Positions 1 to 64,000 of a stretch of DNA of 64,000 bases are shown here, piece after piece. How positions within the stretch are numbered: position 1 is the stretch's first letter; every line of letters starts with the position of its first letter. The notes under the pieces are model-generated. The model worked only from the letters and a program-made list of their open reading frames with translations, did not search any database and had not been told where the DNA came from. Origin of the DNA: Galbibacter mesophilus (GTDB lineage Bacteria; Bacteroidota; Bacteroidia; Flavobacteriales; Flavobacteriaceae); NCBI RefSeq assembly GCF_023721415.1, contig NZ_JAMQVC010000001.1, positions 1,364,001-1,428,000 on the forward strand. The letters run 5' to 3'. The position numbers and the translations under genes were made by a program.

Positions 1-1664
1 CCCATAAAGGCTATGATCGTATCGGGTTGTGTTTTCAGTTCTTCAACCTCGTTCAGTTTATCTTCCGGTAGCAGACCACCTTTCGCCCAATCGATATTCA
101 ATTCTTCAGACACCTGTTGGGTAGTGGAATCCTTATCGCCAGAGAGCATTATGACTTTGGAAATTCCTGCTTCACGAATTTGCTTTATGGCTTGGTGGGC
201 ATCTTCCTTCAGTTCATCGGCTATGGTCACATATCCGGCAAAATTTCCGTCGATGGCTATCATTACTATGGATTCGATTATGGTATCGGTCTCAGCAGGA
301 ACTTCGATACCGTTGGAAACCATCAAAGCTTTATTCCCAACCAATACGGTTTTTCCGTTTACCGTTCCTTTTAAGCCCTTTCCAGCAACTTCCGAAACTT
401 CGGTCGCTTCCAAGTCTGCACCATCAGCTTTGTATTCCAGTATCGCCTTTGCGATTGGATGGGTGGATTGCTCTTCCATTGCCATTAGGTATTGCATAAA
501 TTCCGCTTCCCCTTCGACTGCGCTCAGGGCAGGCGCGAAATTATTTTTGGTCACCACTTCCTTAATCTTAAAGACCCCCTTGGTAACAGTTCCCGTTTTG
601 TCCATTACTACTGTATTTACTTTGGTCATTGCATCCAAAAAGGATGCGCCTTTGAACAGAATACCGTTACGGGATGCTGCACCCAGACCGCCGAAATATC
701 CGAGCGGGATGGAAATGACCAACGCACAGGGACAGGAAATAACCAAGAAAATCAACGCACGATAAAGCCAATCCCTAAATACATAATCGTCCACAAAAAA
801 GTAAGGCAAAAATGTTAAACCGATAGCAAGAAATACAACGATAGGGGTGTAAATCCGTGCAAACTTTCTGATGAACAATTCAGTCTTTGATTTACGTGCG
901 GTGGCATTCTGCACCATATCCAGAATACGGGAAATAGAACTGTCCTTAAATTCTTTGGTGGTTTCAACTTCGATGACACCATCGAGATTGATACTTCCCG
1001 CAAAAACCTTTTCGCCTTTCGCGATGGTATCGGGCTTGCTTTCGCCTGTTAAAGCAGCTGTGTTGAACGCCCCTTTCTCTGAAAGTAAAATACCATCAAG
1101 CGGTACTTTTTCACCCACCCGAACCTGAATTTTCTCGCCAATAGCAACGGTTTCGGGATTAACAGAGACAAAATCATCATCACGATAGACCAAGGCTTCA
1201 TTAGGGCGCACATCGAGTAGTGTTTTAATATTTCTTTTGGCACGTTTGACCGCTGCATTCTGGAACAGTTCGCCTACGGCATAGAACAGCATAACCGCCA
1301 CACCTTCAGGATATTCGCCTATGGAAAAAGCCCCCAAGGTTGCAATGGACATCAAGAAAAATTCCGTAAAGAAATCGCCTTTTAAGATACTATTCCATCC
1401 TTCCCGTATAACGGGAAATCCAACCGGGATATAAGCTACTGTATACCAGACAACGCGAATCCAACCTTTAAAAAAGGGAAAGTCATCAAAATAATCAATG
1501 GCTATACCAATAATCAGCATTACAAAGCTGAAAATAGCGGGCAGGTAGGTTCTAAAATTGGAAACTTCATCGGGACTACTATGGTTGTGTCCGTCATCGT
1601 GACTGTGCTCACCTTGATGTTCGTTCGGGTCTAAATCCCGTAAGTTTACTTTTTTCTTTTTCAT
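1..1664 (-). CDS. Heavy-metal P1B-type ATPase (Zn/Cd/Co/Pb exporter), 3' end outside the window
   Basis: ATP-driven inner-membrane exporter of divalent heavy metals. I translated it by hand from the ATG at 1664; the frame is open to the left edge (about 554 residues), so the hinge motif and last membrane segments lie outside. A His-rich N-terminus (residues ~15-33) replaces the usual CxxC metal-binding domain. The membrane metal site SCPCALVISIP is near residue 310 and the phosphorylation motif DKTGT near 354. The nucleotide-binding STHP motif is near 398. The CPC signature fits the Zn/Cd/Pb subgroup. It is the last visible gene of the metal operon, one base after the STAS gene. A REP-like repeat is inserted in frame in the nucleotide-binding domain (see 509-537). 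Confidence 0.93.
   Translation of the reverse strand, partial: MKKKKVNLRDLDPNEHQGEHSHDDGHNHSSPDEVSNFRTYLPAIFSFVMLIIGIAIDYFDDFPFFKGWIRVVWYTVAYIPVGFPVIREGWNSILKGDFFTEFFLMSIATLGAFSIGEYPEGVAVMLFYAVGELFQNAAVKRAKRNIKTLLDVRPNEALVYRDDDFVSVNPETVAIGEKIQVRVGEKVPLDGILLSEKGAFNTAALTGESKPDTIAKGEKVFAGSINLDGVIEVETTKEFKDSSISRILDMVQNATARKSKTELFIRKFARIYTPIVVFLAIGLTFLPYFFVDDYVFRDWLYRALIFLVISCPCALVISIPLGYFGGLGAASRNGILFKGASFLDAMTKVNTVVMDKTGTVTKGVFKIKEVVTKNNFAPALSAVEGEAEFMQYLMAMEEQSTHPIAKAILEYKADGADLEATEVSEVAGKGLKGTVNGKTVLVGNKALMVSNGIEVPAETDTIIESIVMIAIDGNFAGYVTIADELKEDAHQAIKQIREAGISKVIMLSGDKDSTTQQVSEELNIDWAKGGLLPEDKLNEVEELKTQPDTIIAFM
509..537. repeat. REP-like dispersed repeat inside the P1B ATPase gene
   Basis: The core CTTCGACTGCGCTCAG (512-527), flanked by CCC and GGG, matches a short repeat I know to be scattered through many Bacteroidota genomes. 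Here it lies in frame inside the ATPase and encodes PALSAVEGEAE, between the strand after DKTGT and the helix leading to the HP motif, where ATPases tolerate loop length changes. Assignment to the repeat family is from memory; no second copy was seen in the window. Confidence 0.6.
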
Positions 1665-1665
1665 A

Positions 1666-2022
1666 CTATTCGGTCGCCCAAGCCATTGCCTGTTCCTTGT
1701 TTTTCATTTCAAAATATTTGGCTTCACTTCTGGTAAAAAAGTCGGTTGCCTTGGCCGCCCATTCCTGCCATTTTTTATTCCCGACGAATGCTATTTTCCC
1801 GTAATCGTTGATATGGGCTACATCGGTTTTGATGTCTTCCCAAAATCCTTTGAGCGTGTAACCTTCAAAATCTTCCATTTCAAAGTAGAAATTTACTTTT
1901 TGACCTTTATCGATGATTTGATGGATACGCTGGTGGATGGTCTTTAAATTGGCTTCATCCAATTTTCCCGATAGCCTTGCGGCTATTAGATTTTCTTTTG
2001 TAGTGTCAATAAATTGTATCAT
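1666..2022 (-). CDS. SpoIIAA/STAS-like protein
   Basis: A 118-residue cytoplasmic protein resembling the SpoIIAA-like STAS family: an N-terminal strand (MIQFIDTTKENLIAARLSGK), alternating helices and strands, and a central aromatic stretch (FEMEDFEGYTLKGFWED). Family members are thought to bind small hydrophobic ligands or act as regulatory partners; none has an assigned role in metal efflux as far as I know. Its stop codon is one base from the ATPase start, and it lies 56 bp after the Fur-family gene, so it is part of the metal operon. The function here is unknown. Confidence 0.75.
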   Translation of the reverse strand: MIQFIDTTKENLIAARLSGKLDEANLKTIHQRIHQIIDKGQKVNFYFEMEDFEGYTLKGFWEDIKTDVAHINDYGKIAFVGNKKWQEWAAKATDFFTRSEAKYFEMKNKEQAMAWATE

Positions 2023-2078
2023 AATATATTCGTTTTTGTTTTCAATATAAAGGTTCTACCCGTGCAACGGAAGTGCAT

Positions 2079-2495
2079 TTATTGTCCGCTGCATTTGTCG
2101 CAAATGCCCTTTAGTACCAAATTGGCATCCTCTGCCACAAAGCCTTCTGGCAGGTTGATATGCGGAATTTTATGTTCGGTCAGGCAAACGGTTTCATCGC
2201 AGTTATTACAATGAAAATGCAGGTGCAAATCTTGTTCAAGCTCACAATTGCAACCAGGTTCGCATAGGGCATACTTTTGTACGCCTGTGCCATCGTCAAT
2301 CTGGTGTACCACACCTTTTTTCTCAAAGGTTTTTAAGGTTCTGAAGAGAGTAGTTCTGTCAGCATTCGAGAAAGCGGTCTCAATATCCGTTAACGAAATG
2401 GCCACTTCCTTTTCTGCCAAATATTTGTAAATGAGTATTCGCATTGCTGTAGGGCGAACACCGTTTTCGTTCAATCTTTGTTCTATTTCTTTCAT
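2079..2495 (-). CDS. Fur-family metal-responsive regulator (Zur-like)
   Basis: A 138-residue Fur superfamily protein. The N-terminal winged helix (residues ~1-75) contains RPTAMRILIYKYLAEKEVAIS and the recognition region NADRTTLFRTLKTFEKKG. The C-terminal half has metal ligands: HLHFHCNNCDETVCL (~91-105) with a CxxC, and a terminal CDKC for structural zinc. It is likely a zinc-sensing repressor of its own operon; an ATGCAAC palindrome upstream of the first gene (9134-9150) is a plausible operator, which is inference. Its ATG overlaps the TAA of the CDF gene by one base (TAATG), so the two are translationally coupled. Zur versus another Fur-family sensor is not settled. Confidence 0.85.
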   Translation of the reverse strand: MKEIEQRLNENGVRPTAMRILIYKYLAEKEVAISLTDIETAFSNADRTTLFRTLKTFEKKGVVHQIDDGTGVQKYALCEPGCNCELEQDLHLHFHCNNCDETVCLTEHKIPHINLPEGFVAEDANLVLKGICDKCSGQ

Positions 2496-3130
2496 TATCT
2501 ATCAAGATTCTTTTTAATGTTTTTTGCTTTGGTAAAGGCTTCCCAGCCTTCTTTTGCCGCATAGGGGACAATCAACAATGCCGCGACTGGGTCAGCCCAC
2601 CACCAGCCCAACCATTTCACGAGCAGCAGACCTAATAGTACTACCACGGTTTGGTACAGGCAGATAAAAGTGTCCTTGGCATCCGCTAACAGTGCGGGAC
2701 TATCCAGTTTATTTCCATAGTTCCTTTTGTAGTAAATCAAAATGGGATTTACAACCAATGATACCATAAGTATCACAATGCCAATCGTTGACCAAGAAGC
2801 CGTTTCTTGACTAATCAGTTTTGATATGGAATCATAGGATATGAAGGCACAGATAAGCGCAAAGGATATCGCAATGACGTACAGCGTTATCATTTTTCTT
2901 TTCTCTACACGCCTCTCATCGATGCCCTTAATTTCGCCGTGCAATCGCCAGCCCAATGTTCCGGCACTTATTACCTCGATGGTACTGTCAAGTCCCCAGC
3001 CTATCAGCGCCGAACTGTTGGCAGTAAAGCCTGCGATAAGCGATACGACCACTTCGATGACATCATAGATGACGTTCCAAATTTGAAGTGTGCGTGCTTC
3101 CTTTAAATTTTGTTTTCTCTCGTTTTCCAT
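2495..3130 (-). CDS. CDF-like cation transporter
   Basis: A 211-residue inner-membrane protein with about five to six hydrophobic segments. The first segment region has NVIYDVIEVVVSLIAGFTANSSALIGWGLDSTIEVISA, in which the Asp of GWGLDS corresponds to the metal-binding motif in transmembrane helix 2 of cation diffusion facilitators, and LLADAKDT is the second site in helix 5. It lacks the long cytoplasmic C-terminal domain of classical CDF proteins, so it is a short form. Probable role: proton-coupled export of Zn or Co. It starts 4 bp after the adaptor gene and overlaps the regulator gene by one base. Confidence 0.8.
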   Translation of the reverse strand: MENERKQNLKEARTLQIWNVIYDVIEVVVSLIAGFTANSSALIGWGLDSTIEVISAGTLGWRLHGEIKGIDERRVEKRKMITLYVIAISFALICAFISYDSISKLISQETASWSTIGIVILMVSLVVNPILIYYKRNYGNKLDSPALLADAKDTFICLYQTVVVLLGLLLVKWLGWWWADPVAALLIVPYAAKEGWEAFTKAKNIKKNLDR

Positions 3131-3134
3131 ACGA

Positions 3135-4334
3135 TTAGTGGCTATGTTCCGCTTCGCCTTTTTTCATTTCTGCCATTAAATAGTAAGCATTGTTAAAGGC
3201 ATATTTCGCATTCGATTTCTGTTCTGTTAGAAAATCAATGGGAATCCATTCACCATCTTGAGCCCCTTTTGTTACTTCATTAGGTGTAAAAGACCAGTCA
3301 TCACCTTCCTTTTCAACTAAAAACACAAAAAATCGGTTACCATCAGCGGCTATGGCACTTTCGGGTATCGCCAACGTCTTATTGTTGTCCGTTTGTATGC
3401 GCCCTTGGATGTACATTCCGGGTATCAGGTTGCCTTCCTTGTTCTCAATTTCTGCGTGCACGTGTATTGCTTTCGGGTTCTGCTCAAAAGTCTTTCCTAC
3501 GGAATAGATTTCAGCAGTAAGTTCCTTCCCGGGAATGGATTGAACATTGAACGTCACTTTCTGACCTTCCTTAACCTTATAGACATCCTTCTCAAAGACC
3601 ATCAAATCAGCGTGAACGTGATGGGTGTCCACGATTTCCATTAGGTCGGTCTGCGGTTCTACATATTGCCCTGTTTTGACCTCTACCTTTTGTACAAATC
3701 CTTCGATGGGACTTCGCAGTGCAACACGCTGGTAAATCGTTCCGTTTCTTACGCCCGATGCACTAACGCTTAGCTGTTGAAGTTGGGCTTCAAGACCGTT
3801 CACCATACTTCTGGATGCTTGATATTCGGCTTCTGCCTTTTGGAAATTAGCACCACTTCCTACACCTGCATCGTAGAGGGTTTTTTGTCGTTCAAATTCT
3901 TTCTTTAGGAATTGACTGTTACTATAAGCATTTAGGTAATCGGTTTGTTTTTGAATGATATTGGGATGCGAGAGGTAAGCGACTGTTTGCCCTTTATTGA
4001 CCTTATCACCCTCGATAACTTCAATTGAAACTACGTTTGCACCTACAACTGTTGTGATGGTTGCTTCGTTTTGTGGTGGGACTTCCAACTGACCATTAGC
4101 TTCCACATACCCACTCATATTTCGCATTTGTAGGGTATCGATTTGCATTTGCAGGGCTTCGAACTGTTTTGCTGTGAGCATCACTTCTTCGGCTTTGCCT
4201 TCTGCGTGGGCTTCTTCCGTTTCAGAATTTCCCTCATTGTTTTCAGCTGACTCTGATTTAGAATCACCGCAAGAGGTTAACCCTAAGAGCATAGTCAATA
4301 AAGCGATGACTGTATATTTAGATAGATTTTTCAT
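3135..4334 (-). CDS. RND efflux periplasmic adaptor (CusB/CzcB type)
   Basis: A 399-residue membrane fusion protein linking the inner-membrane pump to the outer-membrane channel for metal export. It begins with a lipoprotein signal peptide and lipobox (LGLTSC, Cys at ~22), then an acidic and His-bearing linker, a lipoyl/barrel-sandwich half (VVGANVVSIEVIEGDKVNKGQTVAYLSHP), a coiled-coil hairpin (~125-190), the second lipoyl half and beta-barrel domains. The C-terminus ends in His (EAEHSH). Its start overlaps the pump stop codon by one base. The family is secure; the exact metal is not. Confidence 0.92.
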   Translation of the reverse strand: MKNLSKYTVIALLTMLLGLTSCGDSKSESAENNEGNSETEEAHAEGKAEEVMLTAKQFEALQMQIDTLQMRNMSGYVEANGQLEVPPQNEATITTVVGANVVSIEVIEGDKVNKGQTVAYLSHPNIIQKQTDYLNAYSNSQFLKKEFERQKTLYDAGVGSGANFQKAEAEYQASRSMVNGLEAQLQQLSVSASGVRNGTIYQRVALRSPIEGFVQKVEVKTGQYVEPQTDLMEIVDTHHVHADLMVFEKDVYKVKEGQKVTFNVQSIPGKELTAEIYSVGKTFEQNPKAIHVHAEIENKEGNLIPGMYIQGRIQTDNNKTLAIPESAIAADGNRFFVFLVEKEGDDWSFTPNEVTKGAQDGEWIPIDFLTEQKSNAKYAFNNAYYLMAEMKKGEAEHSH

Positions 4335-7300
4335 TATTGTTTGAAATATTGTAGTTCGAAAACTGATTTTAGATAATTGTCGAGCGCATCCAGCGCATCC
4401 ATTTCCGTTTGAATGGCATCTCTGATGATTTGGGTAAAGGCTGCATAATCCACGGCACCTTCCTTGTAGGCAAGTAGTGCGCCTCTGCGTTGCTCTTCGG
4501 CAAGAGGCAAGGCTTTATCCCTGTAAAATTGCCAAGATGTTTCCCACTTTTGATAGGACTGTAAGGACTGCTGATATTCGGATTGCAATTGGCGTTGTGT
4601 ATAGTTAGCATTTGTCCTTGCGATTTCGCTATCGATTTTAGCGGCCTTCGCTTGGCTACGTTCTGTACCAGAAAATAAAGGAATGGAAATACCAGCTTGA
4701 TAGCTGTAAAATCCGCTATTGCCGTTCACTCTTTGAAGTCCGCCCTGAAGATTAAACTTAGGAAGCAAGTCAGAACGGGCTGCATCATAATTTGCCTCAG
4801 CTTCATCAATTTGCCTTTGCGAAAGTTTCAGTTCGGGATGATTTTCCACTGTTGTGGGTATGCCCAATACTACAACTTCACTTTCGTCAAGCGATTTAGG
4901 TACAGTGTAGAAAGTGTCTGAGACCAGCCATAGGTTGAGTTTTTGAAGGGCAATGGCGTAATCGCTTTCGGCCTGTTGCAATTTGTTGCGGATTTGCAAT
5001 GCCTGATTGGTTGCCGATGAATATTCCAAGCGTGAAATGGCTTCTACCTCATAATTGAGCGCAATGGCTTTTTCAAATTGTGAATAGATAGAATCCAGTT
5101 CTTGGTACAGTTCAAATTTCTGCCGTTGCTGATAAGCTTGCGACCACGCCTTTTTAACTTCCTGTTCTACTTGAAGTTCAGAAAGGTCAAGAGCGGTTTC
5201 GGCCAAAGCGATACGTTGCTTTTGCAGTCGCTTTTTCGCACCTATGCCGAATAAGTTGATATTCTGTTGCCCTAAACCAACCAATGTATAAATACCCTGA
5301 CCATCCGATATTTCCTCGCCACCCGTAAACACTTGGGTGTTTCCAAAATCGTAAGCTGTGCCTTTTAGAGCAGTCTGTCTTTGTATTTCCAACTGTTTCG
5401 TTTTCAAGAGCGGATAGTTTTCCTTAGAAATTGTTACCGCTTTTTCCAATGAAATAATTGGCAGGGAATCATTCTGTGGAACTTGCTGCGCTTTCGCAAA
5501 AGCGGAAGTAAATAGCAAACAAACTACTGCCATAGCGGTAGCAAATTTTGGATTCAATTTCGCTTTTCGTTCCGAACGTTTCTCGACCCATTGATAAAAG
5601 ATGGGCAGTATAAAGAGCGTCAAGAGGGTGGAAGTTATCAATCCACCAATGACCACGGTTGCCAAGGGTCGTTGCACTTCCGCCCCTGCGGATGCTGAAA
5701 TGGCCATAGGTAGAAAACCAAGAATGTCGGTAAAGGCAGTAAGCATTATAGGGCGTATCCTTCGTTTAGTACCTTCCACAATCCGGTCTTTTAAATTTGT
5801 TACGCCTTCTTCCTTCAATTCATTAAGACCGCTTATCATTACCAATCCGTTCAGTACGGCAACCCCAAAAAGAACAATGAAGCCGACCCCTGCGGAAATA
5901 CTAAACGGCATATCCCTGAGCCAAAGGGCGAACACACCACCTATGGTGGCCATAGGGATGGCCAGATAAATCATCAGGGTCTGCGGAAAGGATTTTAATG
6001 CAAAATATATCAGGATGAATATGAGCAACAGTGCAATTGGAACCACGGTCTGCAATCGGTCGCTGGCGCGTTCCAGATTCTCGAATGCACCACCATAGCG
6101 TATGTAATAGCCTGCGGGTAACTCAAACTGTGCATCCAGTCTTGCCTGAATGTCCTCGACCACCGATTTTACATCCCGTTCACGGATGTTGATGCCCACA
6201 TACGTTCTACGGTTGGTGTTGTCACGGCTGATCTGCATCGGTCCGGGTTCATAGCTTACTTCGGCGATTTCTCGTAAGGGTATCTGGGAACCGTTGGGCA
6301 GATTGATGAAGAGGTTTTGAACATCCTCGATATCTTTGCGGTTTTCCTTTTGCAACCGAACTACCAAATCGAATCGCTTTTCGCCCTCGAAAATCACACC
6401 TGCCTTACCGCCTGCGAAAGCCGCTTGTACCACACTATTGAGTTGGTTGATTTCCAGACCGTATTGTGCCAGTTTATTGCGGTTGTAGTCGATGGTAATT
6501 TGTGGCAGACCGTCCGTAGCCTCTACTTTCATATCGGCCACACCGGGAACGGTCGCAATGATTTTGCCCATTTCTTCCGCCTTGCTTGCCAGAATGTCCA
6601 AATCTTCCCCAAACAGTTTAATGGCAACATCCTCACGTACACCCGTAAGTAGTTCGTTAAACCGCATTTCTATGGGTTGGGTAAATTCATAATTCACACC
6701 GGGAACTATGCTTATGGCTTCCTTCATTTTTTCGACCAATTCATCTTTGCTTTCCGCAGATGTCCATTCATCACTTGGTTTTAAAATGACGAATACATCT
6801 GCAATATCCATTGGCATAGGGTCGGTAGGTACATCGGCCACACCGATACGGCTGATGATAGTTTCAACTTCTGGAAATTCCGCTTTAACTATTCGTTCTA
6901 TTTTTGTAGTTGTCTCTATAGTTTCCGAAAGGGAACTTCCGGGTTTTAGGATGGCGTGAAAGGCAATATCGCCTTCATCCAACTGTGGGATGAATTCGCC
7001 GCCCATTCTGGTAAAGGCAAAAATTGCAACTGCAAAAAGAGCAATAGCGATACCTATAACCATCTTCCCTTTAGTGAGCGATTTGGTCAATAGCGGTTCA
7101 TATTTTCTTTCAATCCAGTGCACGAATTTATCGCCATACGATTGCTTTTCAGATTTTGGTGGTCTAAGGAATAATGCCGAAATCATTGGAACATAAGTCA
7201 AGCAAAGTAACATTGCACCAATCATAGCAAAGATGAAGGTCAATGCCATAGGCTGGAACATCTTGCCCTCGACACCTTCCAAAGCTAAAATTGGCAGGAA

Positions 7301-8677
7301 GACAATAAGAATGATAAGCTGACCAAAGAAAGCGGCGTTCATCATCTTTTTAGAAGCCTTGGCGGCGATTTCGTCCCTCGTTTCAGATTTCACGGCCTTC
7401 TTTTTGACTACATAAGAATACATTAGGAAAACGGTACTTTCCACAATGATGACAGCACCGTCCACGATAATACCAAAATCAATCGCCCCTAAACTCATCA
7501 GGTTTGCCCACACGTCAAACACGTTCATCAGTATAAATGCGAACAACAGCGATAGGGGAATGGTGGATGCCACTATTAGACCACCGCGCCAATTCCCTAA
7601 GAGCAAGACCAAAACAAAGATTACTATGAGGCCACCTTCCAAAAGGTTTCCGGTCACAGTTCCTGTAGTTTCGGCAATCAATTCGCTACGGTCAAGGAAT
7701 GGTTTTATGCTTACCCCATCCGGAAGGGATTGCTGAATCTGTTCCATCCGTTGGGTTACGTTTTCGATGACTTCGTTTGAATTTGCGCCTTTCAGCATCA
7801 AAATCATTCCGCCTACGGCTTCACCCTTACCATCTTTGGTCAGCGCACCATAGCGCACGGCACTTCCTATACTTACATTCCCTACATCCTTTATTTTTAT
7901 GGGAATACCGTTGACCGTTTTTACGACCATATTTTCGATATCCGAAACGGTTCTGGCAAGTCCTTCGCCACGGATAAAATTAGCTTGATGGTTTCGCTCG
8001 ATATATGCACCGCCCGTATTCTGATTATTGTTTTCCAAAGCCGAAAACACTTCAGATATTGTAATTCCGATGGCGCGAAGTTCGTCAGGGTCAACGGCTA
8101 CTTCGTATTGTTTTTTATTTCCGCCAAAAGCATTCACTTCCACAACGCCAGTAACCATTGCCATTTGTCTGCGGACTATCCAGTCCTGAATCGTTCTGAG
8201 TTCCGTTGCAGAATATTCGCCTTGGTGCTCATCATCGACTTCAAGGGTATATTGGTAGATTTCGCCCAATCCCGTTGAAATGGGTCCCATTGCTGGTTCG
8301 CCAAAACCCATCGGAATTTGTTCCTGTACCTCAGTAAGTCTCTCGGCAACGAGTTGTCTGGGTAAATAGGTTCCTAAATCATCGTCGAAGACAATAGTTA
8401 CTACAGAAAGACCAAAGCGGGAAACCGAACGGATTTCCTTGACATTGGGCAAGTTGCTCATTGCCAACTCGACAGGATAGGTCACAAATTGCTCAATATC
8501 CTCTGTTCCCAGATTGGGCGATTGTGTAATGACCTGTACCTGATTATTGGTAATATCTGGCACGGCATCAATAGGGACTTGGGTCATACTGTAAATGCCA
8601 GCACCAATTAATGCAAGCGTGAGCAGACCAATTATAAATTTGTTATTGATTGAAAAATCAATGATTTTATTAATCAT
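4334..8677 (-). CDS. CusA/CzcA heavy-metal RND pump fused to a TolC-type outer-membrane channel
   Basis: A 1447-residue fusion. Residues ~1-1045 are a heavy-metal-efflux RND permease: the N-terminus MINKIIDFSINNKFIIGLL, two large periplasmic loops and twelve membrane helices, with the proton-relay helix segment GAIDFGIIVDGAVIIVE near residue 400. Residues ~1075-1447 are an outer-membrane factor with long coiled-coil helices and repeated GI-SIPLFSG type strands. At the junction (~1050-1072) a basic stretch is followed by a hydrophobic segment ending AKAQQ, which looks like an internal signal peptide and suggests the channel may be released by cleavage. Such fusions are common in Bacteroidota. 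A standalone CzcA is about 1040 residues. Confidence 0.93.
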   Translation of the reverse strand: MINKIIDFSINNKFIIGLLTLALIGAGIYSMTQVPIDAVPDITNNQVQVITQSPNLGTEDIEQFVTYPVELAMSNLPNVKEIRSVSRFGLSVVTIVFDDDLGTYLPRQLVAERLTEVQEQIPMGFGEPAMGPISTGLGEIYQYTLEVDDEHQGEYSATELRTIQDWIVRRQMAMVTGVVEVNAFGGNKKQYEVAVDPDELRAIGITISEVFSALENNNQNTGGAYIERNHQANFIRGEGLARTVSDIENMVVKTVNGIPIKIKDVGNVSIGSAVRYGALTKDGKGEAVGGMILMLKGANSNEVIENVTQRMEQIQQSLPDGVSIKPFLDRSELIAETTGTVTGNLLEGGLIVIFVLVLLLGNWRGGLIVASTIPLSLLFAFILMNVFDVWANLMSLGAIDFGIIVDGAVIIVESTVFLMYSYVVKKKAVKSETRDEIAAKASKKMMNAAFFGQLIILIVFLPILALEGVEGKMFQPMALTFIFAMIGAMLLCLTYVPMISALFLRPPKSEKQSYGDKFVHWIERKYEPLLTKSLTKGKMVIGIAIALFAVAIFAFTRMGGEFIPQLDEGDIAFHAILKPGSSLSETIETTTKIERIVKAEFPEVETIISRIGVADVPTDPMPMDIADVFVILKPSDEWTSAESKDELVEKMKEAISIVPGVNYEFTQPIEMRFNELLTGVREDVAIKLFGEDLDILASKAEEMGKIIATVPGVADMKVEATDGLPQITIDYNRNKLAQYGLEINQLNSVVQAAFAGGKAGVIFEGEKRFDLVVRLQKENRKDIEDVQNLFINLPNGSQIPLREIAEVSYEPGPMQISRDNTNRRTYVGINIRERDVKSVVEDIQARLDAQFELPAGYYIRYGGAFENLERASDRLQTVVPIALLLIFILIYFALKSFPQTLMIYLAIPMATIGGVFALWLRDMPFSISAGVGFIVLFGVAVLNGLVMISGLNELKEEGVTNLKDRIVEGTKRRIRPIMLTAFTDILGFLPMAISASAGAEVQRPLATVVIGGLITSTLLTLFILPIFYQWVEKRSERKAKLNPKFATAMAVVCLLFTSAFAKAQQVPQNDSLPIISLEKAVTISKENYPLLKTKQLEIQRQTALKGTAYDFGNTQVFTGGEEISDGQGIYTLVGLGQQNINLFGIGAKKRLQKQRIALAETALDLSELQVEQEVKKAWSQAYQQRQKFELYQELDSIYSQFEKAIALNYEVEAISRLEYSSATNQALQIRNKLQQAESDYAIALQKLNLWLVSDTFYTVPKSLDESEVVVLGIPTTVENHPELKLSQRQIDEAEANYDAARSDLLPKFNLQGGLQRVNGNSGFYSYQAGISIPLFSGTERSQAKAAKIDSEIARTNANYTQRQLQSEYQQSLQSYQKWETSWQFYRDKALPLAEEQRRGALLAYKEGAVDYAAFTQIIRDAIQTEMDALDALDNYLKSVFELQYFKQ

Positions 8678-8739
8678 AGATAAGGGTGTTAATTCAGTTT
8701 AAATTCTCTGTGGGCGCATTACAGAAATGCAACGCACTA

Positions 8740-8772
8740 TTTTGACATATCCAAAATAAGGACACGTCAAAA
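8740..8772 (-). promoter_or_regulatory. Intercistronic stem-loop before the RND pump gene
   Basis: Arms 8740-8752 and 8760-8772 pair over 13 positions (TTTTGAC end pairs perfectly; the inner part contains one mismatch and one G-T type pair) around a 7-nt loop. An outer inverted repeat AATTCAGTTT (8691-8700) / AAACTGAATT (8794-8803) encloses it. It lies between the DUF6660 stop and the pump start and may be an attenuator or processing site that tunes expression of the large fusion protein; the function is inference. Confidence 0.5.
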
Positions 8773-8801
8773 CAGGAAATAGCTATCCTATGAAAACTGA
8801 A

Positions 8802-9110
8802 TTATACCTGTGGGGGCTGTAAAAGGGAATGGGGAATATCTTTGCCAAGATTATCAAAATGGGCAAAAAATTTGTTTGGAATTGCAGGCTGTAGCGTTTC
8901 AAAAGCAACAAGCCCAAAGTTTATGGTGTGAACGTGGCAGCAATGACATTGGCAGAAAGGCGAGCATAACTCGCAATCCTGGTCGTGTTCGCCATCAAAG
9001 TCAATTACCGTAACAACTTGGGAATCACTTTCGTTATTCGCCGAGTCGCTGCAAGGGACAACATTAAGTGCCAAGAAGTAAAAGGATAATATGATTGCTA
9101 AAAATTTCAC
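8802..9110 (-). CDS. DUF6660-type small secreted protein, metal-operon leader gene
   Basis: Starting at the GTG at 9110, this gives about 102 residues: a signal peptide (VKFLAIILSFYFLALNVVPC), then an Asp/Glu-rich segment and a dense Cys/His cluster DCELCSPFCQCHCCHVH, an evident metal-binding patch in the periplasm. Similar small proteins precede CusA-like pumps in Flavobacteriaceae. I prefer the GTG because the upstream ATG at 9158 lies before a good -7 box (9115-9122), and the GTG begins exactly where the hydrophobic signal starts. It may hand metal to the pump or act as a sensor; its function is not established. Confidence 0.65.
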   Translation of the reverse strand: MKFLAIILSFYFLALNVVPCSDSANNESDSQVVTVIDFDGEHDQDCELCSPFCQCHCCHVHTINFGLVAFETLQPAIPNKFFAHFDNLGKDIPHSLLQPPQV

Positions 9111-9114
9111 AATA

Positions 9115-9150
9115 CAAAGATAAAAGAATTTTGATGCAACTGTGTTGCAT
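9115..9150 (-). promoter_or_regulatory. Metal-operon promoter and palindromic operator
   Basis: On the minus strand a -7 box TATCTTTG (9115-9122) fits TAnnTTTG. Upstream, a perfect inverted repeat ATGCAAC-TGT-GTTGCAT (9134-9150) covers the -33 area, a position suited to a repressor. A half copy ATGCAAC recurs at 8727-8733 before the pump gene. The likely ligand is the Fur-family protein encoded in the operon. The box is only 4 bp from the GTG, implying a leaderless or nearly leaderless message. Confidence 0.5.
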
Positions 9151-9360
9151 AGAAGCAAATCGATTTAGTTGATGTGTGTTTAGTTAAGCTCTTTATTGGC
9201 TATAGATTTTGCGAAACAATTTTTTTAAAATTTTGATTTTTCTTCTTCACATAGATCCATTCGAATAATTTTATAAACCTCCAACTAATGGAAAGATTTA
9301 CTCAATATAAAGAATTTGAGCGTAAAGTTTTATACTTTACTTAAATTGAATTATTGAAGT

Positions 9361-9654
9361 TTATCTGTGTTCATAGCCATCATTTAAAAACTTCCCATAC
9401 TTCTTCTCCACCAATTTGAAAAATTCAGATAATTTAATTCCATGGTTGAAGCACATTGTACTCAATGTAGACAGAGGTATATTGTATCCATCCTTTTGTT
9501 GGATTTTCTCTATAACATGATAATTGACACCGTATAATTTTCCATACTTTCTAGTACTGGTTTCTTTGGAACTCAACCATTCTTCAGTAATGAATTTGCA
9601 AACGTACTTATTGGAAAAATACACCTTACTTTTATTTGTGTTTTTACTTGCCAT
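9361..9654 (-). CDS. Small XRE-like helix-turn-helix regulator
   Basis: A 97-residue basic protein from the ATG at 9654. The segment STRKYGKLYGVNYHVIEKIQQKDGYNIPLSTL (~35-66) reads as an XRE-type helix-turn-helix, followed by a helix with SEFFKLVEKKYG. Small proteins of this kind are typical regulators on Bacteroidota islands. Two perfect palindromes lie just upstream (9683-9710 and 9732-9749), suitable as operators for autoregulation. It is divergent from the sigma/dCas12f operon, so it might also influence that operon; no direct evidence for this. Confidence 0.6.
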   Translation of the reverse strand: MASKNTNKSKVYFSNKYVCKFITEEWLSSKETSTRKYGKLYGVNYHVIEKIQQKDGYNIPLSTLSTMCFNHGIKLSEFFKLVEKKYGKFLNDGYEHR

Positions 9655-9682
9655 CAACACAAATGAAAAAATTATTTGAAAT

Positions 9683-9710
9683 TTTAATGAGAGCGTACGC
9701 TCTCATTAAA
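9683..9710. promoter_or_regulatory. 28-bp perfect palindrome upstream of the XRE gene
   Basis: Perfect dyad centred between 9696 and 9697 (half-site TTTAATGAGAGCGT), 29 bp before the XRE start codon. On the plus strand it is followed by GCTTTTTTT, so it could also act as a terminator hairpin, but no plus-strand gene lies upstream. It is best read as an operator or a protein-binding dyad. Confidence 0.5.
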
Positions 9711-9731
9711 GCTTTTTTTACTATATTTACT

Positions 9732-9749
9732 TCAGAAAATATTTTCTGA
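9732..9749. promoter_or_regulatory. 18-bp perfect palindrome in the XRE promoter region
   Basis: TCAGAAAAT followed by its exact complement ATTTTCTGA, about 80 bp upstream of the XRE start. It is unlike the 28-bp dyad in sequence, so two different proteins, or one protein and a recombination site, may be involved. Confidence 0.45.
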
Positions 9750-9877
9750 TACCAAATATGAAATGTTATGCGCTCACTTATTAGTTCAATGGGCGTAAGG
9801 TGTAGGACTTCTTTAAAGGGGTTCATTTATAAGGGAAATCCCTTTATCATTTTTGAACGAATAAAATACTTTGGGTT

Positions 9878-9994
9878 ATGAAAAATCCAAAAATCAATCA
9901 AACCATTTTAAAATATAAATTATTCAACCTATACGGTATAGGGATAAGCCTATTTGAAATCCTTTTCAAAAAGAAGCCAAAGAACCCGATATAA
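9878..9994 (+). CDS. Possible 38-residue basic peptide
   Basis: An ORF MKNPKINQTILKYKLF... ending KKKPKNPI, strongly basic and lysine-rich, in the 514-bp stretch between the XRE gene and the sigma gene. A weak TACTTTG box precedes it (9868-9874). Nothing recognisable. Apart from this ORF and the two palindromes, I see no other feature between 9655 and 10168. Confidence 0.25.
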   Translation: MKNPKINQTILKYKLFNLYGIGISLFEILFKKKPKNPI

Positions 9995-10168
9995 CTATCA
10001 TTAAATTATAGGATACCCAGTAACACATTAAAATCCGGTACTCATATATTCTTTAGTCCTATAATCCAGGTATTTCCTTTTTCATGGTATCCGGCCATGT
10101 TCCATACATAAAAATTTAATAACAATAATCCAACGTCCATCATCTTGTGATTCAATAACAGGATAGCG

Positions 10169-10996
10169 ATGGCTGTGGAACGGATTATGCATTTAAACAA
10201 CCTAAATATGCAACCATGCAATTTTGAATTATTGAAAAAAGGTGATCCCATTGCTCTGGCCAGGATCCATGCCCAATACGGAAAAAGTATTTTTTGGATC
10301 GGCAAACGCCTGTTGGATGATGAATTTGTATTGGAAACCTTGGTCCAGGATGTATTTTTAAGGCTATGGGACTGCAGGGATACCATTGAAACCCCAAAGC
10401 ATATCTATTTTTTCTTAAGGTTTGTTATGAAAAGGGAGTGTAACTTCTATTATTCAAGGCCAAAGGAGAAGTTTCTTAGAACCTTGAATTCATTGGAGAG
10501 TTACGATAACTACCAGGATTATATGGTAGGCTACGATCCGGAAAATGACAACGAATGTATACGGGAACAGGAACAGACCCAGAACAAATTTGAAAAAATC
10601 GAAAAGGTTTTACCACTGTTAGGTGAGAACAGAAGTTATTTGATCGAACTCTGCCTAAAATATGGCTTTCGATACAAGGCAATCGCCAGTATGTTGGGAA
10701 AGGGTACCACCGAGACCAGGAACGAGACCGCAAGGGCCATTGAAGAGATAAAAACCATTATCCATCTGGGGAACAGATCTGCATTTGAACCAAAAAATAA
10801 GAATGGGCAAGAAAAACCCTCGATTCCTATTACAGAGCTACAGGAAAGGATCCTTGGACTGCGCTTTGAAAAAAAGCATTCGTTTGAACATATTGCTAAG
10901 TCATTGGGTCTTTCCCAAAGGGAAGTGCAAAGTGAATTTGCTTCATCCTACAAATTCTGGCCAAAGTACCGCGAAGAACAGTTAAAATCCGCTTAG
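10169..10996 (+). CDS. ECF-like sigma factor paired with the dCas12f-like gene
   Basis: A 275-residue sigma-70-family protein. Region sigma-2 spans ~27-98: ALARIHAQYGKSIFWIGKRL, then VQDVFLRLWDCRD (the classic QDVFLRLW helix) and a hydrophobic helix FLRFVMKREC. Sigma-4 spans ~142-198 with an HTH (YGFRYKAIASMLGKGTTETR). A further HTH-like segment lies at ~219-265 (SFEHIAKSLGLSQREVQSEF), extra to a normal ECF protein of about 170-190 residues. No anti-sigma gene is adjacent. The start could be 10208 (MQPCNFELLKKGD), which gives the usual ECF N-terminus. The next gene starts one base after its TAG, so the pair is one operon. Inference: the sigma is recruited by the Cas12f-like protein rather than by promoter elements. 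Confidence 0.85.
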   Translation: MAVERIMHLNNLNMQPCNFELLKKGDPIALARIHAQYGKSIFWIGKRLLDDEFVLETLVQDVFLRLWDCRDTIETPKHIYFFLRFVMKRECNFYYSRPKEKFLRTLNSLESYDNYQDYMVGYDPENDNECIREQEQTQNKFEKIEKVLPLLGENRSYLIELCLKYGFRYKAIASMLGKGTTETRNETARAIEEIKTIIHLGNRSAFEPKNKNGQEKPSIPITELQERILGLRFEKKHSFEHIAKSLGLSQREVQSEFASSYKFWPKYREEQLKSA

Positions 10997-10997
10997 T

Positions 10998-12095
10998 ATG
11001 AAAAAAACTACCATAAAGCTAACGCGCAGGATACAGCTATTGGCAGACCTTCCGACAAAGGAGGAAAGAAAAGAAGCTTTGGGTATGCTCTACCAATGGC
11101 AGAACAGGTGCTACCGGGCAGCCAATTTAATTGTTTCCCATCTGTATGTACAGGAAATGATAAAGGATTTCTTTTACCTTTCAGATGGGATAAAGTACAA
11201 ACTCGCCGATGAAAAAAGGGATGGGCATGGGATCTTAAAGCGGTCCCGTATCAATACGACCTATAGAACGGTATCGAACCGCTTTAAAGGGGAAATCCCA
11301 ACCAATATATTATCCTGCCTTAACGGGGCATTGGTTTCTTCCTTTAAAAAAGAGACCCAAAAATATTACAAAGGGGAGCGTTCCCTGAGAAATTTCAGGA
11401 GGGATATGGCCTTTCCATTTAGCATGGAGGGTATAACGAGGTTTGCCTATGATGATAGCAAAAGTGCTTTTTGTTTTCGGCTGTTCAGTGTGCCTTTCAA
11501 AACCTACTTGGGTAGGGATTTTACGGATAAAAGAAAACTATTGGAACGTCTGGCAACTGGGAATATAAAGCTCTGCACTTCGCATATCAAATTAATAAAA
11601 GGGAAAATCTTTTGGTTGGCCACTTTTGAAATTGAAAAGGAGGAGCATGCCTTGAGACCTGAAATAATTGCGGAGGCATCGCTCTCCCTTGACGTCCCTA
11701 TCGTCGTGAAAATTGGAAAGGAGAAGCTTTCCATTGGTTCAAGGGACGAGTTCCTTTACAGAAGGCTCGCTATACAGGCGGCCCGAAAGAGGAGCTGTGA
11801 GGGCACTGCCTTTAGTAGATCGGGAAAAGGGCGTAAGCGAAAACTCAAGGCTATGGAAAAGTTCCGGGAATCGGAAAGTAATTATGTTGACCATCGGTTG
11901 CACGTATACAGCAGAAAACTTATTGACTTTTGCACAAAACACCGTGCGGGAACGCTTATCCTGGTAAACCAGGAAGATAAGATCGGAATGACAAAAGAGG
12001 AAAAATTTGTTTTAAGGAATTGGAGCTACTACGGTCTGATGACCAAAATAGCATTTAAAGCGGAAAAAGCAGGTATTGAAATGATATCCGCTTAA
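10998..12095 (+). CDS. Nuclease-dead, C-terminally truncated Cas12f-like protein (dCas12f)
   Basis: 365 residues. The N-terminus (MKKTTIKLTRRIQLL) and the helical REC-like region (~20-130) fit Cas12f/TnpB. The RuvC part aligns by eye with Cas12f: LSLDVP (Asp232, RuvC-I), RRLAIQAARKR and GKGRKRKLKAMEKFRESESN (bridge-helix-like basic helix), AGTLILVNQEDKIGM at RuvC-II, then RNWSYYGLMTKIAFKAEKAGIEM, which matches the W-Y-[IL]-FK...GIE segment. The RuvC-II Glu position is Val323. The protein stops right there: the four-Cys zinc ribbon and the RuvC-III Asp are absent. Cleavage should therefore be impossible, while RNA-guided DNA binding may remain. It is coupled to the sigma gene upstream and to a structured RNA region downstream. 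No TnpA or IS ends are seen. Confidence 0.85.
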   Translation: MKKTTIKLTRRIQLLADLPTKEERKEALGMLYQWQNRCYRAANLIVSHLYVQEMIKDFFYLSDGIKYKLADEKRDGHGILKRSRINTTYRTVSNRFKGEIPTNILSCLNGALVSSFKKETQKYYKGERSLRNFRRDMAFPFSMEGITRFAYDDSKSAFCFRLFSVPFKTYLGRDFTDKRKLLERLATGNIKLCTSHIKLIKGKIFWLATFEIEKEEHALRPEIIAEASLSLDVPIVVKIGKEKLSIGSRDEFLYRRLAIQAARKRSCEGTAFSRSGKGRKRKLKAMEKFRESESNYVDHRLHVYSRKLIDFCTKHRAGTLILVNQEDKIGMTKEEKFVLRNWSYYGLMTKIAFKAEKAGIEMISA

Positions 12096-12290
12096 CTGTG
12101 TTTGAGGGTGCTTGTAAACCCGTAGGGTGAGGTCAATGGACACTCACTGAATACCATGGCATAGGTTAAATAAGTTAATAGAAATAGCTGCTTATGGCCG
12201 GTATATACAACCCGTGCGACGAGAACACTTACTTTTTTGAAAGTTATGACTAAAAATATAGAGACTGCATATAGGCCCTCACCCCAGATC
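12096..12290 (+). ncRNA. Candidate guide RNA (scaffold plus guide) of the sigma/dCas12f system
   Basis: Non-coding and highly foldable, starting at the dCas12f stop. Stem 1: GGGT 12106-12109 / ACCC 12118-12121. Stem 2: GTGAGGTC 12127-12134 / GAC-A-CTCAC 12139-12147 with loop AATG. Stem 3: ATACC 12151-12155 / GGTAT 12200-12204, continuing GGCATAGG 12158-12165 / CTTATGGCC 12191-12199. Stem 4: ACTTT 12231-12235 / AAAGT 12240-12244, loop TTTG. ACCC at 12210-12213 could pair with the free GGGT 12125-12128 as a pseudoknot. This resembles Cas12f tracrRNA or TnpB omegaRNA layouts, with the guide expected 3' of stem 4. Both ends and the guide boundary are undetermined. Confidence 0.6.
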
Positions 12291-12938
12291 TTACAATAAC
12301 CAATGCTATCGTGCTTGGTTTATCTACATGGAGTTCAGTTTTTAATCACTCCTGTTTAATATTTATAAAAAATCCACCCCTCGGCCGACCTTCCATTTCC
12401 AAAACGGTCCTTTTTGGTAAGCCCTTCTTGGGGGCCTACGCGGCGAAGTCCCGAAAACGGAAGTCCGGCCCCCCAACACATTTTAAGGGTCCTTAATAAA
12501 AGAAGCCCTATATGGTTCCCGGTACTGCGGAAACCAAGGCAGGCGCCAAAGAATACTAAATCGCCGGCCTTTTGACAGCTCGCTTGACTTCCCGTACGCT
12601 CACTTCCAAACCCCCCGCGATAAGGATTCTTAGAGGCCCCTTATGGAACCCGTCAAGGCTATACGGAGTTTTGTCCATAAATAGGGCATCTACTTCCTTG
12701 TTTTTAGCCCTTGCGGTAAAAACCACGTTGCAGACACTCCCGATTTCCGTCCAAAAGCCTTGACGGAACCCACTTCTTTTATGGTGCTGTGCACGCAAGA
12801 AGGCAAACAAACACCCCTTAAAATGTTGGCTTTTGTTTTGGAAACGATTCAAAAAAGTTCTTAGAAGCGGTTGCCGATATGGAAAAGGGATATTCAGTAA
12901 CAATGCCTGTCTCGTGCAGGCGCTAAAAACAATGTATT
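12291..12938. other. Gene-poor stretch between the guide RNA candidate and ssb
   Basis: No convincing gene. Visible structure: AACCAA/TTGGTT stem (12298-12320), GGAGT 12330-12334 / ACTCC 12348-12352 hairpin that could end the guide transcript, a GC-rich inverted repeat GGGGGCC 12430-12436 / GGCCCCC 12467-12473, and GCCTG 12905-12909 / CAGGC 12917-12921 in the ssb leader. From about 12370 the base composition is clearly more GC-rich than upstream. A 115-codon minus-strand ORF (12556-12903) is open but has no recognisable domain. The stretch may be a conserved non-coding part of the island. Confidence 0.4.
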
Positions 12939-13280
12939 ATGGGCACATTAAAAAATCAGGTTCAGCTTATCGGACATGTAGGGCAGGAGCCCCAGGTGAC
13001 CGTATTGGAAAACGGAAAAAAGGTAGCCAAGATTTCATTGGCGACCAATGAGAACTACAGGGATTCCAAAGGGGAGAAACAGACCAATACCGATTGGCAC
13101 CAATTGGTGGCGTGGGGGAAAATCGCATCCCTTATCGAAGAGTACGTTTTTACGGGCAAGGAGATTGCCGTACAGGGAAAACTCACCTCACGTTCCTATG
13201 AGGACAAGGAGGGCGTTAAACGCTATGTGACCGAGGTAATCGTTTCGGAAATCCTTTTCCTTGGTGGGAACGGAAAGTAG
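12939..13280 (+). CDS. ssb: Single-stranded DNA-binding protein (short, mobile-element type)
   Basis: A 113-residue OB-fold SSB that protects single-stranded DNA during island replication or transfer. N-terminus MGTLKNQVQLIGHVGQEPQV, then TDWHQLVAWGKIASLIEEYVFTGKEIAVQGKL, the standard SSB core, and ending right after the last OB strand (EVIVSEILFLGG). It lacks the flexible tail and acidic DDxPF-like tip that chromosomal SSB uses to bind partner proteins. It lies upstream of the RadC-like gene, with a terminator-like hairpin between them. Confidence 0.92.
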   Translation: MGTLKNQVQLIGHVGQEPQVTVLENGKKVAKISLATNENYRDSKGEKQTNTDWHQLVAWGKIASLIEEYVFTGKEIAVQGKLTSRSYEDKEGVKRYVTEVIVSEILFLGGNGK

Positions 13281-13286
13281 AAGTAT

Positions 13287-13306
13287 GGGCAGGGTAAAAC
13301 CTGCCC
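13287..13306 (+). terminator. Hairpin downstream of ssb
   Basis: GGGCAGG (13287-13293) / CCTGCCC (13300-13306) with a 6-nt loop followed by ATTTCTTT. Probably terminates or attenuates the ssb transcript before the RadC-like gene. Confidence 0.6.
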
Positions 13307-13352
13307 ATTTCTTTAAATGTTTGAAATCAATTTTAATAAAAATAGCATAGCC

Positions 13353-13802
13353 ATGTTGATAAAAGTTAACGAGATACAGCTTTCCTACAGGGAGAGTTTT
13401 TTGACCAGTCTGGAAACCGTTGTTGTGAGCAGTTCCAATGCCGCTAAAGTCCTTTACCAATCCTTCGATATGGATACCATAGCCCTGAACGAAACCTTTA
13501 AGGTGCTTTTGCTGAACCGTTCCAATAGGATAAAGGGCATCTATACCCATTCGGTGGGAGGGATTACGGGTACGGTGGTCGATATAAGGTTATTGTTCGC
13601 GGTGGTGCTGAAAAGCCTGTCCACGGGCATCATCCTATGCCACAACCACCCATCGGGGAAACTCGAGGCCAGTACGCCAGATAGGGAACTGACCCAAAAA
13701 ATGGTAAAGGCGGCCGGTTACTTCGATGTAAAGGTACTCGACCATATTATCCTAAGCCCCAACGGAAGGTATTTCAGCTTTGCGGATGAAGGAATACTTT
13801 AG
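13353..13802 (+). CDS. RadC-like JAB-domain protein
   Basis: A 149-residue protein from ATG 13353 (MLIKVNEIQLSYRESF); an ATG at 13317 is also in frame but adds an unlikely leader. It has the JAB/MPN metal-binding motif HNHPSG and the following region TPDRELTQKMVKAAGYFDVKVLDHIILS, typical of the RadC family. It lacks the N-terminal helix-hairpin-helix domain of chromosomal RadC, as usual for copies on integrative elements. The biochemical role is unknown (the RadC name is historical); its context is the SSB/primase mobility module. Confidence 0.88.
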   Translation: MLIKVNEIQLSYRESFLTSLETVVVSSSNAAKVLYQSFDMDTIALNETFKVLLLNRSNRIKGIYTHSVGGITGTVVDIRLLFAVVLKSLSTGIILCHNHPSGKLEASTPDRELTQKMVKAAGYFDVKVLDHIILSPNGRYFSFADEGIL

Positions 13803-14305
13803 ACCAAATTAGTTATGCGTCCAGCCATTTTAATAGGTTATGGCCTTATAGGTGTGAGATGTCCTAATTAACCAGTTAGTTTGGTTGGATGTAATAAATA
13901 TTTTGTCCCGATCCTGCGATCGTGACAAAATTTGGGTAAGCAAGAGGGTAACACGCTAAAGCGATGTTACGTGGTTTCACGCTTCCTGTTTTACAGTAAA
14001 ACCTCTCGGAGTCTCTATAAACAGGCAGTTCTTTACAGTAAAATTTTAGGAAGTCCAAGGGCTAAATTTGCCATTTGCTGCAAAAACCTTTGGAAGCCCT
14101 GAAAACAGGCAATTTTTTGCTGCAAAAAGTATGGTTTTAGGCCAATGCTGGTTGATTGTGACCAAATTGATAGGAAAGAATAAAAATGAGGCTATCCAAT
14201 TAGATGTTCTTTTTTATTTAAAGACTGAACTCGATAGAAATAAATAAGCAGTATTTCAGGATGGCCATTGTGGCAACAAAAATACATCCATTAATTGCTT
14301 TTCAA
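13803..14305. other. Non-coding stretch with hairpins and an iteron array, candidate origin
   Basis: No gene seen in this 503-bp gap. From 13900 to 13981 there are three hairpins in a row: ATTTTGTC...GACAAAAT with inner CGATC/GATCG (13900-13931), GTAACACGC/GCGATGTTAC (13948-13970) and CGTG/CACG (13970-13981). They are followed by the 42-bp-spaced palindromes described separately. 14141-14305 shows nothing notable. The combination beside SSB and primase genes suggests an origin of replication or transfer. Confidence 0.45.
13989..14128. repeat. Four short palindromes spaced exactly 42 bp apart
   Basis: TTTTACAGTAAAA centred at 13995, TTTACAGTAAA at 14037, TTTGCTGCAAA at 14079 and TTTTTGCTGCAAAAA at 14121. 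Successive centres are 42 bp apart, four turns of B-DNA, so all sites face one side. The first two share the core ACAGT and the last two GCTGC, giving two 84-bp imperfect units; AACAGGCA recurs at the same offset in units 1 and 3. Likely iterons for a Rep, recombination or transfer protein. Confidence 0.6.
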
Positions 14306-15169
14306 TTACCCATCCGTATTCTTAGTCCACCACTCATTTATATCCTTATATCCTTCGTACATTCCCGACCTGTCCAAAGCTTTTGAATGGGCAGTCAATA
14401 GGAATTGCGTTGCCTTTTTACCGGCACCGTCCCTGTCCAGATAAAGCTCAACATGTTTATAGTCTTTCAAATAACCGGGAACCTTTTTTACAAACGCCAC
14501 GGAGTTGAGGACAAGTATATCTGCTCCCTTGGATAGGTTTCGGCAATGACTTGCTAATGTGAGCAGATCGAACATACCTTCGCACACAACCAGGTTAGTG
14601 CATTGATTCATTAATAAGGTTATGTCCTTAGGGGAAACGCTGCCTTTAAAGAATTTGTTCCTGAGCTCATAACCTCCAGAGATGTTTTCAAGCCCGATGG
14701 CAAAATAGTGTTTACCTTTCAACCTGAAATGTACTTCTTCAGCATATAACCTTGCCACTGTAGGTTTAATTTTTCGTGACCTTAAATAGGCTAGCAGGGC
14801 TGGGTGTCTTATCGGTTTTACTTCCGTCACTTCAATACCGGGTTCCTTTCTGGAAAGTGGTTGTTGCTGAAAAGAAAAACTTAAGGCTCCATTGTCCAGG
14901 ACCAGCAAAGCCTCTTTGACCGAACACCGTTTTATCAGGCAGACCAGGTCGATAACATTGCCACCGATACCGGCACCGTGGTCGTACCATCGGTTCAGTG
15001 TCAGGGATACCTTGAAAGAGGCCTCTGTTTCTGACCGGAAGGGGCTTAGGAACCAAGCTTCTTTTTCCGATTTGCGCGTGGGAAAGTGCCCCAGTTTAGC
15101 AAGTGCCTGCACGGTGCAAATACTGCGGGCTTTTTCACACGACAGTTTATTGGTTCTTTCTTTTTTCAT
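14306..15169 (-). CDS. Toprim-domain DNA primase of a mobile element
   Basis: A 287-residue protein. The N-terminal part (~10-90) resembles a CHC2/DnaG-type primase N-domain (FLSPFRSETEASFKVSLTLNRWYDHGAGIGGNVIDLVCLI), although the zinc Cys set is incomplete. The C-terminal part (~185-285) is a Toprim domain: LVVCEGMFDLLTL with the catalytic Glu, and YLDRDGAGKKAT with the DxD acidic pair. Proteins of this kind occur on many Bacteroidota integrative elements beside a primase-helicase. Likely role: priming island replication. It is followed upstream by the TTCATCA iteron cluster. Confidence 0.85.
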   Translation of the reverse strand: MKKERTNKLSCEKARSICTVQALAKLGHFPTRKSEKEAWFLSPFRSETEASFKVSLTLNRWYDHGAGIGGNVIDLVCLIKRCSVKEALLVLDNGALSFSFQQQPLSRKEPGIEVTEVKPIRHPALLAYLRSRKIKPTVARLYAEEVHFRLKGKHYFAIGLENISGGYELRNKFFKGSVSPKDITLLMNQCTNLVVCEGMFDLLTLASHCRNLSKGADILVLNSVAFVKKVPGYLKDYKHVELYLDRDGAGKKATQFLLTAHSKALDRSGMYEGYKDINEWWTKNTDG

Positions 15170-15195
15170 GGGCCGGATATGTTTTTAAAAAAAAT

Positions 15196-15399
15196 TGATG
15201 ATTTGATGAAGAATCTCTTGTAACCCTTATTTTTACTGGTGTTCCGGGCTTCATCATTTTTTCATCATTCATCAAAATGTTCTGCAGATCTTCATCATTG
15301 TTTTAGGATTTCAATTTTGATGAACGTTTGATGAAATTTTGATGAAGTGTTATTTTATTGATTATCAGTTATTTATACTCTTAATTCATCATTTCATCA
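15196..15399. repeat. Iteron cluster: about eleven TTCATCA/TGATGAA copies
   Basis: Copies at 15196 (TGATGAT), 15204, 15250, 15261, 15268, 15291, 15318, 15329, 15340, 15385 and 15393, in both orientations, several 11 bp apart (15318, 15329, 15340), about one helical turn. The cluster fills the gap between the two primase genes and runs into the end of the primase-helicase ORF. Such dense iterons beside a primase-helicase gene are typical of a replication origin. Confidence 0.65.
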
Positions 15400-16586
15400 A
15401 AAATTCCATAAATCTTTTTTCTTTCAACAGCAAAATACCTTCCGACACGGCTGATCTGGACAAACTCCCCGTAACTGGTATATTCATAACCCTTATAGGA
15501 ATTGGAATTGTCGGAAGGGGCAAGCCCCCATTTGTTTTTCAGTATCCTCCGGATGTCGTTCGGTTCGAAGTTTTTGCGGCGCACCTTGGCGAGGTTCGAC
15601 ACGATTTCCCTCGGGGTGACCCTGAGCTCATCGGCACCGGTGGCCTCGAACATTTCGTAGAGCAGGTACACCGTTTCCCTCTCGACCGCATTATTGTTCA
15701 GCCAGACCAGTTTCTTTAGCGCCCTGGTCCTTATCTGCTCGGGGGTGAACCACATCCGTGTTTTCTTCTCGGAGGCATAGGGACGGTCAATAAGGAACTG
15801 TAGAAAAGCGGGTATTTCAGAAATGAGCTTTTGCAGGTATTCGGTGTCCTCGGTATCGAAAGGAGGTACTTTTCTGACCCAAAAACGTATTTCATTGGAA
15901 TCTATCAGGATGAACGTATCCTCATTGTTGCTGCAGAGAATGAACTTCCCGAAGAATTCGACTTCCTCCCGGTCCTTGCCCTTGGCCTCCACCTTGTCCT
16001 TGTCGGTGGTGCTCAAGTATTTTAGCCGTTCGGTGATCTCTTTTTTATCGAAGAACACCTCGTCCACCGCTACGATCACCTTTGATACCCAATCCGCATT
16101 GAACTGTGAGGAAAAACTGTCCCCCTTGATATATGTCATGTTCTGGCCAAATATGGCCTTGAGCCATTTGATAAAGGTGCTCTTTCCAGTGCCACGTTCT
16201 TTACTCACCAGGCATAAGATGGGCAATATCTGTGAGGGGTTTTCATAGAGGATCTTTAGGTAGTCCAGTCCAAGCTCGGCCTGTTCCCCGAAGATGTGCC
16301 CCACAAACCCCATGGAAACGGGGCATTTGCCCTTCTTGGGGGCAATGGGCAGCTCGTGGTAGGTGTTGTAGGAATTGCCAACGGTTTGCCTGTAATCTAT
16401 ATGTTCGGGGATACAGCAGAACCCGTCCAGTTTTGGGATCTTGGAAAGATAGGACTTCCCGTGGTCCGCAATGATCGTTTCCTTGTTCCACCGGACCATT
16501 ATGGAAATGGAATCCCCCGAAATCAGGGGTTTTTCGATATCTTTCCAATATGTGGTCCCGATACGTCTGTACGGTATCTTTTTCAT
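15381..16586 (-). CDS. Primase-helicase family ATPase (island replication)
   Basis: A 401-residue protein with a superfamily 3-like helicase core. Walker A is SKERGTGKSTFIKWLKAIFG (~125-145), Walker B is VIVAVDEVFFD (~170-180), and sensor FILCSNNEDTF follows. A C-terminal winged-helix-like stretch (~320-400) includes TPREIVSNLAKVRRKNFEPNDIRRILKNKWGL. It resembles the primase-helicase proteins of Bacteroidota mobile elements. It would unwind DNA at the adjacent iteron cluster, working with the Toprim primase downstream and the SSB. Complete; the gene starts 27 bp after the excisionase-like gene. Confidence 0.88.
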   Translation of the reverse strand: MKKIPYRRIGTTYWKDIEKPLISGDSISIMVRWNKETIIADHGKSYLSKIPKLDGFCCIPEHIDYRQTVGNSYNTYHELPIAPKKGKCPVSMGFVGHIFGEQAELGLDYLKILYENPSQILPILCLVSKERGTGKSTFIKWLKAIFGQNMTYIKGDSFSSQFNADWVSKVIVAVDEVFFDKKEITERLKYLSTTDKDKVEAKGKDREEVEFFGKFILCSNNEDTFILIDSNEIRFWVRKVPPFDTEDTEYLQKLISEIPAFLQFLIDRPYASEKKTRMWFTPEQIRTRALKKLVWLNNNAVERETVYLLYEMFEATGADELRVTPREIVSNLAKVRRKNFEPNDIRRILKNKWGLAPSDNSNSYKGYEYTSYGEFVQISRVGRYFAVERKKIYGIFDEMMN

Positions 16587-16613
16587 TAGAAAAGTATTTA
16601 AAGTGGATGTTAT

Positions 16614-16907
16614 CTAGGATTTTCCCTTTTTCAGGAGTTGTCTGTTGAATTCATGTTCCAGCTGGTCATCCAACAGTTCGGAGTTCCCCATAAGCCATTC
16701 ATCGATGGCATCCTTATCGAAGAACTTTTGGCGGATGTGTTTGTTGTTGCCCATTGGGATCAACCGCAAATGGGTCAGTTTATAGATTTTGCTTTTGGAA
16801 AGTCCTGTGTATTGTGAAAGGTCTTCCACATTCAGGACCTTTTTGTTCTGGGACAGCAATGCCTTGATGTCCTCCAATAGGGCCACAACGTTCTCTTGCT
16901 CATTCAT
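16614..16907 (-). CDS. Excisionase-like helix-turn-helix protein
   Basis: A 97-residue protein with a MerR/AlpA-type winged HTH: VLNVEDLSQYTGLSKSKIYKLTHLRLIPMG (~18-48) followed by FFDKDAIDEWLMGNSE. This is the standard small DNA-binding protein that precedes primase-helicase genes on Bacteroidota integrative elements and is annotated as excisionase family or HTH-domain protein. It may control excision or expression of the replication genes just downstream, with which it is probably co-transcribed. Confidence 0.85.
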   Translation of the reverse strand: MNEQENVVALLEDIKALLSQNKKVLNVEDLSQYTGLSKSKIYKLTHLRLIPMGNNKHIRQKFFDKDAIDEWLMGNSELLDDQLEHEFNRQLLKKGKS

Positions 16908-17034
16908 TGTTTTAAAATTTTTGGTTAATGATGAGTAAAAGGCCTTTTACGTTTTAGTGTACAGGGCAAATATATGACAGCAGATATTGCCAAATCAATA
17001 GCATAACGGCAGTTATGGTTTAATTATCCATTAA

Positions 17035-17709
17035 TTATTTAAGGGAGAAGACATTTTTCCAATATTGTTCGTAGGCAGTGCCCTTTTCCGTGGAAAGGTC
17101 GCCCTTCCAATTGGAAAAACTGGATTTTAGGGTATCGTAATTAATAGGTTTGCGGTTCATGAGAAAGGAATCCCTGAGCATTTCAAAAAAGATTTTTTTC
17201 TGGACATCGGTAAAGTGTTCAATCCCATCCTGAATAAGTACATGGAACATGGAAAAAAGCATGCGGTGGTTGGCACCTTCCTTGCTTTTGTTCTTTTCGC
17301 GAAAATTTATCTTCTTCTGTACATGCCGGCGGTTCAACAGCAAATTAAAGTCGATAAGCTCATCTTTGTCAAACTTGAGAAGTTCGTAATTAACTGTTTC
17401 CCATTTAACGGAGATATATTGGAACGGGTACAGCCTACTATCCTTGATCCTCTTTTTTTCATAGTAGGTCGCAAATAGTATAATCAATAAAATTCCTATA
17501 AAAAGGTACCCAAAATAGTACCCAAGTTTTTGACCAATGGAAACTTGTGAGCTGAACAGCATGAGCACCAAACCGTAAACGGCGATGCAAACAATTAAAA
17601 AATAAAGGCGGGCACTATTGCTGCTCATGGAACTCCGCCTAAAGAAATGGTCTATGGCGTCATCCAATTTGCACCATAGGATGGCCAGCTTTCTGATTAT
17701 TTTTTCCAT
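17035..17709 (-). CDS. Unrecognised island protein with two membrane segments
   Basis: 224 residues from ATG 17709 (MEKIIRKLAILWCKLDDA). Two strong hydrophobic segments (YFLIVCIAVYGLVLMLF and GYYFGYLFIGILLIILFAT, ~34-78) are followed by a soluble, charged C-terminal domain of about 140 residues. An upstream in-frame ATG at 17856 lies inside the tRNA gene, and its extra residues derive from the tRNA terminator and repeats, so I reject it. I do not recognise a family. It is the gene nearest the tRNA, where an integrase is often found, but it has no integrase catalytic residues. Confidence 0.6.
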   Translation of the reverse strand: MEKIIRKLAILWCKLDDAIDHFFRRSSMSSNSARLYFLIVCIAVYGLVLMLFSSQVSIGQKLGYYFGYLFIGILLIILFATYYEKKRIKDSRLYPFQYISVKWETVNYELLKFDKDELIDFNLLLNRRHVQKKINFREKNKSKEGANHRMLFSMFHVLIQDGIEHFTDVQKKIFFEMLRDSFLMNRKPINYDTLKSSFSNWKGDLSTEKGTAYEQYWKNVFSLK

Positions 17710-17761
17710 TTGAGTGCTTATGTAGGCATCAAGATAAGAAATAAATAAAAAAGCACTTATT

Positions 17762-17780
17762 GTTGTACCTATGTTGTACC
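17762..17780 (-). repeat. Two direct GTTGTACC repeats, possible integrase arm sites
   Basis: GTTGTACC at 17762-17769 and 17773-17780, 11 bp apart, just inside the island end next to the tRNA. Short phased direct repeats beside an attachment site are typical of tyrosine-recombinase arm-binding sites. Inference only. Confidence 0.35.
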
Positions 17781-17792
17781 CAAGGAAATCAA

Positions 17793-17821
17793 AAAAGCCA
17801 CTCAATCTTTTGAATGGCTTT
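17793..17821 (-). terminator. tRNA-Asn terminator
   Basis: On the minus strand AAAGCCATTCA pairs with TGAGTGGCTTTT (plus coordinates 17811-17821 and 17793-17804) followed by a T run. It lies 12 bp after the tRNA 3' end and would end the tRNA transcript. Confidence 0.75.
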
Positions 17822-17832
17822 CTAATGTTAAG

Positions 17833-17906
17833 CTCCCCCTCTTGGGCTCGAACCAAGGACCCTCTGATTAACAGTCAGATGCTCTAACCAACTGAGCTAA
17901 GGAGGA
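17833..17906 (-). tRNA. tRNA-Asn (anticodon GTT)
   Basis: Cloverleaf on the minus strand: acceptor arm TCCTCCT / AGGGGGA, D-arm with TAGCTCAGTTGGTTAGAGC, anticodon stem CTGAC / of loop CTGTTAA with anticodon GTT, and T-arm with GGTTCGAGCC. 74 nt including the discriminator base, CCA not encoded. Its 3' end marks the junction between the island (left) and the core genome (right), a common insertion site. Confidence 0.96.
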
Positions 17907-18035
17907 ATTTATTTTTATAGTTACTTTCTCGCTTGCCTTATTTCATGCCTCTTGAGAAGAGTTTTATTCCTTTTTTGCGGATGCAAATATATATGTTTTT
18001 TTCTTTAAGGCAAACAAAAAATTATTTTTTTTATT

Positions 18036-19361
18036 TTATTTAAAAATCGCCTTGTAAAGATCGTTTCCGTTGGCGTACAAAAGTAAGGCAATTAATAGAA
18101 AGAACCCAACCATTTGTGCATATTCTAAGAATTTTTCACTTGGCTTCCTTCCGGTAATCATTTCATACAATAGAAACATTACGTGTCCGCCATCCAGTGC
18201 AGGGATGGGTAAAATGTTCATAAATGCCAGAATAATAGATATAAAGGCTGTTGAAAGCCAAAATCCTTGCCAGTCCCAAGTATCGGGAAACAGCTTGGCA
18301 ATCGTTCCAAATCCGCCTACTTCTGTCGCTCCTTTTTTAGTGAAAAGGAACTTCATGGAGCTTACATAATCCCGAAGCGTCCAATATCCGTGTTCGATTC
18401 CGGCAGGAATAGCTTCAGCAAACGAATATTCTTTAGTGTTAATCTTTATATCCTTTATAGGTGATTTAAATGAAACACCAATGGTATTGTCCTCTCTTGC
18501 TGTTAAAGTAATGGTATCTGTTACTTTATTTCTTGCAATAACTAAACTAAGAGGATTGCCTTCATTCTTTTTAATTTTTTGAACCATTTCATCTCTAAAA
18601 GTAATGGCTTCTCCATTTACCGAAATTATTTTGTCATTGAGCTTCAACCCGGCAAGGGCGGCTGGAGATTCTGGGATAACGCTATCAATAACGGGTTCTA
18701 CACGTGGGGTTAATGGATATAAAGCTCCTTGTGTGTACAGATAGGTGCCTAGGGAATCTGGTATGCTCAAAACTTCCTTTTTTCCATCAGCATGTTTCAC
18801 TTCTACAGTACTAGCACCTCTCACAACCAAACGACGGCTAACGTCTAAAATATTTTCAGGTTGCTCACCATCTACTTTCAGTATTTTATCACCGTCTTTA
18901 AAACCGTACTGTTTTAACTGTTCCGCTACAGCAAAACCATTTGGAAAAGCATTTTGGGAAATTTCTTCTTTACCCCAAACAAACAATACCATGGCATAAA
19001 TTAAAAATCCTAAAATAAGGTTTACGGTTACACCACCAATCATTATAATTAAACGTTGCCAAGCTGGTTTGGAGCGAAACTCCCATGGTTGAGGTGGTTG
19101 CGCCATTTGTTCTTTGTCCATGCTCTCATCGATCATTCCAGATATTTTTACATATCCTCCCAGCGGAAGCCAACCAATACCGTAAACGGTTTCTCCTATT
19201 TTCTTTTTGAAAAGCGCGAACTTAACATCAAAAAACAAAAAGAATTTCTCTACCCGTGTTTTAAAAATCTTTGCAGGGATAAAATGCCCTAGCTCATGTA
19301 GAATAATAAGTATTGATAAACTTAAAAAAAGTTGGATTCCTTTAACTAAAATCGGACTCAT
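18036..19361 (-). CDS. rseP: Site-2 protease RseP
   Basis: An intramembrane zinc metalloprotease that cleaves membrane-bound regulators such as anti-sigma factors. From ATG 19361 (MSPILVKGIQLFLSLS) it has about 441 residues: the zinc motif HELGH in the first membrane helix, PDZ domains in the middle (KILKVDGEQPENILDV and LAGLKLNDKIISVNG) and the third ligand in NILPIPALDGGH. An upstream ATG at 19406 is in frame, but a promoter box lies at 19388-19395 on the minus strand, which favours the shorter form. First core gene right of the tRNA. Confidence 0.94.
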   Translation of the reverse strand: MSPILVKGIQLFLSLSILIILHELGHFIPAKIFKTRVEKFFLFFDVKFALFKKKIGETVYGIGWLPLGGYVKISGMIDESMDKEQMAQPPQPWEFRSKPAWQRLIIMIGGVTVNLILGFLIYAMVLFVWGKEEISQNAFPNGFAVAEQLKQYGFKDGDKILKVDGEQPENILDVSRRLVVRGASTVEVKHADGKKEVLSIPDSLGTYLYTQGALYPLTPRVEPVIDSVIPESPAALAGLKLNDKIISVNGEAITFRDEMVQKIKKNEGNPLSLVIARNKVTDTITLTAREDNTIGVSFKSPIKDIKINTKEYSFAEAIPAGIEHGYWTLRDYVSSMKFLFTKKGATEVGGFGTIAKLFPDTWDWQGFWLSTAFISIILAFMNILPIPALDGGHVMFLLYEMITGRKPSEKFLEYAQMVGFFLLIALLLYANGNDLYKAIFK

Positions 19362-19387
19362 AAAATTGGTTTCATTTTCAAATCGCA

Positions 19388-19419
19388 CAAAAGTAAGGTT
19401 TTCCATCTACTTACCACAA
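19388..19419 (-). promoter_or_regulatory. rseP promoter
   Basis: Minus strand -7 box TACTTTTG (19388-19395) and a TTG at 19417-19419, with a 21-bp spacer. It fits the Bacteroidota consensus and decides the rseP start. Confidence 0.55.
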
Positions 19420-19490
19420 TCAAAATGAACTAAGGGTTTGTTTTTATGACGGATTTAAGACTAAAAGATGAGCATTCGTAATGAAAATTG

Positions 19491-19498
19491 TATTTTTG
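19491..19498 (+). promoter_or_regulatory. -7 box for the SCO gene
   Basis: TATTTTTG matches TAnnTTTG and lies 23 bp before the preferred start at 19522. No TTG at the ideal distance. Confidence 0.45.
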
Positions 19499-19521
19499 CA
19501 AGCACTAAATTAAGTCGAGGA

Positions 19522-20193
19522 ATGCTTCAGTTTTTCAGCAAATTTAAATACTTGTTTATAACGCTTTGCGTACTTTCAATAATCATTGTTAGTTTAATTT
19601 ACCAAGCTTTGAAACCAAAGGAAAGGTTATTGGTATATGAACCGTCTATGGTGAACGCAGAATTAGTAGATACCAGTATTCAGCATATAAGAAAATACCA
19701 CACTATTGCTCCGTTTGAATTGATTAATCAAAATGGAGATACCATTACAGAAGCAGATTATAAAGATAAAATCTATGTAGCCGATTTCTTTTTTACTACT
19801 TGCTTGACTATTTGTCCGAAAATGACAGATAATATGGTAAGTATTCAGGAGAAAATTAAAAATGATCCTGAGGTGATGTTGTTGTCGCATTCCGTGACCC
19901 CAAAAATTGACTCTGTCCCAAGACTGAAAGCCTATGCGGAAGAAAAAGGAGTGATCGACACGAAATGGAATATGGTAACCGGTGATAAAAAGCAGATTTA
20001 CAATTTAGCCCGAAAAAGCTATTTGGCAGTTAAGACGCTTGGAGACGGTGGCCCTTTTGATATGATTCATACGGAAAACTTCGTTTTAGTTGATAAAAAG
20101 AAACGAATAAGGGGTTTTTACGACGGCACTAAAGAGGAGGAGATAGAAAAGCTCCTGCACGATATTGAAGTGCTGAAAAAGGAATACGAATAA
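19522..20193 (+). CDS. SCO1/SenC family copper chaperone-like thioredoxin protein
   Basis: About 223 residues from ATG 19522 (MLQFFSKFKYLFITL), an N-terminal membrane anchor followed by a thioredoxin fold facing the periplasm. The copper/redox motif is CLTIC (CxxxC), and the conserved His is in DMIHTENFVLVDKKKRIRGFYDG. Its probable role is delivery of copper to cytochrome oxidase CuA. The in-frame ATG at 19468 precedes the -7 box and is unlikely. Confidence 0.9.
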   Translation: MLQFFSKFKYLFITLCVLSIIIVSLIYQALKPKERLLVYEPSMVNAELVDTSIQHIRKYHTIAPFELINQNGDTITEADYKDKIYVADFFFTTCLTICPKMTDNMVSIQEKIKNDPEVMLLSHSVTPKIDSVPRLKAYAEEKGVIDTKWNMVTGDKKQIYNLARKSYLAVKTLGDGGPFDMIHTENFVLVDKKKRIRGFYDGTKEEEIEKLLHDIEVLKKEYE

Positions 20194-20226
20194 AAAGTCA
20201 GCTTAAGTAAACTTCAAACTGACTTT
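20194..20226. terminator. Convergent terminator between SCO and lipocalin genes
   Basis: AAAGTCAG (20194-20201) / CTGACTTT (20219-20226) hairpin with A and T rich flanks. Serves both converging genes. Confidence 0.65.
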
Positions 20227-20240
20227 CTTGAATTTTATAT

Positions 20241-20768
20241 CTACTCGGCTTTGTCGTGTTCTACCCAAATCAATTCTGAGGTATCGTAACCAATTTGTTT
20301 CGCCTTTTTTAAATAATCATCTTTAATGTACAGTGGGATTTCCGGTGTTCTCGAAAGTATCCATAAATAATCTAAATTTTTGCCTACAATAAGGGCGTAC
20401 TTGTAATCGTCATCAATCTTAATAACATTATAACCAGAATAAAACGGTCCGAAAAAAGAAACTTTTAACTTTCCCACATCGGGGTTTTCTACAAACTTGG
20501 CTTTTCCTGTAGCCGTTTCCCATTCTTCTTTTTTAAAATTATAACCACGGTTTATTACTTTAATCTTGCCGTCCTCTCGCAAAGAATAGGTTGCGGTGGT
20601 GTTGTTCAAATTTTCTTCAAACTTAAAATCCAACCGTGCAATTTCATACCATTTTCCAAGATAAGCTTCACTGTTAAAAGGTTGCACAGCTTCTACGCCT
20701 TTCGGAATGGTTTGACAGGATTGGCAAATGACTGCTAGTACTGCAAATAGCATGAAAAACTTTTTCAT
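20241..20768 (-). CDS. Bacterial lipocalin (Blc-like lipoprotein)
   Basis: About 175 residues from ATG 20768 (MKKFFMLFAVLAVICQSC), with a signal peptide and lipobox Cys. The lipocalin signature FNSEAYLGKWYEIARLDFKFEENL follows, then the GFNFKKEEWETATGKAKF-like middle and YALIVGKNLDYLWILSRTP near the end, both typical of Blc. Outer-membrane lipoprotein thought to bind lipids or lysophospholipids. The ORF is open to 20807, but the longer start spoils the signal peptide. Confidence 0.92.
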   Translation of the reverse strand: MKKFFMLFAVLAVICQSCQTIPKGVEAVQPFNSEAYLGKWYEIARLDFKFEENLNNTTATYSLREDGKIKVINRGYNFKKEEWETATGKAKFVENPDVGKLKVSFFGPFYSGYNVIKIDDDYKYALIVGKNLDYLWILSRTPEIPLYIKDDYLKKAKQIGYDTSELIWVEHDKAE

Positions 20769-20904
20769 AGTGTTGTTTTTTCTAAAGGTAGGTATGAAAA
20801 GTTTCAATTTTGTAAAATGAAAATTAAAGTCTTCTAAAAAATATCATAATTGATGCGCGTCTTAAACATCTATTAAATAATTTCACCAAACCTATTTTTT
20901 ATAT

Positions 20905-20912
20905 TACTTTTG
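20905..20912 (+). promoter_or_regulatory. -7 box for feoAB
   Basis: TACTTTTG fits TAnnTTTG, 28 bp before the feoA start. No clear TTG at -33 and no obvious Fur box was recognised. Confidence 0.45.
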
Positions 20913-20939
20913 CTTACTTAAAATCAATCTAAATAATAG

Positions 20940-21182
20940 TTGAAGTTGACGATTGCAAATTTAAAGAGAGGACAAAAAGCGATAATTAAAGAATTTTCTA
21001 CGGACAACATTCCCATTAAGCTTTTGGAAATGGGGTGCCTACCTGGCAACGAAGTAGAACTTTTGCAGATTGCACCGTTTAGAGATCCTTTGTATTTAAA
21101 TATCAATGGTTCTTTTTTAGCTATTCGAAGAGAAACCGCACTTCAAATTGAAATAGATATTTTAGAAAGCAAGTCCGTATGA
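20940..21182 (+). CDS. feoA: FeoA domain protein
   Basis: An 80-residue SH3-like FeoA protein, a small partner of the ferrous iron transporter FeoB. It shows LKRGQKAIIKEF and LLEMGCLPGNEVELLQIAPF, the canonical FeoA core. The start appears to be TTG (20940), since no ATG lies at the right place. Its stop overlaps the feoB start (ATGA), so the two are coupled. Confidence 0.9.
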   Translation: MKLTIANLKRGQKAIIKEFSTDNIPIKLLEMGCLPGNEVELLQIAPFRDPLYLNINGSFLAIRRETALQIEIDILESKSV

Positions 21183-23278
21183 GTAAACAGATTAATGTAG
21201 CCCTCATCGGGAATCCTAATACAGGAAAAACTTCAGTATTCAATCAACTTACAGGTTTAAACCAAAAAGTAGGGAATTATCCAGGCATTACCGTAGAGAA
21301 AAAAGAAGGCGTGTGTAAGCTTCCCAGAGGAGTTAAAGCACATATTATCGATTTACCAGGAACCTACAGTTTAAATGCCAATTCGTTGGATGAAAATGTG
21401 GTAATTGAGCTTCTACTGAATAAAAACGATAAAGATTTTCCAGATGTTGCTGTTGTAATCACCGATGTGGAAAACTTAAAGCGAAACTTACTGCTTTTTA
21501 CCCAAATTAAAGACCTAAAAATTCCGACCATTTTAGTGATTAACATGGCAGATAGAATGAAACGCCGTGGTATTTCCTTAGATGTGGAGCTTTTAGAGCA
21601 AAAATTAAACACCAAAATTGCTGTTGTAAGTACCCGAAAGAGACAGGGTGTGGAAAAGGTTAAGGAGCTTATTGCTAATTACAAAAATATCTCCACAGAC
21701 CCATGCGTGGACACCACGGTAATAGAACCGGAATATTTTAACGGACTAAAAGCTGCTTTTCCAAATCAGGATATTTACAAACTTTGGTTGGTAATTACCC
21801 AAGACGCCAATTTTGTAAAGTTAGATAGAAACTTGGTAAAAGACACTTCTGCCTTTTCTACCAAGTCGAAAACCGAATTAAAGCGACTACAGCATAAAGA
21901 AACCGTTTTGCGATACCAATTTATAAATGGTGTGCTTAAAGAAGGGTACAAAATAGATGCCAATGCCGCTAAAGGTTTTCGTGCATCTTTAGATCGAATC
22001 CTTACCCATAAAGTTTGGGGATACGTTATTTTCTTTTTGATTTTGCTCACTATTTTTCAAGCCATTTACGATTGGAGCAGCTATCCAATGGATTTTATTG
22101 ATGCTACTTTTGCCTCCTTAAGTGAATGGGTTAAGGAAACTATGCCGGCCGGATCACTTACTAATTTAATTGCTGAAGGAATTATTCCAGGCTTGGGTGG
22201 TATTGTTATTTTTATACCACAAATCGCTTTTCTATTCCTATTTATTTCTGTTTTGGAAGAATCCGGCTACATGAGTCGGGTGGTTTTTTTAATGGATAGA
22301 ATCATGCGAAAATTCGGATTAAGCGGGAAAAGTGTTGTGCCCCTAATTTCGGGAACGGCATGTGCTATCCCTGCCGTAATGGCAACCAGAAATATAGAAA
22401 ATTGGAAAGAACGATTAATAACCATTTTAGTAACTCCTTTTACAACCTGTTCTGCACGACTGCCAGTTTACCTTATCATAATTTCCCTTGTAATTCCCAA
22501 CACCCGGTTTTTAGGAATGAATTTACAAGGTATCACTTTAATGATGTTGTATTTATTAGGCTTTGGTATGGCAGTTTTCTCGGCATGGCTTTTAAATAAA
22601 ATACTTAAAATAAAAAGCCGCACTTTTTTCGTAGTGGAAATGCCAAGCTATAAAATGCCTTTGCCAAAAAATGTATTGATTACCGTGGTTGAAAAAACCA
22701 AAAGCTTTGTGTTTGGCGCAGGGAAAATTATTTTGGCTATCTCTATCGTATTGTGGTTTCTCGCGTCTAATGGACCTTCGGATAGGTTTGATAATGCTCG
22801 GGAAATTGTAACTGCACAGCCAGAAGCTGAAAATTTGCCGGAAGGCGATTTGGAAACTAAAATAGCGTCTTACAAACTTCAAAATTCTTATATTGGAATT
22901 GCCGGGAAAGCCATTGAACCTGCTATTTTACCGCTAGGTTACGACTGGAAAATAGGGATTGCCGTTATTAGCTCCTTTGCAGCACGGGAAGTTTTTGTAG
23001 GAACATTGGCAACCATTTACAGTGTAGGGAGTGACGAAGAGGAAACCATAAAGAACAGAATGGCTTCCGAAACGAATCCGATTACTGGAGAGCCACTTTT
23101 TAATTTAGCTTCAGGGATTTCGCTCCTTTTGTTTTATGCATTTGCTATGCAGTGTATGAGTACTTTAGCTATTGTTAAACGGGAAACAAATACATGGAAA
23201 TGGCCTGTGGCACAATTGGTATTTATGAGTGCATTTGCGTATCTTGTAGCTTTAGTGGCATATCAGCTTATAAAATAG
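21179..23278 (+). CDS. feoB: Ferrous iron transporter FeoB
   Basis: 699 residues, inner membrane. The N-terminal G domain has GNPNTGKTS (P-loop), GNYPGITVEKKEG (switch), DLPGTYS (G3) and VINMADR (G4, in place of NxxD). A linker follows, then the membrane domain with Gate motifs (ISGTACAIPAVMAT and the second Gate containing AAREVFVGTLATIYSVG). Imports Fe(II). The family member is full length. It forms an operon with feoA and the small Cys-rich gene after it. Confidence 0.97.
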   Translation: MSKQINVALIGNPNTGKTSVFNQLTGLNQKVGNYPGITVEKKEGVCKLPRGVKAHIIDLPGTYSLNANSLDENVVIELLLNKNDKDFPDVAVVITDVENLKRNLLLFTQIKDLKIPTILVINMADRMKRRGISLDVELLEQKLNTKIAVVSTRKRQGVEKVKELIANYKNISTDPCVDTTVIEPEYFNGLKAAFPNQDIYKLWLVITQDANFVKLDRNLVKDTSAFSTKSKTELKRLQHKETVLRYQFINGVLKEGYKIDANAAKGFRASLDRILTHKVWGYVIFFLILLTIFQAIYDWSSYPMDFIDATFASLSEWVKETMPAGSLTNLIAEGIIPGLGGIVIFIPQIAFLFLFISVLEESGYMSRVVFLMDRIMRKFGLSGKSVVPLISGTACAIPAVMATRNIENWKERLITILVTPFTTCSARLPVYLIIISLVIPNTRFLGMNLQGITLMMLYLLGFGMAVFSAWLLNKILKIKSRTFFVVEMPSYKMPLPKNVLITVVEKTKSFVFGAGKIILAISIVLWFLASNGPSDRFDNAREIVTAQPEAENLPEGDLETKIASYKLQNSYIGIAGKAIEPAILPLGYDWKIGIAVISSFAAREVFVGTLATIYSVGSDEEETIKNRMASETNPITGEPLFNLASGISLLLFYAFAMQCMSTLAIVKRETNTWKWPVAQLVFMSAFAYLVALVAYQLIK

Positions 23279-23285
23279 TTTTCAA

Positions 23286-23435
23286 ATGGATATTCAGAAT
23301 ATAGTGGTGTATTTAATTTTGTTTCTGGCAGTTGCTTATCTACTGCTGAAGTTTGTTTTTCCTAAAACACTGAATACTCTTTTAGGGAAAAGTAATGCTG
23401 GCGACTGCGGAGACGGAAATTGTAATTGCCATTAA
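23286..23435 (+). CDS. FeoB-associated small Cys-rich membrane protein
   Basis: 49 residues, below the usual ORF size cut-off. One membrane helix (IVVYLILFLAVAYLLLKFVF) and a Cys tail DCGDGNCNCH. Small FeoB-associated Cys-rich proteins follow feoB in many bacteria and may assist iron handling. It starts 7 bp after the feoB stop. Confidence 0.8.
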   Translation: MDIQNIVVYLILFLAVAYLLLKFVFPKTLNTLLGKSNAGDCGDGNCNCH

Positions 23436-23606
23436 TAGAACTCATTTTAAACTGTTCTTAATTGGCTGCAAAATGGTTTCTTTGCACCATATTTTCCCTT
23501 TTATTGTGCTCCGTAGCGCTGCTATGCAGCGTATAAAAGTAAAAATCTAATGCAAAAATCCCTATTTTTCGCTTCAATTTTAAAAGTTTAAATGAGTTCA
23601 TAGCCT

Positions 23607-24119
23607 ATGTCCAAACGCGATTTAAAAAAATATCTTTCCGAATTAAAAAAAGCAGAACTCGAAGACCAGATTATCGATTTGTACAATCGCTTCAAAGAGG
23701 TAAAAACGTATTATGATTTTGTTTTTAATCCGAAAGAAGATCGGCTCGTAGATGAAGCAAAGGCAAAAATATCCAACGAATATTTTCCAATTACACGAAA
23801 ACGTGCCAAAGCTCGGCGTTCTGTTGCGCAGAAGTACATAAAACATTTTAAAACACTTGGAGTGAATCCGTTGCTCATTGCAGATGTAATGTGGTATAAT
23901 TTGGAGATTGCACAGACATTCGATAGGGAAAGGCGTATAAAAAAAGATGCCTTTTACAAAAGTATGGCACGTTCTTTTGATGAAGCGGTAAAGTTTACGT
24001 TGCAAAACGGACTCATAAACGAGTTTAAAGAACGTTTACTAGTGGTTTTTCAAGAAGCAGAAGCCAATAACTGGCCGTATCTATCCTCTATGGAGCGTAC
24101 ACTCGATTTAATTGATTAA
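23607..24119 (+). CDS. DUF6155 family protein
   Basis: A 170-residue, helical, highly charged cytoplasmic protein (MSKRDLKKYLSELKKAELEDQIIDLYNRF). It matches the DUF6155 family as I know it from Flavobacteriia; the function is unknown. Three basic clusters (RKRAKARRS, RERRIKKD) could contact nucleic acid, which is speculation. It stands alone between feo and the SnoaL-like gene. Confidence 0.7.
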   Translation: MSKRDLKKYLSELKKAELEDQIIDLYNRFKEVKTYYDFVFNPKEDRLVDEAKAKISNEYFPITRKRAKARRSVAQKYIKHFKTLGVNPLLIADVMWYNLEIAQTFDRERRIKKDAFYKSMARSFDEAVKFTLQNGLINEFKERLLVVFQEAEANNWPYLSSMERTLDLID

Positions 24120-24146
24120 ATTAAGGGTTTCTAAAAGTTCATAAAA

Positions 24147-24602
24147 ATGTCAAAGTTAATTATATCTCTCACCTTGATTTTACTGGTCGGATACGTAAAT
24201 GTATTCGCTCAAGAAAAGATTTCCAATATCAATAAATCAGAAATTTTAGAGGTTTTAAAAAATCAGGAAGATGCCTGGAATCGTGGAGACATTCCTGCTT
24301 TTATGGAAGGATATTGGAAATCTGATGATTTAGCATTCGTCGGAGCTTCTGGACCTATTTTTGGCTGGAAAGCCACTAAAGAAAGATACCTAAAAAGTTA
24401 TCCCGATACCACCGGAATGGGCAAACTTACTTTTAAAGTGATTAAAATACAGCAAGTAAAAGAAAATATAGCCCAAGTAATAGGTTCTTTTCATTTAAAA
24501 CGATCCATTGGCGATGCAAGTGGTTATTTTACATTAGTGTGGCGAAAATTCAATAATCAATGGCTCATCATTAGTGATCATACTTCGGCTAGCAGCAATT
24601 AA
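24147..24602 (+). CDS. Secreted SnoaL/NTF2-like protein
   Basis: 151 residues with a signal peptide (MSKLIISLTLILLVGYVNVFAQ) and an NTF2-like cone fold: EILEVLKNQEDAWNRGDIPAFMEGYWKSDDLAFVGA, then GWKATKERYLKSYPD and a closing strand WLIISDHTS. Belongs to the YybH/DUF4440 type; may bind a small ligand or act as an enzyme. Function unknown. Converges on the ZIP transporter gene. Confidence 0.8.
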   Translation: MSKLIISLTLILLVGYVNVFAQEKISNINKSEILEVLKNQEDAWNRGDIPAFMEGYWKSDDLAFVGASGPIFGWKATKERYLKSYPDTTGMGKLTFKVIKIQQVKENIAQVIGSFHLKRSIGDASGYFTLVWRKFNNQWLIISDHTSASSN

Positions 24603-24603
24603 T

Positions 24604-25428
24604 TTACCCCAAAGCTACATCCAACGTCATCATAACGATAAATCCTGCAATAAATCCAAGTGTGGAAATATCGGTGTTATTGGCTTGTTGCGATTCTGGC
24701 ACCACTTCTTCAATCACTACAAATATCATAGCTCCGGCTGCAAAACACAGTGCGTAGGGTAGAATAGGTTCAAAAGTCAAAACCGCCCATGCGCCAAGAA
24801 CTGCGGCCAAGGGTTCCACGGCAGCAGATAAATGTCCGTAGTTGAAACTCTTCCATCGGCTTAAACCAAGTCCGCGTAACGGCATTGCTACCGCAAAGCC
24901 TTCAGGAAAGTTTTGAATTCCAATTCCCATAGCCAAAATTACGGCGCCTTCAATAGAGGCCTCTGGAATTCCTGCGGCAACTCCGCCAAACAAAACACCA
25001 ATTGCCAGTCCTTCAGGGATATTGTGCATCGTGATAGCCAAAGTAAGCAACACCGATTTATGCCAAGGGGTTTTTATACCCTCGCTTTCACTCATTTTAA
25101 AATTCACATGTAAATGCGGCAGTACTTTATCCAAAGCAAAAATAAACAAAGCGCCAAGGGCAAAGCCGGTAACGGCCGGAATAGTTTTCATAAAACCTTC
25201 GCCATCGCTCATTTCAATTCCCGGAGCGAGAAGACTCCAAAAACTGGCAGCAACCATTACGCCGCCGGTAAAGCCAAGCATCCCATCAAAGAGTTTTCGG
25301 TTCATTTTTTTGAAGAAGAATACCAGTGAGGCTCCCAATCCGGTTAATCCCCAAGTGAATAAAGTAGCATAAAAAGCAGCTAATGTAGGGTCTAATTCTT
25401 TTAAGTAGTTTACAATGTCGTTAAACAT
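24604..25428 (-). CDS. ZIP family metal transporter
   Basis: 274 residues, eight predicted membrane helices. The metal path motifs are HNIPEGLAIGVLFGG in helix 4 and QNFPEGFAVAMPLRG in helix 5. The loop has His residues (LPHLHVNFK). Imports divalent metal, zinc, iron or manganese. It starts 4 bp after the DtxR-type regulator, so the pair is an operon under that regulator, which favours Mn or Fe. Confidence 0.92.
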   Translation of the reverse strand: MFNDIVNYLKELDPTLAAFYATLFTWGLTGLGASLVFFFKKMNRKLFDGMLGFTGGVMVAASFWSLLAPGIEMSDGEGFMKTIPAVTGFALGALFIFALDKVLPHLHVNFKMSESEGIKTPWHKSVLLTLAITMHNIPEGLAIGVLFGGVAAGIPEASIEGAVILAMGIGIQNFPEGFAVAMPLRGLGLSRWKSFNYGHLSAAVEPLAAVLGAWAVLTFEPILPYALCFAAGAMIFVVIEEVVPESQQANNTDISTLGFIAGFIVMMTLDVALG

Positions 25429-25432
25429 ATAG

Positions 25433-26086
25433 TTAGTTTATTTTTAAGTAAATATTATTGGCTGTTAATGCAGATATACTGGTTTTTTCTCCGTCAAGAT
25501 TAATCATCACGGAATTATCAAAGGGTTCTTTGTGTAAAATGGTAATCTCTTTACCGAGTGAAATCCCTAGCTTATCCAAATACCTTAAAAAATCGGATGA
25601 AGAATCTTTCACCCCAATTACAATTCCCTTTTCATTATTCTTGGCAGAAGAGAGCAATATTTTTTCCACTTTGGTGATATTACCGTGTTTATCGGGTATT
25701 GGGTCGCCGTGTGGGTCAGTCCGCGGAAAATCTAAAAAAGCATCCAGTTTTTCAATCAGTTTTTCGCTTTTTATATGTTCTAATTCCTCAGCTATTTCGT
25801 GGACTTCATCCCAAGAGAAATTTAGTTTTTCAACAAGAAAAAACTCCCAAAGACGGTGTTTCCGTATAATTTTAGCGGCATAAGACTTGCCTTTGTCCGT
25901 CAATCGGGCACCTTGATATTTTTTATAATGAACAACATCCTTTTCAGCCAATTTTTTCATCATATCGGTTACAGAAGACGCCTTGCTGTCCATTTGCGCT
26001 GCAATAGCATTGGTGGAAACATTACCTTTGTCATCTTTAGATAAGTGATAAATAGCCTTTATGTAATCTTCTTCAGAAAGAGTCAT
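25433..26086 (-). CDS. DtxR/MntR-family metal-dependent repressor
   Basis: About 217 residues from ATG 26086 (MTLSEEDYIKAIYHL). N-terminal winged HTH (STNAIAAQMDSKASSVTDMMKKLAEKDVV), then the metal and dimerisation domain (IRKHRLWEFFLVEKL, HEIAEELEHIKSEKLIEKLDAFLDFPRTDPHGDPIP) and a C-terminal FeoA/SH3-like domain (ITILHKEPFDN). Represses metal uptake when Mn or Fe is plentiful. The in-frame ATG at 26134 lies upstream of the -7 box, so the shorter form is right. Confidence 0.92.
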   Translation of the reverse strand: MTLSEEDYIKAIYHLSKDDKGNVSTNAIAAQMDSKASSVTDMMKKLAEKDVVHYKKYQGARLTDKGKSYAAKIIRKHRLWEFFLVEKLNFSWDEVHEIAEELEHIKSEKLIEKLDAFLDFPRTDPHGDPIPDKHGNITKVEKILLSSAKNNEKGIVIGVKDSSSDFLRYLDKLGISLGKEITILHKEPFDNSVMINLDGEKTSISALTANNIYLKIN

Positions 26087-26104
26087 GATATCATTTTTCG
26101 TTAA

Positions 26105-26156
26105 CAAAAATACAGTTTTAGTTTTAAAAAACAAGATTTTTAGAAATGTCTAAAAA
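26105..26156 (-). promoter_or_regulatory. Promoter and operator of the mntR-like/ZIP operon
   Basis: Minus strand: TTG at 26132-26134, 19-bp spacer, -7 box TATTTTTG at 26105-26112, an ideal Bacteroidota promoter. Directly upstream a perfect inverted repeat TTTTTAGA-AATG-TCTAAAAA (26137-26156) is a likely binding site for the DtxR-type protein. Confidence 0.7.
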
Positions 26157-26224
26157 ATTATTTAATGTTGTGTTTTTCAGTTCAAAGTATAGGAAAATAA
26201 TTATTTTAGTTGAAAATATTACTT

Positions 26225-27221
26225 ATGAAGTTTTTGTCCTTTTTATTACTTTCCCTAATGCTGAATTTCTCTGCGGCACAGACGAATATTGATGAAACCG
26301 CAGTGCTAAAAAGCAAAGAGGAAACGACATTGCATATTGCTGCCAATAAAGGGGATTTAATTGAAATTGCCATTAAAAGAACGGAAGGAAAGAAAATATC
26401 CCAATTTTATTTGACCGCGCTGAAGGACGATAAGCGAATTTTGAATGAGGAAAATTTTAAGCGATTCAAAGGTGATGTCACTTCTTCAGAAAGGTCTGTT
26501 TACGAGTTGAATTTTAAAAATGAAACAACCCAGCCGATAGCGTTTTCCATACTCGTGAAAATTAACTCTTTTGGGGAAAGAGTATGCTGAATTGGATTAT
26601 AAAACGATTCAAGACACCGTTTATGGCGATGAAAAGAGAGTTGTTGAAACAGTTGAAAAATTAGAGCCTAAAACTATTCAGAAGGAACAATTTTATCTAA
26701 ACAGTAAATCGAACGCGTTGGTAAAAGGCGGTAAAGACCGAACTGTGTTTCCTATCTATCTGCCTGAGAATACAAAAGAGTGGTATTATGTGCTTTCTGC
26801 CAATCGTGATGAAGAAGCAGTCAAAAATACTGCGAAAACGTTCAGTTTAGCATCCGAGCTGTCAAGATACCTCGATACGGATGCGAGTTCCATCTCTAGC
26901 GGAGTGGGAAATTTACATGCACCTCCTGGCGCACACATTTGTGATGTTTATTTATTGGACAGCGAGCAAGCAAGTCTTTTTAGAGCCAATGAGAATTTCA
27001 CATTTTCTATGGACGGAACCCGGGAAAATTACAAATCTGGCGTTGTTAGAGTAAAAGATACACCAAGCCAAAAGTGGTATTTAGGGATTAAAAATCCCGA
27101 TAATCTTTATGGCATTCACATAACGATAGAGGTAGTTGCAATTACCGCCGTAGAAGAAACTATAGTGAAGTTTAAGCGAACACCGGAAATACATGAAAGA
27201 AAAATTCCGTTTGTTAAGTAA
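26225..27221 (+). pseudogene. Secreted protein of unknown function, split by a frameshift
   Basis: ATG 26225 opens with a signal peptide (MKFLSFLLLSLMLNFSAAQ). The frame stops at 26590, while the following sequence reads on in another frame to 27221. Removing one G from the GGGG run (26573-26576) joins them as ...INSFGKEYAELDYKTIQ..., a natural continuation, giving about 331 residues. The rest has NLHAPPGAHICDVYLLD and GIKNPDNLYGIHITIEVVAI, beta-rich, resembling no family I can name. It may be a true frameshift, a sequencing error or slippage. Confidence 0.65.
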
Positions 27222-27245
27222 AAAAGGTCTAGTTGTAAATTAAAT

Positions 27246-28220
27246 TTAAACTTCCCTTCCCATCAACATATTGGCAAAGTTTCTAAGAATTTCTTTTTTA
27301 GATGTATCAATGTTCAATTCCTCCAATAAATCCAGGGCTTTAGCAGTGTAGGCTTCAATAGCTAACAATGTTTCATTGGCGCCACCACTGCTTTTCATTA
27401 ATTCCTTTACGGAAGAAATTTTATCCGTGGTATCCGTTGGGTTTATTTCGAATAAATGTTTTAGTTGCGCAGCTTCTTCCGAAGAAAGGTTTTGCATTGT
27501 TTTTAAGTAGAGGTATGTTTTCTTATTCTCAATAATGTCGCCACCAACTTGTTTTCCGAAGGTTTTGGGATCGCCAAAGGCATCTAGGTAATCATCTTTC
27601 AGTTGAAAAGCAATACCTAGATTCAATCCGAAATCGTAAATCTTTTGGCACTCTTTTTTATCCGCTTTGCCTATAATTGCGCCCATTTTCATGGCAGCAG
27701 CCACCAGAACAGCCGTTTTGTAGGTGATCATTTTCAAGTATTCGTCGATTGTAACATCGTCCCTCGTTTCAAAATCTACATCGTATTGTTGTCCTTCGCA
27801 TACCTCAATGGCTGTTTTGCTAAAAAGTTTAGCAAGGCTTTTAAAGGTATCTGCTTCGTAATTTTCAAAAAATTGGTAGGCCACAATAAGCATGGCATCT
27901 CCCGAGAGGATTCCTGTATTGAGGTCCCACTTTTCGTGTACGGTTTCTTTTCCTCTTCGCAAGGGAGCGTCATCCATAATGTCATCGTGTACTAAGGAGA
28001 AATTATGAAAAATCTCTACCGCCATTGCAGCATGCATCGCTTCTTTATGATTGTTACCAAATATATCGGCAGTTAATAAGGTGAGAACAGGCCGTAAACG
28101 CTTTCCGCCCAAATTTAAAATGTATTGAATAGGCTCGTAGAGATTGGTGGGTTCTTTTGTAACAATAGTTTGATTTAAGTGACTAATAAACGCCTCTCTA
28201 TAGGCTGCGATACTCAACAT
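27246..28220 (-). CDS. Polyprenyl synthetase (trans-isoprenyl diphosphate synthase)
   Basis: About 324 residues from ATG 28220 (MLSIAAYREAFISHLNQ). First Asp-rich motif in LVHDDIMDDAPLRRG, second in FQLKDDYLDAFGD; GGKRLRP binds the allylic substrate. Condenses isopentenyl diphosphate into a medium-length chain for quinones or other isoprenoids. Product length cannot be read from sequence alone. The in-frame start at 28268 is less likely. Confidence 0.93.
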   Translation of the reverse strand: MLSIAAYREAFISHLNQTIVTKEPTNLYEPIQYILNLGGKRLRPVLTLLTADIFGNNHKEAMHAAMAVEIFHNFSLVHDDIMDDAPLRRGKETVHEKWDLNTGILSGDAMLIVAYQFFENYEADTFKSLAKLFSKTAIEVCEGQQYDVDFETRDDVTIDEYLKMITYKTAVLVAAAMKMGAIIGKADKKECQKIYDFGLNLGIAFQLKDDYLDAFGDPKTFGKQVGGDIIENKKTYLYLKTMQNLSSEEAAQLKHLFEINPTDTTDKISSVKELMKSSGGANETLLAIEAYTAKALDLLEELNIDTSKKEILRNFANMLMGREV

Positions 28221-28300
28221 ATGGGTCAATTTTTTTGCTAAAATACCATAAATCGATTTTCTGTCCATTCGATTTGTATGTTAAATAACGGTAAAACTTT

Positions 28301-28341
28301 GGAAACTTTTATTGTTTTTAAAGTTTCCTCGCCTATATTTG
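28301..28341 (+). promoter_or_regulatory. Promoter and TetR operator of the efflux operon
   Basis: TTG at 28312-28314, 19-bp spacer, -7 box TATATTTG at 28334-28341. An inverted repeat GGAAACTTT (28301-28309) / AAAGTTTCC (28320-28328) covers the -33 element, as expected for autorepression by the TetR protein encoded 9 bp downstream. The promoter fixes the start at 28350. Confidence 0.75.
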
Positions 28342-28349
28342 CACCCTGT

Positions 28350-28955
28350 ATGAAAGACAAAATTTTAGATAAATCCACCGAAATGTTTTTAACCTTAGGG
28401 TTTAAGAGCGTTACTATGGACGATATTGCGGAATCCCTAGGGATTTCCAAAAAGACCATTTATCAGCATTATAAAACCAAAGCGGCTTTGGTAGAGGCTG
28501 CGGTGCTTTACTTGTTCGATTCCATTTGTAACGGTATCGATTTTATATGTGAAGCTTCAGAAAATCCAATTGAAGAGCTTTTTCATATAAAAAAGTTTGT
28601 GAGTGAATACTTAAAAGATGATAAATCATCGCCTCAATTTCAGCTAAAGAAATATTATCCAAAAATCTATGATCGTATTATCTGGAAACAATTTGAAGTG
28701 ATGTACGACAGTTTGAAAGAAAATTTAGAAAAAGGTATAGCAAGTGGGATTTACAGACCAGAAATTGATATCGATTTTATTGCCCGTATTTATTTTAGTG
28801 GAATGGTGAGTGTAAAAGACACCGATTTATTTCCTTCGAGCACGTATATCCCTTCAGTAATTACGGAAAAATTTCTAGAGTATCACATTAGGGCTATCGC
28901 AACAGAAAACGGACTGAAGATTTTGAATGAATTTATTAACGAAAACAATAACTAA
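28350..28955 (+). CDS. TetR/AcrR-family repressor of the RND operon
   Basis: 201 residues from ATG 28350. N-terminal HTH: MKDKILDKSTEMFLTLGFKSVTMDDIAESLGISKKTIYQHYKTKAALVEAAV, the classic TetR DNA-binding domain, then an all-helical ligand domain. It is the first gene of an operon with tolC-, acrA- and acrB-like genes (gaps 3, 12 and 3 bp), so it likely responds to an exported toxic compound. The 28278 start is upstream of the promoter and is rejected. Confidence 0.93.
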   Translation: MKDKILDKSTEMFLTLGFKSVTMDDIAESLGISKKTIYQHYKTKAALVEAAVLYLFDSICNGIDFICEASENPIEELFHIKKFVSEYLKDDKSSPQFQLKKYYPKIYDRIIWKQFEVMYDSLKENLEKGIASGIYRPEIDIDFIARIYFSGMVSVKDTDLFPSSTYIPSVITEKFLEYHIRAIATENGLKILNEFINENNN

Positions 28956-28958
28956 CAG

Positions 28959-30326
28959 ATGAGGACACTTTCCATCTTATTTATATTATTAATCACAACT
29001 TTTGGGTATACTCAAGAGAGGAGCTACAGTTTTTCTTTGGAAGAGGCCATTAATTTTGCCTTGGATAGCAGTTATTCTGCCATAAATTCCAGAAGGGAAA
29101 TAGCAAAATCCATTAAGAAAAAGTGGGAAACTACGGCTGCTGGTTTGCCGCAAATAAACGGTGTTGTAGATTATCAAAATCAGCTTAAGCAGCCGGTTAC
29201 GCCGATTCCTGGAGAATTTGTAGGAGGTGAACCTGGTACTTTTGTACCCGTTGTTTTTGGAGTTAAGCAAAACGCCTCTTTAACCGCTACGCTAACCCAG
29301 TTAATATTCGACGGGTCCTATTTGGTAGGATTACAGGCAGCAAAGGTTTTTGTTGATTTTAACGAAAATGCCAACGAAAAAACACTTCTCGAAGTTCGAA
29401 AGGGGGTAATAAATGCCTACGGAAGTGTACTGGTAACCCAAGAAGGACTTACTATTTTGGAGAATAACCTGGCTACTTTGCAAGACAATTTAAAGGAAAC
29501 AAAAGCCTTGTTTGAAAACGGTTTTGCTGAAGAAGAAGATGTAGAGCAATTACAAATTACCACAGCTCAAGTAGAAAACGACTTAAAAAACACACGTAGG
29601 CTAGAAGGCATTGCGAAAGAAATGCTCAATTTGGCGCTAGGAATTCCCGTTAATACCGAAGTTTATTTAGAAGATAACCTAGAGAAACTGGCACAAGAAA
29701 GCATTGGGATGGCACTTACCGAAACCGAATTCAGTTTTGAAAATAATGTTGATTACAGGATTGCCAAGAATCTCACCGAGCAACGGGAATTGGAGGTGAA
29801 GCTAGAAAAGAGTAAAGCACTTCCTTCTATAAATGGTTTTGTTAACTATGGGACATCTGCTTTCGACAATGAATTTGTGTTTTTTGATAACGATACTCCT
29901 TGGTTTCAATCCTCCATTTTAGGGGTGAGTATGAACATTCCTATTTTCAGTTCGTTGCAAAGGAGCGCTAGGACACAACAGGCAAAAATAGCTTTGGAGC
30001 AATCCAAAACGGATTTCATACAGGCGCAGCAGGAAATAAATTTAGAACTCGACAGGGCTAAAAGCAACTTTACTTTTGCTATTGAAAACTATTACACTTC
30101 CGAAGAAAACTTAAAGCTAGCCGAAAGAATAGAAGATAAAAACTTAATAAAATACAGGGAGGGAATTACCACTAGTTTTGATTTAAGGCAAGCACAGACT
30201 CAGTTATACACAGCACAAAGGGAATATATAAATTCTATGTTGGATGTAATTGATGCCAAAGCCAATTTAGAAACTGTTTTAAATACGCCCGACGTTACCA
30301 ATAGAAATCAAGAAAATCAGCAATAA
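28959..30326 (+). CDS. TolC-family outer-membrane efflux channel
   Basis: 455 residues with a signal peptide (MRTLSILFILLITTFGYTQ). Two repeats of long coiled-coil helices with the TolC-type elements FSLEEAINFALDSSYSA and YREGITTSFDLRQAQTQLYTAQREYINS. Forms the outer-membrane duct for the RND pump encoded by the next genes. Confidence 0.93.
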   Translation: MRTLSILFILLITTFGYTQERSYSFSLEEAINFALDSSYSAINSRREIAKSIKKKWETTAAGLPQINGVVDYQNQLKQPVTPIPGEFVGGEPGTFVPVVFGVKQNASLTATLTQLIFDGSYLVGLQAAKVFVDFNENANEKTLLEVRKGVINAYGSVLVTQEGLTILENNLATLQDNLKETKALFENGFAEEEDVEQLQITTAQVENDLKNTRRLEGIAKEMLNLALGIPVNTEVYLEDNLEKLAQESIGMALTETEFSFENNVDYRIAKNLTEQRELEVKLEKSKALPSINGFVNYGTSAFDNEFVFFDNDTPWFQSSILGVSMNIPIFSSLQRSARTQQAKIALEQSKTDFIQAQQEINLELDRAKSNFTFAIENYYTSEENLKLAERIEDKNLIKYREGITTSFDLRQAQTQLYTAQREYINSMLDVIDAKANLETVLNTPDVTNRNQENQQ

Positions 30327-30338
30327 AAATTAAAATAG

Positions 30339-31505
30339 ATGAAAAATACATACATAACCATACTAACGGCAATCATTATGGCTTCCTGCGGAGGCGGTAA
30401 TAAAAGTTCTGTAGAAGAAACTATAGAAAGTGGTGACTTAGAAGCCATGAAGGCAAAACGGGAGGAAGTAACGCTTCAGCATGATGAATTAGGGGTTCAG
30501 CTGAAGCAACTAAACGACGCCATCAAAGCGCTAGACACCACACAAAATTTGGTCCTCGTAACTGCTTTTAAAGCGAAAGACACACTGTTTAATCATTACG
30601 TAGAATTGCAGGGAAGTGTTAGCACAAAGGAAAACATCGTTATTAATGCTGAATATTCTGGAGTACTGGAAGAAGTATTGGTAAAAGAAGGACAAAAAGT
30701 AAGAAAAGGCCAAGTGCTTGCCCGAATTGATGATGGCGGTATGGGAGCTCAATTAACACAGTTGAAAGCACAGGCTAATTTGGCGCAAACTACTTACGAA
30801 CGTCAAAAAAGACTTTGGAAACAGAATATTGGTTCTGAAATACAATACTTGCAGTCCAAAACGCAATACGAATCAACTGAAAGTGCCGTGAAGCAAATGG
30901 AAAGTCAACTGGGCAAGACAAAAGTGATTGCTCCATTTTCGGGAACTATCGAAGAGATAATTTCTGACCAAGGTTCCAATTTAACCATGGGAACACCAAT
31001 TATGCGTATTGTAAGTTTAGATAATATGTACATTGAAACAGAGGTTCCGGAGAAATATTTAACGAGTATTGAAAAAGGGACCGATGTTATAGCAGAATTT
31101 CCTGTTATAAACACCAAAATTGAAACCGAAATAAGACAGGTAAGTAATTACATCAATCCGGGAAACCGTTCCTTCAAAATTGAAATTGGTGTGCCTAATG
31201 AAAATGGGAACATTAAACCAAATTTAACTTCAAAAGTTATAATTAACGATTACACCAGCGAGAACGCTATTTTAATTCCGCAAAGTGTTATTTCTGAAAA
31301 TGCAGCTGGGGAACAATATGTTTATGTGGCCACGAATGTAAAAGCGGATGGAGAGGCAGAAGTACACCGTAAAATCATAGAAACCGGTAAAACTCAAGAT
31401 GATTTGGTAGAAGTGGTTAAAGGAATTAAAGCCGGAGACCAAGTAATTAAGGAAGGCGCCAGAAGTGTGCAAGAAGGACAGAACGTAAAAATATTAAAGC
31501 AGTAG
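30339..31505 (+). CDS. RND efflux adaptor lipoprotein (AcrA type)
   Basis: 388 residues; signal peptide and lipobox IIMASC. A coiled-coil (~35-65), the lipoyl halves (VINAEYSGVLEEVLVKEGQKVRKGQVLARIDDG and VIAPFSGTIEEIISDQGSNL) and a beta-barrel and proximal domain (VPEKYLTSIEKGTDVIAEFP). Links the pump to TolC across the periplasm. A second coiled-coil at the very N-terminus is slightly unusual. Confidence 0.93.
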   Translation: MKNTYITILTAIIMASCGGGNKSSVEETIESGDLEAMKAKREEVTLQHDELGVQLKQLNDAIKALDTTQNLVLVTAFKAKDTLFNHYVELQGSVSTKENIVINAEYSGVLEEVLVKEGQKVRKGQVLARIDDGGMGAQLTQLKAQANLAQTTYERQKRLWKQNIGSEIQYLQSKTQYESTESAVKQMESQLGKTKVIAPFSGTIEEIISDQGSNLTMGTPIMRIVSLDNMYIETEVPEKYLTSIEKGTDVIAEFPVINTKIETEIRQVSNYINPGNRSFKIEIGVPNENGNIKPNLTSKVIINDYTSENAILIPQSVISENAAGEQYVYVATNVKADGEAEVHRKIIETGKTQDDLVEVVKGIKAGDQVIKEGARSVQEGQNVKILKQ

Positions 31506-31508
31506 TAC

Positions 31509-34500
31509 ATGAGCAAGATTAATAAAAATGCCGATAAGGAATTTGTACTATCGTCATGGGCTATAGAAAACAAGACCACCATCTACGTGATGATTGCCAT
31601 TGTGCTGGTACTTGGTATTTCTGCCTATTTCGGGATGCCTCGTGAATCTTTTCCAGAGGTTAAAGAAACCAAGATTTACATAAGCACACCTTATCCAGGG
31701 AATACAGCTGAAGATATTGAACGTTTAATTACCGACCCACTTGAGGACGAACTTAAAAACGTAAGTAATGTTGTTGAAATTTTATCAACTTCTCAAGAGG
31801 ATTATTCAATAATTACAGTTGAATTTGATGAGGATATTACCGTAGAAGCCGCCAAACAAAAGGTGAAAGATGAGGTAGATGCTGAAAAAGCTGGTGAAGA
31901 TTGGCCAGTTTTTAATGGCGCAAAAGTAGAACCAAATGTATTCGACCTTAACCTATCGGAAGAAATGCCAATTCTTAATATCAACATTCAAGGAAATTAT
32001 CCTGTTGATAAATTGAAAGAATACGGGGAATATTTAGAAGATAAAATTGAAGACTTGCCCGAAATAAAACAAGTAGATATTCGCGGGGCACAGGAAAAAG
32101 AAGTGGAGGTAGCTGTAGATGTTTACAAAATGATGGCTGCCAAAGTAAGTTTTGATGACGTTCTAAACACCATTAGAAACGGAAATGTTACCATGTCTGC
32201 CGGGAACATGATTGTAAGCGGACAAAGAAGGACTATTCGTATTCTTGGGGAAATTGAAAAGCCTAAAGAACTCAATAATTTTGTGGTGAAGTCGCAAGAC
32301 GGTGTGGTTTACCTGCGGGATATAGCAGATATAAGTTTTAAGGAAGAAGATAAAACAACCTTTGCAAGAGAATTTGGAGAGAGTGTTGTAATGCTCGACG
32401 TTAAAAAGAGAGCTGGAAAAAACATGATTGAAGCTTCCGAAAAGATTACGGAAATTATTAAAAAGGCTAGAAAGGAATATTATCCACCAGACCTTTCCAT
32501 TACGGTTGCTAACGACCAATCCTCACAGACCTTGAACCAAGTAAACGATTTGGTAAATAACATCATTTTTGGGATTATTCTCGTGGTTGGGGTTTTAATG
32601 TTCTTTTTAGGATTTAGGAATGCGCTTTTCGTTGGTTTTGCAATCCCAATGTCCATGTTTATGTCGTTTATGATTTTACAAGGACTGGGTTATACACTAA
32701 ACACCATGATTCTTTTTGCACTAATCATGGGACTCGGGATGTTGGTAGATAACGGTATTGTGGTGGTAGAAAACGTTTACCGATTGATGGATGAAGAAGG
32801 AATGTCGCGAGTTGAAGCTGCCAAGAAAGGTATTGGTGAGATTGCATTTCCTATCATTATTTCTACTGCCACAACGGTTGCGGCTTTTATTCCGTTGGGA
32901 ATGTGGCCAGGCGTTATGGGAGAATTTATGAAATACTTTCCAATTACACTTTCTGTGGTGCTGGGTTCGTCGCTATTCGTGGCTATTTTCATGAACTCCA
33001 TGCTGGTTTCGGAATTTATGAATGTTGGTGAGAAAAAACTTACCAGAAAACAACTTATTAGATTAAGTATTATTTTGGGAGTACCCGGACTTTTAATTTT
33101 GATTTTCGGCGGTGCCATTCGTGGAATTGGAACATTAATGCTCTTTACCGCAATTATGTTTTGGGTGTATCGATATTGGTTAAAAGGTACAGCTAACTAT
33201 TTCCAAAGAAATACGCTTGTATGGCTAGAAGATAAATACCAAAACTTCCTTAAATCTTCTTTAATGGGGTGGAAGCCTGTACTTTTTGTCGGTGGAACCT
33301 TCGTCATGCTTATCGTTGTTTTTATGTTGTTTGGAGCTTCTTTGGGAAGTGGGCGTACAAAAGTGGAATTTTTCCCAGATAATAAACCCAACCAGATTAT
33401 AGTTTATATTGAATATCCTCAAGGAACGGATATCAATAAAACAAATGCAATTACCAAAGAAATCGAGAAACGTGTATACAATGTTTTAAACGACAAAGAA
33501 TACATGGATGGCGGTTATAATTTTATGGTGGAGTCTGCTGTTTCGCAAGTTGGTGAAGGTGCTGGAAACCCTCAAACCGATGGAGGTTCTTCAGCAGAAA
33601 TGCCTCACAAGGCTAAAATTACAGCCACCATGCGAGAATATAAATACCGACGTGGAAAAGATAGTGAGAAACTTCGGAAGAAAGTACAAGAGGCGCTTAA
33701 AGGAGTTTTTCCTGGAATTGCCATTTCAGTTGAAAAGGATGCTGTTGGTCCGCCAGCTGGTTATCCTATAAATATTGAATTGAGCGGAGAGGATTACGAT
33801 CAACTTATTGCGGATGCCGAAAAAATGAGGGATTACATCAATTCCAGAAATGTGGCCGGTGTTGAAGAACTTAAAATTGATGTAAACAAGGGGAAACCTG
33901 CCATGGTGGTTGAGGTTGACCGGGAAAAAGCCGGAGAACTTGGCGTAGCTGTTGGACAAGTTGGAAATCAGTTGAGGCGTTCAATTTTTGGTGAAAAAGC
34001 AGGAATCTATAAGGAGGACGGCGACGATTATGATATTTATGTTCGCTTTAATAAAGACTTGCGTTACAATCCCGATGCATTGTTTAATCAGAAAATAATT
34101 TTTAGGGATCAAGCAACTGGTCAAATTAAAGAAATACCAGTTTCTGCCGTGGCCAAACGCAAGAATACTTCTTCATTCAGTGCGATTAAACACCGTGACC
34201 TTAAACGGGTTGTGACTGTTTATTCCGGACTCGCACCAGGTTATACCGATGCTGGTGCAGTGGTTGGAAAGATTCAAAAGGAAATGCGGAATTTCGATAT
34301 TTCTTCTGATATAAATGTGGATTATACCGGACAATTGGAGGAGCAGCAAAAACAAATGAATTTCTTGATGAGCGCCTTTTTTGCGGGATTAGGATTGATA
34401 ATGCTGATTTTAATTTTCCAATTCAGTTCAATTTCCAAGCCTACCATCATCATGATTGCCATCTTTTTAAGTTTCATAGGTGTATTTGGTGGTCTCATGA

Positions 34501-35009
34501 TTACCGGTTGGTCGTTTGTTATTATGATGACCATGATGGGAATTATCTCCTTGGCGGGTATCGTGGTAAACAACGGGGTAGTACTGTTGGATTATGCGCA
34601 AATTCTTATTGATAGACGAAAAATTAAATTGGGTCTAACGGAAAACTCCGATTTACTTCCGAAGAAAGACATGAAAGAAGTATTGGTAATGGCCGGGCGC
34701 GCTAGATTAAGGCCTGTATTGCTTACGGCTATTACGACAATTTTAGGTTTAATTCCGTTAGCAATCGGTTTGAATATCGACTTTTTCTCGTTGTTTTCTC
34801 AATTTGATGCTCAAATTTACATGGGAGGTGATAACGTAATATTTTGGGGGCCTCTGGCTTGGACAGTAATTTTCGGACTGTTTATCGCTACTTTCCTTAC
34901 ATTGATTATTGTTCCGTTATTATTTTACATCGTGTATTGGGTGAAAATGAAGTTTAGAAATAAAAAAGACGATGTAATTGAAAAAATAGGAGAAGCTTCT
35001 CCGGTGTAG
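31509..35009 (+). CDS. RND multidrug efflux permease (AcrB type)
   Basis: 1166 residues, twelve membrane helices and two periplasmic loops. GMPRESFPEVKETKIYISTPYPGNTAEDIERLITDPLEDELK opens the first loop; the proton-relay helix is ALIMGLGMLVDNGIVVVENVYR and the matching second-half region MMGIISLAGIVVNNGVVLLDYA. Somewhat longer than E. coli AcrB (1049), with an extra hydrophobic stretch near 515-560. Substrate unknown; drugs or lipophilic compounds rather than metals, given the TetR gene. Confidence 0.94.
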   Translation: MSKINKNADKEFVLSSWAIENKTTIYVMIAIVLVLGISAYFGMPRESFPEVKETKIYISTPYPGNTAEDIERLITDPLEDELKNVSNVVEILSTSQEDYSIITVEFDEDITVEAAKQKVKDEVDAEKAGEDWPVFNGAKVEPNVFDLNLSEEMPILNINIQGNYPVDKLKEYGEYLEDKIEDLPEIKQVDIRGAQEKEVEVAVDVYKMMAAKVSFDDVLNTIRNGNVTMSAGNMIVSGQRRTIRILGEIEKPKELNNFVVKSQDGVVYLRDIADISFKEEDKTTFAREFGESVVMLDVKKRAGKNMIEASEKITEIIKKARKEYYPPDLSITVANDQSSQTLNQVNDLVNNIIFGIILVVGVLMFFLGFRNALFVGFAIPMSMFMSFMILQGLGYTLNTMILFALIMGLGMLVDNGIVVVENVYRLMDEEGMSRVEAAKKGIGEIAFPIIISTATTVAAFIPLGMWPGVMGEFMKYFPITLSVVLGSSLFVAIFMNSMLVSEFMNVGEKKLTRKQLIRLSIILGVPGLLILIFGGAIRGIGTLMLFTAIMFWVYRYWLKGTANYFQRNTLVWLEDKYQNFLKSSLMGWKPVLFVGGTFVMLIVVFMLFGASLGSGRTKVEFFPDNKPNQIIVYIEYPQGTDINKTNAITKEIEKRVYNVLNDKEYMDGGYNFMVESAVSQVGEGAGNPQTDGGSSAEMPHKAKITATMREYKYRRGKDSEKLRKKVQEALKGVFPGIAISVEKDAVGPPAGYPINIELSGEDYDQLIADAEKMRDYINSRNVAGVEELKIDVNKGKPAMVVEVDREKAGELGVAVGQVGNQLRRSIFGEKAGIYKEDGDDYDIYVRFNKDLRYNPDALFNQKIIFRDQATGQIKEIPVSAVAKRKNTSSFSAIKHRDLKRVVTVYSGLAPGYTDAGAVVGKIQKEMRNFDISSDINVDYTGQLEEQQKQMNFLMSAFFAGLGLIMLILIFQFSSISKPTIIMIAIFLSFIGVFGGLMITGWSFVIMMTMMGIISLAGIVVNNGVVLLDYAQILIDRRKIKLGLTENSDLLPKKDMKEVLVMAGRARLRPVLLTAITTILGLIPLAIGLNIDFFSLFSQFDAQIYMGGDNVIFWGPLAWTVIFGLFIATFLTLIIVPLLFYIVYWVKMKFRNKKDDVIEKIGEASPV

Positions 35010-35049
35010 TAGCATTTTTTAATTCAGTAGATAGTTACTGCTGAAAAGA

Positions 35050-35115
35050 AACTGTCAGCTTAGGTTAGTCAAACAGGTTTATCTTTAACCCTTCGCCAAA
35101 CTTGAGCTGACAGTT
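35050..35115. terminator. Convergent terminator after the RND operon
   Basis: AACTGTCAGCT (35050-35060) / AGCTGACAGTT (35105-35115) followed by TTTTT, with a 44-nt loop. Serves the RND operon and the converging radical SAM gene. Confidence 0.7.
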
Positions 35116-35157
35116 TTTTATTTATAACCTTTTCTGAAGCTGAATAATGGTATAAGT

Positions 35158-36252
35158 CTAAAACAAACTAGTTTGTCCGTGTTGGTTCTGTTGTAAAATA
35201 TGTCTTTGCATTTCAAATAAATCATGATTAAGTTTTGGGAATTCAGAGTCTTGAAAATATTGTTGTTTTGCAATACGAATAAGCGCGTGTATCTGTTCTG
35301 CAATTTTGCCTTCTCCTGTTTTCCGGACACCAAATCTACTATCGTTGAGCGTTCCACCGTGGCATTCTGCTATTTGATGTAAAACTTTTTCTGCTTTATC
35401 GGGCATGGATTTCCGAATCCAGTCGCTAAAAATTTCACCAATGGAACCGTTCAATCGAACCATGGTAAACGCAATAGATTTTGCGCCATACTCTTTTACG
35501 GTTTTTGCCAATGGAAGAATTTCATGACTGTTAATGCTCGGTATAATTGGGGCAATCATAACATTTACTGGGATATTGTTCTCGCTTAAAAGCTTTACTG
35601 TTTCCAATCTTTTTTTAATACTAGCTGTACGGGGCTCCAAAATTCGCCTGGTTTCTTCGCTCAAAGAAGTTATTGAAATATTTACGCCTATCAATCCTTC
35701 AGAAGCTAAATCCTTTAGAATGTCTAGGTCTTTTTTTATGTAGGCATTTTTGGTTATTATGCCCACAGGATGTTTGTATTTTAAAAACACTTCCAAACAT
35801 TTTCGAGTGATTTTAAATTTTTGTTCCGCAGGTTGGTAACAATCGGTATTTCCAGCCATTACAATCGTCTTGGCTTGCCATTTTTTACTAAGCAATTTTT
35901 GTTCTAGAAGTTGAGGTGCGTTCTTTTTTACGAGTATTTTACGTTCAAAGTCCAATCCTGCACTGTAACCCCAATATTCGTGGGAATTTCTCGCATAGCA
36001 GTAAATACAGCCATGTTCACAACCTTGGTAGGGGTTCATAGAATAGTTCATGCCAACATCGGGGCTAGTAACCTTGTTAACAATAGTCTTTGGGAAAACC
36101 TCTAAATACTGAGTTTCATTTTTAGTAGCTTCCTCACCCTCCAGCCGGCAATACTCCAGGAAATCATCCCGCAATTCATGGGAAAATTCAAAAAATTTGT
36201 TATCTGTATTCAGCTGTGCGCCTCTTCCTTTTATATAATTTTTGTTGGACAT
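35158..36252 (-). CDS. PA0069-type radical SAM protein
   Basis: 364 residues. The iron-sulfur cluster motif is CEHGCIYCYAR (CxxxCxxC), followed by AKTIVMAGNTDCYQPAEQKFKITRKCLEVF. The family is close to SplB-like proteins and is labelled PA0069 family radical SAM; the substrate is unknown. The C-terminal half (GSIGEIFSDWIRKSMPDKAEKVLHQIAECHGG) fits family length. Single gene facing the RND operon. Confidence 0.9.
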   Translation of the reverse strand: MSNKNYIKGRGAQLNTDNKFFEFSHELRDDFLEYCRLEGEEATKNETQYLEVFPKTIVNKVTSPDVGMNYSMNPYQGCEHGCIYCYARNSHEYWGYSAGLDFERKILVKKNAPQLLEQKLLSKKWQAKTIVMAGNTDCYQPAEQKFKITRKCLEVFLKYKHPVGIITKNAYIKKDLDILKDLASEGLIGVNISITSLSEETRRILEPRTASIKKRLETVKLLSENNIPVNVMIAPIIPSINSHEILPLAKTVKEYGAKSIAFTMVRLNGSIGEIFSDWIRKSMPDKAEKVLHQIAECHGGTLNDSRFGVRKTGEGKIAEQIHALIRIAKQQYFQDSEFPKLNHDLFEMQRHILQQNQHGQTSLF

Positions 36253-36453
36253 ATTCCAAAATTAAGGAAAAAATCCATTCATTAAATTGAATTCTACTCC
36301 AAATTTTTTGTGTATCTTTTTTGCTGTTTTTTTAATTAACCTTGAAAATTTTAAAGATTCCATAATGAAACACCTAGAATTAAGCTTAAATCACCAATCG
36401 TAATGCTAATTTGGGTGTTCCATGTAACCACTAAAAACAATTAATAATTACAC

Positions 36454-37872
36454 ATGAAACGAAGAAACTTTATTAAAAATGCAGCTGCAGCAGGAAGTGC
36501 CTTTTACATCATCCCTTCCCATGTGATGGGAGGAGAGCACATACCGCCAAGTGATACACTTTACATGGTTGGTATTGGTGTTGGTGGAAGAGGAAAGCAA
36601 GTAGTAGAAGAGTTACACAATACTAAAAAGGTAAAATTTGTTGCCTTTTGTGACGTCGATGATAGACGTGCCAAAAACACGTATCAAGCTTTTCCTGATG
36701 TAAAAACGTATAAAGATTACAGAAAGGTTTACGATAAGCACTTAAAAGATATTGATGCATTTATGGTTGCTACACCAGACCATACGCATGCAACAATTGC
36801 GCTGCCTTTTATGAAAGCTAAAAAACATGCCTATGTAGAAAAGCCGTTAACGCACAATATCTACGAGGCGAGATTGCTAACCGAAATAGCCAAGAAACAT
36901 GGTATTGTGACCCAAATGGGGAATCAAGGAAGTTCTTCAGATGGCATTCGCACCGCCAAAGAATGGATTGATGCTGGTGTTCTTGGAAAAGTGAATAGAG
37001 TAGATTGTTGGACAAACAGACCTGTTTGGCCACAAGGGAATAAAATTATTACAGAATCAGAGCCCGTACCAGAAGGTTTGGATTGGGATTTATGGTTAGG
37101 CCCTGCAAAAGACCGCCCATACAACTCTGCTTATATGCCATTTAAATGGCGCGGATGGTGGGATTTTGGAACGGGAGCTTTAGGTGATATGGGTTGCCAC
37201 ATTATGGAAACGCCTTTTAATGTACTCAACTTAGGTTACCCAACTGAAGCACAAGCAAGTTGTACGGTGCCTTGGGTCAAAGATTTCGTGCCAGGAAACT
37301 TTGAAGACGCTTGTCCGCCTTCATCTGTAGTGAGATTGAAATTTAATTCTAAAACCCAAGGTGATGTGTCTTTGAATTGGTACGATGGCGGAATGCGTCC
37401 GGAGTTCCCAGAACACATCCAAGACTCTGAAACCATTGGCGACGGTGGCGGTGGAAGTATATTCTACGGAGAAAAAGGTGTTATGATTACTGATACCTAT
37501 TCTGCAAATCCGAGAATTCTAAATTATTATAAAGATAAAGTGGGCGCTTTCCCAGCGCAAAGTTTGAAGCGCGTTGAAAACGGACATGCAGGTAATTTTG
37601 TGGAAGGATGTCTTACAGGTTCTAAAACTTCATCACCTTTCTCTTATGCCGGACCGTTAACAGAAGCTGTTCTTATGGGTAATTTAGCCATACGTGCCTT
37701 CCAGTACAAGAAATTAAATGATGAAGGTGAAAGAATGAGCGAATGGGAGTTTGAAGCTTCGCCAGGAAGAAAACGTCTTTTGTGGGATGGAGAAAACATG
37801 AAAGTCACCAATTTCCCTATTGCTGAAAGGTGGATTAAAAGAGAATACAGAGAAGGTTGGGAACTTTCTTAA
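36454..37872 (+). CDS. Secreted Gfo/Idh/MocA oxidoreductase
   Basis: 472 residues. The N-terminus MKRRNFIKNAAAAGSAFYIIP is a Tat-type signal, so it is exported folded with its NAD(P). Rossmann motif MVGIGVGGRGKQVVEEL, catalytic KP in YVEKPLTHN, and the long C-terminal domain typical of Bacteroidota glycosyl oxidoreductases of this size (DFGTGALGDMGCHIMETPFNVL). Probably oxidises a sugar or inositol-like polyol, related in function to the carbohydrate genes at 47-61 kb. Monocistronic with its own terminator. Confidence 0.9.
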   Translation: MKRRNFIKNAAAAGSAFYIIPSHVMGGEHIPPSDTLYMVGIGVGGRGKQVVEELHNTKKVKFVAFCDVDDRRAKNTYQAFPDVKTYKDYRKVYDKHLKDIDAFMVATPDHTHATIALPFMKAKKHAYVEKPLTHNIYEARLLTEIAKKHGIVTQMGNQGSSSDGIRTAKEWIDAGVLGKVNRVDCWTNRPVWPQGNKIITESEPVPEGLDWDLWLGPAKDRPYNSAYMPFKWRGWWDFGTGALGDMGCHIMETPFNVLNLGYPTEAQASCTVPWVKDFVPGNFEDACPPSSVVRLKFNSKTQGDVSLNWYDGGMRPEFPEHIQDSETIGDGGGGSIFYGEKGVMITDTYSANPRILNYYKDKVGAFPAQSLKRVENGHAGNFVEGCLTGSKTSSPFSYAGPLTEAVLMGNLAIRAFQYKKLNDEGERMSEWEFEASPGRKRLLWDGENMKVTNFPIAERWIKREYREGWELS

Positions 37873-37891
37873 CTTTAAAACTATATTCTAA

Positions 37892-37919
37892 AAAATGCTC
37901 GTATTCGTACGGGCATTTT
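37892..37919 (+). terminator. Terminator of the 36.5-kb oxidoreductase gene
   Basis: AAAATGCTCGTA / TACGGGCATTTT with a TTCG tetraloop, followed by a T run. Confidence 0.8.
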
Positions 37920-37979
37920 TTTTGTTTTCATTTTCTGAAGAAAGGAGTAAAGTGGAGTTGAATAATTTCCAAATGGGGT

Positions 37980-38060
37980 AAAAATAAAAAGGACGGAAGT
38001 TAATCCGTCCTTTTTGCCCCAAATCTTACCATGAACTTAACCTACTTATGCTATGGTATT
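37980..38060. repeat. 81-bp direct repeat, copy 1 (two hairpins)
   Basis: Identical to 38198-38278, offset 218 bp. It holds a perfect terminator-like hairpin GGACGGA / TCCGTCC with A and T tracts, then CCCCAAATCTTACC and an inverted repeat TACCAT...ATGGTA. Both lie in the non-coding gap between the oxidoreductase and purF; the 137 bp between the copies are AT-rich with nothing recognisable. Confidence 0.75.
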
Positions 38061-38197
38061 GGCTAAAGTATGCTGAATATTGATTTCGGTAAAAATTATT
38101 AGGTGTAATACACGTTTTATAGATAAAGTGTATTTTCTATATAAATTACTTGATAGGATATTTTTTTGGAAGAAGTTAAAAATTTTAGAAAAGTAAC

Positions 38198-38278
38198 AAA
38201 AATAAAAAGGACGGAAGTTAATCCGTCCTTTTTGCCCCAAATCTTACCATGAACTTAACCTACTTATGCTATGGTATT
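38198..38278. repeat. 81-bp direct repeat, copy 2 (two hairpins)
   Basis: Second identical copy, about 80 bp after the purF stop (minus strand), where its first hairpin could end purF transcription. Identity over 81 bp, then loss of match at both ends, shows a discrete duplicated unit rather than a chance likeness. Confidence 0.75.
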
Positions 38279-38354
38279 AGCAAAGATAAGAACAGAATAT
38301 TATTTATAAGTTAAGAATCAGTTAAATTGCGCATTTTAACGACAAAATACATTT

Positions 38355-40253
38355 TTAATAAGCTCTTCCCTGTACGCCTTCATAGAAGTTCATGAACGAT
38401 CTATTCACCACACGGTTTCCTCCCGCGGTTGGATAATTTCCTGTAAAGTACCAGTCACCAAGGTTTTTAGGACAAGCGGCGTGTAAGTTTTCTACAGTTT
38501 GGTAGATGATTTTTACTTCGGCCTTCATTCCTTCTGGACACAACAATTCTGAAATTTTTTGTGAAATCTCCTCATCGCCGAAAGGTTCATAAAAAGCTTG
38601 AACTGCATTTTTTACTTCAGCATCTGGTAATTCAACTTGATCTTTACAGTTTTTGTAAATTTCTTCAACGATACCGGCAGTTCCCCTTTCTTCGTGCAAT
38701 GCTAAGGCAGCCTTAAAAGCAATTAAATCTTCCATTCTTGCCATATCGATACCATAACAATCGGGGTAGCGTATTTGAGGCGCCGAAGAAACAACTACGA
38801 TAGCTTTTGGCTGCAAGCGGTCTAATATGCGTAAAATACTTTTCTTTAGCGTTGTTCCTCTTACAATACTGTCATCAATAATTACTAAGTTGTCTGTTGG
38901 TTTTACAGAGCCGTAGGTAACATCGTAAACGTGTGTCACCAAATCGTCTCGGCTGCTATCTTCCGTAATAAACGTTCTTAGTTTAGCATCCTTAATGGCT
39001 ACTTTTTCAATGCGAGGTCGTTTGGAAAGTATTTCGTGAAGACGCTCGCTCGTTAAATTAGCACCTTCTTTCAATATTTCCTGCTCTTTCTTTTCGTTTA
39101 AAAAATCCTGAGCCTGTTTTACCATTCCGTAAAACGAAGTTTCCGCAGTATTTGGTATGTAAGAGAATACCGTGTTTTCAATATCCTCGTCAATCGCTTT
39201 TAATATCTTCGGAAGTAAAAGGCGTCCAAGATTTTTTCTTTCTTGATATATTTCGGCATCACTTCCTCTTGAAAAATAGATACGTTCAAAAGAACAAGCT
39301 TTGCGCTCCAACGGTTCAAGTATTTTTTTGGTTGAAGTTGAACCGTCTTTTTTAATGATAATCGCCTTTCCAGGATCCAGTTCTTGAACGTCTTCAAAAT
39401 TTACATTGAAAACAGTCTGTATTACCGGTCTTTCTGAAGCTACAACTACTACTTCATCATCTTTGTAATAATAGGCTGGTCGAATCCCGGCAGGATCCCT
39501 TAGTACAAAAGCGTCCCCGTGACCAATAAGTCCGGCCATGGCATAACCCCCATCGAAATTTTTGGCTGCTTTCTTTAGAATCTTGGAAACTTTAAGTCTG
39601 TCAGCAATCAACGGAGAGGCTTCCATTTTGGTGAAGCCTTCCTTTTTAATTTCTTTGTAAAGCTTCGCAACGGCATCATCTAGGAAATGACCAATTTTTT
39701 CCATTACCGTAATGGTGTCTGCCTTTTCTTTTGGATGCTGACCTAAACGAATTAAGTTCGAAAACAACTCGTTTACATTGGTCATATTAAAATTCCCAGC
39801 TACAATCAAGTTTCTGTGCATCCAATTGTTTTGGCGTAAGAAAGGGTGAACACTTTCAATGCTGTTTTTGCCAAACGTTCCATAACGCACATGTCCCAAC
39901 ATTAGCTCGCCAAGGTAAGGGATTTCTTTTTTTTGAACTTCAATACTGTCGTTGTATTCTGGATGTTCTTTTAGTTCGTCGTTAATACGGGAATTTATCT
40001 GGTTAAAAATATCCTGTATAGGTTGCGATTGGTTAGAACGTACACGACTCATGTAGCGCTCGCCTGGTTGCATGTTTAATTTTATGCTTGCAAATCCTGC
40101 TCCATCCTGCCCGCGGTTGTGCTGCTTTTCCATCATGAGGTACATTTTATTTATACCATAAAATGCAGTCCCATACTTTTCTTTGTAGTATTCTAACGGT
40201 TTAAGTAACCTAACCAAGGCAATTCCACATTCGTGTTTAATAGCGTCACTCAT
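38355..40253 (-). CDS. purF: Amidophosphoribosyltransferase-type class II glutamine amidotransferase
   Basis: 632 residues. The N-terminal glutaminase has Cys9 in HECGIALVRLL, preceded by a short stretch, and EKQHNRGQDGAGFAS. The PRPP-binding loop is NLVIIDDSIVRGTTLKKSIL, the phosphoribosyltransferase signature. First step of purine synthesis: PRPP plus glutamine gives phosphoribosylamine. Longer than E. coli PurF (505) by a C-terminal extension of about 100 residues seen in Flavobacteriia. A conventional purF may also exist elsewhere in the genome, so the symbol is moderately certain. Confidence 0.85.
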   Translation of the reverse strand: MSDAIKHECGIALVRLLKPLEYYKEKYGTAFYGINKMYLMMEKQHNRGQDGAGFASIKLNMQPGERYMSRVRSNQSQPIQDIFNQINSRINDELKEHPEYNDSIEVQKKEIPYLGELMLGHVRYGTFGKNSIESVHPFLRQNNWMHRNLIVAGNFNMTNVNELFSNLIRLGQHPKEKADTITVMEKIGHFLDDAVAKLYKEIKKEGFTKMEASPLIADRLKVSKILKKAAKNFDGGYAMAGLIGHGDAFVLRDPAGIRPAYYYKDDEVVVVASERPVIQTVFNVNFEDVQELDPGKAIIIKKDGSTSTKKILEPLERKACSFERIYFSRGSDAEIYQERKNLGRLLLPKILKAIDEDIENTVFSYIPNTAETSFYGMVKQAQDFLNEKKEQEILKEGANLTSERLHEILSKRPRIEKVAIKDAKLRTFITEDSSRDDLVTHVYDVTYGSVKPTDNLVIIDDSIVRGTTLKKSILRILDRLQPKAIVVVSSAPQIRYPDCYGIDMARMEDLIAFKAALALHEERGTAGIVEEIYKNCKDQVELPDAEVKNAVQAFYEPFGDEEISQKISELLCPEGMKAEVKIIYQTVENLHAACPKNLGDWYFTGNYPTAGGNRVVNRSFMNFYEGVQGRAY

Positions 40254-40272
40254 TGTATTCGAATAAAAAAAA

Positions 40273-40287
40273 CCCTAAAAATTAGGG
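40273..40287 (-). terminator. Terminator between the PfkB kinase and purF genes
   Basis: CCCTAA / TTAGGG hairpin; on the minus strand it is followed by a run of eight T (plus-strand A tract before 40271). Confidence 0.7.
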
Positions 40288-40298
40288 CAGTAGTTTAT

Positions 40299-41225
40299 TT
40301 ATGTAAGTTTTATATCAAATTGTGTAAGACTCTTAAATTGTTGGAGCCTTTTAAATACTTCTTCGTGGGATAAGTTTTGGAGTCGTTTGGTGCCAAATTT
40401 CTCAACGTTGAAAGAAGCTAAGTTTGAACCGTGAATTACGGCGTTCTTCATATTTTCAAATGAATAATCATCTGTTTTCGCTAGATATCCCGAGAATCCG
40501 CCTGCAAAAGTGTCTCCCGCGCCAGTAGGATCAAATACTTCTTCCAGTGGTAAAGCCGGTGCAAAGAAAACATCTCCGTTATGGAAAAGTAAGGCGCCGT
40601 GCTCTCCTTTTTTAATTACCACGTATTTTGGTCCCATTGCGTGAATTTTTTCAGCAGCTTTAACCAAGGAATATTCGCCGGACAATTGTCTAGCTTCTTC
40701 GTCATTAATAGTAATAACGTCTACTTTTTCAATTACTTTCATGAGGTCGTCCAAAAAACTATCCATCCAGAAATTCATAGTGTCCAAAATAATTAGTTTC
40801 GGACGAACTTCCATTTGTTCAATTACACTTAATTGGACGGAAGGATTTAGATTTCCTAACATAACAATCTCTGCATCCTTAAAATGGTGTGGCACTTTTG
40901 GATTAAAATCGGCCAGAACATTTAACTGAGTCTCTAAAGTATCTCTTGAATTAAGATCGTTATGGTATTTACCGCTCCAAAAAAACGTTTTACCACCTTT
41001 TACTACTTCAATAGCACTAATATCTATGTTGTTTTCAGCAAAAAGATCTAAGTATTTTTGAGGGAAATCATCTCCCACTACCGAAACGATGGCACTTTCT
41101 ACATCAAATTGAGATGCAGCCAAACCTATAAAAGGCGCAGCTCCACCAAGAATTTTATCTGTTTTACCAAAAGGAGTCTCGATAGCATCAAAAGCTACGC
41201 TTCCTACAATTAGTAATTTACCCAT
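40299..41225 (-). CDS. PfkB-family sugar/nucleoside kinase
   Basis: 308 residues from ATG 41225 (MGKLLIVGSVAFDAIETPFGK). Signature GGAAPFIGLAASQF near the start, and the catalytic loop DPTGAGDTFAGGFSGYL with the Asp of GAGD. Phosphorylates a sugar or nucleoside with ATP; the substrate is not readable. It precedes purF in the same direction, suggesting a link to purine or ribose metabolism. The start at 41243 is less likely. Confidence 0.88.
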   Translation of the reverse strand: MGKLLIVGSVAFDAIETPFGKTDKILGGAAPFIGLAASQFDVESAIVSVVGDDFPQKYLDLFAENNIDISAIEVVKGGKTFFWSGKYHNDLNSRDTLETQLNVLADFNPKVPHHFKDAEIVMLGNLNPSVQLSVIEQMEVRPKLIILDTMNFWMDSFLDDLMKVIEKVDVITINDEEARQLSGEYSLVKAAEKIHAMGPKYVVIKKGEHGALLFHNGDVFFAPALPLEEVFDPTGAGDTFAGGFSGYLAKTDDYSFENMKNAVIHGSNLASFNVEKFGTKRLQNLSHEEVFKRLQQFKSLTQFDIKLT

Positions 41226-41251
41226 GAAATAATTTTTTTGCAAATATAGGT

Positions 41252-41851
41252 TTAGTTTTCCAGTATTTCTTTCAGATTTTCAAAAGAATGAAAAGGGAAG
41301 GAGGTGAGTATAGAATTTACAAGCCATGAAGGAATGGTTCCCTTGGGATCTCCATACATTTGTTGTGTGATTTCTACCGTATTCTCATCAATTTCGTTAA
41401 TAAGCCAAAAACCTTTAAAATTTTCAATTCTAATGGTGTTGTATTCCGGTAGCCTTAAAATTGTATCCGCTGGGGATATATCGATTTTGTAATTTTTTGG
41501 ACTGATTTTTTCTACGGAAACCTTGCAGACGTGGTCTCGGTCCGTAATTGGCCAGGGAAGGTCATTTTTCATCCAAAAGATGTATTCCTTATCGGATACT
41601 TTTAGGAGCGTTTCACTTTCTGGGGTTTTGTGATTCCAGTTTTTCAGGCCGTTTCCGTTGGTAATTATACTAACAACATTTTCTACGGAAGTATTTGCAA
41701 TCAACACCGCTTTATACTCGTTGATTTTGGTAGAGTCCAATTCGCGAGTGTAAACTTTTATGTTGTTGGCGCTTCTTTTAAGTTCCCATTCTTGGGCGTG
41801 AGCAGAAAGGCCTAAAAAGATGAAACAAGTAATAAAAAATAAAACTTTCAT
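41252..41851 (-). CDS. Secreted START-domain protein
   Basis: 199 residues; signal peptide MKVLFFITCFIFLGLSAHAQ, then a START/SRPBCC lipid-binding fold: WELKRSANNIKVYTRELD at the front, LPWPITDRDHVCKVSVEKI in the middle and FKGFWLINEIDENTVEITQQMYGDPKGTIPSWLVNS near the end, all typical of START domain proteins. May bind a lipid in the periplasm. Function unknown. Confidence 0.85.
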   Translation of the reverse strand: MKVLFFITCFIFLGLSAHAQEWELKRSANNIKVYTRELDSTKINEYKAVLIANTSVENVVSIITNGNGLKNWNHKTPESETLLKVSDKEYIFWMKNDLPWPITDRDHVCKVSVEKISPKNYKIDISPADTILRLPEYNTIRIENFKGFWLINEIDENTVEITQQMYGDPKGTIPSWLVNSILTSFPFHSFENLKEILEN

Positions 41852-41882
41852 GAGGGAATTTTAAGTTGTTATTTTTTTTGCG

Positions 41883-42356
41883 TTACGGTTGGGTTTGTTC
41901 AAACCCTTTATCAATTTTTAAGTTATTTTTTTTAGAGGCTTCAACAGCCAAAAAATCGCATCTTTCGTTTTGGGGATGGTTATTATGTCCTTTAATCCAT
42001 TGAAAACTTACTTTCTGCTTTCTGTATTCTTTTAAGAAATCAATCCATAAATCCGGATTCTTTTTGTCTTTAAAGCTTTTCTTCTCCCAACCAAAGACCC
42101 AACCTTTCTCTACTGCGTCCACTACATATTTAGAATCAGAAAAAACTTTTACCAAAGTATTGCTTTTTTTTAATTTTTTCAAAGCTTCGGTTACGGCCAT
42201 AAGTTCCATGCGGTTATTGGTGGTTTTTTTAAACCCTTCTGAAAACTCTTTTCTGTAAGGCTTGCCAACCCATTCCATTACAATACCGTAACCGCCCGGG
42301 CCAGGATTTCCTCGTGAAGAACCGTCAGTATAAATATGTACATCATGCTTGTTCAT
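41883..42356 (-). CDS. rnhA: Ribonuclease HI
   Basis: 157 residues. Catalytic acidic residues in VHIYTDGSSRGNPGPGGYG (Asp), NRMELMAVTEAL (Glu), VFSDSKYVVDAVEKGW (Asp) and the C-terminal NERCDFLAVEA (Asp). Removes RNA from RNA-DNA hybrids. Its start overlaps the end of purN by 14 bp. Confidence 0.95.
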   Translation of the reverse strand: MNKHDVHIYTDGSSRGNPGPGGYGIVMEWVGKPYRKEFSEGFKKTTNNRMELMAVTEALKKLKKSNTLVKVFSDSKYVVDAVEKGWVFGWEKKSFKDKKNPDLWIDFLKEYRKQKVSFQWIKGHNNHPQNERCDFLAVEASKKNNLKIDKGFEQTQP

Positions 42357-42912
42357 TCAATACTTTTTCAATGATTTCAGGAAAGTGCATATATTCCAAT
42401 TGATGAATTTTTTGGGCAACATCTTCTGCAGTATCGCTTGGCAAAACAGTTGTTTTTGCTTGGAAAATGATATTTCCTTCGTCGTAATTTTCATTTACAT
42501 AATGAATAGTGATACCAGATTCCGTTTCTTTTTGTGTTACTACCGCTTCGTGCACATGCATTCCATACATTCCTTTTCCGCCAAACTTTGGCAACAAAGC
42601 CGGGTGTATATTAATGATTTTATTTGGAAATGCTTGAGTGATTTCCGTAGGAACCTTCCAAAGGAATCCAGCCAAAACGATTAAATCGGGCTTTAATGTT
42701 TGTAAGATTTGTAGTATGTGTCCGTTATTAAAAGCGATTTTGTTGAAAGAAATGGCACTTTTGCCATAATTGTTAGCCCGGTTAAGTACCATAGCATCCC
42801 TCTTGTTGGACAAAACTAAAGTTACTTCGGCCAAGGAAGATTTTTCGAAATGCTTGATGATGTTTTCTGCATTAGTTCCAGAACCTGATGCGAATATGAC
42901 GATATTTTTCAC
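42343..42912 (-). CDS. purN: Phosphoribosylglycinamide formyltransferase
   Basis: 189 residues. FASGSGTNAENIIKHF is the phosphate-binding start, LAGFLWKVP the folate region, and NIHPALLPKFGGKGMYGMHVHEAVV contains the catalytic Asn/His. Formyl transfer from 10-formyl-THF to GAR in purine synthesis. Upstream (42913-43220) only the acpP promoter was recognised. Confidence 0.96.
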   Translation of the reverse strand: MKNIVIFASGSGTNAENIIKHFEKSSLAEVTLVLSNKRDAMVLNRANNYGKSAISFNKIAFNNGHILQILQTLKPDLIVLAGFLWKVPTEITQAFPNKIINIHPALLPKFGGKGMYGMHVHEAVVTQKETESGITIHYVNENYDEGNIIFQAKTTVLPSDTAEDVAQKIHQLEYMHFPEIIEKVLNEQA

Positions 42913-43182
42913 TTGTTTAAATTTAAATGTTACAAAATGCCCTTTTAATCAGTTTACTATTTTAAACCGAAGCCAGAACGCAATCCTCAATTTATTAAAG
43001 TAAGATTATTTTTGTTAGAGCCCTATTATGGGCTTTTATGAGTGTTATGTTGGTTCTATTTCTAGGCAAAAAAAGGAATAATTATTTAGAAAGAGAAGGT
43101 GAAAATTAAATAGTTGAAATAAAAATTATTAACTTTAAAAGCACATTTTAGCTTCAAAACGTTTTTTTAAAGCAAAGTTTTT

Positions 43183-43190
43183 TATTTTTG
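43183..43190 (+). promoter_or_regulatory. acpP -7 box
   Basis: TATTTTTG, consensus TAnnTTTG, 30 bp before the acpP start. The 308-bp gap 42913-43220 otherwise shows no gene; it is AT-rich. Confidence 0.55.
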
Positions 43191-43220
43191 CCAACAATTA
43201 AATTTTAAAACAAAAAAATT

Positions 43221-43454
43221 ATGTCAGACATTGCATCAAGAGTAAAAGCGATTATCGTAGACAAATTAGGTGTAGATGAAAACGAGGTTGTGCCAGAAGC
43301 AAGCTTCACAAACGATCTAGGCGCAGACTCATTAGACACTGTGGAATTAATTATGGAGTTTGAAAAAGAATTCGACATCCAGATTCCAGACGATCAAGCT
43401 GAAAACATTGCTACTGTTGGCCAAGCGGTTAAGTATATAGAAGAAGCAAAGTAA
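43221..43454 (+). CDS. acpP: Acyl carrier protein
   Basis: 77 residues; phosphopantetheine attachment Ser in [19 protein letters not shown]. Carries acyl chains for fatty-acid synthesis. Followed by fabF and rnc, the common order in this family. Confidence 0.97.
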
Positions 43455-43474
43455 ACGTTTTTATAAAGAAATAG

Positions 43475-43521
43475 ACCAAAAAATTTATTCATGCTATATT
43501 GCGTGAATAAATTTTTTTGGT
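43475..43521 (+). terminator. Hairpin between acpP and fabF
   Basis: ACCAAAAAATTTATTCA (43475-43491) pairs with 43504-43521 apart from one extra T. Likely an attenuator that lets acpP be expressed more strongly than fabF. Confidence 0.6.
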
Positions 43522-43554
43522 AGATTATTATTTATCAGAATAAAAAATATTCAG

Positions 43555-44805
43555 ATGAAATTAAAGCGAGTTGTAGTAACAGGATTAGGAGCATTAACCC
43601 CCATAGGGAATACTGTAGACGAATATTGGAACAGTCTTTTAAATGGCGTTAGTGGAGCTGCTCCAGTAACCCATTTTGATGCTGAAAAATTTAAAACGCA
43701 ATTCGCCTGTGAAGTTAAAAACTTCGATCCAACCAACTTTATAGACAGAAAAGAAGCGCGCCGTATGGATCGCTTCGCTCAATATGCCATGGTAACGGCA
43801 GATGAAGCCTTGAAAGACTCTGGACTTGACATCGAAAAGGTGAACAAGTATAGAGTAGGCGTTATTTGGGGGGCCGGAATTGGAGGATTGGAAACTTTTC
43901 AAGAAGAAGTAACCAATTATGCGCTTGGTGACGGAAGTCCTAGGTTCAACCCTTTCTTTATCCCTAAAATGATTGCAGATATTGCCCCTGGATTGATTTC
44001 CATTAAAAATGGATTCATGGGTCCAAATTACACTACGGTGTCTGCATGTGCATCTTCAGCCAATGCTATTATCGATGCTTTAAATTCCATTCGCTTAGGA
44101 ACTACCGACGTAGTAATTACAGGAGGTTCTGAAGCAGCAGTTACTGCTGCTGGAATGGGTGGATTTAATGCTATGCACGCTATGAGTACCCGAAACGACG
44201 ACCCAAAAACAGCATCAAGACCTTTTGATGCAAATCGGGACGGTTTTGTTTTGGGAGAAGGCTCTGGAGCGTTGGTGCTAGAAGAGTATGATCACGCAGT
44301 TGCACGTGGTGCAAAAATTTATGCTGAAGTAATTGGTGGCGGATTATCATCTGATGCTTACCACATGACGGCTCCGCATCCTGAAGGGATTGGTGTAGTA
44401 GCTGTAATGGAAAACTGCCTTAACAACGCCGGACTAAAACCGGAAGATGTAGATACCATAAATACACATGGTACTTCTACTCCTCTTGGGGATGTTGCAG
44501 AATTGAAGGCTATTGGTAAAGTGTTTGGTGAAAACGCATACAACATTAATATCAATTCTACTAAATCCATGACGGGTCACTTATTAGGAGCCGCAGGTGC
44601 AGTAGAAGCGATTGCCTCTATTTTAGCAATAGAGCACGGTGTTGTGCCTCCAACTATTAACCATTCTACAAAGGATGAAAATATTGATCCTAAGCTTAAT
44701 TTAACCCTAAATGAAGCGCAAAAGAGAGATGTTAAGGTTGCTATGAGTAACACCTTCGGATTTGGTGGTCATAATGCCTGTGTGATGTTTAAAAAGCTAG
44801 ATTAG
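43555..44805 (+). CDS. fabF: Beta-ketoacyl-ACP synthase II
   Basis: 416 residues. RVVVTGLGALTPIGN at the start, active-site Cys in TVSACASSANAI, and the two His in NTHGTSTPLGD and STKSMTGHLLGAAG. Condensing enzyme of fatty-acid elongation. Preceded by acpP. Confidence 0.97.
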   Translation: MKLKRVVVTGLGALTPIGNTVDEYWNSLLNGVSGAAPVTHFDAEKFKTQFACEVKNFDPTNFIDRKEARRMDRFAQYAMVTADEALKDSGLDIEKVNKYRVGVIWGAGIGGLETFQEEVTNYALGDGSPRFNPFFIPKMIADIAPGLISIKNGFMGPNYTTVSACASSANAIIDALNSIRLGTTDVVITGGSEAAVTAAGMGGFNAMHAMSTRNDDPKTASRPFDANRDGFVLGEGSGALVLEEYDHAVARGAKIYAEVIGGGLSSDAYHMTAPHPEGIGVVAVMENCLNNAGLKPEDVDTINTHGTSTPLGDVAELKAIGKVFGENAYNININSTKSMTGHLLGAAGAVEAIASILAIEHGVVPPTINHSTKDENIDPKLNLTLNEAQKRDVKVAMSNTFGFGGHNACVMFKKLD

Positions 44806-44818
44806 TTAAAAATACTGA

Positions 44819-45559
44819 ATGAAGATCATTCGAAAAATATTAAATTCCCGGTCACAAGATGACGGGGATTTTTTTTTAGAAATCTGGCAGATTTTAGGTT
44901 TTAAACCTAAAGACATCAATCTCTACAAAAAAGCGTTTACGCATCGATCCTACAATATAAAAGACGAAAATGGTCTTCCTGTAAACTACGAACGTCTAGA
45001 ATTTTTGGGGGACACTATGTTGGGTTCTATTATTTCCAATTATCTTTATAATGAAGTGCCCGATGGAGACGAAGGATACCTTACTAAAATGCGGTCTAAG
45101 ATTGTAAGTAGGGAACACTTGAACGAACTGGGGAAAGATTTAAACCTTATAAAATTTGTAAAAAGTAAGATTCCAAACGAACATTTTGGTGATAACATTC
45201 ATGGAAATGTTTTTGAAGCTTTGGTAGGCGCTATTTTTCTGGACCGTGGTTTTGTGTATTGTGAGCGTTTTATTCACAAAAGAGTAATTGTGCCCTATGT
45301 AGATATAGAAAGTTTGGAAGGAAAGATTATTAGTTACAAAAGCCTGATAATTGAATGGTGCCAAAAAGAAAAAAAGGAATTTCTATTTGATACATACGAA
45401 GACAACGGAAACGATGAATTAAAGCATTTTGCCGTAAAACTTTTCATTAATAAAAAAGTGGTTGCCAAAGCTAGGGCTACCTCTAAGAAGAAAGCAGAAG
45501 AAAGCGCTGCTAAAAGAGCATACTACGCGCTACAGGATAAAATTGATGATTTTCTGTAA
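44819..45559 (+). CDS. rnc: Ribonuclease III
   Basis: 246 residues: signature NYERLEFLGDTMLGSIIS (with Thr where Ala is usual) and the second catalytic region GNVFEALVGAIFLDRGF, then a dsRNA-binding domain ending KARATSKKKAEESAAKRAYYAL. Processes rRNA and other double-stranded RNA. Starts 13 bp after fabF, probably co-transcribed. Confidence 0.95.
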   Translation: MKIIRKILNSRSQDDGDFFLEIWQILGFKPKDINLYKKAFTHRSYNIKDENGLPVNYERLEFLGDTMLGSIISNYLYNEVPDGDEGYLTKMRSKIVSREHLNELGKDLNLIKFVKSKIPNEHFGDNIHGNVFEALVGAIFLDRGFVYCERFIHKRVIVPYVDIESLEGKIISYKSLIIEWCQKEKKEFLFDTYEDNGNDELKHFAVKLFINKKVVAKARATSKKKAEESAAKRAYYALQDKIDDFL

Positions 45560-45675
45560 TTATTATTTTATTGTAAACTATAACGTTTTCGCTTTAAAAT
45601 ACAGACAATCAGTCGTTGAAAAGTTGCTAAGTCACAGTTATAATTATATATTTACACTTCCGTGTAAACTCGTAT

Positions 45676-46164
45676 ATGGCTATCTATAAACTATTAGACG
45701 ATTTTTATGAACACTCTTATACATTAATCGCTATTCACGGATCTTTAGCCGATTATAAGTTAGCTTACTTATTAAACTTAGAGTTCCAAATTAAATTACA
45801 GCGGTTGAATACTGATGTAAATATTGCTGAAGAAAAGAGTGTGCCCACTTTTAAGTGGTTTGATGACGAAAATGAGGTGTCATGGGCCTTGGTTAAGAAT
45901 AAAACGAGTATAGAAACGAGTATAGAGCTGGCCAATGTTACTACGGGGCTTTTTGGAGCCGATAAGGCCACTCGAAATGCTTTTTTTATATCAGAATATA
46001 GTAAAGTGGACTATTTTTTGAAAATTGATGAAGAAGGACCATACCATAAGGAAATTGAAGTGCTAATGGCACTTAAAAAAATACCAGGTATAATTACCGC
46101 CTATAAGGTAGAAACACAACAACTAAAATCTAAAAATAATTTAATTTTTCTAACGAATGCCTAA
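45676..46164 (+). CDS. IPExxxVDY-type small protein
   Basis: 162 residues of unknown function, starting MAIYKLLDDFYEHSYTLIAIHG, matching the Flavobacteriia family that sits between rnc and pyk. The name-giving motif is not clearly present here in the expected spelling (KKIPGIITAYKV near the end), so this may be a divergent member. It overlaps pyk by 8 bp. Confidence 0.65.
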   Translation: MAIYKLLDDFYEHSYTLIAIHGSLADYKLAYLLNLEFQIKLQRLNTDVNIAEEKSVPTFKWFDDENEVSWALVKNKTSIETSIELANVTTGLFGADKATRNAFFISEYSKVDYFLKIDEEGPYHKEIEVLMALKKIPGIITAYKVETQQLKSKNNLIFLTNA

Positions 46165-47584
46165 TAGAAAAAAGACAAAAATTGTAGCTACACTTGGACC
46201 CGCCACCAGTAGCAAAGAGGTCTTAAAAGACATGATTGAAGCCGGTGTGAATGTGTTTAGAATTAATTTTTCGCACGCAAATTATGATGACGTAAAAGAA
46301 CGAATCGATATGATTCGCTCCTTGAATAAAGAGTACAATTACAATACCGCTATCCTTGCCGATCTTCAGGGGCCTAAACTTCGTGTTGGGGTTATGAAGG
46401 AGGATGTTATCGTAAGTAAGGACGACGAAATCACTTTTGTTACCGGTGAGCCTTTTGAAGGAGACGGTGAGCGTGTTTACATGAACTACAAAGAATTCCC
46501 AAGTGATGTAAAGCCTGGAGAACGCATTCTTTTAGATGATGGGAAACTTATGTTCGAAGTAGTTTCTACCGATAAAAAGAGCGAAGTAAAAGCCAAAGTA
46601 ATTCAGGGAGGACCGTTGCGTTCGAAAAAAGGAGTTAACCTGCCGAATACCGATATATCTTTGCCAGCACTAACTAAAAAAGATATTAAAGACGCCATTT
46701 TTGCGGTTAAGCAAGATGTGGATTGGATTGCCTTGTCTTTTGTGCGCCACAGTGAAGATTTAATGGATCTTCAAAAGCTCATCTCAGAGCACACAGACCA
46801 AAAAATACCGATTGTAGCCAAAATTGAAAAGCCAGAAGCAGTAGAAAATATCGATAAGATTGTAGCGCATTGTGATGGTTTAATGGTTGCACGAGGAGAT
46901 TTGGGAGTAGAGATACCTGCGCAAGAAGTTCCTTTAGTACAAAAGCAATTGGTGCTACGTGCTAAAAAAGCTAGAATTCCGGTAATCATCGCCACACAAA
47001 TGATGGAAACTATGATTTCCAGTCTAACGCCTACACGTGCAGAAGTAAATGACGTTGCCAACTCGGTAATGGATGGTGCAGATGCTGTGATGTTGTCTGG
47101 GGAAACTTCCGTAGGAGCGTATCCTGTTCAAGTAATTGAAAAGATGTCGAGTATTATCAATAGTGTGGAGCACTCTCATTTAATTAAAGTTCCACAGGAG
47201 CCGCCACACATTAAAACCAAGCGTTACATTACCAAATCGGTATGTTTTCACGCGGCAAGTATGGCAAACGAAATAAATGCAAAAGCAATTACCACGTTAA
47301 CCAATAGTGGATATACGGCTTTTCAAATTTCTGCATGGAGACCTAAAGCACACATTTTAGTGTTCACTTCCAATAAGCGAATCTTAACTCAGTTGAGCTT
47401 GCTTTGGGGTGTTACTGCGTTTTATTATGATAAATTTGTAAGTACCGATCAAACTATCGAAGACGTTAATAAGTTTTCAGTAGAGCGAGGATTTTTGGAA
47501 AAGGGTGATATGATGATCAGCCTTGCTGCCATGCCTATAAAAGAAAAAGGAATGGTAAACACCTTAAGGGTTACCGAAATATAA
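46157..47584 (+). CDS. pyk: Pyruvate kinase
   Basis: 475 residues. KIVATLGPATSSKEVLKDMIEAGVNVFRINFSHA at the start, ADLQGPKLRVG, the catalytic region IPIVAKIEKPEAVENID, and DGLMVARGDLGVEIPAQEVP, then MMETMI and the allosteric C-domain. Converts PEP and ADP to pyruvate and ATP. Confidence 0.97.
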   Translation: MPNRKKTKIVATLGPATSSKEVLKDMIEAGVNVFRINFSHANYDDVKERIDMIRSLNKEYNYNTAILADLQGPKLRVGVMKEDVIVSKDDEITFVTGEPFEGDGERVYMNYKEFPSDVKPGERILLDDGKLMFEVVSTDKKSEVKAKVIQGGPLRSKKGVNLPNTDISLPALTKKDIKDAIFAVKQDVDWIALSFVRHSEDLMDLQKLISEHTDQKIPIVAKIEKPEAVENIDKIVAHCDGLMVARGDLGVEIPAQEVPLVQKQLVLRAKKARIPVIIATQMMETMISSLTPTRAEVNDVANSVMDGADAVMLSGETSVGAYPVQVIEKMSSIINSVEHSHLIKVPQEPPHIKTKRYITKSVCFHAASMANEINAKAITTLTNSGYTAFQISAWRPKAHILVFTSNKRILTQLSLLWGVTAFYYDKFVSTDQTIEDVNKFSVERGFLEKGDMMISLAAMPIKEKGMVNTLRVTEI

Positions 47585-47606
47585 AAACATATAACTATTT
47601 TTTTAG

Positions 47607-47640
47607 AACACCCGTACAGTAATTGTGCGGGTGTTTTTTT
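47607..47640 (+). terminator. pyk terminator
   Basis: AACACCCG / CGGGTGTT hairpin with a T run. Confidence 0.85.
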
Positions 47641-47917
47641 ATGGATTATTTTATAGAACTCATTAAACTTCATATATTTACTTATACCAGTTTTTGTTTG
47701 AAATTACGGAAAAGAAAATGATGATTTTTTATTTATGTGAAGAAGAAAACTAAGACGTAGCCATAAGCTACGTTTTCTTTTTATTCTGAAATAGAAAGGA
47801 AAAAGGGGCATTTTATAACGGTTATTTCAAATAGGAAATGGTATTGAAGTCGGCTTAACTATTTTAAATAGCCGACTACTTTGTTTAACTATTTTACATA
47901 ACCAACCAACTTTGAAA
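47641..47917. promoter_or_regulatory. Gap before the sulfatases with two further inverted repeats
   Basis: ACGTAGC (47755-47761) / GCTACGT (47767-47773) followed by TTTTCTTTTTATT may be a second terminator. AGTCGGCT (47848-47855) / AGCCGACT (47870-47877) lies 40 bp before the sulfatase start, and TTAACTATTTTA occurs twice, once inside that dyad and once after it: a possible operator for the sulfatase genes. No gene in the gap. Confidence 0.4.
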
Positions 47918-49339
47918 ATGAATACACGTAAATCGCTTCTTTTATTATTTCTTTTTGGAATATTCAGTACTGTTTTTTCCTATGCTCAATCGTCATCTAA
48001 AAAAATGAATTTCATTGTCATCTTTGCGGATGATTTAGGCTATGGAGATCTAAGTTCGTATGGACACCCAACAATTAGGACGCCACACTTGGATAAAATG
48101 GCTACGGAAGGACAGAAATGGACTAACTTTTACGTTGGTGCCAGTGTTTGTACCCCGAGTCGGGCGGCTTTACTTACAGGAAGGCTTCCCATTAGAAACG
48201 GTATGATGGGCAACAAAGAGCGCGTGTTGTTCCCAGATTCTATGCACGGAATTCCTTCAGAAGAAATTACCATAGCAGAGCAATTAAAAAAAGTGGGCTA
48301 TGCAACGGCATGTGTTGGTAAGTGGCATTTGGGACATAAAGAGCAGTGCTTGCCTACCAATAACGGCTTTGATTACTATTTTGGAATTCCCTATTCAAAC
48401 GATATGAGTTTCTCAGGTGAATTTAGTTCAGCGGAAGAAAGAAAGGATGTTTTAGGAGGTTCAAAGGAAACAAAATCAGAATATTTTAATGTCCCATTGC
48501 TTCGGAATGAAAAAATTTTAGAACAGCCGGCAGACCAAACGACTATTACCAAAAGGTATACTGAAGAAGCGGTATCTTATATTAAAAAGAATAAAGCAAA
48601 GCCTTTTTTCTTGTATTTGGCGCATAACCTTCCGCACATACCTTTGTTTGCATCGAAAGATTTTCTAGGCAAAAGTGATAGAGGATTGTACGGAGATGTG
48701 GTGGAAGAAATTGATTATGGAATAGGGGAAATCATAAAAACACTTAAGGAGGAAGGATTGGCAGAAAATACCATAGTTGTATTTACTTCAGACAATGGTC
48801 CGTGGTTGTCTTTTGATGAAAAAGGAGGTAGTGCAGGCTTGTTGAGAGCTGGAAAAGGAACCACATGGGAAGGCGGCATGCGAGAGCCGTGTATTTTTTG
48901 GTCGCCTGGGAATATCGCTCCGGGCATAATTCATGACTTAGGAGCTACAATGGATTTGCTTCCAACTTTCAGTGCTATTGCTAACGTTCCATTGCCGGAA
49001 AACCGTCCTTTAGATGGATACGACCTTTCACCAACACTTTTTCAGCAGAAAGCCTCTCCGCGGGATCATATTTATTACTATCGCAGTACAGAACTTTTCG
49101 CCTATAGAGAAGGGCCTTATAAAGTGCATTTTGTCACGCAAGGTGCCTATGGTCAATTTGGGGGAAGGGAAGAACATAGGCAACCATTACTTTATAATTT
49201 AAATGAAGATCCTTCTGAAAAATATAATATTGCTGACAAGCATCCGGAGATTATTGCACGGCTCCAAGCTCGCATACAAAAAGATACACTTTCAATTGAA
49301 AGAGGAAAAGATCAGTTAAGAGATAGATCCGGAAAGTAA
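47918..49339 (+). CDS. Secreted sulfatase (arylsulfatase-like)
   Basis: About 473 residues from ATG 47918 (MNTRKSLLLLFLFG) with a signal peptide ending YAQ. S1 sulfatase: IVIFADDLGYGDLSSYG (metal-binding DD), the active-site motif CTPSRAALLTGR, whose Cys is converted to formylglycine, and GKWHLGH. Removes sulfate from a glycan in the periplasm. Starts an operon with the next sulfatase (1-bp gap). A sulfatase-maturating enzyme must be encoded elsewhere. Confidence 0.93.
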   Translation: MNTRKSLLLLFLFGIFSTVFSYAQSSSKKMNFIVIFADDLGYGDLSSYGHPTIRTPHLDKMATEGQKWTNFYVGASVCTPSRAALLTGRLPIRNGMMGNKERVLFPDSMHGIPSEEITIAEQLKKVGYATACVGKWHLGHKEQCLPTNNGFDYYFGIPYSNDMSFSGEFSSAEERKDVLGGSKETKSEYFNVPLLRNEKILEQPADQTTITKRYTEEAVSYIKKNKAKPFFLYLAHNLPHIPLFASKDFLGKSDRGLYGDVVEEIDYGIGEIIKTLKEEGLAENTIVVFTSDNGPWLSFDEKGGSAGLLRAGKGTTWEGGMREPCIFWSPGNIAPGIIHDLGATMDLLPTFSAIANVPLPENRPLDGYDLSPTLFQQKASPRDHIYYYRSTELFAYREGPYKVHFVTQGAYGQFGGREEHRQPLLYNLNEDPSEKYNIADKHPEIIARLQARIQKDTLSIERGKDQLRDRSGK

Positions 49340-49340
49340 G

Positions 49341-50684
49341 ATGAAAACAATAAAAAAGCTTTTCCTGATATGTGTATTTTGTAATATTTCGGTTATTGCT
49401 GCCCAAGTTCGACCTAATATTTTGCTTATTTGCACAGACGACCAAGGGTATCATGATGTTTCGTATTACGGAACGGAGGATATTGAAACGCCTAATATTG
49501 ATGGAATTGCTTTAAACGGCATTCGTTTCGATAACTTTTATGCGAATAGTTCGGTTTGTTCACCAACCCGTGCTTCTTTGCTTTCAGGAACCTACCCCAG
49601 TTATGTTGGGGTGCCTGGGGTGATAAGAACAGACTCTGAAAACAGTTGGGGTTACCTTTCCGATAACTTTCCGCTTTTACCTTCACAATTGAAAAAAGTG
49701 GGATACAACACGGCTATTGTTGGAAAATGGCATTTAGGGTTGGAGTCTCCAAATCTTCCGAATGAAAAAGGATTTGATTTTTTTAAAGGATGGATAGGCG
49801 ATATGATGGACGATTATTGGGAGCATAAAAGGCACGGCATAAACTATATGCGTTTCAATTCAAAAGAAATAAATCCTAAAGGCCACGCAACAGATTTATT
49901 TACGGATTGGGCGATATCGTATATTCAAGAACAAAAGAAGAACGATAATCCTTTTTTTCTGTATCTAGCCTATAATGCGCCTCACTTTCCTGTTCAACCG
50001 CCGAAGGAATGGTTGGAAAAAGTTACAGAACGCGAAAAACCAATTGATTCTACGCGGGCTAAGCTGGTTGCTTTTATTGAACACATGGACGACGGAATTG
50101 GAAAAGTAATAAAAGCTCTTAAAACTTCTGGGCAGTATGAGAATACAATTATAATATTCACGAGCGATAACGGTGGACATTTACCAAGTATGGCGAATAA
50201 CGGTCCTTTGAGAGACGGGAAAGGAACCATGTATGAAGGCGGACTAAGGGTTCCTACATGTATCAGTTGGGATGGAGTTATAGCCCCAAACAGAATTTCT
50301 GAGAATGTACATTTATCGATGGATGTTTATCCAACATTGCTTGATATGGTAGGACTGTCTGCACCGAAAAAAATTGAAGGGGAAAGTTTCTATAAAGAAA
50401 TTCTAAACAAAGAAGATTATACCCCGAACGAGGAACGGTTGCTTTATTTTGTAAGAAGGGAAGGTAGAAGTGCTTATGGAGGAAAAGCGATTATGGCGCT
50501 TAGAAAAGGGGACTGGAAACTATTGCAGAACAACCCGTATAGGCCGTTGGAATTATACAATTTGAAGAATGATCCTTTGGAGCAAACGAATCTTTTAAAT
50601 AAATACCCTGATACAGTAAAGTATCTGCAAAGGGAGTTAATGAAAATATATCAAAAGGAAGGCGCTGTGCCTTGGCAAAAGTAA
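49341..50684 (+). CDS. Secreted sulfatase, second
   Basis: 447 residues; signal peptide MKTIKKLFLICVFCNISVIAAQ. S1 sulfatase with LLICTDDQGYHDVSYYG, active-site CSPTRASLLSGTYP (Cys-x-Pro-x-Arg), GKWHLGLE and FTSDNGGH. Similar to the first sulfatase but clearly diverged, so the pair probably removes two different sulfate groups. Substrate not readable. Confidence 0.92.
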   Translation: MKTIKKLFLICVFCNISVIAAQVRPNILLICTDDQGYHDVSYYGTEDIETPNIDGIALNGIRFDNFYANSSVCSPTRASLLSGTYPSYVGVPGVIRTDSENSWGYLSDNFPLLPSQLKKVGYNTAIVGKWHLGLESPNLPNEKGFDFFKGWIGDMMDDYWEHKRHGINYMRFNSKEINPKGHATDLFTDWAISYIQEQKKNDNPFFLYLAYNAPHFPVQPPKEWLEKVTEREKPIDSTRAKLVAFIEHMDDGIGKVIKALKTSGQYENTIIIFTSDNGGHLPSMANNGPLRDGKGTMYEGGLRVPTCISWDGVIAPNRISENVHLSMDVYPTLLDMVGLSAPKKIEGESFYKEILNKEDYTPNEERLLYFVRREGRSAYGGKAIMALRKGDWKLLQNNPYRPLELYNLKNDPLEQTNLLNKYPDTVKYLQRELMKIYQKEGAVPWQK

Positions 50685-50748
50685 ATCCCAATAAATAAAG
50701 CTGCTGATATTTGAAGGAAGTTTTTTTCAATGTTTTGGAATGAAATTT

Positions 50749-50782
50749 AAACCCCAAAGGTTTTTAAAACCTTTGGGGTTTT
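50749..50782. terminator. Terminator between the sulfatase and DUF1080 genes
   Basis: AAACCCCAAAGGTTTT and its complement separated by 2 bases, with T runs on both sides; serves both converging units. Confidence 0.8.
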
Positions 50783-50814
50783 AGTTTTTGGTATTCCACA
50801 GCCGAAGTAATTTA

Positions 50815-51645
50815 TTACAATTCTCTCAACCAAATATTTCTATAGCTTACACGGCTATTATCTCCGTGATCTTGTAGTTTAATAGGACCTTTTCCATGAG
50901 GTTCGTTTTTAGGCCACCCGATGTATGGAGTTGTACCCTTTATTTCCGTGTGGTCTTGAATAAGAACTCCATTGTGCAGAACAGTAACCGTAGCAGATTT
51001 TATCTTACCGCCTTGGTCGTTAAATTCTGGCGCGTGATAAATAATATCATAGGTGTTCCATTCACCCGAAGGTACAGAAGATTTTGCCAACGGAGCACCT
51101 TGTTTGTAGATAGAACCTACTTGCCCATTGGTGTAAGTGTCGTTATTATTGTTGTCCAATACTTGAATTTCATAAATTCCTTGTAAGAAAACCCCACTAT
51201 TTGCTCTACTCTGACCTTCACCTTGGATCTCTGCTGGGGATTTCCATTCAATGTGAAGTTGAAAATCACCAAATTTTTGTTTTGTTTGAATGTCGCCAGC
51301 CTTGTTCTTAACTGTCATGCTACCGTCATCGTTCAAAATCCAATCTGCTTGCGTGCCGTCTTCACTATTTACCCAATTATCTAGGCTTGTTCCATCGAAC
51401 AGGATAATAGCATCACTGGGTGCTCCATTTTTTTCAGTTGGATTTACGGTTGGTGGAACGGGCTCATACAATTCGGTTTCTTCGGGTTTCGTAGGCTCAG
51501 TTCCGCTGTATTCTGGATAGGTAATAACCTCTGGGGAAGTTACTGTATCTGAAACAACTTCTTCTTTTGCAGTTTCTTTTGGAGCGTTGTTGCAAGCTAA
51601 AAAGCTTGCAACAAACAGCAAGCCAATAAACGTTTTATTCATCAT
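50815..51645 (-). CDS. DUF1080 lipoprotein (3-keto-disaccharide hydrolase type), longer
   Basis: 276 residues; lipobox FLACN in the signal peptide. A Glu/Pro-rich linker (~40-75) leads to the DUF1080 concanavalin-like fold: ILFDGTSLDNWVNSEDGTQADWILNDDGSMTV, IHIEWKSP-like strand, SGVFLQGIYEIQVLDN and IWLREL at the end. Members are implicated in cleaving 3-keto-glycosides. Three bp after the next DUF1080 gene, so the two are co-transcribed. Confidence 0.9.
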   Translation of the reverse strand: MMNKTFIGLLFVASFLACNNAPKETAKEEVVSDTVTSPEVITYPEYSGTEPTKPEETELYEPVPPTVNPTEKNGAPSDAIILFDGTSLDNWVNSEDGTQADWILNDDGSMTVKNKAGDIQTKQKFGDFQLHIEWKSPAEIQGEGQSRANSGVFLQGIYEIQVLDNNNNDTYTNGQVGSIYKQGAPLAKSSVPSGEWNTYDIIYHAPEFNDQGGKIKSATVTVLHNGVLIQDHTEIKGTTPYIGWPKNEPHGKGPIKLQDHGDNSRVSYRNIWLREL

Positions 51646-51647
51646 TC

Positions 51648-52391
51648 TTAAAGTTCTTTAATTTTTATATTTCTGAAATACACCTTGTCTCCATGGTATT
51701 GCAGTCCGATTTTTCCTTTTTGAAAAGCTCCGAAACCTTCCCAATCCTTAAACTTGGAATTGGCAATCATCTCTTTCCACTTATCGCCATGAACAGGAAA
51801 CTCAACGATTTTTGTTCCGTTAAGGGTTACTTCCCCATGATTGGAGGTGTGATCAATTTTTATAACACAAGTATTCCACTCTCCAGCAGGTTTGGCAACA
51901 TCTTCAGAAGGAGCAATCATGTCGTACAATGCTCCCGCTTGGTGCGTGGTTCCGTTTTTAGCGTCAGGATGTCTTTCGTTATCCAGCACCTGAATTTCAG
52001 GGCCAGTTTTATAAGGTTGTCCATAATTTTCACCTTCCTGTACGCCCCAGAAAATACCGCTGTTTCCACCTTCGGATATTTTCCATTCTAAAGAAAGTAC
52101 AAAATTTTCGAATTCTTCATTAGTAACAATATTTCCAGCGTTATCGCCAGGAGTAAGTACCATGGCATCTCCTTCAATGGTCCAAGCTTCAGAAACTTCA
52201 CCACCATTATACATATGCCAAGCGCTGAAATCCTTACCATCAAAAAGGAATTCCCACTCATTTTCGGTTTTCACTTCTTTTTTTGTTTCCATTTCGGAGG
52301 CGACATCTTGGTTTTCTTCAGATTTCTTATTTTCCTTACAGGATAACATTGTCAAGGAAACGAGTGCCAAACAACTAACTATCTTTCTCAT
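51648..52391 (-). CDS. DUF1080 lipoprotein (3-keto-disaccharide hydrolase type)
   Basis: 247 residues; lipobox LTMLSC. DUF1080 domain: FLFDGKDFSAWHMYNGGEVSEAWTIEGDAMVLTPG, LSLEWKISEGGNSGIFWGV, TGPEIQVLDNERHPDAKNGTTHQAGALYDM and FRNIKIKEL at the end. Probably a periplasmic or outer-membrane enzyme acting on oxidised sugars. It lies 9 bp from the isomerase gene upstream. Confidence 0.92.
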   Translation of the reverse strand: MRKIVSCLALVSLTMLSCKENKKSEENQDVASEMETKKEVKTENEWEFLFDGKDFSAWHMYNGGEVSEAWTIEGDAMVLTPGDNAGNIVTNEEFENFVLSLEWKISEGGNSGIFWGVQEGENYGQPYKTGPEIQVLDNERHPDAKNGTTHQAGALYDMIAPSEDVAKPAGEWNTCVIKIDHTSNHGEVTLNGTKIVEFPVHGDKWKEMIANSKFKDWEGFGAFQKGKIGLQYHGDKVYFRNIKIKEL

Positions 52392-52400
52392 TTTAAATTT

Positions 52401-53453
52401 TTAAAGGTTTAAAATTCTCTTTAGTTTGGCTTCGTCAATGTCTGCACCTGCGAAGTCATCAAAAGCTCTTTCCGTAGCCTCGATAATATGCTTTTTTATG
52501 AAAGGAGCACCTTCGCGGGCACCTTGCTCTGGACTTTTAATGCAGCATTCCCACTCCATAACAGCCCATACATCGCAACCGTACTGCGTAAGTTTAGAGA
52601 AGATTTTTTTGAAATCAATTTGCCCATCGCCTAAAGAACGATATCTTCCAGCACGATCGCCCCAATTGTTGTACCCTCCAAAGGCACCTTTTTTACCAGT
52701 TGGATTAAATTCTGAATCCTTAACGTGGAAAGATTTTATGAACTCATGGTAATGGTCAATATATTCAATGTAGTCTAGTTGCTGAAGCACAAAATGCGAT
52801 GGGTCATACAAAATATTTACCCTTTTATGATTCCCCGTGGCTTCTAGAAAACGTTCGAAAGTATCTCCATCGTGGATATCTTCACCTGGATGAACTTCAT
52901 AACAAACATCTACACCTTGTTCGTCGAATTCATTTAAAATAGGAAGCCATCTATTGGCAAGTTCTTCAAAGCCCATTTCTACCAGTCCTGGTGGTCGTTG
53001 AGGCCATGGATGGAATGTATGCCAAAGCAATGCCCCAGAAAATGTAGCATGGGCATTAATACCTAAATGCCTACTCGCTTTGGCTGCTTTTTTAACTTGG
53101 TCTACCGCCCATTCGGTTCTTCCCTTAGGATTGTTTTTTAAATTATCCGGTGCGAAATTATCAAACATAATATCGTACGCTGGGTGAACGGCTACTAATT
53201 GTCCTTGCAAGTGCGTGGACAATTCCGTGATTTCCAATCCGTAGCTATTAACTTTTCCTTTTAGTTCATCGCAATAGGTTTTGCTTTCAGCAGCTTTGTC
53301 TAGGTCGATTAAAAATTTCTCCCAAGTTGGAATTTGAATACCCTTATACCCAAGATCGGCTGCCCATTTGCACATACCGTCAAGTGTATTAAAAGGCGCT
53401 TTATTATCTACAAATTGTGCTAAAAAAACTGCGGGTCCTTTAATGGTTTGCAT
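52401..53453 (-). CDS. Sugar phosphate isomerase/epimerase (TIM barrel)
   Basis: 350 residues: KWAADLGYKGIQIPTWE, CYEVHPGEDIHDGDTFERFL (Glu and His metal ligands), NILYDPSHFVLQQLDYIEYIDHYHEFIKSFHVKDSEF and AVMEWECCI (last metal ligand). A xylose-isomerase-like fold that binds a divalent metal. Adjacent to DUF1080 and Gfo/Idh genes, the set seen in keto-sugar metabolism; substrate not readable. Confidence 0.92.
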   Translation of the reverse strand: MQTIKGPAVFLAQFVDNKAPFNTLDGMCKWAADLGYKGIQIPTWEKFLIDLDKAAESKTYCDELKGKVNSYGLEITELSTHLQGQLVAVHPAYDIMFDNFAPDNLKNNPKGRTEWAVDQVKKAAKASRHLGINAHATFSGALLWHTFHPWPQRPPGLVEMGFEELANRWLPILNEFDEQGVDVCYEVHPGEDIHDGDTFERFLEATGNHKRVNILYDPSHFVLQQLDYIEYIDHYHEFIKSFHVKDSEFNPTGKKGAFGGYNNWGDRAGRYRSLGDGQIDFKKIFSKLTQYGCDVWAVMEWECCIKSPEQGAREGAPFIKKHIIEATERAFDDFAGADIDEAKLKRILNL

Positions 53454-53487
53454 TATTATGTAATTTAAATTTTAGTTGATTTTTGTT

Positions 53488-54645
53488 TTAAAATGAATTC
53501 AGTTTCACCCAGCTGGCATTTTGTTTATCGCTTTCCACTGCGGCATGGATAAATTGAACACCTCTAACGCCGTCTGCTACTGATGGATAATCCGGTTTCT
53601 CAATAGGCTCGTTATTTAAAACGCTCATAAGATGCTTTGCAAATGCCCGATAAATATTGGCGAAAGCCTCAAGGTATCCTTCTGGATGACCTTTTGGAAT
53701 TCTAGAAATGGCTCTTACTTCATCATAAATGTCGTTTCCATCGGGAGTGAAAGTCCGTTCTGGTTTATCAATCCATTTGGTAATTAGTTTAGTGGACTCC
53801 TCTTGGTTCCATTCCAAACTACCTTTGCTTCCGTAAACTTTTACTATTAAAGCATTTTCTTCTCCAACTGCCATTTGGGAAATAGACATACTGCCTTTAG
53901 CGCCATTGCTCAATCTTAACAGGAGGCTTCCGTCGTTATCCAAAACGCGTCCTTCTCCAATTCTTCCTAAATCTGCAGCCAATTCTTTAATTTCACTTCC
54001 GGTAATATAAGAAACTAAATTTTCAGCATGCGTACCGATATCTGCTAACGAACCGCCTACACCTGATTTTTTAGGGTCTGCGCGCCAAGGTTTTATTTTT
54101 GCTTCTTGACCAACTTCCGCAGCCATCCAACCTTGTAAGTACTGAATTTGTATTTTGGTGATTTCGCCTAATTCTCCATGGTCAACCAAAGCTTTTGCTT
54201 GTTTCACCATGGCATTACCGGTATAGTTGTGCGTAAGAGCGAATAAAAGGCCTGTTTCATTCACAAGTTTTTCCAGAGTTTTAGCTTCTTCTACGGTAAG
54301 CGTCATTGGTTTATCGCAAACTACATGAAATCCATTTTCCAAAGCTGTTTTAGCTGGTTCAAAATGAAGGTGATTTGGAGTAACAATGGTAACAAAATCC
54401 ATTCTTTCACCTTCTGGAAGTTCTTTTTCTTTCTCTATCATTTCTTGAAAGCTTCCGTAACATCTTTCTTCAGGTAAAAACAATGCCTTTCCTGTTTCTT
54501 TGGATTTTTCTTCAGAACTATTGAAAGCTCCGCAAACCAATTCAATCATGCCGTCCAGTCCAGAGGCTTTCCTGTGAACATCTCCCATAAAAGAACCTAG
54601 GCCGCCACCAACCATGCCCATTCTAAGTTTTCTCATTTTAATCAT
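53488..54645 (-). CDS. Gfo/Idh/MocA sugar dehydrogenase, first
   Basis: 385 residues, cytoplasmic (no signal). Rossmann MVGGGLGSFMGDVHRKA, catalytic CDKPMTLTVEEAKTL (KP), and the C-terminal domain including WRADPKKSGVGGSLADIGTHAENLVSYITG. NAD(P)-dependent oxidation or reduction of a sugar. It is about 50% similar by eye to the gene at 54920, so the two are paralogues. Confidence 0.93.
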   Translation of the reverse strand: MIKMRKLRMGMVGGGLGSFMGDVHRKASGLDGMIELVCGAFNSSEEKSKETGKALFLPEERCYGSFQEMIEKEKELPEGERMDFVTIVTPNHLHFEPAKTALENGFHVVCDKPMTLTVEEAKTLEKLVNETGLLFALTHNYTGNAMVKQAKALVDHGELGEITKIQIQYLQGWMAAEVGQEAKIKPWRADPKKSGVGGSLADIGTHAENLVSYITGSEIKELAADLGRIGEGRVLDNDGSLLLRLSNGAKGSMSISQMAVGEENALIVKVYGSKGSLEWNQEESTKLITKWIDKPERTFTPDGNDIYDEVRAISRIPKGHPEGYLEAFANIYRAFAKHLMSVLNNEPIEKPDYPSVADGVRGVQFIHAAVESDKQNASWVKLNSF

Positions 54646-54855
54646 TTATTTAGTGAATCCCATTGCGTAGGTGTCTAACTCGCCTCGGCAAGTTGTTGTC
54701 CCAAAAATTCAATGGGTATATAGTTTTATTTGAAAACTTTTTAAACATTTGTGTTCAAAGCTCATTTATTTTAAAGCAGCTTTTACTGTGCTTAAAAAGG
54801 GGTTTTAAGTTACTTAATTTAAAATTTTCTAGAAAGTAAAGAGGTCAATTTTATG

Positions 54856-54898
54856 AAATAATAAGGCTGTGGATTAAAAAAGCACAGCCTTATTATTT
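54856..54898 (-). terminator. Terminator downstream of the second Gfo/Idh gene
   Basis: AATAAGGCTGTG (54860-54871) / CACAGCCTTATT (54883-54894), extended by AT pairs. Separates the unit ending at 54920 from the gene starting at 54645; 54646-54855 holds nothing else recognisable. Confidence 0.8.
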
Positions 54899-54919
54899 TA
54901 TTTAGAAAACATTTTTAGG

Positions 54920-56053
54920 TTATACGTCTACCCAAACATTTCCTTTTTGATGCGATTCAACGGCACGTTCTATAAAATTCATGCCTCGAACACCGTCGTT
55001 CATGGTTGGAAATTCACCAGGGTGGTATTTCTCTTTCCTAATGGCTTTCGCAACGCCGCGATAGATGTTCCCCATCGAATCAAAAATTCCTTCTGGGTGT
55101 CCTGGAGGTAATTTAGTGCCATCAAGCGAGAATTCACTGTTGTACCCATGTCCAGACTTAAGAACTCTCATGGGTTGGTCATCGGTTAAATGATAAAGGT
55201 AATTTGGGTTTTCCTGCTCCCATTTCAAACCGCCCTTGTCACCATAGATTTTAACGGCAAAGTTGTTTTCTTCGCCTGTGGCAATTTGACTGGTGCGCAA
55301 TACACCTTTTACATTTTCCGCAAGACGAAGTAAAATGGTACCATCAATATCCATTTTATTATCGCTGTACAGGTAGTTTAAATCTGCCAAAATGGTTTTT
55401 ACTTCCATTCCTGTAACATATTCAATCATATCGAATCCGTGGGTCCCAATATCTCCTACGCAGCAACTAATACCCGATTTTTCAGGGTCTAAACGCCAAA
55501 TAGTATTTCTTTTTTCCTTGTCGTGAATAATAGGGTTTATCCATCCTTGATAATATTGAACGTCAATTTTTTGAACTTTTCCTATTACTCCGGAAGCAAT
55601 CATTTCCTTCATTTGACGTACCATTGGATAGCCAGTGTACGTATAAGTAACGGCAAAAACGGTTTTAGCTTCTTCCAATGTTTTCTGAAGGATTTCTGCT
55701 TCTTCCAACGTTGTTGTCATCGGTTTTTCACAGATAACGTTAAAACCAGATTCCAACAACTTTTTCGCCATTGGGAAGTGAAGGAAGTTCGGCGTTAATA
55801 TCGATACTACCTGCATACGTTCCTCCTCTGGAAGTTTTAATTCGGCTTCCACCATGGTGTCGAAATCTTTGTATACACGTTCAGTTGGGATGCCAATTTG
55901 CTCAGCAAACCCTACGTTTTCATCATAATTAGGGTTGAAAACCCCGCCTACCAATTGATAACTGTCGTACATGGAAGAGGCAATTCTGTGCAAAACACCA
56001 ATCAATGAATCGCCGCCACCACCTAAAATTCCTAATCTTATTTTTTTACTCAT
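54920..56053 (-). CDS. Gfo/Idh/MocA sugar dehydrogenase, second
   Basis: 377 residues, cytoplasmic. Rossmann ILGGGGDSLIGVLHRIA, catalytic CEKPMTTTLEEAEIL, LDPEKSGISCCVGDIGTHGFDMIEYVTG. Paralogue of the preceding dehydrogenase; the two may act on successive intermediates of one pathway, oxidising and then re-reducing. It follows the MFS permease gene by 28 bp. Confidence 0.93.
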   Translation of the reverse strand: MSKKIRLGILGGGGDSLIGVLHRIASSMYDSYQLVGGVFNPNYDENVGFAEQIGIPTERVYKDFDTMVEAELKLPEEERMQVVSILTPNFLHFPMAKKLLESGFNVICEKPMTTTLEEAEILQKTLEEAKTVFAVTYTYTGYPMVRQMKEMIASGVIGKVQKIDVQYYQGWINPIIHDKEKRNTIWRLDPEKSGISCCVGDIGTHGFDMIEYVTGMEVKTILADLNYLYSDNKMDIDGTILLRLAENVKGVLRTSQIATGEENNFAVKIYGDKGGLKWEQENPNYLYHLTDDQPMRVLKSGHGYNSEFSLDGTKLPPGHPEGIFDSMGNIYRGVAKAIRKEKYHPGEFPTMNDGVRGMNFIERAVESHQKGNVWVDV

Positions 56054-56081
56054 TTTAATTATGTTTATTATGGTTGATTAA

Positions 56082-57311
56082 TTATTGTTCTTTGTACGCT
56101 ATTTTTTCATCTTTAAAGAAAATTGCAAAAAGGATGGCTACAGCCAATGCGAATCCCGCTGGGTAAATCCAAATGCTATACCAATCATGACTACCTTCAG
56201 CAATTAAAAATTTATCGGAAATCATTCCAGCAATTTCAAAACCAATTAGCATTCCTACGCCGTAAGTGGCTAAGGTAATAAGTCCTTGCGCCGCACTTTT
56301 GTTCTTGGGTCCGGCTTTTGTATCGGTATAAATTTGTCCTGAAACGAAGAAAAAGTCATAGCAAATTCCGTGCAATGCAATTCCAATGATTAGCATGAAT
56401 ACCAATTCGCCGGCATTTCCATAAGCAAATAAAAGGTAACGAACGGTCCACGCCAGCATTCCTGCTAGAATGGTTTTTTTGAAACCGAAACGTTTAAAGA
56501 AAAACGGCAGAAGTAACATAAAAAGTACTTCCGACATTTGCCCGAACGACATTTTAAAAGTTGAATTTTCTACGCCAATTTCTGTTAAAAACGGACTCGT
56601 ATTCTGGTAGTAAAACGCTAAAGGGATACAGATTAAAACTGATGCAATGAAAAACAATAGAAAATTCTTGTCCTTTAGCAATTTTAGCGCATCCAATCCA
56701 GAGATTTCAGAAAGACTTGCTTTTTCATTCTTATCAGCTTTTGGAGGTGTTTTAGGCAGTGTAAAACTGAAAAGGCCTAAAATGGCCGATGCAGCAGAAA
56801 CCATTAAGAAAGTATTTTTCAGCATTCCTTGCGCAATGTTTTCAGTTGAATCCCATGCTAAGAAACTTATAACAGAGCCAGCCACAATCCACCCAATAGT
56901 TCCAAATACGCGAACAAAGGAAAATTGTTTTCCGGGGTCTGTCATTTGGTTAAAGGAAATTGAGTTTACCAATGCCAATGTTGGCATGTAGGCAATCATG
57001 TAGCCCAAAACGTATGGATAAAAAGCTCCAAAGTCGGTGCTTTGGTACATGAAATACATTAAAATGGCACCAATTAAATGAAGCACTCCTAAAATTCTTT
57101 CCGCATTAAAATAACGGTCGGCGATGAGACCGATAATGAAAGGAGCAATAATGGCGCCCCAAGATTGTGTGGAAAAGGCCATAGCTGATTGTGCACCGGT
57201 AGCTTCGAGATTATTGCTTAAAAAAGTGCCTAGTGTAACAAACCAACCTCCCCAAATGAAGAATTCCAAAAACATCATTAAGGAAAGTTGAAATTGAATT
57301 TTTTTGTTCAT
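56082..57311 (-). CDS. NupG-like MFS permease
   Basis: About 409 residues, twelve membrane helices, from ATG 57311 (MNKKIQFQLSLMMFLEFF). WGGWFVTLGTFL and the region PKTPPKAD (central cytoplasmic loop) fit the nucleoside:H+ symporter family (NHS), whose Bacteroidota members are often in sugar-utilisation clusters. Likely imports the sugar released in the periplasm. The in-frame ATG at 57383 would add 24 residues unlike a membrane protein start. Confidence 0.88.
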   Translation of the reverse strand: MNKKIQFQLSLMMFLEFFIWGGWFVTLGTFLSNNLEATGAQSAMAFSTQSWGAIIAPFIIGLIADRYFNAERILGVLHLIGAILMYFMYQSTDFGAFYPYVLGYMIAYMPTLALVNSISFNQMTDPGKQFSFVRVFGTIGWIVAGSVISFLAWDSTENIAQGMLKNTFLMVSAASAILGLFSFTLPKTPPKADKNEKASLSEISGLDALKLLKDKNFLLFFIASVLICIPLAFYYQNTSPFLTEIGVENSTFKMSFGQMSEVLFMLLLPFFFKRFGFKKTILAGMLAWTVRYLLFAYGNAGELVFMLIIGIALHGICYDFFFVSGQIYTDTKAGPKNKSAAQGLITLATYGVGMLIGFEIAGMISDKFLIAEGSHDWYSIWIYPAGFALAVAILFAIFFKDEKIAYKEQ

Positions 57312-57399
57312 TGAACTCGCTTTTAAATAGTTATAGTTAGTAATTGAACTTACAGAGGGTAAGTTTGAAAATTTGAGATACAATAATATGTTTTATCGC

Positions 57400-58416
57400 C
57401 TATTTAGCCGAAGGATTGTCTAATTTTTTTGCGACATCGAGCAAAAGTGCTTTGGTGGCCAAAATCCCTTTTTCTTCGGATAGATTGCTGCCTTCATATT
57501 CCACTCCAACGTAACCGGTATATCCAGCATCTTTTACAATCTTCATCATTTTATAGTAGTCGATGGTAGTTTCGTTGCCTTGTTTATCAAAATCGTGCGA
57601 TTTGGCGCTTACACCTTTTGCGTAGGGCATCAGTTCTTTTACACCTTTATACATGTCGTATTCTTCAACACAAGGAGCATCCCAAAGGGCATCACCTTCC
57701 CTTCGCAAACAAAAATTGCCAAAATCGGGTAAGGTTCCGCAGTTTTCTTTGTTCACAGCTTCCATAACTTCCGCCACTAGCGCAGCATTTGAAGAAAGGT
57801 AACCGTGGTTTTCCACAATTACGTTTACATTTTTTTCAGCTGCATAATCAGATAGAGCCGTTAACGATTCTATGGCGCCTTCTTTCCATTCTTCTTTATC
57901 GTTGGTGCCAAATAGGTTTATCCGCATGGAGTGGCAACCTAAAATTGCGGTAGCATCTATCCATATTTTATGGTTTTCAACAGCCATCTTTCTAAGTGCT
58001 GCTTTCGGGGAAACCAAAAGGTTTTCTTCTCCTCGCAAGTCCACCATCATAATTTGGTTGTGCATGCCGTGTTCGTCACTCTTTTTCTTAAGGTCTTCTG
58101 CCAAGGAAAGAACAGCATTGTTATCATTGCCACGTTTTTCTAGTTCCTTGTTATAAAGTTGACTTACGTATTCCAATCCAGTAAATCCCCATTTTTTTGC
58201 CATTTCTGCAAAGTCTATCGGATTTGTATTTTCTTCCAGAATCATTTTGTGAATGGACCATTGCGCCAGGGAAAATTTAAAAAAAGGTTCAAAGGTTGTT
58301 TCTTTTAAAGGAGTTTCGGCCTTTTTTGAGTTTGCATCTTTACAGGCGTAGAGCCCTAAAAAAGAAAGAGCAAGACTGGCTTGCCCGCTTTGTTTTATAA
58401 AAATTCTTCTCTTCAT
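57400..58416 (-). CDS. Exported sugar isomerase-like TIM-barrel protein
   Basis: 338 residues with a Tat-like start (MKRRIFIKQSGQASLALSFLGLYAC) and a lipobox-like Cys, so probably exported and membrane-attached. Xylose-isomerase-like fold with NVNVIVENHGYL, GTLPDFGNFCLR, GVSAKSHDFD and YVGVEYEGSNLS as metal-binding strands. May convert a keto-sugar outside the cytoplasm. First gene of the minus-strand unit 58416-54920. Confidence 0.88.
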   Translation of the reverse strand: MKRRIFIKQSGQASLALSFLGLYACKDANSKKAETPLKETTFEPFFKFSLAQWSIHKMILEENTNPIDFAEMAKKWGFTGLEYVSQLYNKELEKRGNDNNAVLSLAEDLKKKSDEHGMHNQIMMVDLRGEENLLVSPKAALRKMAVENHKIWIDATAILGCHSMRINLFGTNDKEEWKEGAIESLTALSDYAAEKNVNVIVENHGYLSSNAALVAEVMEAVNKENCGTLPDFGNFCLRREGDALWDAPCVEEYDMYKGVKELMPYAKGVSAKSHDFDKQGNETTIDYYKMMKIVKDAGYTGYVGVEYEGSNLSEEKGILATKALLLDVAKKLDNPSAK

Positions 58417-58520
58417 ATTCTTAATTAAAAAACTATAAAATTATCAAATTAATAATGTTAATGTTGTTAAAGTGGTGTATTGATAATTAAAATATTCGTC
58501 TAATGTAAAAAATTAATTTT

Positions 58521-58528
58521 TATATTTG
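58521..58528 (+). promoter_or_regulatory. -7 box of the GMC oxidoreductase operon
   Basis: TATATTTG, 31 bp before the start. No TTG 19 bp upstream (nearest at 58480). Confidence 0.4.
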
Positions 58529-58559
58529 AAAAACTACTATTGTAAACAAGCTATAAATA

Positions 58560-60275
58560 ATGAGTACATTTTATTACAATTCCCCCAAAGAGGAATACGA
58601 TGCCATTGTGGTTGGTACCGGTGTTTCAGGAGGTTGGGCGGCAAAAGAATTATGTGAAAACGGCCTAAAAACGCTGGTTTTGGAAAGAGGTCGCATGGTA
58701 AAGCATATTGAAGATTATCCAACCGCCAATCTCGACCCGTGGGATATGCCAAATGGAGGCGCTGCATCCCGAGAAGTTAAAGAAAGAAAATACAAACAAG
58801 CAAGAACAGGTTATACTGTTCGAGGTGATAGTCAACACTTTTTTGTTGATGATATAAAACACCCTTATAATGAAGACCGTCGTTTCGATTGGATGCGTGG
58901 TTATCATGTGGGAGGTCGTTCCTTAATGTGGGGGAGACAAAGTTATAGAATGGGAGATGTAGATTTTGAAGCAAACCTAAAAGATGGTATTGCGGTAGAT
59001 TGGCCTGTTCGTTATGCAGAATTAAAGCCTTGGTACGATAAGGTAGAACAGTTTATTGGAGTAAGTGGTGTAAATCTAGGATTGCCACAATTGCCCGATG
59101 GTAACTTTTTGCCTCCAATGGATCTTAACTGTGTGGAAGATCACTTTAAGAATGCTATTGAAGGAAAATTTAATGATCGTGTTATTACGATAGGACGTGT
59201 TGCCCACATTACTCAAGGGACTAAAGAAGGTGCTGGAAGAAGCGCCTGTCAATATAGAAACCGTTGTATTAGAGGTTGTCCTTTTGGAGCTTATTTTAGT
59301 AGTAATTCTTCCACCTTACCTACTGCTGAGGCGACAGGAAACATGACATTGCGACCTAATTCTATCGTACACGAAGTGATGTATGATAAAAATACAGGAA
59401 AAGCAACAGGGGTTCGTGTAATTGATGCTGAAACGAAAGAGACTTTTGAGTTTAAAGCTAAAGTAATTTTCTTGTGTGCTTCTGCTGTGGCTTCTGCTTC
59501 TATTTTATTACAATCGAAATCAGATAGATTCCCTGACGGAATGGGTAACGATAGTGGTGAATTAGGACGTAACTTAATGGATCACCACTTCAGAGTAGGT
59601 GCAAGCGCTAAGGTAGATGGTTTTGATGATAAATACTACAAAGGGAGAAGACCAAATGGTGTATATATTCCAAGATTTAGAAACTTAGGAGGGAATACCG
59701 ATCAAAAGGATTTCATCCGTGGTTATGGTTATCAAGGAGGTGCTAGAAGAGGCGACTGGTCTGAGTCTATTAAGGAATTATCTTATGGTAAAGATCTTAA
59801 GAAAGCGTTGTTAGAGCCAGGAGACTGGACTATTGGTATGACTGCCTTTGGTGAAACCTTGCCAGACCATAAGAATAGAATGTACATGGACTACGACAAA
59901 ACAGACGAGTGGGGATTACCAACCGTTACGTTTGATGCTGATTTTGGTGAAAACGAAATGGCCATGCGTAAGGACATGAAAGAGCAAGCTGCAGAAATGT
60001 TAGAAGCGGCAGGTTATAAAGACATTTCTACTTATGACAATATTGGTGGAATGGGATTAGGAATTCACGAAATGGGTACTGCCCGTATGGGAAGAGATCC
60101 TAAGACTTCTGTTTTGAACAAGCATAACCAGTTGCATGCTGTACCAAACGTATATGTAACAGATGGTGCCTTCATGACGTCTTCTGCTTGTCAGAATCCA
60201 TCGTTATCATATATGGCGTTCACTGCTAGAGCTGCAAACCATGCAGCCGAGGAACTTAAAAAAATGAACCTGTAA
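58560..60275 (+). CDS. GMC-type oxidoreductase, catalytic subunit
   Basis: 571 residues: FAD-binding GTGVSGGWAAKELCENGLKTLVLERG, SLMWGRQSYR, the Cys-rich CQYRNRCIRGCPFGAY, and the C-terminal active-site region HEMGTARMG ... NPSLSYMAFTARAA with the conserved His/Asn. Matches bacterial FAD-dependent sugar oxidoreductases (glucoside 3-dehydrogenase, gluconate 2-dehydrogenase type). It is paired with the subunit-3 gene downstream (14-bp gap), and is divergent from the isomerase/permease unit. Confidence 0.93.
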   Translation: MSTFYYNSPKEEYDAIVVGTGVSGGWAAKELCENGLKTLVLERGRMVKHIEDYPTANLDPWDMPNGGAASREVKERKYKQARTGYTVRGDSQHFFVDDIKHPYNEDRRFDWMRGYHVGGRSLMWGRQSYRMGDVDFEANLKDGIAVDWPVRYAELKPWYDKVEQFIGVSGVNLGLPQLPDGNFLPPMDLNCVEDHFKNAIEGKFNDRVITIGRVAHITQGTKEGAGRSACQYRNRCIRGCPFGAYFSSNSSTLPTAEATGNMTLRPNSIVHEVMYDKNTGKATGVRVIDAETKETFEFKAKVIFLCASAVASASILLQSKSDRFPDGMGNDSGELGRNLMDHHFRVGASAKVDGFDDKYYKGRRPNGVYIPRFRNLGGNTDQKDFIRGYGYQGGARRGDWSESIKELSYGKDLKKALLEPGDWTIGMTAFGETLPDHKNRMYMDYDKTDEWGLPTVTFDADFGENEMAMRKDMKEQAAEMLEAAGYKDISTYDNIGGMGLGIHEMGTARMGRDPKTSVLNKHNQLHAVPNVYVTDGAFMTSSACQNPSLSYMAFTARAANHAAEELKKMNL

Positions 60276-60289
60276 AAAGAATTTAAGAA

Positions 60290-60937
60290 ATGGATAGAAG
60301 AAAAGCACTTAGAAATATAGGTTTAACCACTGGTTTTGTAGTAGCATCACCAACGTTGTTGAGTATGCTTCAAAGTTGTACTGAAGACAAGGCTACCTGG
60401 GTTCCGAAGTTTTTCACAGAGGAAGAAGGAGTGGTGTTAACCAACATTGTGGATATTATAATTCCAAAAACAGATACACCTTCCGCTTCGGAAGTTAATG
60501 TACCTCAGTTTATTGATCAGTATATATTGGAGGTAGATACAGATGAAGCACAAGAGAAATATCGCCAAAAAATGGCTGGCTTGGTAAATCAGCTTAAAGC
60601 GAAATATGGTGATGATGTTTCTGACATTACACCAGAACAATACGAAGAAATTGTTGCTGAGAACCTAAAAGTAGACGAAAACAAAAGAAAAGACCTTAAT
60701 AAGCGTATTAGCATTGAGGGGAATGAAGTTGAAATAGGAACAACAGAAAACATGGTTCAAGATAATGAAGCATTGGCGTATGGAATGATTAACGATTTGC
60801 GTTGGTCTACCATTAATGCTTTCAAAAACAGCCAGCTGATAGGAGAAGAAGTTTTGGCTTATGATCCAGTTCCTGGCGTTTACAACGGTTGCTTACCGGT
60901 AGAAGAAGCCACACAAGGTAAAGCGTGGTCTCTGTAA
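60290..60937 (+). CDS. Gluconate 2-dehydrogenase subunit 3 family protein
   Basis: 215 residues. Twin-Arg start MDRRKALRNIGLTTGFVVASP, then FFTEEEGVVLTNIVDIIIPKTDTPSASEVNVPQFID, the standard subunit-3 signature. It probably carries the FAD subunit through the Tat system by hitch-hiking and stabilises it in the periplasm. Confidence 0.92.
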   Translation: MDRRKALRNIGLTTGFVVASPTLLSMLQSCTEDKATWVPKFFTEEEGVVLTNIVDIIIPKTDTPSASEVNVPQFIDQYILEVDTDEAQEKYRQKMAGLVNQLKAKYGDDVSDITPEQYEEIVAENLKVDENKRKDLNKRISIEGNEVEIGTTENMVQDNEALAYGMINDLRWSTINAFKNSQLIGEEVLAYDPVPGVYNGCLPVEEATQGKAWSL

Positions 60938-60965
60938 GTACAGATTTTACTTAAATTTTGCGTTG

Positions 60966-61000
60966 TAAGCCCCAAAGGTATTTAAAATCTTTGGGGCTTA
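60966..61000. terminator. Terminator after the GMC operon
   Basis: TAAGCCCCAAAG (60966-60977) / CTTTGGGGCTTA (60989-61000) then TTTTCTTATT. Also usable by the converging gene at 61100. Confidence 0.8.
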
Positions 61001-61099
61001 TTTTCTTATTGGGACCCAAGCTCCAAAAGCCGAAGGCGCATTGGGCTTGTTTATTAAAGGTAAACGAATAATTCTGGTGAAATGGCAGGATTTTTCTTC

Positions 61100-61642
61100 T
61101 TAAAAATAAAACCGAATGAAAGGCATAAATGGGGACGCATAAATACTTTTGTTTTCGTCGTATAGCACATCCGCTTGCATGCCTATGGTTACCGGTCCGG
61201 AAGTATAACCAATCCCCAGAAATAAAGCGGGGTACCAATAATCATCTTCTTGGTCGGGGCCGTTTTCAATTTCAAGGCTTCTATATACTTTTAATTGCTC
61301 AAACTCTGCCGATAGTTGCAATTGTCTAATTGGGTTGTAAAATGTTAGTACGCTTCCGCCAAAAACGGTAGCCGTATAGAATTCGGCGTTGGCATAGGTA
61401 AAATCAATTCCTACTCCAGTAGCAAATTGTGGTGTTATTTGGTAAATAGCACTCGGGGAAACGGTAGCGCTAAAAAAGTCGCTGCCGAAACTTAATCCAA
61501 AGGCACCACCAAAACGAACTTGGCTCCAAAAATCAGACTTTTGGTTGTAAGCATTCACTTGTGCATGTGCGAAATTCGTAATTCCTAACACAAAGAGTAG
61601 TACAATGTATTTTTTGAAACAACGGCTGTTATAAATATGCAT
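61100..61642 (-). CDS. Secreted outer-membrane beta-barrel-like protein next to sucA
   Basis: 180 residues. Signal peptide (KYIVLLFVLGITNFAHAQ), then alternating strands (WSQVRFGGAFGLSFGSDFFSATVSPSAIYQI) ending in a Phe (IRFYF), as in small outer-membrane barrels. Homologues beside sucA in Flavobacteriaceae are often called alpha-ketoglutarate decarboxylase, a name I think is carried over from the neighbour: no thiamine-binding motif is present here. Divergent from sucA. Confidence 0.7.
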   Translation of the reverse strand: MHIYNSRCFKKYIVLLFVLGITNFAHAQVNAYNQKSDFWSQVRFGGAFGLSFGSDFFSATVSPSAIYQITPQFATGVGIDFTYANAEFYTATVFGGSVLTFYNPIRQLQLSAEFEQLKVYRSLEIENGPDQEDDYWYPALFLGIGYTSGPVTIGMQADVLYDENKSIYASPFMPFIRFYF

Positions 61643-61701
61643 ATCAGTAATTTTTATCTTATAAATATATTAAAACCATGTTTCAATTTTGGTAAATATT
61701 G

Positions 61702-61709
61702 TACTTTTG
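61702..61709 (+). promoter_or_regulatory. sucA -7 box
   Basis: TACTTTTG, 38 bp before the sucA ATG. Confidence 0.5.
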
Positions 61710-61747
61710 TATAAATTTTGTCTAAACAGAGACAGTGAAAAGATAAC

Positions 61748-64000
61748 ATGGATAAATATTCCTTTTTAAATGCGGCGAATACCGCTTTTTTTGCGGACTT
61801 ATACGATCAATACTTACTTAATCCGGATAGTGTAGAGCCTAGTTGGAGAGCCTTTTTTCAAGGATTCGATTTCGGGATGGAAAATTCAACTTCCGAAGAC
61901 TTTCAAACATATTCTGAAAATGGAACGGTTACTTTCGAGGTTCCAGCTACTGGCGAAAAGCTTGAAATTTCCCAAGATGTTTATAAAGAGTTTCAGGTAG
62001 TGCGCCTGATTGACGGCTATAGAAGCCGCGGTCATTTGTTTACTAAAACCAATCCGGTTAGGGAAAGAAGAAAATACGAACCTACGCTAGCAATAGAGAA
62101 TTTTGGTTTGGAGCAATCCGATCTAAGCACCATTTTTAATGCGGGTGAAATCTTAGGAATCGGACCATCCACACTTCAGGAAATCATCAATCACTTAGAG
62201 GCTATCTATTGCGATGCGATTGGGATTGAATACATGTACATTAGAAATCCTGAACGGATTCAATGGATACAGGATTGGTTGAATGTTAATGATAACCATC
62301 CGAAATTCAGCAATGATGAAAAGAAGAATATCTTACGCAAATTAAACGAAGCTATTTCATTTGAAAACTTTTTGCATACCAAATATGTTGGTCAGAAACG
62401 TTTTTCTTTGGAAGGAAATGAATCTCTTATTCCGGCTTTGGATACCTTGGTTGAGAAAGCGGCAGATATGGGTGTTGAGCAATTCGTAATGGGAATGGCG
62501 CACCGTGGTAGATTGAATGTGCTTACCAACATTTTTGGAAAGCCGGCTAAAGATATTTTTAGTGAATTTGACGGAAAGGATTACGAGCAGGATATTTTTG
62601 ATGGAGACGTAAAATATCACTTGGGTTGGACGAGCGATCGAAAGACACATGGCGGAAAGAAAATAAATATGAATATTGCTCCGAACCCTTCACATTTGGA
62701 AACCGTTGGTGCGGTGGTGGAAGGGATTACGAGAGCAAAACAAGACAGGCACTTTAAAGACGATTTTTCTAAAGTTTTGCCAATTGTGGTGCATGGTGAT
62801 GCCGCAATTGCAGGACAAGGAATTGCGTACGAAGTGGTGCAAATGGCATTGCTAGACGGCTATAAAACTGGAGGAACTATCCATATTGTGGTAAATAATC
62901 AAATTGGTTTTACCACCAATTATTTGGACGGTCGTTCTTCTACTTATTGTACCGATGTTGGGAAACCAACACTTTCGCCAGTACTTCACGTTAATGCAGA
63001 TGATGTGGAAGCGGTGGTGCATGCAACAACTTTTGCCTTGGATTATAGAATGCGCTACGGAAGGGATGTTTTTATTGACCTTTTAGGGTATAGAAAGTAC
63101 GGGCATAATGAAGGGGACGAACCTCGTTTTACACAGCCTAAGCTCTACAAAGCGATATCAAATCACCCAACGCCAAGAGATATTTATGCTGAAAAGCTGA
63201 AGGCTGAAGGCGTTATTGATGATGATTATGTTAAAAAACTAGAGGACGATTATAAAGCTTCTTTGGAAGAGAAGCTGGAAGATTCCCGTAAGGAGGATAA
63301 AACAATTATTACTCCGTTCATGCAAGATGAATGGAAAGGGTTTAATCCGGCTTTAGAAGATAAAATGATGGAAGAGGTGGATACCACCTATCCAAAAGAG
63401 AAATTAACGCAGATAGCAGAAATTATAACCAATCTTCCGAAGGATAAAAATTTCATGCGAAAGATTGAGAAGCTAATAAAAGAACGTAATAAAATGTTCT
63501 TTGAAACCGATAAGCTGGATTGGGCTATGGGCGAGCTATTGGCCTACGGAAGTTTGTTAGAAGAAGGTTTCGATGTGCGTATGTCTGGGCAAGATGTAGA
63601 AAGAGGAACTTTCTCTCATCGCCACGCTGTCATAAAGGTGGAAGAGTCTGAAGAAGAAGTAGTTCTTTTAAATGAGCTGAAGGAAAACCAAAATGGCCAT
63701 TTCGATGTGTATAACTCCCTACTTTCAGAATATGGAGTAGTTGGTTTTGATTATGGATACGCCATGGCGAGTCCGAATACATTGACTATCTGGGAAGCGC
63801 AATTTGGGGATTTTAGTAACGGAGCCCAAATTATGATCGATCAATATATTTCTTCCGCAGAGGATAAATGGAAGTTGCAAAATGGATTGATTATGTTGCT
63901 GCCGCACGGATACGAAGGTCAAGGAGCTGAGCACTCTTCAGCGCGTATGGAAAGATATCTTCAACTGTGTGCAAAGGATAATATGTATGTGGCAGATGTT
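61748..64000 (+). CDS. sucA: 2-oxoglutarate dehydrogenase E1, 3' end outside the window
   Basis: Open frame from ATG 61748 (MDKYSFLNAANTAFFADLYDQYLLNPDSVEPSWRAFFQGF) to the right edge, 751 residues of a protein usually about 920-940. Elements: N-terminal E2-binding helix, RLIDGYRSRGHLFTKTNPV, KRFSLEGNESLIPALD, MGMAHRGRLNVL, the thiamine-binding GDAAIAGQGIAYEVVQM with HIVVNNQIGFTT, RKYGHNEGDEP and RGTFSHRHAV. TCA cycle enzyme; oxidative decarboxylation of 2-oxoglutarate. Confidence 0.97.
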   Translation, partial: MDKYSFLNAANTAFFADLYDQYLLNPDSVEPSWRAFFQGFDFGMENSTSEDFQTYSENGTVTFEVPATGEKLEISQDVYKEFQVVRLIDGYRSRGHLFTKTNPVRERRKYEPTLAIENFGLEQSDLSTIFNAGEILGIGPSTLQEIINHLEAIYCDAIGIEYMYIRNPERIQWIQDWLNVNDNHPKFSNDEKKNILRKLNEAISFENFLHTKYVGQKRFSLEGNESLIPALDTLVEKAADMGVEQFVMGMAHRGRLNVLTNIFGKPAKDIFSEFDGKDYEQDIFDGDVKYHLGWTSDRKTHGGKKINMNIAPNPSHLETVGAVVEGITRAKQDRHFKDDFSKVLPIVVHGDAAIAGQGIAYEVVQMALLDGYKTGGTIHIVVNNQIGFTTNYLDGRSSTYCTDVGKPTLSPVLHVNADDVEAVVHATTFALDYRMRYGRDVFIDLLGYRKYGHNEGDEPRFTQPKLYKAISNHPTPRDIYAEKLKAEGVIDDDYVKKLEDDYKASLEEKLEDSRKEDKTIITPFMQDEWKGFNPALEDKMMEEVDTTYPKEKLTQIAEIITNLPKDKNFMRKIEKLIKERNKMFFETDKLDWAMGELLAYGSLLEEGFDVRMSGQDVERGTFSHRHAVIKVEESEEEVVLLNELKENQNGHFDVYNSLLSEYGVVGFDYGYAMASPNTLTIWEAQFGDFSNGAQIMIDQYISSAEDKWKLQNGLIMLLPHGYEGQGAEHSSARMERYLQLCAKDNMYVADV

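Follow-up and report, generated by a model that had tools for sequence, protein, structure and literature searches.

The window, a 64,000-nucleotide stretch of Galbibacter mesophilus DNA, contains two forward-strand genes separated by 1 bp. The product of the first gene (positions 10169 to 10996; 275 residues as listed) matched the domain profiles TIGR02985 (E = 1.3e-15) and sigma70-ECF (E = 5.9e-14), as expected of an ECF-type sigma factor, and its one PDB match at E ≤ 0.001 was chain 9n9q_C, "RpoE" (E = 4.7e-86). Because most homologues align only from about residues 13 to 22, and 9n9q_C from residue 17, an internal ATG at 10208 may be the true sigma start. The second gene (10998 to 12095) encodes a protein of 365 residues, of which residues 1 to 363 matched "Nuclease-deactivated Cas12f" in PDB entries 9n9c (chain 9n9c_A), 9n9m, 9n9o, and 9n9q (E = 6e-181). 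The PADLOC Cas12f profile matched it at E = 5e-49, and OrfB_IS605 at only E = 0.17. The two products are homologues of two proteins that were solved together in one entry, 9n9q.

Alignment to the Cas12f nucleases 9nzo and 9nzr placed a serine of the 365-residue protein opposite the RuvC-I aspartate (VDLGIN) and a valine opposite the RuvC-II glutamate (QMERL); these two acidic residues we take to be catalytic in the nucleases. The match stops about 90 residues short of the nuclease ends. Among 13 aligned proteins, comprising the window protein and 12 relatives to which it is 59 to 76% identical, EASLSL at the position of the RuvC-I aspartate was invariant and the C terminus was shared. With its catalytic residues lost in these alignments, the RuvC domain of the window protein is predicted to be inactive. 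The earlier note had read the two ORFs, one base apart, as a sigma-2/sigma-4 protein followed by a nuclease-dead Cas12f homologue, and both the gene boundaries and the assignments stood. Its premise that the pair is conserved together also held: all 80 loci compared had sigma upstream of dcas12f and in the same orientation, and in 78 the two genes directly adjoined, as read from coordinates (gaps in L039 and L048; the L035 locus is cut by a contig end).

A guide RNA appears to be encoded just downstream of dcas12f, as in the dCas12f-sigmaE family. The structured RNA that the earlier note had placed right after the dcas12f stop codon was recovered by a covariance model, R1, built from 40 scaffold copies with the window copy among them. 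R1 matched positions 12101 to 12216 (68.9 bits), its sole match in the window at E values up to 1, and scoring of 150 of 716 first-look candidates revealed no second scaffold in the genome. The predicted scaffold (12104 to 12211, forward strand) has three stems, the third being about 40 nucleotides longer than in the other 39 copies; all 23 invariant columns of the 40-copy alignment are kept. Single-sequence folding gave no signal for the scaffold (z = −0.4), and Rfam at gathering thresholds returned only tRNA in the window. It is by conservation, rather than by folding, that the downstream RNA is judged to be real.

The surroundings bore out the earlier observation that CRISPR arrays and adaptation genes are lacking. 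No direct-repeat array was found from 8.7 to 17.9 kb, where just two two-copy families occurred; none of nine neighbouring proteins matched Cas1 or Cas2 (PADLOC), and no transposase match was obtained among the neighbouring proteins scanned. The effector is homologous to that of CRISPR-Cas type V-F systems. Unlike them, the locus has no array or adaptation gene over these ranges, and its protein has lost the catalytic residues and the C terminus and has a sigma partner. The combination that would assign it to type V-F, a CRISPR array with an active RuvC, was absent, and the genome holds a single scaffold.

The closest comparison is the dCas12f-sigmaE system of Flagellimonas (Allomuricauda) taeanensis (PDB 9n9c, 9n9m, 9n9o, and 9n9q). 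Gene order is the same, the window Cas12f homologue is 72% identical to the protein of locus L031, the sigma factors are homologous over 259 residues, the scaffold is shared, and a divergent gene for a 99-residue protein is present in both (85% identical). As the earlier note had supposed, homology of both proteins to 9n9q confirms that the locus belongs, as a new member, to the known dCas12f-sigmaE family of RNA-guided transcription systems. Such systems, described in a 2025 preprint, are said to use a guide RNA to bring RNA polymerase to a site without promoter elements, and their target motif is reportedly a short 5′ G. By homology, the window dCas12f would bind the guide RNA without cutting, the guide would pair with a DNA site flanked by a 5′ G, and dCas12f-bound sigma would recruit RNA polymerase, with transcription starting downstream. 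Guide-dependent, promoter-independent transcription by the window system is thus something that we infer by homology. Engineered CRISPR activation has in this family a counterpart in nature.

Guides of the relatives pointed to a natural target. In many loci, the guide reproduces one arm of R2, a structured RNA in the leaders of susC-type receptor genes and of the sigma-dcas12f operon. R2 comprises two mutually exclusive, covarying, attenuator-like helices that share the guide-matched arm; both helices were 98.5% paired, with the caveat that the alternative structure was read from the same sequences on which pairing was scored. In most rows, there is a U-rich run after a third copy. A SusC-like N terminus followed R2 in 22 of 30 R2 loci inspected by reading, and the SusC/RagA profile matched in four further R2 loci (E ≤ 2.3e-200). 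Rfam at permissive thresholds gave one subthreshold match at each of two R2 loci, on the opposite strand, neither of them convincing. Of 20 genomes that gave a dCas12f match, 19 carried R2, versus 50 of the 377 that gave none (Fisher P = 6e-15, uncorrected for kinship); 15 of the 20 had R2 at a place away from sigma (P = 3e-9, likewise uncorrected).

The most common guide is the arm shared by both R2 helices, and 57 of the 80 loci had a guide resembling that arm (at least 12 of 16 nucleotides), a likeness shown by 1 of 4,000 random 20-mers. The other 23 loci had no guide near the R2 arm (four without a guide read, and L081 misread), and in about 18 the guides were unlike R2. Locus L031, where the protein and the solved one read alike, is among the 23. 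In several relatives, changes in the cis R2 arm are not mirrored in the guide of the locus. Since the guide copies the arm common to both helices, it could instead pair at the RNA level with the R2 left arm or with the third copy and so decide whether the leader terminates or is read through, with or without dCas12f. The paired and covarying helices, the U-rich run, and the identity of the common guide all suit such an action; the segment nevertheless occupies the Cas12f guide position beside a retained scaffold, guides within arrays differ from one another, and those of about 18 loci are unlike R2, and we regard RNA-level action as distinctly improbable. A motif, CTTACC..AACTAATACTAT, lies downstream of several guides; it was kept out of the system because it recurs elsewhere and in both orientations.

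For DNA targeting, a match between guide and chromosomal site next to a 5′ G and upstream of a gene is present in the sequences of many relatives. Of 37 R2 copies, 36 have a G adjoining the guide-matched arm; this G is also base paired within R2, and its conservation is therefore not independent evidence for the target motif. On these comparisons, we propose that in relatives the system naturally targets the R2 right arm in the leaders of susC genes and of sigma itself. Targeting there would activate nutrient-uptake operons and autoregulate the sigma-dcas12f operon, which suggests SusC-type uptake operons with R2 leaders, together with the system's own operon, as the natural regulon. The same sites, being upstream of genes, are where a bound dCas12f could also repress as a guide-directed roadblock, with sigma acting separately on its own promoters. 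TldR offers the likeness of a nuclease-dead TnpB-like protein used with a guide RNA for gene regulation; it is not known to have a sigma partner. The window protein is nearer to Cas12f (PDB, PADLOC) than to TldR. Nuclease-dead TnpB relatives that act as repressors are known, TldR being described as such in PMC13418256. We consider a roadblock very improbable for dCas12f, given the linkage to sigma in all 80 loci and the presence of both proteins in one solved entry. Although this kind of system was already known, the finding that relatives' guides copy an arm of the little-noticed R2 switch suggests a concrete coupling of DNA targeting to an RNA attenuator, and it makes what dCas12f-sigmaE systems regulate in nature directly testable.

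The window copy departs from this pattern. R2 was not found in the window (best match, 14.1 bits, E = 0.72), and positions 9770 to 9784 (GCGCTCACTTATTAG), considered as a remnant R2 target, were rejected because alignment with L070 showed a different leader. In place of R2, sigma is preceded by leader element R3 (9950 to 10103, forward strand; 126.4 bits), consisting of the end of a small ORF (...LFEILFKKKPKNPI) and a hairpin. The ORF has 38 codons (9878 to 9994, forward strand; MKNPKINQ...FKKKPKNPI). The peptide at its C-terminal end is also encoded ahead of sigma in L042 and L070 and, in other loci, ahead of susC genes. A second R3 copy lies on contig C2 before a susCD operon (133.7 bits), and no other was found in the genome; the model comprises 13 rows, the window sequence and the C2 copy among them.

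The window guide, CCGTGCGACGAGAACACTTAC (12212 to 12232, forward strand), comes after the conserved scaffold end ATACAAC and precedes a T-run. The earlier note had looked to sites upstream of genes in the host genome; beyond the locus itself, the guide found none there apart from one chance-level site. Searches of the genome with 20 nucleotides at up to 3 mismatches (control count, 0), with G plus 10 nucleotides exactly (control, 0), and with a 12-mer at up to 1 mismatch (control, 6) gave no target, and G plus 14 nucleotides at up to 2 mismatches gave C1:266449 (control, 2). No match to the guide turned up in 396 further genomes of the family (21 nucleotides, up to 2 mismatches) or in IMG/VR contigs (19 nucleotides, exact), and plasmids gave nothing better than matches at E of about 4. 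Judged by these searches, the window is an exception in the family, its guide diverged and without a detectable target in its own genome. Targets outside that genome, or with shorter seeds, may exist, and the guide may now be aimed at a site in some other host of the element.

The locus lies on a 36.3-kb integrative, copper-resistance element inserted in a tRNA gene. The right end repeat (17832 to 17874, inside the tRNA gene at 17833 to 17906) is 43 bp long and att-like, with an exact copy beside an integrase at C1:1345541-1345583, supporting the island location claimed in the earlier note. Distant dCas12f relatives were matched in a plasmid collection (five) and in a phage collection (one). 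The window thus differs from the F. taeanensis system in its R3 leader, expanded third stem, guide without a target found in its own genome, and island setting. The lack of a target match in the host genome, the divergent guide, the missing R2, and the unusual stem might mark a decaying passenger, its proteins intact and its guide's target lost, and the system therefore idle in this host. We consider decay unlikely: both ORFs are open, the Cas12f homologue remains close to its relatives, the invariant scaffold columns are kept, and a susCD operon has the same leader element.

Very probably, then, the locus encodes a dCas12f-sigmaE RNA-guided transcription activator in a family that frequently targets the R2 arm, and the window copy is a member whose guide has drifted while R3 replaced R2. 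A further step, plausible but tentative, is attenuator bypass. An RNA-guided start inside the R2 leader would lie past the 5′ half of the terminator, so that the transcript could not terminate, and one guide would switch a whole regulon; the window system would have escaped, still sharing R3 with one susCD operon but with its guide re-aimed outside the present host. Residing on an integrative element, with a guide for which no target was found in the host, this copy should be useful for learning how guides are retargeted.

Farther upstream, a palindrome, GAGAGCGTACGCTCTC (9689 to 9704, forward strand), followed by promoter-like TATATTTA, was defined by alignment with L031, L036, and L070 and is common to the window and the L031 locus. 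The divergent 99-residue protein (9361 to 9660, reverse strand) is helix-turn-helix-like (weak HTH_psq match). It recurs at 84 to 90% identity beside sigma-dcas12f in L070, L031, L036, L037, and L040, and with any match counted, it was found in 9 of 80 loci; by this recurrence, it is linked to some family members.

The two proteins of the locus were identified by comparison with profile and structure databases. A sigma gene (10169-10996) and a Cas12f-like gene (10998-12095) lie on the + strand of the window with 1 base between them, as the earlier note had claimed from the ORFs, and the homology proposed for each product was borne out. The sigma protein matched Bacteroidota ECF sigma models (TIGR02985; E, 1.3e-15), and its sole PDB match at E ≤ 0.001 was "RpoE," chain C of 9n9q (E, 4.7e-86). 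The second protein was a Cas12f match in PADLOC (5e-49), matched the NCBIfam TnpB/Cas12f profiles below their cutoffs (best E, 4e-12), and matched Pfam OrfB_IS605 at an E value of only 0.17. Its best PDB sequence match was "Nuclease-deactivated Cas12f" (9n9c and three more entries; residues 1 to 363; E, 6e-181), and 9n9q, the source of the sigma match, is one of these entries. The printed PDB Cas12f sequence is identical, by eye, to the protein of Allomuricauda taeanensis JCM 17757 (locus L031). Because both proteins match 9n9q and the PDB Cas12f reads as the L031 protein, sequence homology makes the locus a member of the already known, experimentally studied dCas12f-sigmaE kind.

Relatives were collected from one scan of the genome_contigs collection, and the best 80 of 121 were kept. 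The pairing of sigma with dcas12f is conserved across these loci, as the earlier note had expected: sigma precedes dcas12f on the same strand in 80 of 80 and directly adjoins it in 78 (coordinates read by eye; exceptions, L039 and L048). A dCas12f match was present in 20 of 397 sampled genomes of the family, some matches being fragments only. Thirteen aligned dCas12f proteins (L072, which has an internal stop, and L078 were omitted) share a common C terminus at 363 to 365 residues and an invariant EASLSL, where the nucleases 9nzo and 9nzr have GVDLGI.

The genomic island suspected around the locus is an integrative element of 36,334 bp in a tRNA gene, comprising window positions 1-17874 and 1345541-1364000 of contig C1. 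The 3' half of the tRNA recurs as an exact 43-bp repeat at the two ends (window 17832-17874 and C1:1345541-1345583), a tyrosine integrase adjoins the C1 copy, and G+C is 41.5%, versus 37.7% and 38.7% in the flanks. The element carries copper/heavy-metal cargo (multicopper oxidase, P-type ATPase, and efflux proteins), SSB, RadC, a primase-like protein, and the sigma-dcas12f locus.

The structured RNA proposed after dcas12f was also found. A scaffold, GAGGGTGCTTGTAcACCC..GGTGAGGT..CACTCACTAAATGC..GCATATACAAC, lies directly 3' of the gene and is conserved across 40 aligned copies; the scaffold model R1 gave a single window match (12101-12216; 68.9 bits, with the window copy itself among the model rows). 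The third stem of the window scaffold is ∼40 nt longer than in other copies. No second scaffold was found in the same genome among the 150 of 716 candidates scored. Two to four full scaffolds with differing guides occur in some relatives; three or four were seen behind or near dcas12f in L045, L048, L053, L068, L073, L078, L090, and L104. Second copies in L028 (∼7230-7270) and L070 (6829-6880; 22.3 bits) are truncated, retaining the last stem plus an ATACAAC-like terminus, after which comes a further guide-like segment, an arrangement that may be likened to the CRISPR economy of repeats.

Most guides start with (G)GCGTGGGCTCTCTTAT or similar. Many loci have such a sequence, with a G before it, in the region upstream of sigma, where it forms the right arm of a 160-nt structured leader, R2. 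At least one guide matched the 16-nt arm consensus at ≥12 positions in 57 of the 80 loci and at ≥13 in 50; the 23 loci lacking an arm-like guide include 4 with no guide read and L081, which was misread. The ≥12 level was reached by 1 of 4,000 random 20-mers from the same 80 loci. Two loci of genome G094 have a guide that scores 16, 16, 15, and 12 of 16 positions against R2 arms away from sigma and 14, 15, and 15 of 16 against the three sigma-locus arms, in a comparison where the arms of L006, L132, L148, and L151 were misread and that of L149 is incomplete. In G144, a different guide, GCGTGACATC.., opens with the same 9 bases as a variant arm, G followed by GCGTGACATT, upstream of a gene read as SusC-like, but agrees with that arm at only 11 of the first 16 positions; the other three G144 guides fit all four R2 copies there poorly. 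Against targeting of the R2 arm, several guides do not track their own cis arm. No guide of G100, G257, or G329 fits the R2 copies compared, and no R2 likeness was found in guides of L031, L036, L037, L040, L028 (first), L039, L054, L055, L073, L075, L078, L090, and L104.

R2 was found at 47 of 80 sigma loci by pattern, and its model added 3 of the remaining 33 (a strong match in L053, weak ones in L043 and L085); its distance upstream of sigma is ∼2.5 kb in L090 and ∼3.5 kb in L104. R2 is conserved in alignment A4 (L089:4924-5082 and 36 other loci). Two-sided changes occur in 13 of 31 consensus pairs, and a single R2 sequence folds well (z, −4.5). Permissive Rfam scans of two loci gave no convincing family. 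Helix 1 joins the right and left arms (98.5% of cells paired; slid controls, 24 to 53%; two-sided changes in 3 of 11 pairs), and helix 2 joins the right arm and a third segment (98.5%; controls, 38 to 66%; 6 of 11 pairs), after which most rows have a U-rich run. These pairings make the helices mutually exclusive, like those of an attenuator, and R2 a predicted bistable leader. The sequences that gave the two structures also gave the pairing percentages, which are therefore not independent by themselves; better evidence comes from the two-sided changes, with kinship among sequences uncorrected. The G before the arm is present in 36 of 37 copies but is also base paired in helix 2.

R2 occurs in 69 of 397 family genomes: 19 of 20 with a dCas12f match versus 50 of 377 without (Fisher, 6e-15), or 15 of 20 when only copies away from sigma are counted (3e-9), by hand counts uncorrected for relatedness and with a model built from sigma loci. 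The 30 R2 loci taken from the best matches comprise 4 sigma loci, 22 that continue into a SusC-like N terminus (by reading), and 4 of neither type (L114, L122, L128, and L130, the last with a short SusC-like start only). Profiles identified SusC/RagA in L144, L151, L155, and L156 (E, 2.3e-200 or better; in L144 the stretch ends within the gene), and in L125 and L132 they showed receptor plug domains. In L145, an ECF sigma and a FecR-like protein lie downstream.

By homology, sigma, dCas12f, and guide RNA would form a complex, and transcription would start at guide-matched DNA. dCas12f-sigmaE systems initiate transcription at a constant spacing from the site that they bind; a 2025 preprint reportedly describes a 5'-G motif and promoter-independent starts. 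In many relatives, the guide would point into R2 leaders, both those of susC operons and that of its own operon, and a transcript begun beyond the right arm would not be able to fold into the terminator-like helix. The most promising lead is this leader-RNA switch, to which the family's guides are linked.

The R2 model found no copy in the window. Its only match in the same genome (62.4 bits; 150 of 1,049 candidates scored) lies on contig C5, with ParA on one side and small genes on the other. This divergent subtype (C5:91859-92020) ends ∼10 nt before a small 77-residue gene near ParA; similar sequences occur in L150 and L157. The window and L070 have a common non-R2 leader, whose 3' part, R3 (9950-10103), comprises the end of a small ORF (9878-9994) plus a hairpin in which 3 of 8 pairs show two-sided changes. 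The ORF of such leaders ends FKKKPKNPI/V right before the stop, with the hairpin next, and R3 looks like a leader-peptide attenuator. R3 occurs twice in the genome (150 of 3,782 candidates scored; both copies are model rows): before sigma and, at C2:1144940-1145092, before a susC (1,017 aa)-susD (472 aa) operon, where it first came to light as a DNA match (86% over 148 bases). A search of 64 of the 80 sigma loci gave R3 only in L042 and L070, both model rows; it was also seen in 15 of 40 other R2 loci, 6 of which are not model rows.

The window guide (12212-12232) had no other acceptable match in its own genome; it was not close to the C2 susC leader (12 of 21 positions at best) and was absent from 396 other genomes. 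Candidate links for this copy are the R3-led susCD operon (shared leader, no guide match) or DNA in other hosts of the element. A motif, ATCTTACC..AACTAATACTAT, follows GCCCC-type runs and recurs both behind several guides and in other places (window 12287, 38022, and 38240; also L028, L042, L052, and L070); the sites at 38022 and 38240 look duplicated.
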